DNA of 48,586 nt, from the NCBI RefSeq assembly GCF_030015065.1, contig NZ_JAIVFN010000020.1, forward strand, positions 1-48,586, in the 5' to 3' direction. Every line of letters starts with the position of its first letter. Positions within the stretch are counted from its first letter, which is position 1. The position numbers and the translations under genes were made by a program. This DNA is from Xanthobacter autotrophicus. Lineage in GTDB: Bacteria > Pseudomonadota > Alphaproteobacteria > Rhizobiales > Xanthobacteraceae. Positions 1 through 48,586 of the stretch are shown one piece after another. The notes below the pieces were generated by a model. The model worked only from the letters and a program-made list of their open reading frames with translations. It did no database searches and was not told where the DNA came from.

Positions 1-8
1 CTCCCCGT

Positions 9-32
9 CCCTCCCCCGCAAGCGGGAGAGGG
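9..32. repeat. Intergenic palindrome, copy 1
   Basis: Arms of 11 bases (9-19 and 22-32) flank a 2-base centre AA and pair with one mismatch; the right arm reads GCGGGAGAGGG. The same palindrome occurs without mismatch at 48530-48553 and in variant form at 12199-12222, so this is a dispersed intergenic repeat. It sits just upstream of the cfa start. Confidence 0.6.
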
Positions 33-51
33 AGATCGTCGGAGCCCTTTG

Positions 52-1281
52 ATGCGCCTCCTCTCCCACCTCCTGAGCCGCTTCGTGGAGAAGGGCCAGC
101 TCACGGTCCTCACCGTGGACGGCCAGCGCCACGTCTTTGGCTCGGGGGTGGACGGGCCATCCGTCACCGTGCGCATGCATGACAGGAAGCTGGAGCGCGA
201 CCTGTTCTTCAATCCGGAGCTGGTGGCGGCGGAAGCCTATATGGACGGCCGCCTCTCCTTCGAGGACGGGGCCGGCGCGTTCGAGCTGCTGTCCCTGTTC
301 TCGGTGAACCGCAAGGGGCTGGGCAGCCACCCGGTGCAGCAGGCGCTGCGCAAGGCGTGGCGCTCGGTGCGGCGGTTCCAGCAGGCCAACCCGGTCAACA
401 AGGCGAAGGAGAACGTCTCCTCCCACTACGACCACCCGGCCGCCTTCTACCGGCTGTGGCTGGACGAGACCATGGCCTATAGCTGCGCCTACTTCCGCGA
501 TCCGGAAGAGCCGCTGGCGGAGGCGCAGCGCAACAAGTTCCGCCATATCGCCGCCAAGCTGAAGATCTCCCCCGGCATGCGGGTGGCGGAGATCGGCTCG
601 GGCTGGGGCGGGCTTGCCATCTACATGGCGAAAGAATGCGGGGCGCAGGTCACCGCCATCAATGTCTCCCCGGAGCAGCTCGCCGAAAGCCGGCGGCTCG
701 CGGAGGCGGCGGGCGTGGCCGGCTCCATCGACTTCCGCGAGGTGGATTATCGCAACTTGCAGGGCAAGTTCGACCGCGTGGTCTCTATCGGCATGATGGA
801 GCATGTGGGCGTCTCGCACTTCGACGATTACTTCACCACCATCCGCAACCTCCTGGATGAGGGCGGTTTCGCGCTGGTGCACGCCATCGGCCGCATGTCG
901 CCGCCCGGCACCACGGCGCCCTTCATCCGCAAGTATATCTTCCCCGGCGGCTATGTGCCGGCGCTGTCAGAAGTGTTCGCCTCCACCGAGCGCACCCATT
1001 TGTGGGTGGATGACTGCGAGGTACTGCGCCTGCACTATTACTGGACCATCCGCGCGTGGCGGCGAAACTTCATGGCGCGGCGCGCCGAGGTGGACGCCAT
1101 GATGGGCGAGCGCTTCGGCCGCATGTGGGAATTCTACCTCGCCGCCGTTGAGCTGGGCTTCCTGCACGGCTCCAACATGGTGTTCCAGCTGCTGCTCTCC
1201 GAGAAGCGCGACGACGTGCCGGTGCTGCGCGACTACATGTTCGACGCCGAGCGCGCGCTCGCGGCGCGGGAGGGGCGGTGA
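52..1281 (+). CDS. cfa: Cyclopropane-fatty-acyl-phospholipid synthase
   Basis: The enzyme transfers a methylene group from S-adenosylmethionine to the double bond of unsaturated acyl chains in membrane phospholipids. The protein has 409 residues, near the usual length of bacterial Cfa (about 380-420). An N-terminal region of about 110 residues precedes the hallmark SSHYD segment near residue 124 and a Rossmann SAM-binding loop, VAEIGSGWGG, near residues 180-190; a typical GMMEHVG segment follows near 246. A TTG lies directly before the ATG at 52; I chose the ATG because GGAG at 41-44 is well spaced for it. The methylmalonyl-CoA mutase genes follow on the same strand after a 208-base gap containing a repeat, so it is probably a separate unit. 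Family assignment is firm, but substrate was not tested. Confidence 0.93.
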   Translation: MRLLSHLLSRFVEKGQLTVLTVDGQRHVFGSGVDGPSVTVRMHDRKLERDLFFNPELVAAEAYMDGRLSFEDGAGAFELLSLFSVNRKGLGSHPVQQALRKAWRSVRRFQQANPVNKAKENVSSHYDHPAAFYRLWLDETMAYSCAYFRDPEEPLAEAQRNKFRHIAAKLKISPGMRVAEIGSGWGGLAIYMAKECGAQVTAINVSPEQLAESRRLAEAAGVAGSIDFREVDYRNLQGKFDRVVSIGMMEHVGVSHFDDYFTTIRNLLDEGGFALVHAIGRMSPPGTTAPFIRKYIFPGGYVPALSEVFASTERTHLWVDDCEVLRLHYYWTIRAWRRNFMARRAEVDAMMGERFGRMWEFYLAAVELGFLHGSNMVFQLLLSEKRDDVPVLRDYMFDAERALAAREGR

Positions 1282-1319
1282 TGGCAGGCTTTCCACGGCG
1301 TGCCGAATGGTTCCAAGCC

Positions 1320-1455
1320 GCCGTCATGCCCGGCCTCGTGCCGGGCTTCCACGCCTATCCGCTCGCGAACCGCTCGATGCCTTGCACCCGGTCGCAGCCC
1401 GTGGATGGCCCGGAACTCAGGTGTTCCCGAGTTCCGCCCTTGGACACGGAAGCCA
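1320..1455. repeat. Mosaic inverted-repeat element between cfa and mutA
   Basis: The gap holds nested palindromes. GCCCGGC (1328-1334) and GCCGGGC (1340-1346) form a 7-bp stem around CTCGT. CGGAACTC (1411-1418) and GAGTTCCG (1429-1436) form a perfect 8-bp stem. The context GTCATGCCCGG...CCGGGC...CCACG, followed by GTGGATGGCC, resembles a dispersed intergenic repeat that I recall from many Hyphomicrobiales genomes. A small reading frame from 1281 in this stretch has no recognisable content. Confidence 0.5.
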
Positions 1456-1489
1456 CGCTCTCCACTCATTTCCTCCCGGAGGTCCCCTC

Positions 1490-3322
1490 ATGACCGCCCT
1501 GCCCTTCGCGACCGACCTTGCCCCCGTCACCCGCGAGGACTGGCTGAAGCTGGTCGAGGGCGTGCTGAAGGGCGCGCCCTATGACAAGCGCCTCGTCACC
1601 CGCACCTATGAGGGCCTCGCCCTCGACGCCCTGCCGGCCCGCAAGCCGAACGCCCCCATCGTGGCGGGGCGGCCGGCCGGCGCGCCGTGGATCATCAGCG
1701 CGCGGGTGGACCAGCCGGACCTCGCCGCCGCCCACGCGCAGGCCCTGGAGGATCTGGACGGCGGCGCCTCGGGCCTCGCCCTGGTCTATGCCTCGTCGCC
1801 CTCGGCCTACGGCTTCGGCCTGCCGGACGGCGCCGACCTGAAGGTGGTGCTCAAGGACGTGCTGCTCGACCTCATCGAGACGCGCATCGAGAGCGGCGCC
1901 TTCCAGGGCCGGGGCGAAGACCTCGCCTTCGCCGATCACGCCGAGGCCACGGGCTTCGACCCCAAGGGCCTCGCCGTCTCCTTCGGCCTGAACCCGCTGG
2001 GCGACTTCGCCGCCGCCGGCACCCTCCCCATGGCATGGCCGCTGCTGGCCAAGCGCTTCGCCGAGACCTCCGCCATCCTCGCGGCGCGGGGCTTTGCCGG
2101 CCCGTTCGCGCGGGCGGACGGCGGCGTGTTCCATGCCGCCGGCGCCTCCGACGCGCAGGAGCTGGCGGCCGTGCTGGCCACCGCCGTAGCCTATCTCAAG
2201 GCCTATGGGGAGGCGGGCATCACCCTCTCGCAGGCGGCGGCGCGGATCGAGGTCGCCCTCGTGGCGGACCTGAACCAGACCGCCACCATCGCCAAGTTCC
2301 GCGCCATCCGCCTTTTGTGGGGCGCGGTGCTGCGCGAATGCGGCCTGCCGGAGACGGCGCTGAAGGTGCACGCCACCACCGCCTGGCGCTCCCTGACCCG
2401 ACGCGATCCTTACGTGAACCTGCTGCGCACCACCATCGCGGCGTTCGCGGCCGGCGTCGGCGGGGCGGACAGCCTCACCGTGCTGCCCTTCACCCAGGCC
2501 CTGGGCCTGCCCGACGCCTTCGCCCGGCGCCTCGCCCGCAACACCCAGGTGATGCTGCTGGAGGAATCCAACGTCCACCGCGTCGCCGATCCCGGCGCGG
2601 GCGCCGGCGCGGTGGAGGCCCACACGGACGGGCTCGCCGAGAAGGCCTGGGACCTGTTCCGCACCATCGAGAAGCGCGGCGGCATGGCCGACGTGCTGGA
2701 GGATCGCTGGCTGAAGGCCGAGATCGCCGAGGTGAAGGCCAAGCGAGACAAGGATGTCGCCACCCGTAAGGCCCCCATCACCGGCACCTCGGAATTTCCC
2801 ATCCTGGTGCAGGAGGCCCCCGAGGTGCTGGCGCCCCTGCCGGCCACGTTCGAGCCCGTGGCCGACGGCGCGCTGACGCCCCACCGCATCGCCGAGCCAT
2901 TCGAGGCCCTGCGCGACAAGGCCGAAGCCGCCGCGAAGGCGCCGGCCGTCTTCCTCGCCACGCTCGGCCCCGTCGCCGCATTCACGGCGCGGGCCACCTT
3001 CGCCAAGAACTTCTTCGAGGCCGGCGGCATCGCCGCCCCCGTGCCGGACGGCTTCGCCGACCGTGACGCGCTGGTGGCGGCCTTCACGGCCGCAGGCACG
3101 CCCTTCGCCTGCCTGGTCTCCTCGGACGAGGTGTATAATGCAGAAGGTACAGCCACGGCCGAGGCGCTGAAAGCCGCGGGCGCCAGCGCCATCTGGCTCG
3201 CCGGCAAGCCGGCGGAGCTGGAAGCCGCGCTCAAGGCGGCCGGTGTCTCCGGCTTCCTTTTCGCCGGCTGCGACGCGCTGGAGACGCTGGCTGCCGCGCA
3301 GGCGGCGGCGGGACTGGACTGA
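1490..3322 (+). CDS. mutA: Methylmalonyl-CoA mutase, small (MutA) subunit
   Basis: This is the smaller, non-catalytic partner of the adenosylcobalamin-dependent mutase that interconverts (R)-methylmalonyl-CoA and succinyl-CoA. It has 610 residues, as expected for MutA, and shares the TIM-barrel signatures of the large subunit, for example WRSLTRRDPYVNLLRTTIAAFAAGVGGADS near residues 300-330 (shown in full only as a landmark of the family; key residues are the RDPYVN and GGAD segments). The C-terminal cobalamin-type domain lacks the DxHxxG motif, as usual for this subunit. The reading frame stays open upstream to 1148, but GGAGG at 1478-1482 fixes the ATG at 1490. An exported small protein and then mutB follow on the same strand, indicating one operon. 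Confidence 0.93.
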   Translation: MTALPFATDLAPVTREDWLKLVEGVLKGAPYDKRLVTRTYEGLALDALPARKPNAPIVAGRPAGAPWIISARVDQPDLAAAHAQALEDLDGGASGLALVYASSPSAYGFGLPDGADLKVVLKDVLLDLIETRIESGAFQGRGEDLAFADHAEATGFDPKGLAVSFGLNPLGDFAAAGTLPMAWPLLAKRFAETSAILAARGFAGPFARADGGVFHAAGASDAQELAAVLATAVAYLKAYGEAGITLSQAAARIEVALVADLNQTATIAKFRAIRLLWGAVLRECGLPETALKVHATTAWRSLTRRDPYVNLLRTTIAAFAAGVGGADSLTVLPFTQALGLPDAFARRLARNTQVMLLEESNVHRVADPGAGAGAVEAHTDGLAEKAWDLFRTIEKRGGMADVLEDRWLKAEIAEVKAKRDKDVATRKAPITGTSEFPILVQEAPEVLAPLPATFEPVADGALTPHRIAEPFEALRDKAEAAAKAPAVFLATLGPVAAFTARATFAKNFFEAGGIAAPVPDGFADRDALVAAFTAAGTPFACLVSSDEVYNAEGTATAEALKAAGASAIWLAGKPAELEAALKAAGVSGFLFAGCDALETLAAAQAAAGLD

Positions 3323-3344
3323 ACAGCAGGACGGGAGGCGAGCC

Positions 3345-3716
3345 ATGTGGCACAAGATTGCGGGCCTCACCGCCCTTGCGCGCCTCACGGCGGCGATGGC
3401 AGTTACCCCCGCCCGCGCCGACACCGCCAAGCGCTCCGACGGGTACTGGGTGGTGCGCACCTCCGCCGAGGCAGGGAAGTGCAACAAGAATTTCAACTTC
3501 AAGCTTGCAGTGAAGAATGGCAAAGTCACCTGTGCGGGCTATTGGCCAGTGAAGGCGAGTGGTGGCATCAGCAAGCTTGGCCTGGTGCGGATGACCTTGG
3601 TCCATGGGCAACGCAAAGTCACCGCCACCGGGCTCGCCGAGGGCGACCAGGCATCGGACGACTGGTCCTCGCCCCTCCCGAATTGCACCGGCTCCTGGTT
3701 TGCCAGACGCGCCTGA
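3345..3716 (+). CDS. Small exported cysteine-containing protein of unknown function
   Basis: This 123-residue protein is not one I recognise. Residues 1-26 look like a Sec signal peptide ending PARA before DTAKR, so the mature chain of about 97 residues should be periplasmic. It contains three or more cysteines (KCNKN, TCAGY, NCTGS) and many Lys and Ser/Thr, unlike its acid-rich cytoplasmic neighbours. The start ATG at 3345 is preceded by GGGAGG at 3333-3338. The frame is open further upstream, but that part overlaps mutA. It begins 22 bases after mutA ends and stops 45 bases before mutB, so it is probably co-transcribed with the mutase genes, although no link to the enzyme is obvious. Codon use near 3480-3620 looks less GC-rich than the flanking genes. 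Confidence 0.72.
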   Translation: MWHKIAGLTALARLTAAMAVTPARADTAKRSDGYWVVRTSAEAGKCNKNFNFKLAVKNGKVTCAGYWPVKASGGISKLGLVRMTLVHGQRKVTATGLAEGDQASDDWSSPLPNCTGSWFARRA

Positions 3717-3761
3717 GCCTTTCCGCCAAAGCCACCGCCGCCGATTTCGAGGGAACAGAAG

Positions 3762-5918
3762 ATGAGCCGGATCCCCAACTTCGCCGACATCGACTGGCGC
3801 GCGCCTGAGCTGGTCGCCCCCTCCGCCGCGGCCGCCCCCTGGACCACGCCCGAGGGCATCCCGGTGAAGCCGCTCTACGGCCCGGCCGACATTGAGGGCC
3901 TCTCCTACATCGACACCTATCCCGGCATCGCGCCGTTCCTGCGCGGGCCCTATGCGCCCATGTACGCCACCCAGCCCTGGACCATCCGGCAATATGCCGG
4001 CTTCTCCACGGCCGAGGATTCCAACGCCTTCTACCGCCGCAACCTCGCCGCCGGCCAGAAGGGCCTGTCGGTTGCCTTCGACCTCGCCACCCATCGCGGC
4101 TATGACTCAGACCATCCCCGCGTCGCCGGCGACGTGGGCATGGCGGGGGTGGCCATCGACTCCATCTACGACATGCGCACCCTGTTCTCGGGCATCCCGC
4201 TCGACCAGATGAGCGTATCCATGACCATGAACGGCGCCGTGCTGCCGGTCCTGGCGCTCTATGTGGTGGCGGCGGAAGAACAGGGCGTGGCGCCGGCCAA
4301 GCTCTCCGGCACCATCCAGAACGATATTCTCAAAGAATTCATGGTGCGGAACACCTATATCTATCCGCCCGCCCCCTCCATGCGCATCATCTCGGACATC
4401 TTCGCCTACACGTCGAAGGAGATGCCGCGCTTCAACTCCATTTCCATTTCCGGCTACCACATGCAGGAGGCCGGCGCGACGCAGGACCTCGAACTCGCCT
4501 ACACGCTGGCGGACGGCGTGGAATATGGCCGCGCCGGCGCCGCCGCGGGGCTTCCCATCGACGTGTTCGCGCCGCGCCTCAGCTTCTTCTGGGCCATCGG
4601 CATGAATTTCTTCATGGAGGTGGCGAAGCTCCGCGCCGCCCGCCTCCTGTGGACGCGCCTGATGACCGACCTCGGCGCCAAGAACCCCAAGTCCCTGCCC
4701 CTGCGCACCCATTCGCAGACCTCCGGCTGGTCGCTCACCGCGCAGGACGTGTTCAACAACGTCATGCGCACCGCCATCGAGGCCATGGCCGCGACCCAGG
4801 GCCAGACCCAGTCGCTGCACACCAATGCGCTGGACGAGGCGCTGGCCCTGCCCACGGACTTCTCCGCCCGCATCGCCCGCAACACCCAGATCCTGCTGCA
4901 GCAGGAGAGCGGCACCACCCGGCAGATCGACCTGTGGGGCGGCTCCTTCTTCGTGGAGAAGCTCACGGCGGATCTTGCCGCCAAGGCGTGGGCGCACATC
5001 CAGGAGGTGGAGGCGCTGGGCGGCATGGCCAAGGCCATCGAGGCCGGCATTCCCAAGCTGCGCATCGAGGAGGCCGCCGCCACCACCCAGGCCCGCATCG
5101 ACGGTGGCGCGCAGACCGTGGTGGGCGTGAACAAGTTCAAGCCCGAGCGCGACCGCATGATCGACGTGCTGAAGGTGGAGAACGCCACCGTGCGCGCCGC
5201 CCAGATCGACAAGCTCAACCGCCTGCGCGCGGAGCGGAACCCCACCGAGGTGGCCGCCAAGCTGGAGGCGCTGACCAATGGTGCGGCCGGCAACGGCAAC
5301 CTCCTGGCGCTGGCCATCGACGCAGCCCGGGCCAAGGCCACGGTGGGCGAGATTTCCGACGCGCTGGAGAAGGTGTTCGGCCGCCACCGCGCCGAGATCC
5401 GCGCCATCTCCGGCGTCTACAAGCGCGAGGCGACCGCCATGACGGACAAGGTGGGCAAGCTGCAGAAGCTGGTGGAAGCGTTCGAGCATGCGGAAGGCCG
5501 CCGGCCGCGCATCCTCGTCGCCAAGGTGGGCCAGGACGGCCACGACCGCGGCCAGAAGGTGATCGCCTCCGCCTTCGCCGACCTCGGCTTCGACGTGGAC
5601 ATCGGCCCGCTCTTCGCCACCCCCGAGGAAGCCGCCCGGCAGGCGGTGGAGAACGACGTGCACGTGGTGGGCATCTCCTCGCTGGCCGCCGGCCACCTCA
5701 CCCTCGTGCCGGCGCTGAAGGCGGCGCTGGAGGCGGAGGGCCGGGGCGACATCATGGTGGTGGTGGGCGGCGTGGTGCCGCCGCAGGATTACGACGCCCT
5801 GAAGGCCGCCGGCGCCGAGGCCATCTTCCCGCCCGGCACGGTCATCGCCGATGCGGCGAAGGAGTTGCTCGCCACCCTCTCCCACCGCCTCGGCCACACC
5901 CTCGAAGCGGCGGAGTGA
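3762..5918 (+). CDS. mutB: Methylmalonyl-CoA mutase, large catalytic (MutB) subunit
   Basis: The catalytic subunit carries out the radical rearrangement between methylmalonyl-CoA and succinyl-CoA in the cytoplasm. Length, 718 residues, is standard for MutB. The N-terminal TIM barrel includes the substrate-tunnel segment beginning [11 protein letters not shown] near residue 77 and [11 protein letters not shown] near 318. The C-terminal cobalamin-binding domain carries DGHDRG at residues 592-597, in which His594 is the expected lower axial cobalt ligand, and ends with [12 protein letters not shown]. The start at 3762 (ATGAGCCGG) fits a MutB N-terminus. The stop at 5916-5918 lies two bases before the next gene, indicating translational coupling to an MBL-fold hydrolase. 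No meaB chaperone gene lies next to it in this window. Confidence 0.96.
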
Positions 5919-5920
5919 GC

Positions 5921-6853
5921 ATGGCCGGCGGGCTGGCGCCGCTGGGCTCCACCCTGCGGGTGCTGGAGCCGGCGCCTCACGTGCTCGCCTTCTATGACGG
6001 GCGCGTGCCGGGGGAGCGGCTGCACGGTGCCCACGAGAACTGGCTGGACGACGGCGCCTATGCGCTGGGCATCGCCTCCTATGCGGTGCTGGATGGCGAC
6101 GAGGCGCTGGTCTACGACACCCATATCTCACTGGCGCATGCCCGCATCATCCGGGAGACGCTGGAACGGCGGGGCGCCCGGCGCATCCGTGTGGTGCTGA
6201 GCCACTGGCATGACGACCATGTGGCCGGCAACGCCGTGTTCGCCGACTGCGAGATCATCGCCAACCGGGAAACCGCCGCCTTGCTCGCGCTCCACAGGGA
6301 GCGGCTGGAGGCGGGCGATCCGCCCATCCGCCCCCTGATCCTGCCGAATGTCCTGTTCGAGGAACGGCTTGAGCTGACCGTCGGTTCGGTTCCGGTGGCG
6401 CTTTTCCACATGGATATCCACAGCCGGGACGGCACGGTGGCCCTGCTGCCGGATGGGCTGCTCCTGGCCGGCGACACGCTGGAAGACCCCATCACCTATG
6501 TGGACGAGCCCGACCGTCTTGCCGCCCACCTCGCCGGGCTGGAGCGGCTGGCGGCACTGGAGGCGACGCGCATCCTGCCCAACCACGGCGCGCCGGAGGT
6601 GATCGCCGCCGGCGGCTACGGGCCGGCGCTCATTACAGCCACCCGGCTTTATGTGGAGCAGCTGCTGCGCCTGAAGGCAGAGCCGGCGCTGGCAGGGCCC
6701 GATCTGCGGACGTTCGCCAAGGAGGCCTTCGCGACGGGGGCGGTGACCTATTTCGAGCCCTATGAGGCGGTGCACCGGCGCAATGTGGATGCGGTGGCCG
6801 ACGCTACCGAGGCTGCGCCCCCTGGCCATCACGCGCCGGAACGAGCGAGATAG
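5921..6853 (+). CDS. MBL-fold metallo-hydrolase coupled to mutB
   Basis: The 310-residue protein belongs to the metallo-beta-lactamase fold. The metal-binding signature HWHDDH is at residues 95-100, and a later AGDTLEDP segment and an NHGAP segment near residues 180-225 supply the further Asp and His ligands typical of the fold. Members hydrolyse thioesters, lactones or phosphodiesters, and the sequence does not choose among these. The ATG at 5921 follows the mutB stop after two bases, so it is almost certainly translated from the same message. A CoA-thioester or lactone clean-up role beside the mutase is inference only. There is no signal peptide. Confidence 0.82.
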   Translation: MAGGLAPLGSTLRVLEPAPHVLAFYDGRVPGERLHGAHENWLDDGAYALGIASYAVLDGDEALVYDTHISLAHARIIRETLERRGARRIRVVLSHWHDDHVAGNAVFADCEIIANRETAALLALHRERLEAGDPPIRPLILPNVLFEERLELTVGSVPVALFHMDIHSRDGTVALLPDGLLLAGDTLEDPITYVDEPDRLAAHLAGLERLAALEATRILPNHGAPEVIAAGGYGPALITATRLYVEQLLRLKAEPALAGPDLRTFAKEAFATGAVTYFEPYEAVHRRNVDAVADATEAAPPGHHAPERAR

Positions 6854-6907
6854 CGTCTGCACTCGCATGAATTGCAGTTTGACCCTACCATGGGAGGGTC
6901 GATCGGA

Positions 6908-7591
6908 ATGGGGGGTCGACCGATGGGCTTCCGGGGGCTTACTGTGCGCAACTCCAGCGGGCTTCAGCGAAGCCACAATTATCACCGCGTCCGTCTCCTT
7001 GCCTTCGGGCTGGCCGTAGGCGTCGGCGTTCCGGGAGCGGCCTTGGACCGCGCGGCAGCGCAGGCGGGAAAACCGCGCGCGACGGCCATCCTCGTCCCTG
7101 GCGCCGGCGGCGCCGTCCCTTCCGACTTCCTGATCCGCAACCGCGCCGCGCTCGAACAGCGCGGCATCGCGACCATCCTAGCGCAGGGCAATGTCGGGGC
7201 TGCGGTGGCGTCGGCCAGCCGGCCGGTGGTGGTTGTGGGCATGAGCCGAGGCACCCTGGCGGCGGCGGCAGGGAGCAGCCGCGCGAACGGGCTCGTCCTC
7301 GTGTCGGGGCCCCTGATGCCCGGACCGGCGCCGAACTCGGTCAAGGCGGTGGCAGGCTCGCCGTCGGCCTTGCCGACCACGCTGATCGTGCACAACCCCA
7401 ACGACGCCTGCGCCAGCACGCCCGCGTCTGGGGTCGCGCCGTTTCAAGCCTGGAGCGGGAAAGCCCAGATTGCCTGGGTCAGTTCAGGACCAGGGCAGGG
7501 CAATCCGTGCGGCCCGTTCGCAGCCCATGGTTTTGCAGGCAATGACGACACTGCCGTTTCGGCCATCGCGAGCTTCATCCTCTCGCGATAG
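6908..7591 (+). CDS. Exported alpha/beta-hydrolase-like protein
   Basis: This 227-residue protein has a basic N-terminus followed by a hydrophobic stretch (RLLAFGLAVGVGVPGAAL) and AAAQA, consistent with a signal peptide. The mature part holds a GMSRGT nucleophile-elbow motif (GxSxG with Ser near residue 116), NPNDACAS with a candidate acid, and AHGF near the end with a candidate catalytic His, an arrangement typical of alpha/beta hydrolases. Two cysteine-containing loops (DACAST, GNPCGP) could form a disulfide. I chose the ATG at 6908 because GGGAGGG lies at 6892-6898; ATGs at 6872 and 6923 are alternatives. The substrate is unknown. The gene ends 20 bases from the convergent dxs. Confidence 0.65.
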   Translation: MGGRPMGFRGLTVRNSSGLQRSHNYHRVRLLAFGLAVGVGVPGAALDRAAAQAGKPRATAILVPGAGGAVPSDFLIRNRAALEQRGIATILAQGNVGAAVASASRPVVVVGMSRGTLAAAAGSSRANGLVLVSGPLMPGPAPNSVKAVAGSPSALPTTLIVHNPNDACASTPASGVAPFQAWSGKAQIAWVSSGPGQGNPCGPFAAHGFAGNDDTAVSAIASFILSR

Positions 7592-7593
7592 CC

Positions 7594-7606
7594 GGGGCCG
7601 CGCCCC
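7594..7606. terminator. Short hairpin between convergent genes
   Basis: GGGGC (7594-7598) and GCCCC (7602-7606) form a 5-bp stem with a 3-base loop in the 20-base gap between the hydrolase-like gene and dxs. There is no T-run on either side, so the terminator reading is weak. Confidence 0.25.
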
Positions 7607-7611
7607 TCCCC

Positions 7612-9543
7612 TCACCCCGCCTTGTGCAGGCTGACGCCGACCTTCGCCTTCCCCACCAGCCCCTCCACCTTCGCCACGATGGCGTCGGCGTCGAGGCCAG
7701 CCTCGGCCAGCTGGCGGGCCTGCGTCTCTTGGTCGATATAGATGTCGGGCAGGACCATGGCGCGCACCTTCACCGTGCCGCGGTCAAGCAGGCCCTCGTC
7801 GGTGAGAAGCTGGAGCACATGGCTGCCGAAGCCACCCACGGAGCCCTCCTCCACGGTCACCAGCGCGCCATGGCCGGCGGCGAGCTTCAGCACCAGATCC
7901 CGGTCGAGGGGCTTGGCGAAGCGGGCATCGGCCACGGTGAGGGTGAAGCCGGCCGCCTCCAGCCGCTCGGCGGCGTCAATGCAGGCGGCCAGCCGCGTGC
8001 CGAGGGAGAGGAGGGCGATGTCGCCCTCCCCGGTTCCGCGCACGATGCGGCCCTTGCCGATGGGCAGAGCCTCGCCCCGGTCGGGCCGCTCCACGCCCAC
8101 GCCCTCGCCACGCGGGAAACGCACGGCGGTGGGGCCGTCGTCATAGGCGACCATGGTGGCCATCATGTGCACCAGCTCCGCCTCGTCGGCGGGGGCCATC
8201 ACGGTCATGCCCGGCAGGCAGGCGAGGAAGGCGATGTCGAAGGCGCCCGCATGGGTCGCCCCGTCCGCCCCCACGAGGCCGGCGCGGTCGATGACGAAGC
8301 GCACGGGCAGGCCCTGCAGCGCCACGTCGTGCACCACCTGGTCGTAGGCCCGCTGGAGGAAGGTGGAATAGAGCGCGCAGAACGGCTTGAAGCCCTCCGC
8401 CGCGAGCCCGCCCGCGAACGTCACCGCGTGCTGCTCGGCGATGCCCACGTCAAAGGTGCGCTCGGGATGGACCTGCCCAAACAGGTCGAGCCCGGTGCCG
8501 GAGGGCATGGCTGCGGTGATGGCCACCACCTTGGGGTCGCGCCGGGCCTGCGAAATGAGGCTCTCGGCGAACACGCGGGTGTAGGACGGCGCGTTGGACT
8601 TCGCCTTCACCTGGGCGCCCGTCACCACGTCGAACTTGACCACGCCGTGATACTTGTCGGCGCTGGCCTCGGCGGGGGCGTAGCCCTTGCCCTTCTGCGT
8701 CACCACATGGACGAGGATGGGTCCGCTCTTGGCGTCCCGCACATTCTTGAGCACCGGCAGGAGGTGATCGAGATTGTGCCCGTCGATGGGGCCGACATAG
8801 TAGAAGCCCAGCTCCTCGAACAGGGTGCCCCCGGTCCAGAAGCCGCGGGCGAACTCCTCGGCCCGCGCGGCGCCGCGCTCCACGAACTTGGGCAGGTGGC
8901 CGGCGATCTGCTTGCCGATCTCGCGGAGCGAGCGGTAGGTCTGCCCCGAAATGAGCCGCGCCAGATAGGCCGACATGGCCCCCGTGGGCGGGGCGATGGA
9001 CATGTCGTTGTCGTTGAGGATGACGATGAGCCGGCTATCCATGGCGCCGGCATTGTTCATGGCCTCATAGGCCATGCCGGCGGACATGGCGCCGTCGCCG
9101 ATCACGCACACCACGTTGCGCTCTTCCCCCGAGAGGTCCCGCGCCACCGCCATGCCGAGGCCGGCGGAGATGGAGGTGGACGAGTGCGCCGCCCCGAACG
9201 GGTCGTATTCGCTCTCCGACCGCCGCGTGAAGCCCGAGAGGCCGCCGCCCTGGCGCAGGGTGCGGATGCGGTCACGCCGGCCGGTGAGGATCTTGTGGGG
9301 GTAGCACTGGTGGCCGACATCCCAGATCAGGCGGTCGTGGGGGGTGTTGAACACATGGTGGAGGGCCACCGTCAGCTCGACCACGCCGAGGCCGGCGCCC
9401 AGATGCCCGCCGGTCACGGAGACGGCATCAATGGTCTCCGCGCGCAGTTCAGCGGCGAGCTGGGCCAGCTTATCCTGGGGGAGGCGCCGCACGTCGGCGG
9501 CATCGCGGATGGTATCGAGCAGCGGGGTCTTCAGCAAAGTCAC
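7612..9543 (-). CDS. dxs: 1-deoxy-D-xylulose-5-phosphate synthase
   Basis: The enzyme condenses pyruvate and glyceraldehyde 3-phosphate in a thiamine-diphosphate-dependent reaction, the entry step of the MEP isoprenoid pathway. The 643-residue length is normal. Visible landmarks are [18 protein letters not shown] near residue 45, [10 protein letters not shown] near 80, the ThDP motif GDGAMSAG with NDN about 30 residues later, and a transketolase-like centre with [16 protein letters not shown] chose the GTG start at 9543 (protein begins [10 protein letters not shown]) because GGAG lies six bases before it and the N-terminus then matches the family; an ATG at 9648 would add 35 residues of unusual composition. 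It is a single gene with no evident operon partner. Confidence 0.95.
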
Positions 9544-9678
9544 GGACAACTCCGTCCGGAACGAACCGGGAAAACGAGCCTTACACACGCGCGCGGCGGC
9601 ATGCAACGGACAAGGCCGCGGGGAATGGGAACCGGGCCGGTCGCCCATGCCACAGGACCGCGGTCTCCCGCCTGTCCC

Positions 9679-10590
9679 TCATACGTGCGCCGGCGGCGTT
9701 CGGCGCACTTCATCGAAACATCCCGCCAATTTTCCGGCGCGGATGGCGAAGCGGTGCGGATCGAGGCACGCCAGCGCCAACGCGCAGCCCCCGGCCAGCT
9801 TGGCGATCTGCGCGAAGGTCGCGCGGGAGCGGCCGTATTTTTCAAGCACGTAGCGCTCCGATTGCATCTTGGCGCGGTTGACCCGGAAGGTCTGCTTGAG
9901 CGACGGCGCGCTGGAGCGCCCGCCCGCATGGGTCACCCGCGCCGCCGTCACCACGATGATGGGAATGCGCCGGGCGATGGCGCGCAGCGAGAGGTCGTCA
10001 TCCTCGTGATAGAGGAAGATGGCCTCGTCGAAACCGCCGAGGGCGAAGAAGGCGTCCCACCCCATCATGAAGGCGGCGCCGTGGACGAAGCGGGTGCAGT
10101 AATCCCCCGCGATCTCCTCGGGCGACAGGCGCAGCCGGCGCGGCACCCTTTCCAGGATGGAGCCTTCCTTGCGCATCAGCCGGCCATTCTCGCCCATGAT
10201 GGACGGCATCAGGATGGCCGGGTCGCCATAGCGGCCGGCGGCGGCGAGGAGCGCCGGCAGCGTATCGGCGTCCAGGACGGCGTCGGGATTGAGGAACAGG
10301 ACGTAAGGGGTGGCCGCCCGCCGGGCGCCGGCATTGCAGGCGGTGCCGAAGCCCGCATTGGCCGGCATTTCGAGGACGTCCACCGGCCGCGACAGGCCGC
10401 CCCGCCATGAGGTGCCCTCGGGGCTTGCATTGTCCACGATGACCACCGGGCAGGCCGTCGGCACGCTCGCGACCGCCCGGCCGATCACCGCACCGCTGTT
10501 ATACGTGACGAACACCACCGTGACGGCGGACAATGGGAAGCCGGTGGAGAGATCGGCGGACACGGGACCCTCGCTGGAGCCCGCGCCCAT
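9679..10590 (-). CDS. Family 2 glycosyltransferase
   Basis: This 303-residue protein has the GT-A fold signatures of family GT2: VTVVFVTYNSG near residue 23, VIVDNASPEG near 50, NAGFGTACNAGA near 80, FLNPDAVL (the DXD-equivalent) near 100, and FLYHEDDDLSLR near 193. It resembles rhamnosyl- or related transferases that build lipopolysaccharide or exopolysaccharide from NDP-sugars at the cytoplasmic face of the membrane. It has no transmembrane segment other than a possible short hydrophobic stretch near the C-terminus. It lies 66 bases downstream of the GT9 gene on the same strand, and the two probably form one operon modifying a surface glycan. Donor and acceptor cannot be read from the sequence. 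Confidence 0.86.
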   Translation of the reverse strand: MGAGSSEGPVSADLSTGFPLSAVTVVFVTYNSGAVIGRAVASVPTACPVVIVDNASPEGTSWRGGLSRPVDVLEMPANAGFGTACNAGARRAATPYVLFLNPDAVLDADTLPALLAAAGRYGDPAILMPSIMGENGRLMRKEGSILERVPRRLRLSPEEIAGDYCTRFVHGAAFMMGWDAFFALGGFDEAIFLYHEDDDLSLRAIARRIPIIVVTAARVTHAGGRSSAPSLKQTFRVNRAKMQSERYVLEKYGRSRATFAQIAKLAGGCALALACLDPHRFAIRAGKLAGCFDEVRRTPPAHV

Positions 10591-10656
10591 CGGATCGGCA
10601 CACGCGGTCTCTTTCCTGAACGGCGGGCGATCGGCGCCCGCTTGGCTTTCCTGCCT

Positions 10657-11868
10657 TCAGGAGGCCGCGAACACAAGCTCCGGCTGCGGGGCCGCGCCAA
10701 GGCGCCTCAACTCGGGATGACGGGCAACGCCGGACATGGCGGAGAGCACCGCCTCGGGGTCGATCACGCTCATGCACCGGCGCTGATAGGGGCACTGGGT
10801 CTCGATCGACAGCCCGCACGGCGCGCAGCCGGCACCAGCGTGCAGCACCACCGTCGCCGGCCCCACGGGGGCCCAGACTCGGACATCGGCAAAGCCGGAG
10901 AAGAGGGCGACGGTGGGCACGCCCAGCGATGCCGCAAGGTGGGTGGTGCCGGTATCCACCCCGACGAAGGCGGCGGCGGCGTTCATCACCGCCGGGAGGT
11001 CGGCGAGCTCCACCTTGCCCACCAGATCGCGCAGCCGGCCGGGCGGAAGCGCCATGGCGATGCGCGCCGTCGTTTCCGCCTCCTCGCCGCGCCCGATGAC
11101 GGCGATGTCGAGGCTGGTGCGTTCCACCATGGCGCGGGCGAGGCCGATCCAGCCCTCGGCCGTCCAGCCCTTGATGCCGAGCCGCGTTCCCGGCGCGAGG
11201 ATGACGCAATCCTGCGTCTCCGCCACCGCAAGCGCGTCGGTCGCGAACGGCGCCGTCTCGCCTTGCATGTCGCGGGCATGCGCCAGCGCTTCCACCAGCA
11301 GCACCAGCCGGGTGGAGGAATGGGTCATGGCCGGCCACGGCTTGCGGCGCATGCACCGCTCCATCTCGGGCAGCGCGATGTCGAGGGGAAACGGGTTGGC
11401 CGGGTCGGCAAAGCCGGCACGGAATTTCGCGTCGAGGCCCCAGAGCAGCGCCCGGGCCTCGTCCTCCTGCCGCAGGTCGATGACGATGTCGTGGGGCGGC
11501 ACGCCCAGTGCGCTCAGTTCGCTCACGTCGTCCGCATTGGCGAAACGTGGCGCCTGCATGCGGGCGCCGAAGAAATCGAAGCTGTAGACCGAAGCGAACA
11601 GGCCCGTGGAGCGGGCCAGCTCCACCACGAAGGGTGCGCACAGAAGGGAGATGGTCGAGGTGGGAAACGCCGCCCGCAACCGCTCCACGGCGGGCAACGC
11701 GGTGATGAAGTCGCCGATATGGTCGAGCTTCACCACAAGGATGGATGGCGATGGCCCCAGCGCCCGCAAGGCTTGGGACGGACTGGTCCAGACCTGCGCC
11801 ACCGGCACGCCCAAAGGCGCGACGCTGGGTGTTCGCTTGCGTCGGCGGAAGAGGTCACGCAGCTTCAT
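10657..11868 (-). CDS. Family 9 glycosyltransferase (heptosyltransferase-like)
   Basis: This 403-residue protein matches the ADP-heptose:LPS heptosyltransferase family (GT9, GT-B fold). ILVVKLDHIGDFITALPAVERLR near residues 43-65 (the HIGD segment is the landmark) is the N-terminal signature, and VGVDTGTTHLAASLGVPTVALF near residue 315 is the nucleotide-sugar-binding signature. CAPCGLSIETQCPYQRRCM near residue 350 is a cysteine-rich loop common in this family. I chose the ATG at 11868 (MKLRDLFRRRKR); a start at 11958 would add 30 residues without family resemblance. With the downstream GT2 gene it suggests a lipopolysaccharide core or related glycan operon. Confidence 0.86.
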   Translation of the reverse strand: MKLRDLFRRRKRTPSVAPLGVPVAQVWTSPSQALRALGPSPSILVVKLDHIGDFITALPAVERLRAAFPTSTISLLCAPFVVELARSTGLFASVYSFDFFGARMQAPRFANADDVSELSALGVPPHDIVIDLRQEDEARALLWGLDAKFRAGFADPANPFPLDIALPEMERCMRRKPWPAMTHSSTRLVLLVEALAHARDMQGETAPFATDALAVAETQDCVILAPGTRLGIKGWTAEGWIGLARAMVERTSLDIAVIGRGEEAETTARIAMALPPGRLRDLVGKVELADLPAVMNAAAAFVGVDTGTTHLAASLGVPTVALFSGFADVRVWAPVGPATVVLHAGAGCAPCGLSIETQCPYQRRCMSVIDPEAVLSAMSGVARHPELRRLGAAPQPELVFAAS

Positions 11869-12143
11869 GATGGCAGGTCCGGCGTGAACATCGCAGATTG
11901 AGGCCAGCAAAGCGAAGCCGTCTTCGCCGACAATGCCAGCGCCCGGCCAATATGGCATTCTGCTGCGGTGTGCAAATGCCGTAACGCAACCAGACTGGTC
12001 TCCCGCATCCCGCCCATCGGTTCAACACCAAAGGCGCGTGCCAGTCGAACTGCGGGCAACACGGTCAGCATCACTGTCGCTTATTGAAGTCAAGCATCGA
12101 CTTCCACTCCCGGCTGTTTCAACCTTGGCGCGCTTCCTTTTGG

Positions 12144-12286
12144 GAAGGATGGTGTCTCGGTTTGAAAGTCCTCTGCTGCGACCGGACACGCCCTGGAACC
12201 CTCTCCCGCAAGCGGCAGGGGAGTGGCGCCGGTGCCGCGTTTCAAACCGAGGCACGACCGGAGATCGGCAGCACTGGCCATCCTTC
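12144..12286. repeat. Nested long inverted repeat
   Basis: Outer arms GAAGGATGG (12144-12152) and CCATCCTTC (12278-12286) are perfect complements. Next, 16-base arms at 12152-12167 and 12240-12255 (containing CTCGGTTTGAAA and TTTCAAACCGAG) pair at 15 of 16 positions, with the exception being a T/G pair that would wobble in RNA. The centre contains the CCCTCTCCCGC palindrome (12199-12222). The right side matches 26 of 32 bases with 27141-27172. Confidence 0.7.
12199..12222. repeat. Intergenic palindrome, copy 2
   Basis: CCCTCTCCCGC (12199-12209), a central AA, then GCGGCAGGGGA (12212-12222). The left arm is identical to the copy at 48530; the right arm is diverged. It forms the core of the larger nested palindrome. 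Confidence 0.55.
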
Positions 12287-12311
12287 GGGGTTTTCGCTAG
12301 AAGGCGCCCCC

Positions 12312-13619
12312 ATGCGGAAGGTGCCAGCAACGCGCGTCGGGCGGCGCCACGTTCTCTTCGTGGCCGGCTACGATCCGATGGCGGTGGAGGGCCACCATCG
12401 CATCTTCCTGCGCGAGCTGAAGCGCTTCGGCGCGGTGTGGCGGGCGGCGACAGCCTGCCGCGATGCCGCTCCGGTGCCGACCCCCACCGGCGCGCTCTGG
12501 CGGTGCGAGGCCCAAGGGCCGGGGTGGCATACCAACACCGCCTTCGAGATCCTGGCCTGGGACGACCTCGCCCGCGCCGACATGCAGCGGCCCGCATCGT
12601 CCCACCTCCGCGGCTCGCTGCGCGCGGTCCTCGACATGGTGACGAGCGGCACCATCGCCGCCTATTTCCGCTCCAGCCGGCGCTACGGCTTCTTCTTCCT
12701 CTTCACCTACCTGCTGCTGCTCGCCTTCTGGGGGGCTGCGGTGGCGGTGGGCTTCGGCGTCGCGCATCTGCTCGCGCCCCACTTGGGCGCGGTCGCGGCA
12801 GGGCTCGGCGGCGCAGCGGCGGCCCTCGCCGGCGGCCTGCTGCTGATGCGCTGGCCGGGGCGACGCTTCCGCCTGCGGCAATCCCTCGACCTTGCGGAAT
12901 TCTCGGTGGACTTCGCCCATGGCCGCCACCCCGAAGTGGATGCCCGCGTCATGGCCTTCGCCGGGCGGCTGCGCGCCGTGGAGGCCGAAGCCGCGCGCGA
13001 GGGCGTGGAGGAGATCATCATCGCCGGGCACAGCCTCGGCGCCATGCATGCGGTCTCGACGGTGGCGGCGGCGCTCGATCAGGACCCGGCGTTCGGCACC
13101 CGGGTTCCGGTGCGCATCCTCACCCTCGGCAGCACCACGGCCAAGTTCGCGCTGCATCCTGCCGGCGCGCGGCTGCGGGCGGCGGCGCAGCGGGTGGCCG
13201 GCGCGCCGCAGGTCGGCTGGGTGGAGGTGCAGTCGCGGGACGACATCGTCTCCTTCTACAAGGTCAATCCGGTGACCCTCGACCGCGCCACTTTCGCCGA
13301 GCCGCAGCTGGCGGTGGGAGATTTCTCCCAGCGCCCGCTGCTGCGGCACGTGCCGGTACGCGACATGGTCTCCCGGCCGACCTACCGGCGCTTCTTCCTC
13401 GATGTCATGCGCCGCCACTGCCAGTGCTTCCTGGCAAGCGACATCCGCGCGCCCCACGATTTCTACGCCTATGTGTGCGGCCCGTTCGCGTTCGACGTGC
13501 TGGCCGCGCACATGGACGCCCTGTGTGCCTATATGGCGCCCGACGGCACCCCCCTGCCCGCCTCGCTCGACCCGGGCGGGCGTCTCATGCCCCATCCTGA
13601 CCAAGCGAGCCCTGAATGA
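12312..13619 (+). CDS. Membrane-anchored alpha/beta hydrolase of unknown substrate
   Basis: This 435-residue protein has a soluble N-terminal part starting with a beta strand and loop (RHVLFVAGYDPM), two adjacent hydrophobic segments at about residues 127-153 and 156-179, and a C-terminal catalytic part with the lipase-type nucleophile elbow GHSLG at residues 239-243 (Ser241). Later Asp and His residues (QSRDDIVS near 312 and HPDQ or HFYA-type His) could complete a triad, but I cannot assign them. The ATG at 12312 is preceded by AAGG at 12301-12304; the frame remains open upstream through the palindrome, which I treat as non-coding. The stop overlaps the next start (ATGA at 13616-13619), so the methyltransferase-like gene is translationally coupled. 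A lipid or prenyl substrate is inference from that partner. Confidence 0.75.
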   Translation: MRKVPATRVGRRHVLFVAGYDPMAVEGHHRIFLRELKRFGAVWRAATACRDAAPVPTPTGALWRCEAQGPGWHTNTAFEILAWDDLARADMQRPASSHLRGSLRAVLDMVTSGTIAAYFRSSRRYGFFFLFTYLLLLAFWGAAVAVGFGVAHLLAPHLGAVAAGLGGAAAALAGGLLLMRWPGRRFRLRQSLDLAEFSVDFAHGRHPEVDARVMAFAGRLRAVEAEAAREGVEEIIIAGHSLGAMHAVSTVAAALDQDPAFGTRVPVRILTLGSTTAKFALHPAGARLRAAAQRVAGAPQVGWVEVQSRDDIVSFYKVNPVTLDRATFAEPQLAVGDFSQRPLLRHVPVRDMVSRPTYRRFFLDVMRRHCQCFLASDIRAPHDFYAYVCGPFAFDVLAAHMDALCAYMAPDGTPLPASLDPGGRLMPHPDQASPE

Positions 13620-14206
13620 GCCTCGTCACCTTCGCCAAGATCGCCTGGGCGGTCGGCGTCGTCTCCTGGTACGTGCTGCGCATCCCCTTCGAGCGGAGGG
13701 CGAAGCGCCAGCAGGTGGCCGATGCGCGACATCGCACCGCCCGCGACATGACGCTGCTCACCATCTCCACCCTCGGCCTCGGGGTGCTGCCGGCCATCTA
13801 CGCCATCACCTCCTTCCCGCGCTTTGCCTCCTACGCGCCGGTGCCGGCGCAGGTGGTGGCGGGAGTTCTGGTGTTCGTCGCGGCGCTGTGGCTGTTCTGG
13901 CGCACCCATCGCCAGCTCGGGCGCAACTGGTCGGTGACGCTGGAGATCAAGGACAAGCACAAGCTCATCACCTCCGGCGTCTATGAGCGGGTGCGCCACC
14001 CCATGTATTCCGCCTTCTTCCTGTGGGCGCTGGCGCAGGCGCTGCTGTTGCCCAATCTGATCGCCGGTCCGGCGGGCCTGGTGGGCTTCGGCACGCTGTT
14101 CTTCTTCCGGGTGGGGCGCGAGGAGAGGATGATGCGCGAGGCCTTCGGCGCCGAATACGAAGCCTATGAGAAGCGCACCAAGCGCGTCATTCCCGGCCTC
14201 TACTGA
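13616..14206 (+). CDS. Isoprenylcysteine carboxyl methyltransferase-like membrane protein
   Basis: The 196-residue protein has about four to five membrane segments and the C-terminal signature of the ICMT/NnrU-like phospholipid methyltransferase family: a GVYERVRHPMYSA motif near residues 121-133 and REERMMREAFGAEYEAYEKRTK near 168-190 (landmark residues EE and YxxY). Family members methylate lipid or prenylated acceptors using SAM bound at the membrane interface. Its ATG overlaps the stop of the upstream membrane hydrolase by four bases, so the two are made together. Bacteria lack prenylated CaaX proteins, so the real acceptor is probably a lipid or small molecule; this is inference. Confidence 0.83.
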   Translation: MSLVTFAKIAWAVGVVSWYVLRIPFERRAKRQQVADARHRTARDMTLLTISTLGLGVLPAIYAITSFPRFASYAPVPAQVVAGVLVFVAALWLFWRTHRQLGRNWSVTLEIKDKHKLITSGVYERVRHPMYSAFFLWALAQALLLPNLIAGPAGLVGFGTLFFFRVGREERMMREAFGAEYEAYEKRTKRVIPGLY

Positions 14207-14326
14207 GGCGACGGAACGGAGCGCGAAAGGCGCACCGGCAGCGATTGGGTCCCGCGCCGTTCACCCCGCGTCCCCCGAGAAGGGCAGACACCTGTACCAT
14301 TCCAGGTATTGGAAGGAGTGGGCCGC

Positions 14327-14614
14327 TCAGCCCTGCCGGCGGAGGAAGCCGGTGATGGTCACCCGCGCCCAGATGTCCGCCTTGTGGAACGGATCGGCGG
14401 CGTTGAAGCGCTCCGCCGCATCCCGGTCCGGCGCCTCGACGAGGAACAGGCTGCCGATCATGGTGGCGCCGTCATCGCTCACCAGCGGCCCGGACATGAC
14501 GATGCGCACGCCGAAGGCCGAGGTATCGGCGAGAAACGCCTTGTGTGCCTCGTAATGGGCAAGGCGCGTGTCGAGCGCGCCCTCCCGGTCCACGGCGTGG
14601 ATTGCAAAAAGCAT
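14327..14614 (-). CDS. YciI-like protein
   Basis: This 95-residue protein has the ferredoxin-like YciI/YCII fold: MLFAIHAVDREGA at the start, H19 in LAHYEAHKAFL, a central SGPLVSDDG near residue 45, and DPFHKADIWARVTI near 75-88. The conserved His and Asp of the family are present. Members are small, mostly uncharacterised proteins sometimes found near aromatic or oxidative-stress genes. It lies 124 bases downstream of the ABC transporter operon on the same strand and convergent with the ICMT-like gene, so it may be the last gene of the catabolic locus or an independent housekeeping gene. Confidence 0.82.
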   Translation of the reverse strand: MLFAIHAVDREGALDTRLAHYEAHKAFLADTSAFGVRIVMSGPLVSDDGATMIGSLFLVEAPDRDAAERFNAADPFHKADIWARVTITGFLRRQG

Positions 14615-14640
14615 GGGTGATGCTCCATCGGTGGCAAGGC

Positions 14641-14679
14641 GGGGCGGCTCCGCGACAGGCCGCGGCGCCGCCCCTTTTT
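14641..14679 (+). terminator. Plus-strand intrinsic terminator-like hairpin
   Basis: GGGGCGGC (14641-14648) pairs with GCCGCCCC (14667-14674), with an inner CCGCG/CGCGG stem, and TTTTT follows at 14675-14679 on the plus strand. No plus-strand gene ends nearby; the closest, at 14206, would have to be read through the YciI-like gene. Confidence 0.5.
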
Positions 14680-14738
14680 GTTCCGCTCAGCCCCCTGAGA
14701 TCAAGTGATCCTGACGGGCGCGGTCGGTCGCCGCGGGA

Positions 14739-15719
14739 TCAGTTGGTCTTGGTGGACATGGCCGCGGCATCCGCCCAGGACGGGCAGGAGCGGCTTTCGA
14801 GCGGCACGTCGTAGGGCTGGTAGTTGGCGGCGTTGACCACGGTGGGCTTCAGCACCACCTCGCCGACGATGGGCTGGCCACGCAGGGCGCGGATGGCCAC
14901 CATGGTGCCGATACAACCCTGCACGAAGCCGTTGTAGTCGCCGGAAGCCAGCAGCTTGCCGGCCTTGATGGCGTCCACCGCCTCCTTGGTGCCGTTGATG
15001 CCGATCACCCTGGCCTTGCGGTTGGCCCCGTCTAGGGCCTCGATGGCGCCGATGGCCATGGCGTCGTTGGCGGCCAGCACCCCATCGATCTGCGGGTGCG
15101 ACTGCATCAAATTCTCCATCACCTGGAGCCCCTGCAGGCGCTGGTAATTGCCGGGCTGGCTGGCCAGCAGCTTCACGTCCTTGAATTCCTTGATGGCGTC
15201 GTTGAAGCCGCGCACCCGGTCGATGCTGGTCAGCGAGCCCTTGACGCCTTCGAGGATGACGACATTGCCCTTGCCGCCCATGGCCTTGAGCATGAAGCGG
15301 CCAGTCTCCAGGCCGAGGCTGTAGTCGTCGGCACCCACGAAGGCGAGGAACTTGCCGCCGGCGCTGCGGTCGGTGACGTTCACCACCGGGATCCCGGCGT
15401 CGTTGATCTGCTCCACGCCGGGCACCATGGCCTTGTAGTCCACCGGCACGAACACGATGGCGCTCGGCTTCTTCACGATCACGTCCTCGATCTGGCTCAG
15501 CTGCTCGGGGATCGAGTCCGGCTTGGTGGGAATATAGTGCACCACCTTCGCACCCATGGCCTTCGCCGCCGCCTCGGTGCCGACGCGGACGGTCTGGAAG
15601 TAGGGATTGGTCTGGTTCTTGGTGAAGACCGCGATGGTCTCGCCGTCAGCGAGCGCCGCCGAGGCGAGGAGGGTGACGGGCAGCGCCAGGACGGCGCGCT
15701 TGAGCTTCGACATCGACAT
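14739..15719 (-). CDS. Ribose-type ABC transporter substrate-binding protein
   Basis: This 326-residue periplasmic binding protein belongs to the RbsB/type 1 periplasmic binding family (Peripla_BP_4). It begins with a signal peptide, basic SKLKR then a hydrophobic stretch ending ASAALA before DGETI. The mature part shows TIAVFTKNQTNPYFQTV near residue 29, DVIVKKPSAIVFVPVD near 78, NVTDRSAGG near 112, DRVRGF near 165, LAANDAMAIGAIEAL near 211 and GINGT near 237, all typical of CUT2 sugar-binding proteins. Two cysteines (QGCIGT and SRSCPSW) could be a disulfide. GGAGGA precedes the ATG at 15719. It is the last of four transporter genes. The ligand is unknown; sugars, sugar alcohols and cyclic compounds are known for the family. 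Confidence 0.92.
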   Translation of the reverse strand: MSMSKLKRAVLALPVTLLASAALADGETIAVFTKNQTNPYFQTVRVGTEAAAKAMGAKVVHYIPTKPDSIPEQLSQIEDVIVKKPSAIVFVPVDYKAMVPGVEQINDAGIPVVNVTDRSAGGKFLAFVGADDYSLGLETGRFMLKAMGGKGNVVILEGVKGSLTSIDRVRGFNDAIKEFKDVKLLASQPGNYQRLQGLQVMENLMQSHPQIDGVLAANDAMAIGAIEALDGANRKARVIGINGTKEAVDAIKAGKLLASGDYNGFVQGCIGTMVAIRALRGQPIVGEVVLKPTVVNAANYQPYDVPLESRSCPSWADAAAMSTKTN

Positions 15720-15754
15720 TGGGGTTTCCTCCGGTTTTTTTGGTTGGCCTGCGG

Positions 15755-16729
15755 TCAGGTGCGCCGGCGGCCGCGCATGTCGAGCCACACGGCGAAGACG
15801 ACGATCACACCCGTGACCAGGGGCTGCCAGCTCGCATTCACCGCGAGCAGGTTCATGCCGTTGAGAACGAGCGTGAGGATCAGGGCGCCGACGAAGGTGC
15901 CGAACACGCTGCCCACCCCGCCGAACAGGGAGGCGCCGCCGATGAGCACCGCCGCGATGGCGGGCAGCGTCATGGCCTCGCCGATATCGCCTTCCGCCGA
16001 GTTGAGGCGGGCCAGGAAGACGATGGAGGCGACCCCCGCCATGGCGCCGGAGAAGGCGTAGACCAGGATCAGCCGGCGATCGACGGGAATGCCGGTGAGC
16101 CGCGCCGCCACCGGATTGGCGCCGATGGCGTAGATCTGCTGCCCCCACACCGTGCGCTGGGCGAAGATGGTACCGGCGAGCAGGAACCCGATCATCAGGT
16201 AGACCGGGATCGGGATGCCGAGGAAATAGCCCGATCCGATCTGCCGGAAGCCCGGCGGGAAGCCGTGGATGGTCTCGCCCGCCATGTAATAATAGGTGAT
16301 GCCGTGCAGCACCCAGAGCATGCCGTAGGTGGCGATGAAGGAGGGGATCCTCAGCTTCGCCACCATCAGGCCGTTGCAGATGCCCACGGCGCAGCCGGCC
16401 CCGAGGCCAGCAAGGGTGCCCAGCACCGGCGATCCCGTGACCTTGATCACCGTCGCCGCCAGGCACGCCGACAGGCCGATGTTCGCGCCCACCGAAAGGT
16501 CGAGCCCGCCGGTGAGGATCACCAGGGTGAGGCCCGCGGCGAGGAAGAACAGGAGGCTCGCCTGCCGGAGCACGTTGAGGATGTTGTTTGTGGTGAGGAA
16601 GGCATCCGTCATCACGCTGAGCGCGACGCACAGCAGTCCTGCGGCCAGCAGCCGGTAGAGCAGTTGCTCGACATCCTTCGACAGGTGGAAGCGGGGCGCG
16701 CTGGAGGAGATATCGCCGGCGATGCTCAT
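15755..16729 (-). CDS. Ribose-type ABC transporter permease (second)
   Basis: This 324-residue integral membrane protein is an RbsC-like permease (BPD_transp_2 family) with eight to ten hydrophobic helices. The signature GLTLVILTGGLDLSVG near residue 66 and NGMNLLAVNASWQPLVTG near 290 are characteristic. The ATG at 16729 overlaps the stop of the upstream permease gene by four bases, so expression is coupled; 35 bases separate its end from the substrate-binding protein gene. With its paralogue upstream it would form a heterodimeric channel for the imported compound. Confidence 0.92.
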   Translation of the reverse strand: MSIAGDISSSAPRFHLSKDVEQLLYRLLAAGLLCVALSVMTDAFLTTNNILNVLRQASLLFFLAAGLTLVILTGGLDLSVGANIGLSACLAATVIKVTGSPVLGTLAGLGAGCAVGICNGLMVAKLRIPSFIATYGMLWVLHGITYYYMAGETIHGFPPGFRQIGSGYFLGIPIPVYLMIGFLLAGTIFAQRTVWGQQIYAIGANPVAARLTGIPVDRRLILVYAFSGAMAGVASIVFLARLNSAEGDIGEAMTLPAIAAVLIGGASLFGGVGSVFGTFVGALILTLVLNGMNLLAVNASWQPLVTGVIVVFAVWLDMRGRRRT

Positions 16730-17679
16730 GACTTGTGGCTCCTCATGCCGTCGAGGAAGAGGGCGAAGATGACGAGGGCGCCGATGCAGGCCACCTGCAC
16801 CGACGAGGGGACGGCCATGAGATTCAGGCCGTTGCGCAGCACGCCCACGGTGATCACGCCGAGAAGGGTGCCGAAGATCCAGCCCTTGCCCTTCTCGAAG
16901 GAGGTGCCGCCCAGCGCCACCGCGGCGATGGCGTCGAACTCCATGCCGATGGCGGCGGTGGGATGGCCGGCATTCATGCGGGCGGTCATCAGCAGGGCCG
17001 CGACCCCGGCCATGGCCCCGCCCAGCATGTAGACGGCGACGAGCAGGCGGCGCCATTTCACGCCGGCCAGCGTCAGCGCGTCCCGGTTGCCGCCCAGCGC
17101 GCACACATAGGTGCCGAAGCGGGTGTGGTAGAGCAGCACGTGGAACAGGGCGTAGAAGCCGGCGCCGATGAGGATCGGCATGGGAAGGCCCGCCACCTCG
17201 CCGGAATAGACCTGCCGCACGAAGCGCGGAATGCCCACCACGCTCTGCCCGTCGCTGACGATCAGGGCGAGCCCCTGCGCCGCCCCGAGGGTGCCCAGGG
17301 TGGCGACGAAGGGCGGGATGGACAGCACCGACACCAGCCACCCGTTCACCAGCCCGAAGGCGAGGCCGACGCCCAGCGCGCCGGCAAGGCCGAGCGCCAG
17401 CGACTTTGTGGAGACCACGATCAGCGCCAGCACCAGCGAGGCGAGGGTGAGCACCGCGCCCATGGAGAGGTCGAGCCCCTCGGTCATGATGATCAGCGTC
17501 ATCGGCAAGGCGAGGAGCAGCAGGATCACCGACTGCACCAGGATGTTGGAGAGGTTTCCGGCGGAGAGGAAGCCAGGGCTCGCCACCGAGAACAGCGCCG
17601 CCAGGAGGCCGAGGGCCACGGCGACGCCCGGCACCGCCGGGAGGCGCGGGGCGGGGGAGGAAAGGGTCTGGTCACTCAT
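16726..17679 (-). CDS. Ribose-type ABC transporter permease (first)
   Basis: This 317-residue permease of the same RbsC-like family has the GLDLSMGAVLTLASLV segment near residue 69, an IPPFVATLGTLGAAQGLALIVS segment near 120-140 and NGLNLMAVPSSVQ near 280. Start ATG at 17679 lies within the end of the ATPase gene (8-base overlap). The two permeases are only moderately similar to each other, implying a heterodimer. GGAG-like bases upstream of 17679 lie within the ATPase reading frame, so translational coupling is probable. Confidence 0.92.
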   Translation of the reverse strand: MSDQTLSSPAPRLPAVPGVAVALGLLAALFSVASPGFLSAGNLSNILVQSVILLLLALPMTLIIMTEGLDLSMGAVLTLASLVLALIVVSTKSLALGLAGALGVGLAFGLVNGWLVSVLSIPPFVATLGTLGAAQGLALIVSDGQSVVGIPRFVRQVYSGEVAGLPMPILIGAGFYALFHVLLYHTRFGTYVCALGGNRDALTLAGVKWRRLLVAVYMLGGAMAGVAALLMTARMNAGHPTAAIGMEFDAIAAVALGGTSFEKGKGWIFGTLLGVITVGVLRNGLNLMAVPSSVQVACIGALVIFALFLDGMRSHKS

Positions 17680-19222
17680 GGTGCATCCCCATTCGGACGA
17701 TGTTCTCTTCGGAAAGGTCGGCGCGGGACAGTTCGCCGACGATGCGCTTGCCGCGCATGACGTAGGCGCGGTCGCAGACATGGACGATCTCCGCCTGCTC
17801 GGAGGAGATCATCAGCACCGCGGCACCCTCGGCCACGAGCTGGTCGATGAGGGCGAAGATCTCGGACTTGGCACCCACGTCTATGCCGCGCGTGGGCTCG
17901 TCGAAGATGAACAGGCGGGTGCCCGCGGCCAGCCACTTGCCGATCACCACCTTCTGCTGGTTGCCGCCGGAGAGCACGGCAACGCTCTGGTTCGGCGAAG
18001 GGGTGGCGATCCGCATCCGCGCGATCAGCTCCTCGGCGGTGCGGCGGGCACGGCCGGGCGAGAACAGCATGTTGGGGAACAGCCTGGGCAGGCCGGCAAC
18101 GGCGAGGTTCTCGCCCACGGTGCGGATCAGGGCGAGGCCCTCGCTCTTGCGGCTTTCCGGGATGAGGCCGACGCCCGCGACGGCGGCGGCGTCCGGCCCG
18201 CCGGTCTGGCGCCGGCCGAAGATGCGCACCTCGCCGGCCGTCACCTCGTCGGCGCCGAAGATGGCGCGGGCCACCTCGGTGCGGCCCGACCCCACCAGCC
18301 CGCACAGGCCGACGATCTCGCCGGCGCGCACCTTGAGGTCGATGTCGCGGATGCCGTTCCGGGCGCTCATGCCCGTCACCTCCAGCACCACCGCGCCGGG
18401 CTCGGTGGCGAAGCGGCGCGGATAGGTCATGTCCACATTGCGGCCGACCATCATGCGCACCAGCTCGTCGGGCGAGGTCTCGCCGGGCAGGGCGCGGCCC
18501 ACCAGCCTGCCGTCGCGCAGCACGGTGATGCGGTCGCCCAGCGCGAACACCTCCGCCATGCGGTGGGAGATGTAGACGATGGCCACGCCCTTGGCCTGAA
18601 GCTGGCGCATCACCTCGAACAGGCGCTCGGTCTCGCGGTCCGAGAGCGCGGCGGTGGGCTCGTCCATGACCAGGATGCGCGCCTCCTGGGACAGGGCCTT
18701 GGCGATCTCCACCATCTGCTGCTGGGCGACGCCGAGGCTGTGCACCTTGGTGCGCGGGTCCATGTCGAGCCCGACGAGGTCGAGCACGGCCTTCGCCTCG
18801 CGATAGAGGCGGCGGCGATCCACGAGGCCGGGGATCTTCGAGGCGAACTCCCGGCCGAGAAAGATGTTCTGGGCGATGTCCAGATGGGGGACGAGGGAGA
18901 ATTCCTGGAAGATCACCGCGATGCCGAGGCGGCGCGCATCGGCCGGGGAGCGGATCTCCACCCGCTTGCCCTCGTGGACATATTCGCCCTGGTCCGCCTG
19001 GTAGGCCCCGCACAGGATCTTCATGAGCGAGGACTTGCCGGCGCCGTTCTCGCCGAGGAGCATGTGCACCTCGCCGGGCCAGACCGCGAACGACACGTCG
19101 TCCAGCGCCTTCACGCCGGGAAAGCTCTTCGAAATGCCCTTCAGCTCGAGGAGCGGCGCGCCCGAAGCGGGAAAGGGCGCCGCCAGTTCGAGGCGAGGCG
19201 TTCGCTCCATGACCGCCCTCAT
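17672..19222 (-). CDS. Ribose-type ABC transporter ATP-binding protein (two nucleotide-binding domains)
   Basis: This 516-residue protein is a fused double ATPase of the RbsA/MglA type. The first domain has Walker A GENGAGKSS near residue 58, signature LGVAQQQMVEIAKAL near 155 and Walker B ILVMDEPTAALS near 178. The second has the usual degenerate Walker A (GLVGSGRTEV near 302), the signature LSGGNQQKVVIGKWL near 415 and FDEPTRGID near 437. The ATG at 19222 overlaps the stop of the FAD-linked oxidase gene (ATGA); an in-frame ATG at 19210 is an alternative. The overlap ties transporter expression to the upstream catabolic genes. Confidence 0.93.
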   Translation of the reverse strand: MRAVMERTPRLELAAPFPASGAPLLELKGISKSFPGVKALDDVSFAVWPGEVHMLLGENGAGKSSLMKILCGAYQADQGEYVHEGKRVEIRSPADARRLGIAVIFQEFSLVPHLDIAQNIFLGREFASKIPGLVDRRRLYREAKAVLDLVGLDMDPRTKVHSLGVAQQQMVEIAKALSQEARILVMDEPTAALSDRETERLFEVMRQLQAKGVAIVYISHRMAEVFALGDRITVLRDGRLVGRALPGETSPDELVRMMVGRNVDMTYPRRFATEPGAVVLEVTGMSARNGIRDIDLKVRAGEIVGLCGLVGSGRTEVARAIFGADEVTAGEVRIFGRRQTGGPDAAAVAGVGLIPESRKSEGLALIRTVGENLAVAGLPRLFPNMLFSPGRARRTAEELIARMRIATPSPNQSVAVLSGGNQQKVVIGKWLAAGTRLFIFDEPTRGIDVGAKSEIFALIDQLVAEGAAVLMISSEQAEIVHVCDRAYVMRGKRIVGELSRADLSEENIVRMGMHHE

Positions 19223-20718
19223 GGCTGTTCTCCGTCGCTGGATGGGGTGGGCCGGAAGATCTTGCCGGGGTTCATGAGCCCCAGGGGGTCGAGGGCACCC
19301 TTGACGGCGCGCATCACGTCCACCGCCTCGCCCAGCTCCAGGGCGAGGAAGTCCATCTTGCCGAGGCCGATGCCGTGCTCGCCGGTGCAGGTACCGTCGA
19401 GGGCCAGCGCCCGGAGCACCAGCCGATCGTTGAATGCCCTGGCGCGGGCCATTTCCTCGGGGCTCTCCGGATCCAGCAGAACCAGGAGATGGAAGTTGCC
19501 GTCGCCCACATGCCCCACCACCGGGGCGATCAGGCCGGTTTCGGCGATGTCCGCAGCGGTGGCGACGAGGCATTCGGCGAGGCGCGAGATCGGCACGCAC
19601 ACGTCGGTGATCAGAGCCCGCGCGCCGGGCCTCAGCGCGAGGCCGGCATAAAGCGTGTTGTCGCGGGCGTGCCACAGCCGGCTGCGCTCCTCCGTCGTCG
19701 TCGCCCACTGGAAGCCGAGGCCGCCGAATTCCCCGGCGAGCGCCTGCGCGGTCTCCGCCTGCTCGGCGGCATAGGCCCTGGAGCCGTGGAACTCGAAGAA
19801 CAGATGCGGCATCTCCGGCAGGTCGAGCCTGGCATGCAGGTTGATGCCCTGGATCATCACCGCGTCGAGCAGCTCGATGCGCGCCACCGGCACGCCCGAC
19901 TGGATGATCGCGATGGCCGTATCCACCGCCGCCTTGAGGTCCGGGAAGGCACACACGGCCGAGGAGATGGCGTCGGGCTGCGGATGCAGCTTCAGCGTCA
20001 CCTCGGTGATGACGCCGAGGGTTCCTTCGGCGCCCACGAACAGGCGGGTGAGGTCGTAGCCGGCGGCGGACTTGCGCGCCCGCCGCGCGGTGCGGATGAC
20101 GCGCCCGTCGGCGAGCACCACCTCGAGGGCGAGGACATTGTCCTTCATCGTCCCGTAGCGCACCGCCATGGTGCCCGAGGCGCGGGTGGAGGTCATGCCG
20201 CCGATGGAGGCGTCGGCGCCGGGGTCGATGGGGAAGAACAGGCCCGTATCCCGCAGCTGCGCGTTGAGCTGCTTGCGGGTGATGCCGGGCTGGACCCGCA
20301 CGTCCATGTCCTCGGCATTGACGGCGAGCACGCGGTCCATGCGGCCCATGTCGAGGCAGACGCCGCCATGCGGCGCGGCGGTGTTGCCTTCGAGCGAGGT
20401 GCCCGCGCCGAACGGCACCAGGGGCAGGCGCAGGTCCCGGCACAGGGCGACGATGGCGGCCACCTCCTGCGTCGTCTCCGGGAAGACGACCAGATCCGGG
20501 GGCCGGGCGGCATGGTAGGCCTCGCTGCGGCCGTGGTCGGCGCGCACGCCGGCGGCGCCGGTGGCACGCGCGCCGACGATGTCGCAAAGCCGGGCCAGCA
20601 CCCGCTCCATTGGGACTCGATCGACTGGCAGGTCGGCTCCGGGCACTCGGGCGCCGGGCACTTGAACGCTGGGCACCTGATCGATGCTCACGTGGTCGAT
20701 TGCCGTTTGGGCAGACAT
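19219..20718 (-). CDS. FAD-linked oxidase (D-2-hydroxyacid dehydrogenase / GlcD-like)
   Basis: This 499-residue flavoprotein has an FAD-binding domain (PFGAGTSLEGNTAAPHGGVCLD near residues 99-120, key GAGTSLEG; GGMTSTRASGTMAVRYG near 180) and a FAD-oxidase C-terminal domain with HVGDGNFH near 411 and GTCTGEHGIGLGK near 452. These are the marks of the family including glycolate oxidase GlcD, D-lactate dehydrogenase and D-2-hydroxyglutarate dehydrogenase, which oxidise 2-hydroxyacids to 2-oxoacids. Residues 9-40 are an unusual period-five repeat (units ending VP) encoded by 15-base tandem repeats; an internal Met at the MERVLARL segment (around 20609) is an alternative start that would remove it. 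The gene lies between the dioxygenase (76-base gap) and the transporter ATPase (4-base overlap). Confidence 0.88.
   Translation of the reverse strand: MSAQTAIDHVSIDQVPSVQVPGARVPGADLPVDRVPMERVLARLCDIVGARATGAAGVRADHGRSEAYHAARPPDLVVFPETTQEVAAIVALCRDLRLPLVPFGAGTSLEGNTAAPHGGVCLDMGRMDRVLAVNAEDMDVRVQPGITRKQLNAQLRDTGLFFPIDPGADASIGGMTSTRASGTMAVRYGTMKDNVLALEVVLADGRVIRTARRARKSAAGYDLTRLFVGAEGTLGVITEVTLKLHPQPDAISSAVCAFPDLKAAVDTAIAIIQSGVPVARIELLDAVMIQGINLHARLDLPEMPHLFFEFHGSRAYAAEQAETAQALAGEFGGLGFQWATTTEERSRLWHARDNTLYAGLALRPGARALITDVCVPISRLAECLVATAADIAETGLIAPVVGHVGDGNFHLLVLLDPESPEEMARARAFNDRLVLRALALDGTCTGEHGIGLGKMDFLALELGEAVDVMRAVKGALDPLGLMNPGKIFRPTPSSDGEQP
20611..20700. repeat. 15-base tandem repeat at the 5' end of the FAD oxidase gene
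   Basis: Six consecutive 15-base units cover 20611-20700. The middle three (20641-20655, 20656-20670, 20671-20685) begin GGGCACTCGGG, GGGCACTTGAA and GGGCACCTGAT. On the coding (minus) strand they translate to pentapeptides such as IDQVP, SVQVP, GARVP, GADLP and VDRVP. Confidence 0.75.
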
Positions 20719-20794
20719 GGTTTCCTCCCTCCGCGATCGGCCCGTTTGCCGGGCTCTCCGCGTGCGGTGACCTTGGCGACGTACTCGGTCCGGT

Positions 20795-21694
20795 TCAGGC
20801 CGCCCGCGAAGCCGTTTCCGAAACGGGGCTGAGGCGGAAGTCGTAGTTCAGGTGGCACCAGTCGCGGTCCACGGTCCGTCCGTCCGGCGCGGCGCCGGCG
20901 GGGTGCTCCACGAAGTCGCGAATGAGGGATTCCTTCACGCCGAAGACGGCGTCGGAATCGAGGTATGCGTCGCCGGCGGCGAAGACGTGGGTGACCAGGC
21001 GCTCGAAGCCCGGCGCCTCGATCATGAAGTGCACGTGGGCCGGTCGCCAGGGATGGCGTCCCTGCGCCTCCAGCATCCTGCCCACCGGCCCGTCATGGGG
21101 GATCGGATAGGCGGCAGGCTTGATGGACCAGAAGTGGAAGCGCCCCGCAGCATCGGTGCGCAGGCGCGCCCGCGCCACGAGACCGGCATGGCGGCCGGGC
21201 TGGTCGCCCGGATGCTGGACATCGTAATAGCCGTCCTCGTCGGAGTGCCACACATCCACGATGGCGTCGGCGAGCGGCGTGCCATCCGGCCGGCTCACCG
21301 AGCCCGACACGAACATGGGCTGGCCCGACAGCGCGCCGGAGATCCGGCCGCCGCACGGCACCTCCGGCGGTCCTTCCACATAGAAGGGTCCGAGCACGGT
21401 GCTCTCGGTGACCTCGCGCTGATGGTCATGGGTGATGGCGTCCACCAGCATGGAGACGCCGAGCGTGTCCGACAGCAGGATGAACTCCTGCCGGGTATCC
21501 GAGCACATGTGCCCGGTGTCGGTGAGGAAGGCGATGCCCCGCGCCCATTCCTCCTGGGTGGGGCGCACCTCGCGGATGAAATCATGGAGGTGGCGCACCA
21601 GCGCCGCGCTGATGTCCCGGACGCGCGGGTCGGGCGCGTTGGCGATCCGCTCGAGAACGGCCTCGGTGATGGTGAACTGGTCGAAGTTTCTCAT
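20795..21694 (-). CDS. Intradiol ring-cleavage dioxygenase (hydroxyquinol 1,2-dioxygenase-like)
   Basis: This non-haem Fe(III) enzyme cleaves a catechol-type ring between its adjacent hydroxyls. The 299-residue protein has an N-terminal helical dimerisation domain (residues 1-100) and the beta-sandwich catalytic domain. The expected iron ligands are visible: Tyr157 in GYYDVQ, Tyr196 in KPAAYPIP, His220 and His222 in RPAHVHF. The dimeric type with LGPFYVEG near residue 101 includes catechol and hydroxyquinol 1,2-dioxygenases; hydroxyquinol is favoured by the adjacent maleylacetate reductase, which acts on that product. GGGAGG precedes the ATG at 21694. The start overlaps the stop of the dehydrogenase gene (ATGA). 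Confidence 0.92.
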   Translation of the reverse strand: MRNFDQFTITEAVLERIANAPDPRVRDISAALVRHLHDFIREVRPTQEEWARGIAFLTDTGHMCSDTRQEFILLSDTLGVSMLVDAITHDHQREVTESTVLGPFYVEGPPEVPCGGRISGALSGQPMFVSGSVSRPDGTPLADAIVDVWHSDEDGYYDVQHPGDQPGRHAGLVARARLRTDAAGRFHFWSIKPAAYPIPHDGPVGRMLEAQGRHPWRPAHVHFMIEAPGFERLVTHVFAAGDAYLDSDAVFGVKESLIRDFVEHPAGAAPDGRTVDRDWCHLNYDFRLSPVSETASRAA

Positions 21695-22608
21695 GCGAGC
21701 CTCCCTTCGTTCTTGTCGAGATCCGGCTCGCCGAGCCCGGCGAGCCATTCGGCGAGGCGCACCGTGGAGATGAAGTCGGCCTCGCCTTCGCCGCGCCCGA
21801 TGAGGGCGCCGTAGATCTCCCGCGTGAGCGTGGCGAGGGGCATCGCCATCTCGGTGGCGTGGCCGGCATCGACGATGAGGTCGAGGTCCTTGGCCATCTG
21901 CCGGCAGGAGAAGGTGGAGATGAAATCGCGCGTGGACAGGCTCGCCGCCTTGTAGTGGACCATGGGCGAGCCAACCGCGCTGTCCCTCAGCACGTCGAGG
22001 ATGTCGGCCCAGCGCAGATTTCCCTTGCGGGCCAGCACGATGCTCTCGCCCATCATGGCGGCCGAGACCGCGATCATGAGATTGACGGCGAGCTTGGCGT
22101 AGCGCGCCTCCTCCTGCGTCCCGAGATATTTCTGGGCGCGGGTGAAATCCTGTGCCACCGGCAGCACCGCGTCGAAGGCGGCGCGCGGGCCGGAGACGAA
22201 GCAGGTGAGGTTGCCGGTATGGGCGATGGCCGCATTGCCCGAGACCGGGGCCCTCAGATAGGCGATGCCGCGCTGGCGGGCAGCCTCGGCCACCTGCGCC
22301 GAGATGCCGGGGCTGACGGTGGAGGTTTCCACCAGGATGGCGCCCTGCCGCATGGCCGACAGCAGCGGCCCGTCGAGGGCGGCCGCCCGCAGCGCCCTGT
22401 CGTCGGGCAGCGAGGTGAAGACGATGTCGCGACCGGCCGCGTCGGCAAGCGTCGCCGCCGGGGTCACGCCACCACCGGCGGCCGAAGCGATGCGTTCCTG
22501 GTCGCGATCATAGCCGGCGATGTCGCGTCCGGCCGCCGCGATGCGTGTGGAGATGGGAAGCCCCATCTTGCCGAGCCCGATCCATCCGAGGGTCTGCGTT
22601 GCGGTCAT
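21691..22608 (-). CDS. NAD(P)-dependent beta-hydroxyacid dehydrogenase (3-hydroxyisobutyrate dehydrogenase-like)
   Basis: This 305-residue protein belongs to the beta-hydroxyacid dehydrogenase family. LGWIGLGKMGLPISTRIAAAG at residues 6-26 (key GLGKMG) is the Rossmann nucleotide-binding motif; ETSTVSPGISAQVAE near 95 and APVSGNAAIAHTGNLTCFVSG near 120 are the substrate-binding motifs; YAKLAVNLM near 168 carries the catalytic Lys. A C-terminal helical domain completes the fold. The family includes 3-hydroxyisobutyrate, tartronate semialdehyde and 6-phosphogluconate-like enzymes, so the substrate cannot be fixed. ATG at 22608 was chosen over 22713 because the latter adds 35 low-complexity residues. 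It lies 13 bases after the amidohydrolase gene. Confidence 0.9.
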   Translation of the reverse strand: MTATQTLGWIGLGKMGLPISTRIAAAGRDIAGYDRDQERIASAAGGGVTPAATLADAAGRDIVFTSLPDDRALRAAALDGPLLSAMRQGAILVETSTVSPGISAQVAEAARQRGIAYLRAPVSGNAAIAHTGNLTCFVSGPRAAFDAVLPVAQDFTRAQKYLGTQEEARYAKLAVNLMIAVSAAMMGESIVLARKGNLRWADILDVLRDSAVGSPMVHYKAASLSTRDFISTFSCRQMAKDLDLIVDAGHATEMAMPLATLTREIYGALIGRGEGEADFISTVRLAEWLAGLGEPDLDKNEGRLA

Positions 22609-22621
22609 GTCGTCGTCTCCC

Positions 22622-24031
22622 TCACGCCGCCGACCTGGTGAGGCCGAGTTCCTCCACGATGCGCGCACCCGAGCGGGCGAGCGCGGCAAGCTGGCCGTCG
22701 AGCCCGGGTGCATCGAGCTTTCCGTCTTTCTTGGCGAAGCGTCCGGCGATCATCACCGCCTCCACATCGCCCCGGCCGGCCTGCATCACCACGGTGGCGA
22801 CCGGGTCGTGCACCGGCTGGAGATGCAGCGCCCGCGCGTCGATCACCGCGATGTCGGCCTGCTTGCCGGGGGCGAGCGAACCGATGCGGTCATCGAGCCC
22901 CAGCATCCGCGCGCCCTCGATGGTGATCCACGACAAGGCCTGCCGCACCCGGACCGTGGAGGTGGACGGAATGGCGCCGGTCTCGCGCCGGCTCTGCGCA
23001 TTGTCGAGGGCGCGCTGCATGCCGAGCGCGATGCGCGCGACGCCCATCATGTCCCCCGCGAGCACGGATTCCAGATCGACGCCGAGGGAGGGCGCCGCCC
23101 CCCGCTGCAGCAGGCGGCCGGTGACGGGGAAGCCGTGGCCCTGGGTCATCTCGTTCTCGGGCGTCACCGAGAAGGACACGCCGAGATCGACGAGACGCTC
23201 GAACAGCGCGTCGCCCAGATCATTGCCGTGCACCACGTTGATACCCGGGCCGACGAGAGCCTCCGCGATGAGTGTCTCCCATCCGCCCGGCGTCTTCGCC
23301 ACGCCCCCGCCCTGGTGCATGGAGGCGACGAGGCCGAACTCGCGCGCCAGCCGGAAGTCGGCCCGCGCCACCTCCAGCGTGGAATAATGCGGGCCGAGGA
23401 TGGCGAGGCCGAGGGTCATCAGCCCATCCGCGCCACCAAAGCGGCCGCGCCGCAGGCGCTCCACCTCCGCGCGGGGATGCGGCACCTCGGAAAAATGCGG
23501 CTCGCCGGGCTTGGGGTCCGGCTTGGGCGAGCCGTGGAAGAAGGCGGCGCGGATGCCGCTTTCCGCCAGCGCATCCACCGCCGCGTCGGTGTGGGCGGGG
23601 GTGGGATTGTTGTGGCACCAGTCCACGAGGGTGGTGGTGCCGGCATCGATCTGGCCGAGCGCGCCGACGAGGGTCGCGATGTGGATGTCCTCGGGCCGGA
23701 AGCGGGTGGCGAGGCCCGCATGGACCCAGCGGAAATATTCCAGCAGCGTCCAGTCGGCCGCGAGGCTCCGCAGGCCCGTTTGCCAGGTGTGCATGTGGGC
23801 ATTGACGAAGCCCGGCACACAGATGCGACCGGTGCCGTCCACCACCGCCGCGTCGGCCGCTTCGATGCGCGGGGCGATGGCGGCGATGCGCTCGCCCTCC
23901 ACCAGGATGTCCCCCGCCGGCAGGTCGCCGACGACGGGATCCATGGAGAGGATGGTCGCCCCCGAGATGAGGATGCGCCGGGCAGGAATGCTCTGGGCAG
24001 GAGTGCTCTGGCAACGAGTGCGCTGGACCAT
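22622..24031 (-). CDS. Amidohydrolase of the ATZ/TRZ (deaminase/chlorohydrolase) family
   Basis: This 469-residue protein is a metal-dependent amidohydrolase. An N-terminal beta-sandwich (residues 20-72) precedes the TIM barrel, whose first metal ligands are His79 and His81 in NAHMHTW. Further ligands are His in MHQGG near residue 253, His in VHGND near 279 and Asp in GVDLES near 327; SLAPGKQADIAVID near 395 is the returning beta-sandwich. These proteins remove amino, chloro or alkoxy groups from N-heterocycles, purines and pyrimidines, or open cyclic amides. The start at 24031 lies three bases after the maleylacetate reductase stop (24035), on the same transcript. The N-terminus carries three 15-base tandem units (23980-24024). 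The true substrate is unknown. Confidence 0.9.
   Translation of the reverse strand: MVQRTRCQSTPAQSIPARRILISGATILSMDPVVGDLPAGDILVEGERIAAIAPRIEAADAAVVDGTGRICVPGFVNAHMHTWQTGLRSLAADWTLLEYFRWVHAGLATRFRPEDIHIATLVGALGQIDAGTTTLVDWCHNNPTPAHTDAAVDALAESGIRAAFFHGSPKPDPKPGEPHFSEVPHPRAEVERLRRGRFGGADGLMTLGLAILGPHYSTLEVARADFRLAREFGLVASMHQGGGVAKTPGGWETLIAEALVGPGINVVHGNDLGDALFERLVDLGVSFSVTPENEMTQGHGFPVTGRLLQRGAAPSLGVDLESVLAGDMMGVARIALGMQRALDNAQSRRETGAIPSTSTVRVRQALSWITIEGARMLGLDDRIGSLAPGKQADIAVIDARALHLQPVHDPVATVVMQAGRGDVEAVMIAGRFAKKDGKLDAPGLDGQLAALARSGARIVEELGLTRSAA
23980..24024. repeat. 15-base tandem repeat at the 5' end of the amidohydrolase gene
   Basis: GGGCAGGAATGCTCT (23980-23994), GGGCAGGAGTGCTCT (23995-24009) and GGCAACGAGTGCGCT (24010-24024) are tandem units of 15 bases. 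The coding strand gives a five-residue period, STPAQ followed by SIPAR. Confidence 0.7.
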
Positions 24032-24034
24032 GGC

Positions 24035-25123
24035 TCAGGCCGCCTCCTCTGCGGAAACGCGCGCGCCCGGCCGCTCCCCGGCATAGGCGCGGGCGATCAG
24101 GTCGCGCACGCCGTCGCGGGTGACCGGGCGGGGGTTCCAGTAGGGATTTTCGGCCGCGAGGTCGGCCGCGGTCTCGATGCCCTCGGCGGGCATGCCGATG
24201 TCCTTCAGGGCGCGCGGCACGCCGAGGACACGGACCAGGTCGAACAGGCCCTGCGCCGCGTCGGGCGCGCCGATGGCGCGGGTGATGGCCGCCATGGCCT
24301 CGGGCGCCGCCGGGGCATTGTAGGCCACCGCATGGGGCAGCACGATGGTGTGCGTTTCAGCGTGGGGCAGGTCGAAGGTGCCGCCCAGGGTGTGGCAGAG
24401 CTTGTGGTGGAGCGCCATGCCCACCGCGCCGAGGCAGCAGCCGGCGAGCCATGCGCCATGGAGCGCCATGCCGCGGGCCTCCATGTTGTCCGGCTCGTGG
24501 ACCAGGATCGGCAGCGCCGAGGACAGGGTGCGGATGGCGTCTTGCGCCATCAGCGAGATGACCGGGTTGCGGTCCTTCGCATAGAGCGCCTCCACCGCAT
24601 GGGCGATGGCGTTGACGCCGGAGGTGGCCGACAGCGCCGGCGGCAGGCCCACCGTGAGGTCCACGTCGTAGATGACCGCCTCGGGCAGCACGTCGAGGGA
24701 GCGGATGGTGGTCTTTCGCCCGTCCCTGGTCTCGCCGAGGATCGGCGTCATCTCCGAGCCGGCATAGGTGGTGGGGATGCACAGCTGCCGGACCCCCGTG
24801 CGAAGCGCCAGCGCCTTGCCGAGGCCGGTGGTGGAACCGCCGCCGAGCGACACCACGCAGTCCGCGCCGGCCGCGTGCAGCGCCAGGATGGCCTCCTGCG
24901 TCACCGCGACCGGCGTGTGCATGGTGGCGCCGGAGAAGAGCCCGGCGAAGGCCGGGCCCAGGAGGCTGCCGAGCCGTTCCCCCTCCCCCGCCTGCTGCGG
25001 CGTGGTGAGGACGAGGGCGCGCGATGCGCCCAGCCGGGCCACTTCCGCACCGGCCTCGGCGATGGTGCCGCGGCCGAAGCGCACGCGGATCGGCAGGGCC
25101 TCATATGTGAAGGTCTCGATCAT
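24035..25123 (-). CDS. Maleylacetate reductase (iron-containing alcohol dehydrogenase family)
   Basis: The enzyme reduces maleylacetate with NAD(P)H to 3-oxoadipate, the step after hydroxyquinol ring cleavage. This 362-residue protein has the family pattern: nucleotide-binding VSLGGGSTTGLGKALAL near residues 92-108, IPTTYAGSEMTPI near 118-130, metal-binding His in NAIAHAVEALYA near 175-186 and HHKLCHTLGGTFDLPHAETH near 235-254 (key HHKLCH and LPHAETH). The ATG at 25123 follows a weak purine stretch (GGGACGAG). The upstream frame extends to 25576, overlapping the Dabb gene in another frame, and is not used. The adjacent intradiol dioxygenase supports the assignment. Confidence 0.92.
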   Translation of the reverse strand: MIETFTYEALPIRVRFGRGTIAEAGAEVARLGASRALVLTTPQQAGEGERLGSLLGPAFAGLFSGATMHTPVAVTQEAILALHAAGADCVVSLGGGSTTGLGKALALRTGVRQLCIPTTYAGSEMTPILGETRDGRKTTIRSLDVLPEAVIYDVDLTVGLPPALSATSGVNAIAHAVEALYAKDRNPVISLMAQDAIRTLSSALPILVHEPDNMEARGMALHGAWLAGCCLGAVGMALHHKLCHTLGGTFDLPHAETHTIVLPHAVAYNAPAAPEAMAAITRAIGAPDAAQGLFDLVRVLGVPRALKDIGMPAEGIETAADLAAENPYWNPRPVTRDGVRDLIARAYAGERPGARVSAEEAA

Positions 25124-25212
25124 GGGCTCGTCCCGTCTGGAGCGTCTTTCGGCGACGCGGCTCGTCCCGCGCCTCGGCTTGCCCGCTCGGCTGAAACTCT
25201 CGGTCCCGCGGA

Positions 25213-25605
25213 TCACTCTCCCGCGAGGACGCCGGCACGCGGCGCGCCGGCCCCGCTGAAATGCTCGGGGGCGGCCTCGGCCGCGCCTGCAGCGCAAGGC
25301 GCGACATAATCCACCTGGAACCGCGCGATCCGCAGGTCGGACAGTTCGCGCCGCACGCGCAGATGCTCGGGATGGTTGGCGTAGGCCTCGAGGTCGGCGC
25401 GGTTGGCGAACTCGGAGACGAGGACCACGTCGCAGGCATAGTCCACGTCGCTGACGTCCAGCCCGATCTCGATGTGGTTCAGGCCCTCGATGCGGCCCTT
25501 CAGGCCCTCGAACGCCGCCTTCACCTTCAGCCTGGCCGTGGCGCGCTCCTCGGGCGTGTCGCCGCGCACGCGCCACATCACGATATGGCGGATCGGGCCC
25601 ATCAT
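25213..25605 (-). CDS. Dabb (dimeric alpha-beta barrel, stress-responsive A/B barrel) protein
   Basis: This 130-residue protein begins IRHIVMWRVRGDTPEERA and continues LNHIEIGLDVSDVDYACDVVLVSEFANRADLEAYANHPEH near residues 42-82 (landmark VLVSEF and YANHPEH), the signature of the Dabb/stress-responsive A-B barrel family. Such proteins form dimeric ferredoxin-like barrels and include ring-closing and ring-modifying enzymes as well as proteins of unknown role. The C-terminal 35 residues are Ala/Gly-rich and probably disordered. Two adjacent ATGs (25605 and 25602) can serve; GAGG lies upstream. It is the first gene of the catabolic operon, facing the LysR gene across 107 bases. Confidence 0.85.
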   Translation of the reverse strand: MMGPIRHIVMWRVRGDTPEERATARLKVKAAFEGLKGRIEGLNHIEIGLDVSDVDYACDVVLVSEFANRADLEAYANHPEHLRVRRELSDLRIARFQVDYVAPCAAGAAEAAPEHFSGAGAPRAGVLAGE

Positions 25606-25712
25606 TGGCGTTTCCTCGACCTGTTTGGTCTTTCGTTGGGGGTCAGTTTTGACTTGCGCTATGCGGAAATAAACTCGAATTTTCGGAACGGTCTTTTACG
25701 CGGAACGGAAAG
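25606..25712. promoter_or_regulatory. Divergent LysR/operon regulatory region
   Basis: This 107-base interval lies between the catabolic operon and its divergent LysR gene and is AT-richer than the surroundings (around 25641-25700). It contains two direct copies of CGGAACGG (25684-25691 and 25701-25708) and a GAAAT...ATTTTC inverted pair near 25666-25684. LysR proteins commonly bind such divergent promoters at T-N11-A type sites. The operator assignment is inference. Confidence 0.5.
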
Positions 25713-26627
25713 GTGGATCGCCTGACGCAGATCGAAGTGTTCCTGAAGACGGCCGAGCTGGGCAGCCTCTCACGCGCCGCCGAGGTGCTGGGCATGTCCA
25801 ATGCCGCAGCGAGCCGCCACCTGAGCGCGCTGGAGGAGCGCCTTTCGGCCCGGCTGGTGGAGCGCAACACGCGCCGCCTGTGGCTGACCGAGGCGGGGCA
25901 GGACTTCTACCAGCGCAGCGGCGCGCTCCTGAGCGAGCTTGCCGAGGCCGAGGAGGCGGTGAACGAGCACACCCTCTCCCCGCAGGGCCTGCTGAGGGTG
26001 ACGAGCTCGCTGTCGTTCGCGATGATCTATATTGCGCCCATGCTGCCGGAGTTCCGCAGGACCTATCCCAAGCTGAACGTGCACGTGGCGGTGGCGAACC
26101 GCTATCTCGACTTCATCGAGGCCGGGATCGACGTCGCCATCCGCACCCGCCTGCACGAGCCGGACACCAACATCGTGGTGCGGCGCCTCGGGCGCATGCG
26201 GCGGGTGCTGGCCGCCGCGCCGTCCTATCTCGCCGAGCACGGCTGGCCGAAGGAGCCGGCGGATCTCGCCCACCACCACATGCTGGTCTACAACCTCGCG
26301 GCCGACCCGTTCTCGCTGCGCCTCACCAAGGGCGATGTGGAACGCACCGTGCGCATCGGCGCGGCGCTCAACTGCAATGACGGGCAGGTCATCCGGCAGG
26401 CGGCGCTCGCCGGCCTCGGCATCCTGATCCAGCCGCTCTACATCGTGCACGGCGACATCGACGCCGGCCGTCTGGTGCCGGTCCTGATCGACTGGCAGCT
26501 GCCGACGCTGACCATGAACATCGCCTACCAGAACCGGGCGCGCCTGCCGGCCAAGATCCGGGTGTTCACCGATTTCCTCGTGAACCACGTGCGCAAGGCG
26601 TCGCATAGCGAGATCTGGACGGCGTGA
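25713..26627 (+). CDS. LysR-type transcriptional regulator
   Basis: This 304-residue regulator has the LysR winged helix-turn-helix at residues 1-60 (EVFLKTAELGSLSRAAEVLGMSNAAASRHLSALEERL, landmark SLSRAAEVLGMS), then a linker helix and a co-inducer-binding domain that recognises a small molecule, usually the pathway substrate or an intermediate. The frame starts with GTG at 25713, preceded by GGAACGGAAAG. It is divergent from the Dabb-maleylacetate reductase-dioxygenase-transporter operon, so it is the likely regulator of it. It ends 48 bases from the convergent xseB gene. Confidence 0.92.
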   Translation: MDRLTQIEVFLKTAELGSLSRAAEVLGMSNAAASRHLSALEERLSARLVERNTRRLWLTEAGQDFYQRSGALLSELAEAEEAVNEHTLSPQGLLRVTSSLSFAMIYIAPMLPEFRRTYPKLNVHVAVANRYLDFIEAGIDVAIRTRLHEPDTNIVVRRLGRMRRVLAAAPSYLAEHGWPKEPADLAHHHMLVYNLAADPFSLRLTKGDVERTVRIGAALNCNDGQVIRQAALAGLGILIQPLYIVHGDIDAGRLVPVLIDWQLPTLTMNIAYQNRARLPAKIRVFTDFLVNHVRKASHSEIWTA

Positions 26628-26675
26628 GCGCTCCGGCCGAAGGCCTCCGCAAAGGTGCGCGACCGGGTGCGGGCT

Positions 26676-26981
26676 CTACCCGTCCGCGTCCAGCGGCGCG
26701 GTGCCGGCGGGGCGGCCATCGGCATCGCGGGTGATGGTCTCGACCCGCGCCTCGGCCGCCTTCAGCAGGGCATCGCAGCGCGCCTTCAACGCCTCGCCGC
26801 GCTCATACATGATGATGGATTCCTCAAGCGGGACGCTGCCCCTCTCGAGGTTGCCGACAATGGCCTCCAGTTCCGCCAGCGCCTGCTCGAAGCTGAGCTT
26901 GTCCACCCCCGCCGCCGGGCTGGCGGCCTGACTCGCGGTCTGGCCGGATCTGGCGCTTGTTGCCTTCGTCGCATCGGCCAT
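26676..26981 (-). CDS. xseB: Exodeoxyribonuclease VII small subunit
   Basis: XseB is the small subunit of exonuclease VII, which digests single-stranded DNA. The 101-residue protein has the family core [53 protein letters not shown] at residues 29-80 (landmark FEQALAELE and PLEES), forming two helices of a coiled coil. About 28 Ala/Ser/Thr-rich residues precede it, and the last 15 residues are polar. xseA is not within the window. It stands alone between the LysR gene and a divergent hisZ. Confidence 0.93.
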
Positions 26982-27119
26982 GGCCGCCTCCGCTGATTCC
27001 CTCTTGATGCTACCTTATACCGATCCGGGACCGGCTCACCCATGCCCCGGCGATCCGCATCCGTTCCCCAGACGCGCCGCCTCCTCCCCCGCCGGCACGG
27101 ACAGCGCAGGACGATGCGC

Positions 27120-27172
27120 CCCGCTCCGCGTGCAGGAGCGGGAGCGGCGCCGGTATCCCCTTTCAAGCCGAG
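27120..27172. repeat. Intergenic palindrome, copy related to the 12 kb element
   Basis: CCCGCTCC (27120-27127) and GGAGCGGG (27135-27142) form an 8-bp stem with a 7-base spacer. Bases 27141-27172 then match 12220-12251 at 26 of 32 positions (shared GGCGCCGGT and TTTCAA-CCGAG). Both are followed 45-46 bases later by GCTAGAAG (27218-27225 and 12296-12303) ahead of an ATG on the plus strand. Confidence 0.5.
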
Positions 27173-27256
27173 AGCGGGGGCTGGAGCCGGCCGGGGTGGC
27201 CCCGGAGGCCGCCCTTTGCTAGAAGCCGGCCAGAAACCTCAGGATAACGATCTCCC

Positions 27257-28435
27257 ATGTTGCCCGCGGCGTCCGCGCCCTTTCCGCCCCGCGATCCATC
27301 GAGCCTCGAAGACGCGCTGATCGCCTGCTTCGAGACCGCCGGCTTCTCGCGCCATGATCCGCCCATCCTCCAGCCGGCGGACGTGTTCCTCGATCTGTCG
27401 GGGGAATCCATCCGCCGCCGCATGTATCTGACGGCGGACGCGGATGGCCGCGAGCTGTGCCTGAGGCCGGACCTCACCATCCCGGTCGCCCGCGCCGTCA
27501 TCGCCGAGCGCATGCCGTTGCCGGCGCGCGTGAGCTATCTCGGCCCGGTGTTCCGCTTCAGCGGCGAGGGATCGGGCGAGTTCCGGCAGGCCGGTGTGGA
27601 ATCCTTCGGCCGCACCGACGGCGAGGCGGCGGACGCGGAGATGATCGCCCTCGGCCTCAATGCGTGCGCGCTCTATGGCCTGCCCCAGCCGGAGATCCGG
27701 CTGGGCGACGTGGGCCTGTTCGCGGCGCTGCTGGAGGCCCTGCCCCTCGCCCCGGCCCTGCGCCGGCGGCTGCTCAAGGATTTCGGCCAGAGCCGGCTCG
27801 ACGCCGATCTCAGCCGCCTGAAGGAACGCCCGCAAGAAAGCGTCTCCGCCCATGCGGGCGTGCTCGCGGCCCTCGCCGGTGCCGATCCCGCGGCGGCGCG
27901 CGCCCTCATCACCGATCTCCTGTCCATCGCCGGCATCTCCACCGTCGGCGGGCGCTCGGTGTCCGAGATCGCCGCGCGCTTCCTGGAGCAGTCCTCGCTG
28001 GAGGCGGGCGCCGGCCTGTCCGGCGAGACGGGGGAAATCCTCTCCCGCTACCTCGCCATCTCCGGCACGCCCGACGAGGCCTCCGCCCGCCTGCGGGCGC
28101 TGGCAGCGGATGCCGGGATCGACATCTCTGCCGCCCTCGACACCTTCGACCGGCGCACGGGCTTCCTCACCGCCTTTGCGGTGAACCTTGCCGACGTGCG
28201 CTTCTCCAGCGCCTTCGGGCGGCCGCTGGACTATTACAGCGGCATGGTCTTCGAGCTGCACGACGCCTCCGGGCGCACCGACGGGCCGCTGGTGGCGGGC
28301 GGCCGCTACGACAAGCTGCTCGCGCGCCTCGGCGCCGAAGCCTGCGTGCCCGGCGTCGGCCTCGCCGTCTGGGTGGAGCGGCTCGCCGCCCTCGCCGCCG
28401 CCCCCTTCCCCGCTGCTTCGGAGGGTGCCCGATGA
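27257..28435 (+). CDS. hisZ: ATP phosphoribosyltransferase regulatory subunit
   Basis: HisZ is a histidyl-tRNA synthetase-like, catalytically inactive protein that activates short-form HisG in the first step of histidine synthesis. The 392-residue protein has class II synthetase-like motifs: [23 protein letters not shown] near residues 57-80 (landmark LRPDLT), [20 protein letters not shown] near 100-120, and [14 protein letters not shown] and [12 protein letters not shown] near 320-360. Only a weak AGGA at 27241-27244 precedes the ATG at 27257. The stop overlaps the hisG start (ATGA, 28432-28435), so the two are translationally coupled. Confidence 0.93.
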
Positions 28436-29406
28436 CGAGCCCGCTCATTCTGGCCGTGCCCTCGAAGGGCCGGCTCCAGGAGAATGTCCACGCCTTCTTC
28501 GCCCGCGCCGGCATGCCGCTGACGCAGGCGCGCGGCGCCCGCGACTATCGCGGCGCCCTCGGCGGCGTGGAGAATGTGGAGGTGGCCTATCTCTCCGCCT
28601 CCGAGATCGCGGCGGCGCTGGCCACCGGCGCCGCCCATATCGGTGTGACGGGCGAGGACCTGGTGCGCGAGAACATCCTGGAGGCGGACAGCCGCGTCGC
28701 GCTCCTGGAAAAGCTCGGCTTCGGCCATGCCAACGTGGTCGTTGCCGTGCCGCAGGCCTGGATCGACGTGCGCACCATGGACGATCTCGACGACGTGGCG
28801 AGCCATTTCCACGGCCGCACCGGCCGCCGGATCCGGGTGGCGACGAAATATGTGAACCTGACCCGCGGCTATTTCGCCCGCCACGGCATCGTGGACTACC
28901 GCATCGTCGAGAGCGCGGGCGCCACCGAGGGCACCCCCGCCGCCGGCACTGCCGAGCTCATCGTGGACATCACCACCACCGGCGCGACGCTGTCAGCCAA
29001 TGCCCTGAAGGTGGTGGATGACGGGATCATCCTGAAGTCGGAGGCCAATCTCGTGGCCTCGCTTACCGCCAACTGGAGCGGCAGCGCGCTTTTGGCGGCG
29101 CGGGCCATGTTCGACCGGCTGGGAGCGGAAAAGCGCGCGCGGACCATGCGCGAGGTGCGCACCCGCTTCGCGAGCTGCGACGCCTCCCTGGTGGACCAGG
29201 CGGTGGCGCGCTATCGCTGCGTTGCACCGTTCGGCGGTCCCACATCCTCCGGTATGCTCACCCTGCATTGCCCGCCGGACACGCTGCACGCCCTCGCCAC
29301 CTTCCTCCGCGAGCAGGGGGCGAGCATGGTGACGGTTGGTCCCATCGAATATGTGTTCGCGGCGGACAATCCCCTCTATGAGGCTCTCGAAGCCCGGCTT
29401 GGCTGA
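28432..29406 (+). CDS. hisG: ATP phosphoribosyltransferase, apparently long type
   Basis: HisG joins ATP and phosphoribosyl pyrophosphate to start histidine synthesis. The 324-residue protein opens [15 protein letters not shown], carries [14 protein letters not shown] near residue 65, and the PRPP-binding [18 protein letters not shown] near 170-187. It is longer than the roughly 210-230 residues typical of short-form HisG, and the last 80-90 residues (from [12 protein letters not shown] to the end, with [14 protein letters not shown]) look like an additional regulatory-type C-terminal domain. This is odd because a HisZ partner, normally needed by short forms, is encoded upstream and coupled. 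Start at 28432 is set by the overlap. Confidence 0.93.
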
Positions 29407-29451
29407 AGCCGGGAGGCCGCCGGCACCCCGCTGGGCCGGCAATGGGAACCG

Positions 29452-29739
29452 CTACTCGTTGCCGATGCCGCGATCTCCCTGCTCGATGAACTGCTCGTCG
29501 ATCCGCCGGGGGGCGGGCTCGACCACGATCACCCGCATCTGGGTGAATGGATCCTCTCGCAGCTGGACGCCCCGGTCATAGCCGAGTTCCCGGTACCGCA
29601 TGTCTGGCGGCGTGTAATAGGCGCCCGCCGCGGCTTCCACGTCCGCTTGTGCTCGGGACTGCTCGTCGGCGGCCATGGCGGCACCGGCGACGAGGATGGT
29701 GGTGGTGAGAGCGATGGCTCCCAGGGTTTGATGGCGCAT
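29452..29739 (-). CDS. Small exported protein of unknown function
   Basis: This 95-residue protein begins with a clear signal peptide: HQTLGAIALTTTILVAGAAMA, with cleavage likely before ADEQS. The mature 70 residues are acidic and Arg-rich, with YYTPPDMRYRELGYDRG near residues 40-56, and no cysteine. I recognise no family. GGAG lies six bases before the ATG at 29739; ATGs at 29745 and 29751 are in frame. It is alone on its strand, convergent with hisG with 45 bases between. Confidence 0.62.
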   Translation of the reverse strand: MRHQTLGAIALTTTILVAGAAMAADEQSRAQADVEAAAGAYYTPPDMRYRELGYDRGVQLREDPFTQMRVIVVEPAPRRIDEQFIEQGDRGIGNE

Positions 29740-30124
29740 TTTCATCTCCATCGGTTCGATACGGGCGGGGTCCCGTTCCGATAGATGGTCACCTATTGAT
29801 GCAACCACTTCTGAATAAGAGGCTTTTCCTGCAACAGTGTGGCCCGGTTTTCGGGTCAATCAGCGCCCCTGCCCGACCGATGAGGATGCCGGTACGGCGG
29901 ATCGGGAGCCGGGTGCCGCCGCACGGTACCGGGAGGATCGCGCCCTTTTCGCGTCGGTATTCCGGGCCGGCGCCCCTCCACCGCCTTCCCTCGGGGGTCC
30001 AGGGGCTTTACTCTCCCCGGCCGATTGAATGCGCCCCTGCGCCGCATGGTCGAGCCGGGCCGCCCTGGACTGAAGAGTCCGGACGGGGAGGGCCGTCTGT
30101 GCGGCGTTGCCCGAGGAGTTCCCC
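29740..30124. other. Divergent intergenic region upstream of pepN
   Basis: This 385-base gap lies between the small exported protein and pepN. No convincing gene is visible. An interrupted inverted repeat runs from 29889 to 29932 (CCGGTA and TACCGG outer arms, CGGCGG and CCGCCG inner arms). The stretch around 29780-29860 is AT-richer and could hold promoters for both flanking genes. Confidence 0.5.
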
Positions 30125-32755
30125 ATGCGTGATGCCGAGCCCAAAGCCATCCACCTCGCCGATTACCGCCCGCCGGAATGGCTGGTGGACAAGGTGGAGC
30201 TGGACTTCGCGCTCCATCCCTCCCAGTCCCGCGTCACCGCCCGCCTCGCGCTGCGCCGCAACCCGGAGGGAACCGCCGGCGCGCCGGTGGTGCTGGAGGG
30301 CGACGGCCTGACCCTGTTGCGCCTCGCCATCGACGGCAAGCCGCTGGCCGGTCCGAGCTTCGAGGCGAGCCCCGAGCGCCTCACCCTCGCCCATCCCCCG
30401 GCCGACGCCTTCGTGCTGGAGGTGGAGACGCTGGTGGACCCCACCGCCAACACCCAGCTCATGGGGCTCTACCGCACCTCCGGCAATTATTGCACCCAGT
30501 GCGAGCCCGAGGGTTTCCGCCGCATCACCTATTATCCCGACCGGCCGGACGTGCTCTCGGTCTTCACCACCCGCATCGAGGCGGACAAGGCCGAGGCGCC
30601 GATCCTGCTCGGCAACGGCAATCTCGTCGAAAGCGGCGACATTCCCGGCACCTCGCGCCATTTCGCCGTCTGGCACGACCCGTGGCCGAAGCCCTCCTAC
30701 CTGTTCGCGCTGGTGGGCGGCAAGCTGGCGAAGGTGGCCGACAGCTTCACCACCGCCTCCGGCCGCAAGGTGGAGCTGGGCATCTATGTGGAGGAGGGCA
30801 AGGAGGCCCGCGCCGGCTACGCCATGGACGCGCTGAAGCGCTCCATGCGCTGGGACGAGGAGGCCTTCGGCCGCGAATACGACCTCGACGTGTTCAACAT
30901 CGTGGCCGTCTCCGACTTCAACATGGGGGCCATGGAGAACAAGGGCCTCAACGTCTTCAACGACAAATACGTGCTGGCCACCCCCGAGACCGCCACCGAC
31001 GCCGATTATTCCGGCATCGAGGGCGTCATCGCCCACGAATATTTCCACAACTGGACCGGCAACCGCATCACCTGCCGCGACTGGTTCCAGCTGTGCCTGA
31101 AGGAGGGCCTGACCGTCTTCCGCGACCAGGAATTCTCCTCCGACCAGCGCTCGCGGCCAGTGAAGCGCATCGCCGACGTGCGCATGCTCAAGGCGGCCCA
31201 GTTCACCGAGGATTCCGGCCCCCTCGCCCACCCGGTCCGGCCGCAAACCTATCGCGAGATCAACAACTTCTACACTGCGACCGTGTATGAGAAGGGCGCC
31301 GAGGTGGTGCGCATGCTCAAAACCCTCCTAGGCGAGGAGGGCTTCCGCAAGGGCATGGACCTCTATTTCGAGCGCCATGACGGGGCAGCCGCGACCATCG
31401 AGGATTTCGTCGCCGCCTTCGCCGACGCCACCGGCCGCGACCTCACCCAGTTCGCTTTGTGGTACGCGCAATCGGGCACACCGCTCCTCACCGTGAGCGG
31501 CAGCTACGACAAGGAGGCCGGTACCTTCCGCCTCGACGTGAAGCAATCGGTGCCCCCCACTCCGGGCCAGGCCGACAAGAAACCCATGCTGATCCCGCTC
31601 GCCCTCGGCCTCGTGGGCCCCGACGGGCGCGACATGCCGCTGACGCTGGGCAACACGCCGGTGGAGCATGGGGTGATCGAGGTGAAGGAGGCCGCCCAGA
31701 GCTTCCTGTTCACCGGTATCGAGACGCGGCCCGTGCCCTCGCTCAACCGGGGCTTTTCCGCGCCGGTGAACCTCGTCAGCGACCTCACCGAGGCTGACCG
31801 GGTCTTCCTCGCCGCCCATGACGGCGACCCCTTCAACCGCTTCGACGCGCTCCAGCGCATCGCCCTCGAGCTGCTCAAGACCGGCGCCCGCTCCGGCACC
31901 CTGCCGGCGCCGGACGCGCTGGTTACGGCGGCGGGCGGGGTGGTGGCCGATACGACGCTCGATGCCGCCTTCAAGGCGCAGGCCCTCGCGCTCCCCGGCG
32001 AGAGCGAGGTCGCGCGCGAGCTTGGCAGCGATGTCAATCCCGACGCCGTCTATGCCGCCCGCAAGGCGCTGCGGATCGCTGTCGGAACCGCCCTCGCCGC
32101 GGACTTCGCCCGCACCTACGACAGCGCCGCGGCCGGTGGCGCGTTCGCGCCGGACGCCGCCTCGGCCGGGCGGCGGGCGCTGCGCAACCTCGCCCTCGAC
32201 TATCTCGCCGTGACCGGCACGGCCGAGGGCATCGCCCGCGCCAAAGCCCAGTTCGAGGCGGCGGACAACATGACCGACCGCTTCGCCGCCCTCGCCGTGC
32301 TGGCCCAGCACGACGTGCCGGAGCGCGAAGCGGCCCTCGATGCCTTCTACCGCCGCTTCGAGAGCGACGCGCTGGTCATCGACAAATGGTTCATCCTGCA
32401 AGCGCAGATTGCGTCCGAAGGGACCCTTGACCGGGTGAAAGGCCTGATGCTGCATCCGGCCTTCTCGCTCTCCAACCCCAACCGGGTGCGCTCCCTCATC
32501 GGCGCCTTCGCCGCCGCCAACTCCACTCAGTTCAACCGGGCGGACGGGGCCGGCCACGCCTTCGTGGCGGACGTGGTGCTGTCGCTGGACGGCAAGAACC
32601 CGCAGGTGGCGGCGCGGCTGCTGGCCTCCTTCAAGACCTTCCGCCAGCTGGAGCCGGTGCGGCGCGCCAGCGCCGAGCGCGCCCTGCGCAAGGTGGCCGA
32701 GACGCCCGGCCTGTCGGCGGACGTGTCCGACATCGCCACCCGCTCGCTGGGGTGA
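30125..32755 (+). CDS. pepN: Aminopeptidase N
   Basis: PepN is a cytoplasmic zinc aminopeptidase (peptidase family M1) that removes N-terminal residues from peptides. The 876-residue protein matches the E. coli-type enzyme in length. The substrate-anchoring GAMEN motif is at residues 268-272 and the zinc site HEYFH at residues 304-308, followed by WTGNRITCRDWFQLCLKEGLTVFRDQEF with the third Zn ligand Glu. The start ATG at 30125 has GAGGAG at 30113-30118. It is a single-gene unit; a hairpin at 32774-32794 may end it, shared with convergent glnE. Confidence 0.96.
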   Translation: MRDAEPKAIHLADYRPPEWLVDKVELDFALHPSQSRVTARLALRRNPEGTAGAPVVLEGDGLTLLRLAIDGKPLAGPSFEASPERLTLAHPPADAFVLEVETLVDPTANTQLMGLYRTSGNYCTQCEPEGFRRITYYPDRPDVLSVFTTRIEADKAEAPILLGNGNLVESGDIPGTSRHFAVWHDPWPKPSYLFALVGGKLAKVADSFTTASGRKVELGIYVEEGKEARAGYAMDALKRSMRWDEEAFGREYDLDVFNIVAVSDFNMGAMENKGLNVFNDKYVLATPETATDADYSGIEGVIAHEYFHNWTGNRITCRDWFQLCLKEGLTVFRDQEFSSDQRSRPVKRIADVRMLKAAQFTEDSGPLAHPVRPQTYREINNFYTATVYEKGAEVVRMLKTLLGEEGFRKGMDLYFERHDGAAATIEDFVAAFADATGRDLTQFALWYAQSGTPLLTVSGSYDKEAGTFRLDVKQSVPPTPGQADKKPMLIPLALGLVGPDGRDMPLTLGNTPVEHGVIEVKEAAQSFLFTGIETRPVPSLNRGFSAPVNLVSDLTEADRVFLAAHDGDPFNRFDALQRIALELLKTGARSGTLPAPDALVTAAGGVVADTTLDAAFKAQALALPGESEVARELGSDVNPDAVYAARKALRIAVGTALAADFARTYDSAAAGGAFAPDAASAGRRALRNLALDYLAVTGTAEGIARAKAQFEAADNMTDRFAALAVLAQHDVPEREAALDAFYRRFESDALVIDKWFILQAQIASEGTLDRVKGLMLHPAFSLSNPNRVRSLIGAFAAANSTQFNRADGAGHAFVADVVLSLDGKNPQVAARLLASFKTFRQLEPVRRASAERALRKVAETPGLSADVSDIATRSLG

Positions 32756-32773
32756 GTTGAGACAGTGAACCGG

Positions 32774-32794
32774 GCCGGGGGCCATGGCCCCGGC
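32774..32794. terminator. Hairpin between convergent pepN and glnE
   Basis: A near-perfect palindrome centred on GGCCATGGCC spans 32774-32794: GCCGGGG-(G)-CC-AT-GG-CCCCGGC, with one bulged G. It lies in the 54-base gap between the pepN stop and the glnE stop. No T-run follows on either strand, so the terminator role is plausible but unproven. Confidence 0.4.
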
Positions 32795-32809
32795 TCCCCT
32801 GCGTCGCCC

Positions 32810-35779
32810 TTACTCCGCCGCCCTCTCCAGCATGCGCTCGAAGATGGCGCGCACCTTGGCCTGGGTGTCGGCGAGGTCGGCATCCAGGGTGGCGAAGTCC
32901 GGCATCTCGCCGGCGCGGGCCAGTAGCGCCCTCAGCGCCGGGCTGGCATCCGCCGGCACCACATGGGCGTCCACCGCCAGCCGCAGCACCTGCGTGAGAT
33001 TCTGGTAGAGCCGGCAGGCGCGCGAAAGCACGTGGGCATCCTCCGGCTCCAGCAATCCCAGCCGCTCGGCGGTGGCGAGCACGCGGGCGGTGGCCGTGTC
33101 CACGATCTCGGGATGGGCGCAAGCGTGGGCAAGCACGAGATACTGGGCGAGGAACTCCACATCCACCTGGCCGCCGGCGGCGTGCTTCAGGTTCCACTTG
33201 TCATCCTCGCCCTTCTCGGCGGCAATGGCGCGGCGCATGTCGAGGATGTCGCCCGCAAGCCGGCGCGGATCGCGAGGATGGCCCATGACGCCGCAGATGA
33301 CCTCCCGCACCATGGCGCCGAACGCGGGCTCGGCCGCGATCACGCGGGCGCGGGTCAGCGCCATGTGCTCCCAGGTCCAGGCCTCCTCGCGCTGGTAGGT
33401 GGCGAAGGAGGTGAGCCGCGTCGCCACCGGGCCTGAACGCCCGGAAGGACGCAGGCGCAGGTCCACGTCATAGAGCTTGCCGGCATTGGTGAGCGAGGTG
33501 AGCGCGGTGACGAGCCGCTGGGTGAAGCGGGCGAAATACTGCGCGCCCGTGAGCGGCCGCGGGCCGTCCGAGGTGGGGTCGGCGTCGGCATCGAAATCGT
33601 AGAGCACGATGAGGTCGAGGTCGGACCCCGCCGTCATCTCCCGCCCGCCGAGCTTGCCCATGGCGAGCACCGCCGTCTGCGCCCCGGCGATGGTGCCGTG
33701 GGCTTCCCTGAAGCGCTGCCAGACACGCCGGTGCAAGGCGCGGATGATCACTTCGGCGAGCCGCGCATAGGCCTCGCCCGCCCGCGCCGCCGGCAGGGTG
33801 CCGGAGGCGATGCGCACGCCGATGAGCACGTGCTGCTCCTGCCTGAACCGGCGCGCGCGGTCGAGTTGCTCCTCGTCCGTGTCCGCGGTGTCGAGCAGGT
33901 GTTCGAGATGGGCGGTGAGGCCGGCTTCGTCCGGCAGCACGTCGAAGAAGGCCGGGTCGAGCAGGGCGTCGGTGAGCGAGGGCCGGCGCGCCAGCGTCTC
34001 GCCGAGGCGCGGGGCGGCCGTGAGGATGGTGGCCAGCAGCCGCACCAGGTCGGGGTGCCGGTCGAGCGCGGTGAGCAAGAGCGGGCCGGGCAACTCGGTG
34101 AGGAAGCGATCCGCTGCGGCCAGCGCTCCGTCGGGATCGCCGCCGCGCGCGAGCGCCTCCAGCATCAGTGGGACGATGCGCGAAAGGTGCGCCCGCGCCG
34201 CTTCAGTCTTCAGCGCGCGCGGACCGCCGGAAAGCCAGCGCCGCACCAGCCCGCTCGCCGCCGCCGGCTCGCGGAAGCCCAGACGCGCGAGAGCGGCGAG
34301 GGTCTGGCGGTCATTCTCACCGGGTGGGAAGACCAGGTCGGCGTCCAGCACGGCGGGGGGCGCGGTGTCCTCGAACAGGTTGGCGTAATGGGTCTGCACG
34401 GTCTGGAGGCGCGTCACCAGCGCGGCGGCGAAGGCGTCGCGGTCGGCATAGCCCATGAAGCGCGCGAAGGCCTCCATGGCGGCCCGGCTCTCGGGCAGGG
34501 AATGGGTCTGGGCGTCCGCCATCATCTGGATGCGATGCTCCACCCGGCGCAGGAACACATAGGCCTCGGCCAGATCGTCCCGCACCTTCGGCTCGATCCA
34601 GCGATGGGCGGTGAGCGCGTCGAGGGCATCGAGGCTGCGCGAGGTGCGCAGCAGCGGATCGCGGCCGCCGGCGATGAGCTGCTGGGTCTGGACGAAGAAT
34701 TCCACCTCGCGGATGCCACCGCGCCCGAGCTTCACATTGTGGCCTTCCACCGCCACCACGTCATGCCCGCGGAAGGCGTGGATCTCCCGTTTCATCGCAT
34801 GCACGTCGGCGATGGCCTGAAAATCCAGCACCCGTCGCCAGACGAAGGGCGCGAGATCGGCCAGGAACTGCCGACCCACCGCCCTGTCACCGGCCACCGG
34901 GCGGGCCTTGATGTAGGCGGCGCGCTCCCAGGTGGCGCCCTCGCGCTCGTAATAATCGAGGGCGGCGAGGGTGGAGAGGGCCACCGCCGTCGAGCCGGGA
35001 TCGGGCCGCAGGCGAAGGTCCACGCGCAGCACATAGCCGTCAGCCGTGCGCTCCTGAAGGAGGCGTACGAGGCCTTGGGTGATCTTCACGAAGAAGGGGG
35101 AGGCGGACACCTCCTCGGCGAGGGGCGCCTTCTCCCGATCGAACACCACCACGAGGTCGATGTCGCTGGAATAATTGAGCTCGCGCGCGCCGTGCTTGCC
35201 CATGGCGATCACGGCGAGGCCGCAGCCGAAGGCCGGATCCGAGGGATCGGACGGCAGGAGCCGGCCCGCGCGCGCCGCCTCACCGAGCAGGAAGGCGAGA
35301 GCCGCGCGCACCGCGGCGTCCGCCACCTCGGTCAGCGCGGCCGTCACCTCGATCAGGTCGAACGCCCCGCCCATGTCCGCGAGCGCGATGAGGAGCGCCG
35401 CCTCGCTGCGCATGCGGCGCAGCCCGCGCATCACCTCCGCCTCCCCGCCCGTGGCGGCGGTGGCGGCGCAATCGGCGATGAGCGCGGCAAGGTGCGCATG
35501 GGGATCGCGCGACAGCACGCGCACCAGCCGCCCCGGCTCCGCCCGCACCAGATCGGTGAGGAAGGGCGAGCCCTCCGCCATGCCGAGGCAGACCGCCCGC
35601 GCCATGGGCGCGCGCGAAAACAGGCCGTCGAGGGCCGCCCGCTCCGCTTCGGGCAGACCTTCGATGGCCTGGAAAAGCTTGATCTTTGCCGTCTCCCCAT
35701 CGCCGAGGACGGGTGCTTCCCTCATCAGGAGGGCAAGAGATGGCCGGTCGGCCGATTCCGGTTCGAGGGGCCCGCGCAT
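32810..35779 (-). CDS. glnE: Bifunctional glutamine synthetase adenylyltransferase/deadenylase
   Basis: GlnE attaches AMP to, and removes it from, a tyrosine of glutamine synthetase under control of PII proteins, setting nitrogen assimilation. About 989 residues, full length for the family. The first nucleotidyltransferase centre contains HGARELNYSSDIDLVVVFD near residues 195-215 (landmark SDIDL) and the second MGKLGGREMTAGSDLDLIVLYDFD near 690-712 (landmark SDLDL); a helical linker and C-terminal domain follow. I took the ATG at 35779 (MRGPLEPESADRPS); a TTG at 35836 would add 19 residues, and neither has a clear ribosome site. A two-component system lies beyond it on the same strand, ending 153 bases upstream. 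Confidence 0.94.
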   Translation of the reverse strand: MRGPLEPESADRPSLALLMREAPVLGDGETAKIKLFQAIEGLPEAERAALDGLFSRAPMARAVCLGMAEGSPFLTDLVRAEPGRLVRVLSRDPHAHLAALIADCAATAATGGEAEVMRGLRRMRSEAALLIALADMGGAFDLIEVTAALTEVADAAVRAALAFLLGEAARAGRLLPSDPSDPAFGCGLAVIAMGKHGARELNYSSDIDLVVVFDREKAPLAEEVSASPFFVKITQGLVRLLQERTADGYVLRVDLRLRPDPGSTAVALSTLAALDYYEREGATWERAAYIKARPVAGDRAVGRQFLADLAPFVWRRVLDFQAIADVHAMKREIHAFRGHDVVAVEGHNVKLGRGGIREVEFFVQTQQLIAGGRDPLLRTSRSLDALDALTAHRWIEPKVRDDLAEAYVFLRRVEHRIQMMADAQTHSLPESRAAMEAFARFMGYADRDAFAAALVTRLQTVQTHYANLFEDTAPPAVLDADLVFPPGENDRQTLAALARLGFREPAAASGLVRRWLSGGPRALKTEAARAHLSRIVPLMLEALARGGDPDGALAAADRFLTELPGPLLLTALDRHPDLVRLLATILTAAPRLGETLARRPSLTDALLDPAFFDVLPDEAGLTAHLEHLLDTADTDEEQLDRARRFRQEQHVLIGVRIASGTLPAARAGEAYARLAEVIIRALHRRVWQRFREAHGTIAGAQTAVLAMGKLGGREMTAGSDLDLIVLYDFDADADPTSDGPRPLTGAQYFARFTQRLVTALTSLTNAGKLYDVDLRLRPSGRSGPVATRLTSFATYQREEAWTWEHMALTRARVIAAEPAFGAMVREVICGVMGHPRDPRRLAGDILDMRRAIAAEKGEDDKWNLKHAAGGQVDVEFLAQYLVLAHACAHPEIVDTATARVLATAERLGLLEPEDAHVLSRACRLYQNLTQVLRLAVDAHVVPADASPALRALLARAGEMPDFATLDADLADTQAKVRAIFERMLERAAE

Positions 35780-35932
35780 GGCTTCATCAAAAGCATCAGG
35801 CCCTTGCGTTAGGCAAGCCCTCTTCGTCAATTGCAACGCCCGGGAGCAGCCGAAGGCAGCACGGTAAACAGATAATTCTCACCCGCGGGAAGACCGGGAG
35901 ACCGCCGCAGCGCCGGGCCGTGCATCAGGGCG

Positions 35933-37321
35933 TCACCTGGACGGCAGGCGCAGCGTGGCGACGAGGCCGGGACCGGCATCGGCGAAACTCAGGCTGCCGC
36001 CATGCAGGCGCGCCACCGCCCCCACCAGCGCGAGGCCGAGCCCGGAGCCGGGCCGTGTACGGCTCGCCTCCAGCCGCACGAAGCGCTCCACCACCCGCTC
36101 GCGATCCGCCGCCGGGATGCCGGGCCCCGTATCGGCCACGGTGAGGACGGCCTCCGCGCCCTGCCGCGCGAGGGTGACGGCGATGCGCCCCCTGCCCCCG
36201 TCGGGCGGGCGGCCATACTTGATGGCGTTGTCGATGAGGTTGGACAGGGCCTGCGCCAGCAGCTCCTTAACCCCGTGGATGGTCACCGGCGCCACCGTGA
36301 CCACGAGGTCGAGGCCCTGCTCGTCCGCCAGCGGCTCGTAAAGCTCGGAGACGTTCTCCGCAATCTCGGCGAGGTCGAGGTCGGCCATGATGGCGCGGGC
36401 CTGCCCGGCCTCGGCGCGGGCGATCATGAGCAAAGCGTCGAAGGTGCGGATGAGGCCGTCGCTCTCCTCGATGGTATCTTCCAGGGCCGCCCGCCAGTCC
36501 GCCTCCGTGCGCGCCGTGCGCAGCGCCTCCTCGGAGCGGTTGCGCAGGCGGGTGAGCGGGGTCTTCAGGTCGTGGGCGATATTGTCGGAGACCTCTTTCA
36601 GGCCCTGCATCAGGCCCTCGATGCGGTCGAGCATGGCGTTCAGCGAGTGGGCCAGCCGGTCGAACTCGTCCTGCGTGCCGGTCATGGCGAGGCGGCCGGA
36701 GAGGTTGCCGGCCATGATGGTCTCGGCGGTGGCAGTCATGGAATCGATGCGCTTGAGCACCCGCCGCGTCACGAACACGCCGCCGGCGAGGCCCAGCACC
36801 ACGATGAGCAGCACCGCCCATTGCGCCGGCCGGGCCACGAGGTCGCGCAGGGTGTCGCGCTCCTCGATGTCGCGGCCGACCAGCATGCGGTAGCCGCCGG
36901 GCAGGATCAGGGTCTGCACGAACGCCACATGGCTCTTGAAGCCGGGGTCGTCCGGACGGTTGTAGGTGGTGAAGCGCGTGCCGTCCTTGTCGAGGAGGCC
37001 GATGGGCAGGTCCGAGACGTTGGCGGCCAGCACCTCGCCCTGGAAATTGGTGACCATGTAGATGGAGGAGCCCGGCCGCCGGGTCCTGCGGTCGATCACA
37101 TAGACGAGGCGCTGGATGCCGCCGATGCGGTATTGGTCGGCGAGGAAGCGCACCTCCCGGTCGAGATCGTCCGCCACCTGCCCCTGGATCAGCTCGCGCG
37201 TGTGCCACGCCGTGTAGACGATGACCGACACCGCGAACACCGCGAACACCAGCAGATAGGCCGCCAGCAGCTTGAATGCGGTGGTGCGGACCAGCCGCGC
37301 GAGATGGGCAAGGAATGTCAT
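35933..37321 (-). CDS. Sensor histidine kinase of an EnvZ/OmpR-type pair
   Basis: This 462-residue membrane kinase has two hydrophobic helices (about residues 18-38 and 165-187) bracketing a periplasmic sensor domain of about 125 residues, a HAMP linker, the dimerisation helix with phospho-acceptor His250 in IAHDLKTPLTRLR, and an HATPase domain with NLIDNAIKYGR, DTGPGIP and GSGLGLALV. The ATG at 37321 gives a normal N-terminus, but no ribosome site is obvious; a GTG at 37384 overlapping the response regulator stop is an alternative. It is downstream of its response regulator gene and a degP-like protease gene, an order suggesting control of envelope stress. Confidence 0.92.
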   Translation of the reverse strand: MTFLAHLARLVRTTAFKLLAAYLLVFAVFAVSVIVYTAWHTRELIQGQVADDLDREVRFLADQYRIGGIQRLVYVIDRRTRRPGSSIYMVTNFQGEVLAANVSDLPIGLLDKDGTRFTTYNRPDDPGFKSHVAFVQTLILPGGYRMLVGRDIEERDTLRDLVARPAQWAVLLIVVLGLAGGVFVTRRVLKRIDSMTATAETIMAGNLSGRLAMTGTQDEFDRLAHSLNAMLDRIEGLMQGLKEVSDNIAHDLKTPLTRLRNRSEEALRTARTEADWRAALEDTIEESDGLIRTFDALLMIARAEAGQARAIMADLDLAEIAENVSELYEPLADEQGLDLVVTVAPVTIHGVKELLAQALSNLIDNAIKYGRPPDGGRGRIAVTLARQGAEAVLTVADTGPGIPAADRERVVERFVRLEASRTRPGSGLGLALVGAVARLHGGSLSFADAGPGLVATLRLPSR

Positions 37322-37373
37322 GGGAACACGCCAGATCGCGCGGCCAACGGCGAGCGGTCCTCGCAACCCAGGC

Positions 37374-38090
37374 TCACGCCGCACCCGCCCGCACCATGTA
37401 GCCGGCGCCGCGCACGGTGTGGATGAGGGGCACGTCGAAGCCCTTGTCGATCTTGGAGCGCAGGCGGGAGACGTGCACGTCGATGACGTTGGTCTGCGGG
37501 TCGAAATGGTAGTCCCACACGTTTTCCAGCAGCATGGTGCGTGTCACCACCTGCCCGGCATGGCGCATGAGATATTCGAGCAGCCGGAACTCCCGCGGCT
37601 GGAGCGCGATTTCCCTGCCGGAGCGGGCGACGCGGTGGGCGAGGCGGTCCAGCTCCAGATCCGCGACCTTGTAGACCGTCTCCGCCGCCTGCGAGACGCC
37701 GCGACGCGACAGGGCCTCCACCCGTGCCAGAAGCTCGGTGAAGGCGTAGGGCTTGGGCAAATAGTCGTCGCCGCCGGCCCTGAGGCCCTGCACCCGGTCG
37801 TCCACCTGGCCGAGGGCGGAGAGGATGAGCACCGGCGTGGTATGCCCGCGCCCGCGCAGCTCGGTCACGAGGGAGAGCCCGTCGCGCACGGGCAGCATGC
37901 GGTCCACCACCATCACGTCGTACTTACCGTCCAGGGCGAGGGCGAGCCCCTCCTCCCCATCGGCAGCAAGGTCCACCACGTGTCCGGCCTCGCGGAAGGC
38001 CTTGCGCAGATATTCGGCGGCGTCGCGGTCGTCCTCGACAAGGAGGAGGCGCATGGCAGAACGGGGATCCGGATCGAGATTCGCTGTCAT
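37374..38090 (-). CDS. OmpR-family response regulator
   Basis: This protein, 238 residues from the ATG at 38090 (226 from an internal ATG at 38054), has a receiver domain with phospho-acceptor Asp63 in VMVVDRMLP, and a C-terminal OmpR/PhoB winged helix, EIALQPREFRLLEYLMRHAGQVVTRTMLLENVW near residues 153-185 (landmark LTxxEFxLL-like LQPREFRLLE), ending HTVRGAGYMVRAG. It would be phosphorylated by the kinase whose gene follows directly. Neither possible start has a strong ribosome site; the 38054 start gives the standard MRLLLVEDD opening. Confidence 0.93.
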   Translation of the reverse strand: MTANLDPDPRSAMRLLLVEDDRDAAEYLRKAFREAGHVVDLAADGEEGLALALDGKYDVMVVDRMLPVRDGLSLVTELRGRGHTTPVLILSALGQVDDRVQGLRAGGDDYLPKPYAFTELLARVEALSRRGVSQAAETVYKVADLELDRLAHRVARSGREIALQPREFRLLEYLMRHAGQVVTRTMLLENVWDYHFDPQTNVIDVHVSRLRSKIDKGFDVPLIHTVRGAGYMVRAGAA

Positions 38091-38293
38091 CACAATAGCT
38101 CACCTTGCCGGCAGGTCCATGCGGGGCGTCGGGCTTGCACGCCGGCCCGCCCCTCCCGCCGGGGAAAGGGAAAGCGTCGGGGCATCCTGGAAAAAGACAT
38201 GGCGCGGGAAGCCCTTCCGAGCGTCCCGCGCCGTTGGAGCCGAAGCGGCATCAGGGGGCGATGGCGAACATCCGCCTCGGTTCCGAAACGACG

Positions 38294-38321
38294 GGGTCCG
38301 GCGGGCGTCGCCGCCGGACCC
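38294..38321 (-). terminator. Intrinsic terminator-like hairpin downstream of the degP-like gene
   Basis: GGGTCCGGCGG (38294-38304) and CCGCCGGACCC (38311-38321) are perfect 11-bp complements with a 6-base loop. On the minus strand it starts seven bases after the protease stop. Only a short TTT follows, so termination may be partial and the regulator genes downstream may share the transcript. Confidence 0.55.
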
Positions 38322-38327
38322 TGAGGC

Positions 38328-39902
38328 TCAGCCCTTGGCCTTGGTGTCGAGGGTAATGGCGACGAAGCGCACGCCCTGCTCGCTCTTCACCTGGATCAGC
38401 ACCGCCTTGCGGTTCTCGGCCTTGGCGGCGGCGAGGCCGTCGCGCACATCCTTGGGGGTGGCGACGGCCTTGTCGCCCACCTTCAGGATCACGTCGCCGG
38501 TCTTGAAGCCGCGCTGGGCGGCGACACCGTTGGGATCGACGCCGGTCACCACCACGCCCTCGCCGCCGGCGCCCTGCACGCTCTTGGAGGGAGCGAGCTG
38601 GAGGCCGAGACGCGGCAGGTCCTTGTTGCCGCCGGTCGCGTCATCCTCGCTCTGCGGGGTGCCGGAACGCGCGGCCATCTGCTGGTCGGTGGGCAGCTGG
38701 TCGAGGGTCAGCGACAGGGTCATCGGCTTGGTGTCGCGGATGAGCGCGAGCTGGATCTCGGTGCCCGGCTTCATCATGCCCACCTTGCGGGTGAGGTCGC
38801 GGGCGTCCTTGATGGCTTCGTTGTTCACCTTCACGATCACGTCGCCGGCCTTCAGCCCAGCCTTGGCGCCGGGGGTGTTCGGCTGCACCTGGGCCACGAG
38901 GGCGCCCTCGGTCTCCTTGATGCCGAGGCCGGAGGCGAGGTCCTCGGTCACCGGCTGGATCTGGACACCGATATAGCCGCGGGCCACCGAGCCCTTCTCG
39001 CGCAGCTGGGTCACCACCGTCTTCACGGTCTCGGAGGGAATGGCGAAGGCGATGCCCACATTGCCGCCCGAGGGGGAGACAATGGCGGTGTTCATGCCGA
39101 TCACCTCGCCGTTCAGCGAGAAGGTCGGGCCGCCCGAATTGCCCCGGTTGATGGGGGCGTCGATCTGGATGAAGTCGTCATAGGGGCCGGAGCCGATGTC
39201 GCGACCGCGGGCCGAGACGATGCCGGCGGTCACCGTGCCGCCGAGGCCGAACGGGTTGCCCACCGCGATCACCCAGTCGCCGACGCGCGGGGCGCTGTCC
39301 GCGAGCTTCACCCACGGCAGGTTGGTGACGTTCTCGATCTTCAGCAGGGCCACGTCGGTACGCGGATCGGTGCCGATGACCTTGGCCTGGTATTCCTTGC
39401 CGTCGGTGGTGGTCACGTCCACCTCGTCGGCGCCGTCCACCACGTGATTGTTGGTCACCACATAGCCGTCGGCCGAGATGATGAAGCCGGAGCCCTGGCC
39501 CACCACCGGGCGCTCGCCCTTGGGGCCATGGCCGCCGCGCGGACCCATGCCGGGACCACCGGGACCCATCGGACCCTGGCCGTCACCGAAGCCGAAGCGC
39601 TTCAGGAACTGCTCGATCTGGGGAGGAACATTGCCGCCGAGGTCGCCACTCATGGCCATCCGATCACCGGCGTCCTTCTTCACCTTCACCGAGACGACGG
39701 CGGGCGAGACCTTCTCGACGATGTCGGCGAAGGAGAAGGTGCCGGCCGGCTGGCTGGTGGTGATCTGCGCGGCGGCGGGAGCATTCAGCGGCGGCATGAA
39801 CTGGCCGGCCACGACGCCGGCGAGCGCGAGACCGACGACGCCGGCCAGGAGAGCCTTGCGGTGGCGCTTCGTCACGGAGGGAGTGTTGTCGGAGCGGGTC
39901 AT
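38328..39902 (-). CDS. degP: DegP/HtrA-type periplasmic serine protease
   Basis: This 524-residue protease degrades or refolds damaged envelope proteins. A basic N-terminus and a hydrophobic segment (residues 17-34) give a signal or anchor. The trypsin-like domain has His153 (TNNHVVDG), Asp183 (TDVALL) and Ser256 (GNSGGP) as the catalytic triad, and two PDZ domains follow, each with a GLKAGDVIVKVN- or GFKTGDVILKVG-type loop near 353 and 490. A Gly/Pro/Met-rich linker lies at residues 105-130. The response regulator and sensor kinase genes follow on the same strand, an arrangement I recall from other Hyphomicrobiales, so the system probably responds to misfolded envelope proteins. Confidence 0.95.
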   Translation of the reverse strand: MTRSDNTPSVTKRHRKALLAGVVGLALAGVVAGQFMPPLNAPAAAQITTSQPAGTFSFADIVEKVSPAVVSVKVKKDAGDRMAMSGDLGGNVPPQIEQFLKRFGFGDGQGPMGPGGPGMGPRGGHGPKGERPVVGQGSGFIISADGYVVTNNHVVDGADEVDVTTTDGKEYQAKVIGTDPRTDVALLKIENVTNLPWVKLADSAPRVGDWVIAVGNPFGLGGTVTAGIVSARGRDIGSGPYDDFIQIDAPINRGNSGGPTFSLNGEVIGMNTAIVSPSGGNVGIAFAIPSETVKTVVTQLREKGSVARGYIGVQIQPVTEDLASGLGIKETEGALVAQVQPNTPGAKAGLKAGDVIVKVNNEAIKDARDLTRKVGMMKPGTEIQLALIRDTKPMTLSLTLDQLPTDQQMAARSGTPQSEDDATGGNKDLPRLGLQLAPSKSVQGAGGEGVVVTGVDPNGVAAQRGFKTGDVILKVGDKAVATPKDVRDGLAAAKAENRKAVLIQVKSEQGVRFVAITLDTKAKG

Positions 39903-40054
39903 GTGCGTTCGCGTCTCTCTGTTGTCTGCCCTGACCGGCAGGTTCGAGAGGCAAGCTAAGGCGCGGACCGTTACGGCAGTCTGGCTGCGGAATTAACGAT
40001 CCGTAATGTGGATAACGCATGCGTGACGCCGGTCGGAGCCGCCCCAAACACAAA

Positions 40055-40074
40055 GGGCGGCCCGAAGGCCGCCC
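40055..40074 (-). terminator. Intrinsic terminator of thiC
   Basis: GGGCGGCC (40055-40062) and GGCCGCCC (40067-40074) are perfect 8-bp arms around CGAA. Read on the minus strand the loop is TTCG closed by a C-G pair, a very stable tetraloop, and the hairpin is followed by TTTGTGTTT. It lies just past the thiC stop at 40099 and upstream of degP. Confidence 0.7.
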
Positions 40075-40098
40075 CTGTGTCATCCACCTTTATCGCGC

Positions 40099-41994
<1,896 letters not shown>

Positions 41995-42060
41995 TCAACG
42001 AGAGCCGGGGGTAGAGCTAGGAGACGGGTACGCTACGGACGTGACGTGCCGCGCGCACAG

Positions 42061-42172
42061 GTTCCGATCCCTTCGCCGGTATGACCCGGATCAGGTTCGA
42101 AGGGTCATCGCGGTGCCTCTGGCCATCGCAGCCAGTGAACTTGCGAAATCTCAGCCCCTTCCGGGGCCCCCC
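42061..42172 (-). ncRNA. TPP (THI-box) riboswitch in the thiC leader
   Basis: Read on the minus strand from 42172 the sequence shows GCCCCGGAAGGGGCTGAGAT (42170 to 42148), with the conserved CTGAGA, then the P3 variable arm, then ACCCTTCGAACCTGATCCGG, a GTCATACCGGCGAAGGGA segment and finally GGAAC near 42061. These are the conserved THI-box blocks, including the 3' ligand-binding half. It lies 93 bases upstream of the thiC start and should reduce thiC expression when thiamine diphosphate is bound. Confidence 0.9.
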
Positions 42173-42354
42173 TTGGAACGATCCGAGTGTGTGTATACGA
42201 AAGCCCAATGTCAACGCTGCGGCGCAGCATGGGGCATGGCCATCCATTCTGGGGACATCCATGCCTTGTGATTTGCGCGGCTGTTTGAGAGCGGTGCCGT
42301 CCTGCCCTACATAAGGGGGCGAAGGGCGCCCGGCGGCGCCCCGGGACGGGCGGC

Positions 42355-43149
42355 ATGCACCAGTATCACGACCTTCTCCGCCGCATCCTCGACGAAGGCG
42401 TCCGCAAGGACGACCGCACCGGAACCGGCACGCTGTCGGTCTTCGGCGCCCAGATGCGCTTTGCGCTGGGAGAGGGCTTTCCCCTCGTGACCACCAAGAA
42501 GCTGCACCTGAAATCCATCGTCCACGAGCTTCTGTGGTTCCTCGCCGGCGACACCAACATCCGCTACCTCAAGGACAACGGCGTCACCATCTGGGACGAG
42601 TGGGCCGACGCGAAGGGCGACCTCGGTCCGGTCTACGGCCATCAGTGGCGCTCCTGGCCGACGCCTGAAGGCGGCGTCATCGACCAGATCGCGCAGGTGG
42701 TCTCGGACATCCGCCGCAATCCCGATTCACGCCGCCTCATCGTCACCGCCTGGAACCCGGCGGATGTATCGAAGATGGCGCTACCGCCCTGCCACTGCCT
42801 GTTCCAGTTCTACGTGCTGGAAGGCAAGCTCTCCTGCCAGCTCTACCAGCGCTCGGCGGACGTGTTCCTGGGCGTGCCCTTCAACATCGCCTCCTACGCG
42901 CTGCTCACCCACATGGTGGCGCAGGTGACCGGGCTGGGCGTGGGCGATTTCGTGCACACGCTGGGCGACGCGCACCTCTACGTGAACCATCTGGAGCAGG
43001 CCCGCGCGCAGCTTCAGCGCACGCCCCGCGCGCTGCCGCGCCTCAAGCTGAACCCGGCCGTCACCGACCTCTTCGCCTTCCGTTACGAGGATGTGGAAAT
43101 TGTGGGCTATGATCCGCACCCGGCCATCAAGGCGCCGGTGGCGGTCTGA
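42355..43149 (+). CDS. thyA: Thymidylate synthase
   Basis: ThyA methylates dUMP to dTMP using methylenetetrahydrofolate. The 264-residue length equals the E. coli enzyme. The nucleophile Cys146 lies in [11 protein letters not shown] at exactly the E. coli position; further family segments are [15 protein letters not shown] near the start, [11 protein letters not shown] near 86, [23 protein letters not shown] near 165-187 (landmark QRSxDxFLG), and [20 protein letters not shown] near 195-215. The ATG at 42355 follows a weak purine stretch. It is divergent from thiC and followed after 181 bases by a DUF533-like gene. Confidence 0.97.
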
Positions 43150-43330
43150 ATCCGGGCGCGGACGCACGTCCTCGTTCCGTCCACTTTTTCGGCTCGTGCC
43201 TACCGCTCGTTCCACAGGATCCGGCCCGGTTGGGACAACCTGACCGGGGTCGCCGTCTCCAAACTCAAGGAAAAGCCCGTTCGACCCCTTGCGGAGCAAG
43301 CGGATCGCGCCGGGCTTCAGGGAGGGTCTC

Positions 43331-44416
43331 ATGGCGGATGCAGGAAGTCTTCTGGGGCAGCTCATCGGAGCCGCGCTCAGCAACGGCAGCGTGCGTGGCG
43401 GCAGCGGCGCAAGCGCCGGCGGCCTCGACCAGATCCTCAAGAGCGTCCTTGAGGGACAAGGCGCCGGACAGGCCCCCTCGGGCCAAAGCAGCGCCGGCGG
43501 CCTCGGCGACATCCTCGGCCAGGTGCTGGGCGGCGGCGCGGGCGGCGGCCGCACCCAGGGTGGTCAGAGCGGCCTGCCAGGCGGGCTCGGTGACATTCTC
43601 GGCCAGATCCTGGGCGGCGGCGCGGGCCAGCGTCCGGGTGGCGGCAGCGACGGCGGCGGCGCCCCATCCGGACTTCCCGGTGGCCTCGGCGACATTCTCG
43701 GCCAGATCCTGGGCGGCGGCGCGCCTGCCGGAAGCGGCGGCCCCTCCGGCGGCGTGACCGGGGGAGCCGCTTCGGGCGGCCTCGGCGACATCGCCCAGGA
43801 CGCGCTCGGCGGTCCGGGAACCTCGTCCGCACCAAGCCCCTTCCCGACACCCTCCCCGCAGGCGCCGGCGCCCTCGCCGGCTCCAGTCCCCTCGCCTGCC
43901 CCGCAGTCCGGCACCGGCGACCTCGTGAAATATGGCGGCCTCGCCGTCATCGGCATGTTGGCGTGGAACGCCTTCCGCAAGTGGCAGGCCCAGTCGGGAG
44001 GCCGCTCGGCTTTCAGCTCCGGCTCGCCGGAGGCTGCCGGCTTCGCGCCCACCCAGGCGCCGGGCGGAGCGGAAGCCTTCTCGGGCGTGCTACTCTCCGC
44101 CATGGCCGCGGCGGCGCAGGCCGACGGCGCCATCGATCAGGACGAGCTGGAGCGCATCAGCGGCGGCCTCGCCCGGCTGGGAGCGGCATCGCCGGAACGC
44201 GATGCGCTGATTGCCTTCCTCACCACGCCCGTGGACCCGCGGCAGGTGATGGATGCGGCCACCAGCCCCGAGGCCGCGCTGGAGATCTACGCCGCCTCGG
44301 CCATGGCGATCCGTCCCGACAGCGCGGCGGAAAAGCAGTATCTCGCCAGCCTCGCCACGGCGCTGGGCATAGATCCGGGCCTCAAGGCGCAGGTGGACGC
44401 CGACCTGAACGCCTGA
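43331..44416 (+). CDS. DUF533-like protein with glycine-rich tandem repeats
   Basis: This 361-residue protein has an unusual N-terminal half: a Gly/Ala/Ser-rich region with repeats of the unit GGLGDILGQ(I/V)LGGGA at about residues 58-72, 86-100 and 119-133, and a Pro/Ala/Ser-rich stretch (residues 160-195). A hydrophobic segment near residue 201 (GLAVIGMLAWNAF) is probably a membrane anchor. The C-terminal 140 residues resemble the DUF533/TerB-like domain of YebE-type inner-membrane proteins, with ADGAIDQDELERISGGL near 273-289. GGAGGG at 43320-43326 sets the ATG at 43331. The function is unknown; the domain family is associated with envelope or tellurite-type stress genes. Confidence 0.72.
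   Translation: MADAGSLLGQLIGAALSNGSVRGGSGASAGGLDQILKSVLEGQGAGQAPSGQSSAGGLGDILGQVLGGGAGGGRTQGGQSGLPGGLGDILGQILGGGAGQRPGGGSDGGGAPSGLPGGLGDILGQILGGGAPAGSGGPSGGVTGGAASGGLGDIAQDALGGPGTSSAPSPFPTPSPQAPAPSPAPVPSPAPQSGTGDLVKYGGLAVIGMLAWNAFRKWQAQSGGRSAFSSGSPEAAGFAPTQAPGGAEAFSGVLLSAMAAAAQADGAIDQDELERISGGLARLGAASPERDALIAFLTTPVDPRQVMDAATSPEAALEIYAASAMAIRPDSAAEKQYLASLATALGIDPGLKAQVDADLNA
43508..43723. repeat. Tandem repeat within the DUF533-like gene
   Basis: A 33-base unit starting GACATTCTCGGCCAG is identical at 43592-43624 and 43691-43723, exactly 99 bases (33 codons) apart, and a diverged copy is at 43508-43540. The unit encodes DILGQILGGGA. The exact identity over third positions indicates recent duplication or gene conversion. 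Confidence 0.8.
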
Positions 44417-44576
44417 GGCGGGCCATGCTCACGCCATCGTGCGCGGCGGGGCCGTAACAACGCCCCGCTGCCCTGCGTAATGGAGACGGAATGGCCAGCG
44501 ACATGGCCTTGCCGTTCGGGACGGGGAGCCCATGCTCCACCCACCATGCGCAGCCAAGGACGCGAGCGAACGCCCC

Positions 44577-45443
44577 ATGCCCCTCTTCCACGAACGATCC
44601 GGCAGGTTCAGCCCCGAGAAGACGCTGTTCCTCGTCGCCACGATGCTGCCGGCGGTCTGGCTCGCGGGCCTTGCCGCCAACGGCATGCTTGGCGCGCGGC
44701 CCTGGACCGAGGCCATCCACTTCACCGGGCTGTGGGCCATCCGCTTCCTCGCCGTGACCCTCGCCATCACGCCGCTGCGCCGGCTTTTGTCTTATCCCAA
44801 GCTCTATTTCGGGCGCCGCACCTTCGGCCTCGCGGCGCTGTTCTACGCCGCCTTCCACCTGCTGCTGTTCGTCGTGGACCAGGGCGCCGGGCGGGCGCTG
44901 AGCGAGATCGTGATGCGCATCTATCTCACCATCGGCGCGGTGGCGCTGGCGCTGCTCATCGCGCTGGGCTCCACCTCGTTCGACGGTGCCATCCGCCGGC
45001 TCGGAACGGAGCGGTGGAACCGGCTGCACATGGCAGTCTACGCCATCGCCATGCTGGGAGCGGTGCACTTTTTCCTGCAATCGAAGCTCGACGTGACCGA
45101 GCCGGTGCTGATGGCCGGCCTGTTCGTATTCCTGTTCGCCTATCGCGTCGCCTTCCGCCTCGCCGGCGACGTGCCGCCGCTAGGCGTCGCCGGCCTCGCC
45201 GTGCTGTCCGCCGTGCTGACGGCGGGGGTGGAAGTGCTGTGGTATGGCCTCGCCACGCGGGTGGATCCGTGGCTGGTGGCGCAGGCGAACCTCTCCTTCG
45301 ATCTCGGCCCGCGCCCGGCCTGGTGGGTGCTGGGGGCGGGGCTCGCCCTGGCCGTGCTCGCCGCCCAGCGGCGGGAGGAGGCCCCCGCGCGCGGCCGTCG
45401 CCGGACCGCTCCGGCGACACAGACGAAGATCGAAGCCTCCTGA
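44577..45443 (+). CDS. msrQ: MsrQ-type haem-binding membrane subunit
   Basis: MsrQ passes electrons from the membrane to MsrP, which repairs oxidised methionines of periplasmic proteins. The 288-residue protein has about six hydrophobic segments in the ferric-reductase-like arrangement (ATMLPAVWLAGL, GLWAIRFLAVTLAIT, LAALFYAAFHLLLFVV, ALALLIALG, MAVYAIAMLGAVHFFL and later helices), with candidate haem His in FYAAFHLLLF, ERWNRLHMAVY and GAVHFFLQSK. I used the ATG at 44577 (MPLFHERSG); an ATG at 44532 with GGGGAG only three bases before it would add 15 residues. The catalytic partner msrP is not adjacent in this window. Confidence 0.85.
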   Translation: MPLFHERSGRFSPEKTLFLVATMLPAVWLAGLAANGMLGARPWTEAIHFTGLWAIRFLAVTLAITPLRRLLSYPKLYFGRRTFGLAALFYAAFHLLLFVVDQGAGRALSEIVMRIYLTIGAVALALLIALGSTSFDGAIRRLGTERWNRLHMAVYAIAMLGAVHFFLQSKLDVTEPVLMAGLFVFLFAYRVAFRLAGDVPPLGVAGLAVLSAVLTAGVEVLWYGLATRVDPWLVAQANLSFDLGPRPAWWVLGAGLALAVLAAQRREEAPARGRRRTAPATQTKIEAS

Positions 45444-45464
45444 GCGGCCGTGCCGCACGAAAAA

Positions 45465-45484
45465 GGGGGCGGTCGCCCGCCCCC
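45465..45484 (-). terminator. Intrinsic terminator downstream of acxC
   Basis: GGGGGCGG (45465-45472) pairs with CCGCCCCC (45477-45484) around TCGC. On the minus strand the hairpin is followed by TTTTT (45464-45460), a classic terminator 23 bases past the acxC stop. It is less likely to work for the convergent msrQ gene. Confidence 0.75.
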
Positions 45485-45507
45485 GTCTGCGCTTTAGTTC
45501 GATCGGA

Positions 45508-46014
45508 TCAGGCGTCGGCCCGCTCCGGCACCGGCAGGCCGAGCCACTCCTGGTAGAAGCCTTCGATATCCGGCGAGAAATCGTGGATCACCGGATACCA
45601 GGGGGTGGGCGCCTCCACATCATGAAGGGTGCCGCACTCGGGGCAGAAATATTCCCGGATCACCTGCCAGGACGGCGTCGGCGCCATGAGGCGGGGATAG
45701 ATCTCCTCCATCTTCTGCGGCGTGTCGCGCACATGGACGCGGGCGCTGAGCTTCCAATTGTCCTTGAAGTCGCAGAAATCGTGGCCGCATTCGCAGCGCA
45801 CGGTCCATTTTTTGGAGACCTTCTGCTGCACGATGAAGAGTTTCGGGCCAAGGGGCAGGATGATCCTGTCGTCCCACGGCACACGCTCCTGCAGGATCTC
45901 CACATAGGTCACGAACCGCTCGGGGTCCTTGGGGGTGGAGAGCATCTGGTGGAGCGTATCGGGATCAATCTTGCCTTCGACGAGATCGACGATCTTCGAG
46001 CGGGTATAGGCCAT
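45508..46014 (-). CDS. acxC: Acetone carboxylase gamma subunit
   Basis: Acetone carboxylase adds CO2 to acetone to give acetoacetate using ATP; the enzyme is an alpha2-beta2-gamma2 complex. The gamma subunit here has 168 residues, the length I recall for Xanthobacter, and contains two cysteine pairs (CECGHDFC and FCPECG) that look like a zinc-binding site. Beginning YTRSKIVDLVEGKIDPDTLHQMLSTPKDPERF is characteristic. GGAGGA lies eight bases upstream of the ATG at 46014. It follows the alpha gene after 81 bases that contain a terminator-like hairpin. Confidence 0.95.
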   Translation of the reverse strand: MAYTRSKIVDLVEGKIDPDTLHQMLSTPKDPERFVTYVEILQERVPWDDRIILPLGPKLFIVQQKVSKKWTVRCECGHDFCDFKDNWKLSARVHVRDTPQKMEEIYPRLMAPTPSWQVIREYFCPECGTLHDVEAPTPWYPVIHDFSPDIEGFYQEWLGLPVPERADA

Positions 46015-46055
46015 GGGTGTTCCTCCAATTGATATTTGATTTCCCGGAAAAAAAC

Positions 46056-46085
46056 GGGCGGCAGCGACGGGCGTCGCCGCCGCCC
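46056..46085 (-). terminator. Terminator-like hairpin between acxB and acxC
   Basis: GGGCGGCAGCGAC (46056-46068) and GTCGCCGCCGCCC (46073-46085) pair over 13 positions around GGGC; the one mismatch is G-U in the minus-strand RNA. Read on the minus strand the stem is followed by GTTTTTTT (46055-46048). It starts 11 bases after the alpha stop, so it could reduce transcription of the gamma gene. Confidence 0.7.
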
Positions 46086-46095
46086 AGTGGAGGGA

Positions 46096-48426
46096 TCATT
46101 CCTCCACGAACTGCACGGTGTGCACGTCGGGCAGTTCGGAGATGTCCATGGAGTAGCGCGAGCCGTAGGTGGGCACGCCGATCTCCTCCTCCGGCAGGGT
46201 CCAGCTGTCGGGCAGGCTCCAGAAGGCGCGGAAGTCCTTCTCGAACTTCGGTCCCAGCTTGAAGGAGGCGGCGAACATCTGCCGCACCTGCGTGCCCGCA
46301 TCCTTGGCCAGGATCTTCTCCCGCTCGCCCTTCATCCACTCGGCGACCGGCACGGACTTGGCGATGCGGTCCTTGCGGATCTGCGCGCGGGCAGCAGCGG
46401 TGGCGGCCTCGTCCACCACATATTGCCCGTCCGCCCCCTTCCTCACCACGACGCCATAGACATCGCCGGCGAAGCGCTCCAGCACGTAGCCGCCATTGAT
46501 GTCGTCGGCCACCGCCTGCGGCTCGCGATCCAGCGGATCGCCGAAGCCGGGGCCGCCGCGCATGTAGTTGAGGTAGAGGTCGTAGTCGGAGAACATCTCC
46601 TCGGTGGTGATGGCCTGCTTGTCGCGCTTGATCAGGGCGTCGGGCAGCATGGCGTCCCAGGTGGGGTTCTCCGGATCGGTGTCGCCGCCGAGCGGGATCT
46701 CGGCGCCGGACGCGATCAGCTCCTTCAGGTTGGTCTTGTGGGCGGCGAAGCGATAGCCGGAGGCCGCCGGATAGCCGCCCATCAGCCCCCAGTCGGACGA
46801 GATGTGGCCGTTGCCCATGAAGAACATGGTCCAGTCCTTGGCGTTCCAGACCATGCGCAGGCTCTCGAAGCCGCAGCCGCCGCGATACTTGCCGGAGCCG
46901 CCCGAGGACGCCTTGATCTGCCGGCCGAGATAGACCAGCGGCTCCGCCAGTTCCCAGATCTCCATGTCGCCCATGTCGCCTTCCGGATTCCAGATGGCGG
47001 CGGCGTGCGACAGGCCGTCCTGCACCGCGGTGGCCCCGGTGCCGTTGGCGGCGCACTCGAACGAGTTCACGGCGTGGATCTCGTCGTACTGGTTGAAGCC
47101 GCCACCCTGCAGCCAGTTGGAGGTGTTGGCGTTGCCGGCATTGACCTCCTCCAGATAGCCGCGCCCGAAATAGGAGCGCGACAGGCCCCGCCACAGGGCC
47201 GTCCAGGCGGACACGAGGAAGTGCCAGCTATAGGAGAAGGCGACGCGGCGGTCGTCCGGGTTCATCCAGGTGCCCTTGGGCAGGCGGAACTCGGTGCCGT
47301 AGGCGGCGCCGTCGTTGATCATCTCGGACGGGATGAGGGTCTGGGTCATCATCACCCAGATGCCCGAGGTGAAGCTGACCTGGTGGGCGTTGTAAGTGTG
47401 CCAGCCCCAGCGGCTCGATCCCTCGAAATCGAGGCGCCAGGTGCCGTCCCGGCGGATGGTCATCTCGCAGGGGGCGTGCATGATGGTGTCGAGCTTGGCG
47501 AAATCGGAGGGCACCCGCACGTCCTCATGGGCGTAGGGCACGTCCACGAAGCCCACCTGCCGGTAGGTGCCGGGGATGGTCATGGCCTTGATGCGGGCCT
47601 GAAGGCCGAGCCGGCCGTGCTCCACCGCCTCGTAGGCGAACTTCCAGTAGGCCTCGATGCCCTCTTCCGCGACCACCTCTTCCACCAGCTTGCGGATCAT
47701 GTGACAGCCGGCGATGCGGGTGCGCTCGTCCAGCATCCAGTAGCGGGTGGTGCGCACCATGCGCTGGCTCTCGTGCAGCCAGTCGCGGAACAATTCATCG
47801 TTGGCGCCCACCTTGCGGCAGGTGATGGAATAGCCGTCGCCGAAGCGCTGCACCTGCCCCGTGGCCATGGAGCCCGGCCCCACCGCGCCGGTGTCGATGA
47901 CGTGGGTGACGCCACCCACCCAGCCGATCAGCTCACCCTCCCAGAAGATGGGAACGATGGTGTGGATGTCGCACGGGTGCACGTTTCCGATGAGGCTGTC
48001 GTTGTTGCAGAAGATGTCCTTGTCATGGACGCCGGGATTGGCCTCCCAATTGTTCTCGATCATGTATTTGATGGCGGCACCCATGGTTCCCACATGGATG
48101 ATGATGCCGGTGGAGGTGAGAAGGCTGTCGCCCGCGGCGTTGTAGAGGGTGAAGCAAAGCTCGCCCTCCTGCTCCACGATGGGCGAGGCGGCGATCTTCT
48201 TGGCGGTCTCGCGGGCATCCACCACGCCGGCCCGCAGGCGCGAGAACAGCTTGTTGTAGAGGATGGGCTCGCTCTCGCGCAGCTCCAGTTTCTTCAGGCC
48301 GGCATACCGGCCGGTGGCCTTGGTGGCGGCCATGAGGCGGTCGCGATGCTCCTTCAGCGTCTCGCCGCCGCGCACGATGCCGCGCGTCGCACCCTCGAGG
48401 GTGCTCTGGTTCACAGTCACGTTCAT
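46096..48426 (-). CDS. acxB: Acetone carboxylase alpha subunit
   Basis: This is the subunit of the acetone-carboxylating complex that holds the metal site and completes C-C bond formation. The 776-residue length and family (hydantoinase B/oxoprolinase-like) match the Xanthobacter autotrophicus Py2 protein as I recall it. His150, Asp153 (VHPCDIH) and His175 (GVTHVID) sit where the published Mn ligands are. Hallmark stretches include TSTGIIIHVGTMGAAIKY near 105-122, RTRIAGCHMIRK near 235 and NGTGATAVQDGLSHAAAIWNPEGDMGDME near 465-493. AAGGA precedes the ATG at 48426. The beta gene acxA should lie upstream, beyond the right edge. Confidence 0.97.
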   Translation of the reverse strand: MNVTVNQSTLEGATRGIVRGGETLKEHRDRLMAATKATGRYAGLKKLELRESEPILYNKLFSRLRAGVVDARETAKKIAASPIVEQEGELCFTLYNAAGDSLLTSTGIIIHVGTMGAAIKYMIENNWEANPGVHDKDIFCNNDSLIGNVHPCDIHTIVPIFWEGELIGWVGGVTHVIDTGAVGPGSMATGQVQRFGDGYSITCRKVGANDELFRDWLHESQRMVRTTRYWMLDERTRIAGCHMIRKLVEEVVAEEGIEAYWKFAYEAVEHGRLGLQARIKAMTIPGTYRQVGFVDVPYAHEDVRVPSDFAKLDTIMHAPCEMTIRRDGTWRLDFEGSSRWGWHTYNAHQVSFTSGIWVMMTQTLIPSEMINDGAAYGTEFRLPKGTWMNPDDRRVAFSYSWHFLVSAWTALWRGLSRSYFGRGYLEEVNAGNANTSNWLQGGGFNQYDEIHAVNSFECAANGTGATAVQDGLSHAAAIWNPEGDMGDMEIWELAEPLVYLGRQIKASSGGSGKYRGGCGFESLRMVWNAKDWTMFFMGNGHISSDWGLMGGYPAASGYRFAAHKTNLKELIASGAEIPLGGDTDPENPTWDAMLPDALIKRDKQAITTEEMFSDYDLYLNYMRGGPGFGDPLDREPQAVADDINGGYVLERFAGDVYGVVVRKGADGQYVVDEAATAAARAQIRKDRIAKSVPVAEWMKGEREKILAKDAGTQVRQMFAASFKLGPKFEKDFRAFWSLPDSWTLPEEEIGVPTYGSRYSMDISELPDVHTVQFVEE

Positions 48427-48586
48427 GGGGTCGTTTCCTTTGAGTTCTTTTGAGTTGGCGTCCTTGGAAGTCGGATCTTGCGAGGCGCGATTTTGAAAGC
48501 CGGCGGTTGTCGGCCGTCGCCGCTCAAAGCCCTCTCCCGCTTGCGGGAGAGGGTTGGGAGGGGGGAATGGGGCGTTGCCACGACGA
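48427..48586. other. Upstream intergenic stretch of acxB at the window edge
   Basis: These 160 bases contain no coding sequence that I can support. They hold the palindrome at 48530-48553 and a duplicated TTGAGTT-like stretch at about 48439-48455. In Xanthobacter the acxA gene is expected upstream; its absence here means that it either begins beyond the edge or is placed elsewhere. Confidence 0.5.
48530..48553. repeat. Intergenic palindrome, copy 3 (perfect)
   Basis: CCCTCTCCCGC (48530-48540), central TT, GCGGGAGAGGG (48543-48553): perfect 11-base arms. It is the consensus form of the copies at 9-32 and 12199-12222. Confidence 0.7.

Follow-up and report, generated by a model that had tools for sequence, protein, structure and literature searches.

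A conserved twelve-gene cluster of Xanthobacter autotrophicus with a sugar-type importer and a hydroxyquinol-type lower pathway, possibly serving the aromatisation of a cyclitol-like ring

Which substrate would enter through a sugar-type importer and end at a ring-cleaving dioxygenase, if the gene cluster encoding both holds no ring monooxygenase? This question is raised by a locus of Xanthobacter autotrophicus on a stretch of 48,586 nucleotides (contig NZ_JAIVFN010000020.1, positions 1 to 48,586; hereafter the window). The original prediction comprised ten minus-strand genes facing a plus-strand LysR gene and a unit free of ring monooxygenases. Profile scans found all these genes, with the family names correct, and Pfam scans located no ring monooxygenase inside the unit. 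The ten-gene extent was confirmed only in part, since an eleventh minus-strand gene, encoding a YciI-family protein (14327–14614), had been missed 124 bases past the predicted cluster end. The cluster thus consists of 12 genes, i.e., eleven on the minus strand and the divergent LysR gene. The overlooked YciI gene proved to be the most informative part.

The LysR-type regulator (25713–26627, plus strand, GTG start; PF00126 and PF03466) and the Dabb ferredoxin-like-fold protein (25213–25605, minus strand; PF07876) are separated by a promoter region (25606–25712) with a conserved TTTATTTCCG, present in 12/12 aligned sequences. The short gaps and ATGA-type overlaps previously read as a sign of one regulon were confirmed. 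Overlaps of 4 bases were found between the genes for hydroxyquinol 1,2-dioxygenase (HQDO) and the beta-hydroxyacid dehydrogenase family protein (HIBADH), between the ATPase and FAD enzyme genes, and between those for permeases A and B; ATPase and permease A genes overlap by 8 bases. Gaps measure 3 bases between the genes for maleylacetate reductase (MAR) and the amidohydrolase (AH), 13 between HIBADH and AH, 76 between the FAD enzyme and HQDO, and 89 between Dabb and MAR. The 76-base gap, named before as a place where transcripts might split, is not marked as a break, since it measures 51–65 bases in the 11 relatives measured and a promoter and terminator scan that included it returned nothing exceeding shuffled controls. 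As judged from sequence, the twelve genes are a single dedicated catabolic unit.

Gene order was compared across 80 related loci from the 80 species genomes kept. All twelve genes were retained in order and strand in 51/80 loci, each with LysR as the divergent neighbour; 45 of these belong to Bradyrhizobium and the remainder include Azorhizobium, Xanthobacter and Bosea, so that the arrangement is shared by numerous bacteria of soil and root nodules. Since protein identity to the window spans 57 to 91% across the 51 complete loci, the conserved order is not due to chance. In 5 further loci the stretch from MAR to YciI is complete and LysR and Dabb do not adjoin it; a LacI-like gene (assigned by eye) adjoins instead. 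The YciI gene was the next cluster gene after a permease B/binding protein pair of the cluster type in 57/60 loci, the exceptions being one where the stretch ends (L033), one lacking YciI with about 1.3 kb of contig left (L039) and one in which another gene precedes it (L111). Among 61 canonical-type loci, a RidA homologue occurred in 2 and an FMN reductase gene lay immediately 3' of YciI in 6.

The prediction of a ribose-type importer held. Profile matches revealed a complete CUT2 set, all on the minus strand: a periplasmic binding protein (14739–15719; Peripla_BP_4, PF13407), permeases B (15755–16729) and A (16726–17679; both BPD_transp_2, PF02653) and a double-domain ATPase with two ABC_tran stretches (17672–19222). 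This composition is that of ribose/allose-type CUT2 importers, whereas the RbsB-like binding protein and the AraG/RbsA-like ATPase remain below the equivalog cut-offs of the models matched, and two ribose-site residues of the binding protein are changed (Asp to Asn and Gln to Tyr). Most ribose-type contacts are kept, and the binding protein scored 184 bits to the sugar-binding protein 2ioy.

Evidence for the lower pathway is solid at the sequence level. HQDO (20795–21694, minus strand) has both the N- and C-terminal dioxygenase domains and aligns to 1tmx with 309 bits. Its Y157, Y196, H220 and H222, which we take to be iron ligands on the basis of the two Tyr and two His that presumably bind Fe(III) in 1tmx, are present in 66, 65, 65 and 65 of 66 rows, the remainder being gaps. 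MAR (24035–25123, minus strand) matched 3hl0 with 427 bits over residues 3–352 of 362, and the genome gave no second MAR match at E ≤ 1e-20. The predicted hydroxyquinol-type HQDO–MAR pathway was thereby supported. In the HQDO tree, loci were not split by transporter, and the Paraburkholderia locus L165 clustered with L166, which carries a monooxygenase, and L167. The pair resembles the ortho-cleavage pathway of hydroxyquinol (1,2,4-trihydroxybenzene), whose known entries use ring hydroxylases. In contrast, the entry in the window consists of a sugar-type importer together with HIBADH, an FAD hydroxyacid dehydrogenase, AH, Dabb and YciI.

The nearest solved relatives of the FAD-linked D-2-hydroxyacid dehydrogenase-like protein (19219–20718, minus strand; PF01565 and PF02913) are D-lactate dehydrogenases (535 bits to 8jdc), and two His and an EH pair are conserved in 59/59 rows. 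Since the enzyme is of the D-lactate dehydrogenase type, the earlier proposal that it oxidises the ring is weakened. The HIBADH/tartronate semialdehyde reductase-like protein (21691–22608, minus strand; PF03446 and PF14833) retains Ser, Lys and Asn, presumably its catalytic residues, in 35, 36 and 36 of 36 rows.

AH (22622–24031, minus strand; PF01979) scored over the cut-off of the PRK08204 subfamily. Its metal site (HxH, H, H, D) is kept in 69/69 rows. The Glu of the HxxE motif, which we take to be the catalytic Glu of the cog0402 deaminases and chlorohydrolases (TrzN E241), is replaced by Gly in 69/69 relatives. The role of a deaminase or amidase, including the amino or amide removal proposed previously, is weakened by this replacement. 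The predicted structure showed the expected fold and gave no further lead; it is nearest to AtzA, then to an adenosine-deaminase homologue, Vcz and TrzN, and TrzN E241Q mutants were named in this comparison. Relatives begin about 15 codons further in than the annotated start. Surroundings of AH alone were mixed in the 13/79 plasmid records opened. ORF-based searches, which are less sensitive than tblastn, found no HQDO or MAR in five loci of relatives at 51–53% identity (four from the same family, one from the same order) or in four loci at 40–45%. For relatives at 66–70%, no HQDO was found in the stretch covered by four contigs of Acidobacteria type, of which two are short.

The YciI protein (minus strand; PF03795) is a predicted eliminase or tautomerase acting just before hydroxyquinol. 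Its best solved relative was the 5-chloro-2-hydroxyhydroquinone dehydrochlorinase TftG (E 1.1e-8, only 39 bits, versus E 9e-4 for HI0828). TftG residues D9, R17, Y21 and H24 align in the window protein, where they are kept in 65, 65, 58 and 65 of 65 rows; D9, R17 and H24 also match HI0828. At other loci, close relatives mostly stand with HQDO, MAR, sugar-type importers and enzymes resembling inositol dehydrogenase, and monooxygenases of the phenol-hydroxylase type are lacking there. In all five non-Bosea plasmid matches opened (of 37 such records), MAR is accompanied by a ring dioxygenase and by SDRs, QuiC-like TIM barrels, Gfo/Idh or sugar ABC genes. Among 14 non-canonical YciI loci compared, those at 52–60% identity had MAR nearby in 4/5 and HQDO in 3/5, and of those at 40–48% none (0/9) had either gene nearby. 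One locus at 54% (L153) had neither gene.

Several of these sister clusters combine the same core with other dehydrogenases. L150 contains HQDO, MAR, YciI, Gfo/Idh, Zn-dehydrogenases, HIBADH and CUT2 genes; L165 is ordered CUT2 ABC, IolM-like dehydrogenase, HIBADH, YciI, HQDO and MAR; and L072 has an amidohydrolase (67%) and YciI beside IolG-like and IolM/threonine-dehydrogenase-like enzymes. In strains of the G620 type, the cluster is without AH and HIBADH. These IolG and IolM assignments are best matches far below their cut-offs, the threonine dehydrogenase score nearly equalling that of IolM in L148 and exceeding it in L072. A probe for FAD_binding_3-type monooxygenases, within whose reach HpaB- and acyl-CoA-dehydrogenase-type hydroxylases do not fall, found no match across L145–L165 and did detect the one in L166. 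YciI also adjoins HQDO in L120 and L170, which with L168 appear to be hydroquinone/p-nitrophenol-type clusters, with a two-subunit hydroquinone dioxygenase and an aldehyde dehydrogenase beside HQDO and MAR; these two enzymes are not in the window unit.

By analogy with the sister clusters, we tentatively favour, with somewhat less than even confidence, the view that the cluster takes up a non-aromatic polyhydroxy ring (cyclitol-like) and converts it to hydroxyquinol by oxidation and dehydration; the cyclitol precursor of the original prediction gains from the comparison with other YciI–HQDO–MAR clusters. The importer would bring in a cyclitol, a deoxycyclitol or a close derivative, which the FAD- and HIBADH-type dehydrogenases would oxidise to a cyclic ketone. 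The ring would then become aromatic by enolisation and by loss of water through beta-elimination, with YciI and possibly Dabb or AH assisting. The formulae balance: deoxyinosose (C6H10O5) minus two H2O would give C6H6O3, the formula of hydroxyquinol, and inosose (C6H10O6) minus three H2O would give C6H4O3, which corresponds to hydroxybenzoquinone, a possible substrate for reduction by a flavin quinone reductase. HQDO would open hydroxyquinol to maleylacetate, and MAR would convert this to 3-oxoadipate. On such a route a ring hydroxylase would be unnecessary, which would account for the pairing of a sugar importer with an enzyme of ring cleavage. Chemical precedent comes from published passages describing the aromatisation of keto-inositols via enolisation and beta-elimination (PMC5327690) and the dehydration of inosose to tetrahydroxybenzene (PMC11467972). 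The task of AH is the weakest point of the cyclitol route. Gfo/Idh, SDR, TIM-barrel and IolE-type dehydratase genes were not found among the window cluster genes, nor did profile scans detect IolG-, IolE- or IolD-type enzymes among the ten window genes. Inositol (iol) catabolism shares the CUT2-type importer and, through the sister clusters, IolG- and IolM-like dehydrogenases. It opens the ring by IolD-type hydrolysis, whereas the window unit has no iol-type enzyme and its ring would be opened by the dioxygenase.

The main rival, which we consider rather unlikely, is the import of an already oxygenated aromatic, or of an N- or halogen-substituted ring, from which AH and YciI would strip substituents, leaving the remaining steps to a quinone reductase and HQDO; the hydroxylase would be encoded elsewhere, e.g., as the flavin monooxygenase beside some Bradyrhizobium clusters. 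The modelled AH fold, nearest to atrazine chlorohydrolase and nucleobase deaminases, would fit, but the HxxE Glu is Gly in 69/69. That the best YciI relative acts on chlorohydroxyhydroquinone is likewise in keeping, as are the RidA (2/61) and FMN reductase (6/61) genes, whereas the sugar-type importer with its mostly ribose-type contacts is not. An FAD_binding_3-type monooxygenase lies within the flank covered in 15/61 canonical-type loci, close to LysR in 6 Bradyrhizobium loci, and three large candidates of this type are encoded elsewhere in the window genome; however, each of the 15 flanking genes stands outside the conserved block with its own related MarR-like gene, and none was found in the other 46 flanks covered. 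The tft cluster for 2,4,5-T degradation combines TftG with a hydroxyquinol dioxygenase and MAR, as the window unit does with its TftG-related YciI, but the window unit has a CUT2 importer and no chlorophenol monooxygenase. Chlorophenoxyacetate degradation was rejected as the cluster role: the Bradyrhizobium RD5-C2 paper describes tfd genes, and its main text contains neither tftG nor tftH (PMC8446748). Benzoxazinoid and 4-aminophenol/paracetamol entries were considered and set aside.

An aryl glycoside, recognised via its sugar and releasing hydroxyquinol upon sugar oxidation and elimination, appears improbable. The importer would suit it, and the GMC, Gfo/Idh, ThuA and TIM-barrel genes of sister clusters resemble 3-keto-glycoside pathways, which use such families; the window unit, however, lacks these sugar-oxidising and deglycosylating families and shows no evident means of using the sugar released. 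We regard as very improbable a standard gra-type pathway for resorcinol or gamma-resorcylate whose hydroxylase is encoded away from the cluster. The gra clusters likewise combine HQDO and MAR with a protein named amidohydrolase, but the AH of the window is PF01979 rather than PF04909, and Pfam scans of the cluster genes found no resorcinol hydroxylase. PF04909-type decarboxylases gave 0 matches in the genome, with controls positive in 6/14, leaving the gra pathway unsupported. A dioxygenase/tftE1/amidohydrolase/flavin reductase set of R. leguminosarum, reported to be induced by salicylate (PMC4136779), speaks for it.

The search of CC-licensed PMC papers found no paper on the cluster and none that assigns a substrate to a homologous one. 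More broadly, it is conceivable, though doubtful, that rhizobia and their relatives aromatise a saturated polyhydroxy ring (a cyclitol or cyclohexane polyol) to hydroxyquinol through dehydrogenation and repeated dehydration, with YciI/Dabb proteins catalysing the eliminations, before opening it with O2, using a YciI–HQDO–MAR core with interchangeable upper modules; these would be AH and the FAD dehydrogenase in the window, and IolG/IolM-like, SDR or QuiC-like enzymes elsewhere. The sister clusters supply a short list of candidate substrates. Even with an aromatic substrate, a twelve-gene operon in 51/80 species genomes would stand without an assigned substrate in the papers searched. If the cyclitol route is correct, a testable catalytic task would fall to the YciI and Dabb families, most of whose members have no known function, and a trait common in Bradyrhizobium and also found in Bosea and Xanthobacter would channel cyclitols of plants, or compounds like them, into the 3-oxoadipate route of aromatic breakdown with no ring oxygenase involved.

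The ten minus-strand genes and the divergent LysR gene of the original prediction were confirmed at their positions and in their families; a YciI gene at the end of the row had been omitted. In transcription order, the minus strand encodes a Dabb protein (25605-25213), maleylacetate reductase (MAR; 25123-24035), an amidohydrolase (AH; 24031-22622), a beta-hydroxyacid dehydrogenase-family protein (HIBADH; 22608-21691), hydroxyquinol 1,2-dioxygenase (HQDO; 21694-20795) and an FAD enzyme (20718-19219). These are followed by the ATPase (19222-17672), permease A (17679-16726), permease B (16729-15755) and binding protein (15719-14739) of a ribose-type (CUT2) sugar importer and, last, 3' of the binding protein gene, by YciI (14614-14327). 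LysR lies on the plus strand (25713-26627). Elsewhere, the window encodes the exonuclease VII small subunit (26676-26981), DXP synthase (7612-9648) and, after the cluster, hisZ- and hisG-like ORFs (27257-29406, plus strand; by eye).

Named genomes were scanned with the AH alignment, and the best 80 of 464 relative-encoding stretches were retained. Of these 80 loci, 51 had all twelve genes with order and orientation unchanged. The MAR-to-YciI block was complete in five further loci, in which a LacI-like gene (by eye) adjoined the block and LysR and Dabb did not; the remaining 24 were truncated contigs or different arrangements. Since Bradyrhizobium contributed 45 of the 51 loci (per record title), they do not amount to 51 independent cases; the others came from Azorhizobium, Xanthobacter, Bosea (two), a strain of the Rhizobiales and a single record with Frankia as its title. 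Protein identity to the window across the twelve-gene loci ranged from 57% (HIBADH) to 91% (permease B). All twelve genes were also present on two Bosea plasmids, and the divergent LysR/Dabb promoter was kept in 12 of 12 aligned sequences. With the own genome counted, AH was found in 47 of 296 sampled genomes of the family (E <= 1e-150) and in 8 of 398 of the phylum (E <= 1e-90). A reduced cluster of Dabb, MAR, AH and YciI only was seen in Bradyrhizobium sp. Gha (L110). The cluster is a real, conserved operon, for which no published description was found in the literature searched.

The lower pathway of the operon is the known one. HQDO scored 309 bits against hydroxyquinol 1,2-dioxygenase 1tmx, with its iron ligands retained in an alignment of relatives, and MAR scored 427 bits against 3hl0 and was the single match in its own genome at E <= 1e-20. 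On another contig of this genome (C3), two adjoining Dioxygenase_C matches probably represent protocatechuate dioxygenase subunits, which suggests the presence of a 3-oxoadipate route. In the HQDO tree, which was flagged with a long-branch warning, a starred group of ten rows (support 97/96) held the HQDOs of the window, S. meliloti Rm41 and S. americanum. The loci were not sorted by transporter or precursor; L165 of Paraburkholderia largidicola grouped with loci L166 and L167.

The upper enzymes were compared with characterized proteins and models. The FAD enzyme scored 535 bits against 8jdc and belongs to the D-lactate dehydrogenase type; the models nearest to HIBADH were tartronate semialdehyde reductase and 3-hydroxyisobutyrate dehydrogenase, both scoring under their cut-offs. 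AH exceeded, among 25 models listed, only the cut-off of PRK08204 (601 vs 391 bits), an uncharacterised subfamily. Its metal ligands were retained, the Glu of HxxE, located by alignment to 3hpa, was Gly in 69 of 69 rows, and its predicted structure (mean pLDDT 87.7) was nearest in fold to AtzA, then to an adenosine-deaminase homologue, Vcz and TrzN. AH and HIBADH were both missing from the cluster of genome G620 (L164), where the other ten genes were matched and MAR and HQDO lay about 0.1 kb apart. The pair also occurred without HQDO in the stretches examined of L087, L102 and L112. The two may form a separable step. In two Acidobacteria/Terriglobia contigs (L040, L042), an AH 68-70% identical to that of the window lay beside sugar/exopolysaccharide-type genes (by eye), with no HQDO in the stretch examined. 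The binding protein retained most ribose-type contacts but differed at two positions, where Asn stood in place of Asp in 56 of 60 rows and Tyr in place of Gln in 54 of 60. In Bradyrhizobium sp. NFR13 (L055) and Tardiphaga robiniae (L061), the cluster had an additional CUT2 importer next to it, about 50% identical and accompanied by a RidA-family gene, and xylulokinase and a second CUT2 importer lay directly past LysR in two Bradyrhizobium loci (L045, L057; 2.3-7.6 kb).

The surroundings of AH comprised several different contexts and were uninformative on the precursor; those of YciI, in contrast, are informative. A plasmid search with YciI (E <= 1e-15) yielded 39 records, two of them the Bosea clusters. 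Five of the 37 non-Bosea records were examined; in all five, YciI had MAR beside or near it, together with a ring dioxygenase, intradiol or of another type (the dioxygenase of L147, interrupted at the stretch edge, identified from annotation alone). Their partner genes are sugar- or cyclitol-type: SDRs, weakly matching QuiC-like TIM barrels, an RbsB-like binding protein, a Gfo/Idh protein with IolG as top model (under cut-off) and a Zn-dehydrogenase with IolM as top model (under cut-off, in a near-tie with threonine dehydrogenase). In the order, YciI was found in 35 of 397 genomes (E <= 1e-14); 15 loci were retrieved (14 non-canonical and L164, of the window's type), and those left out, own genome apart, matched at 73-80%. 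By tblastn, non-canonical loci with YciI at 52-60% identity had MAR in four of five cases and HQDO in three of five, and those at 40-48% had neither nearby (0 of 9); L152, L157 and L159 of this set are short stretches.

Locus L150 combined HQDO, MAR, HIBADH, YciI and CUT2 genes with two Zn-dehydrogenases, Gfo/Idh and SDRs. L165 held a CUT2 importer, HIBADH, YciI, HQDO, MAR, an SDR and an IolM-like dehydrogenase (201 bits vs cut-off 450), and L072 (Mesorhizobium ephedrae) held IolM/threonine-dehydrogenase-like, IolG-like, Zn-dehydrogenase, SDR and YciI genes with an AH 67% identical to that of the window. Thus, importer type, HIBADH, YciI, HQDO and MAR are common to the window and such clusters, in which the additional enzymes are indicative of saturated polyhydroxy rings. 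In S. meliloti Rm41 pRM41A (L119) and S. americanum (L169), HQDO and MAR were accompanied by enolase-superfamily and TIM-barrel genes; L119 also carried type II dehydroquinate dehydratase and a KstD-like FAD dehydrogenase, and L169 carried GMC genes. We infer alicyclic chemistry for these enzymes, and the two loci resemble a further pathway by which an alicyclic ring would yield hydroxyquinol.

The controls, and the evidence that runs against a saturated-ring precursor, are as follows. Of 327 plasmid records with a match to HQDO, nine were examined, three of them being L119, L169 and L165 as described above. Among the other six, an FAD monooxygenase lay beside HQDO in L166, L167 carried a gra-like gene set (by annotation), and L168, L170 and L120 were interpreted as hydroquinone-type, with a YciI at 33-34% identity in L170 and L120; L121 had HQDO with no MAR listed. 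FAD_binding_3 probes, which were positive on L166 and are blind to HpaB- and acyl-CoA-dehydrogenase-type hydroxylases, gave no match in L145-L165. Such a monooxygenase was present in the flank examined of 15 of 61 canonical-type loci, each time with a related MarR-like gene. Fourteen were Bradyrhizobium copies 89-100% identical to that of L092, the pair lying near LysR in six and further out in eight; that of Bosea vaviloviae (L032) was 29% identical. The conserved Bradyrhizobium protein, beyond LysR in these 14 loci (e.g., L092:5301-7007, L062:5208-7566), belongs to the PRK06126 subfamily. With its MarR-like partner, it might serve this pathway as a facultative hydroxylase or be unrelated to the cluster that it adjoins. 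The own genome encodes three large FAD_binding_3 proteins, all on other contigs.

For a cyclitol-like ring, two papers describe the aromatisation of keto-inositols by enolisation and beta-elimination (PMC5327690) and the formation of 1,2,3,4-tetrahydroxybenzene from microbial inosose by acid dehydration (PMC11467972). By formula, conversion of deoxyinosose to hydroxyquinol balances; the 1,2,4 isomer is assumed as product. The best solved relative of YciI was TftG (E 1.1e-8; HI0828 next at 9e-4), itself a YciI enzyme, whose assigned name is that of a dehydrochlorinase acting on a hydroxyquinol ring; by extrapolation, YciI of the cluster might eliminate water. A flavin reductase gene lay directly 3' of YciI in 6 of 61 loci, and a homologue (48%) is present on another contig of the own genome. 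A cyclitol-type precursor, imported and converted to hydroxyquinol, is the best-supported reading for this operon, short of proof.
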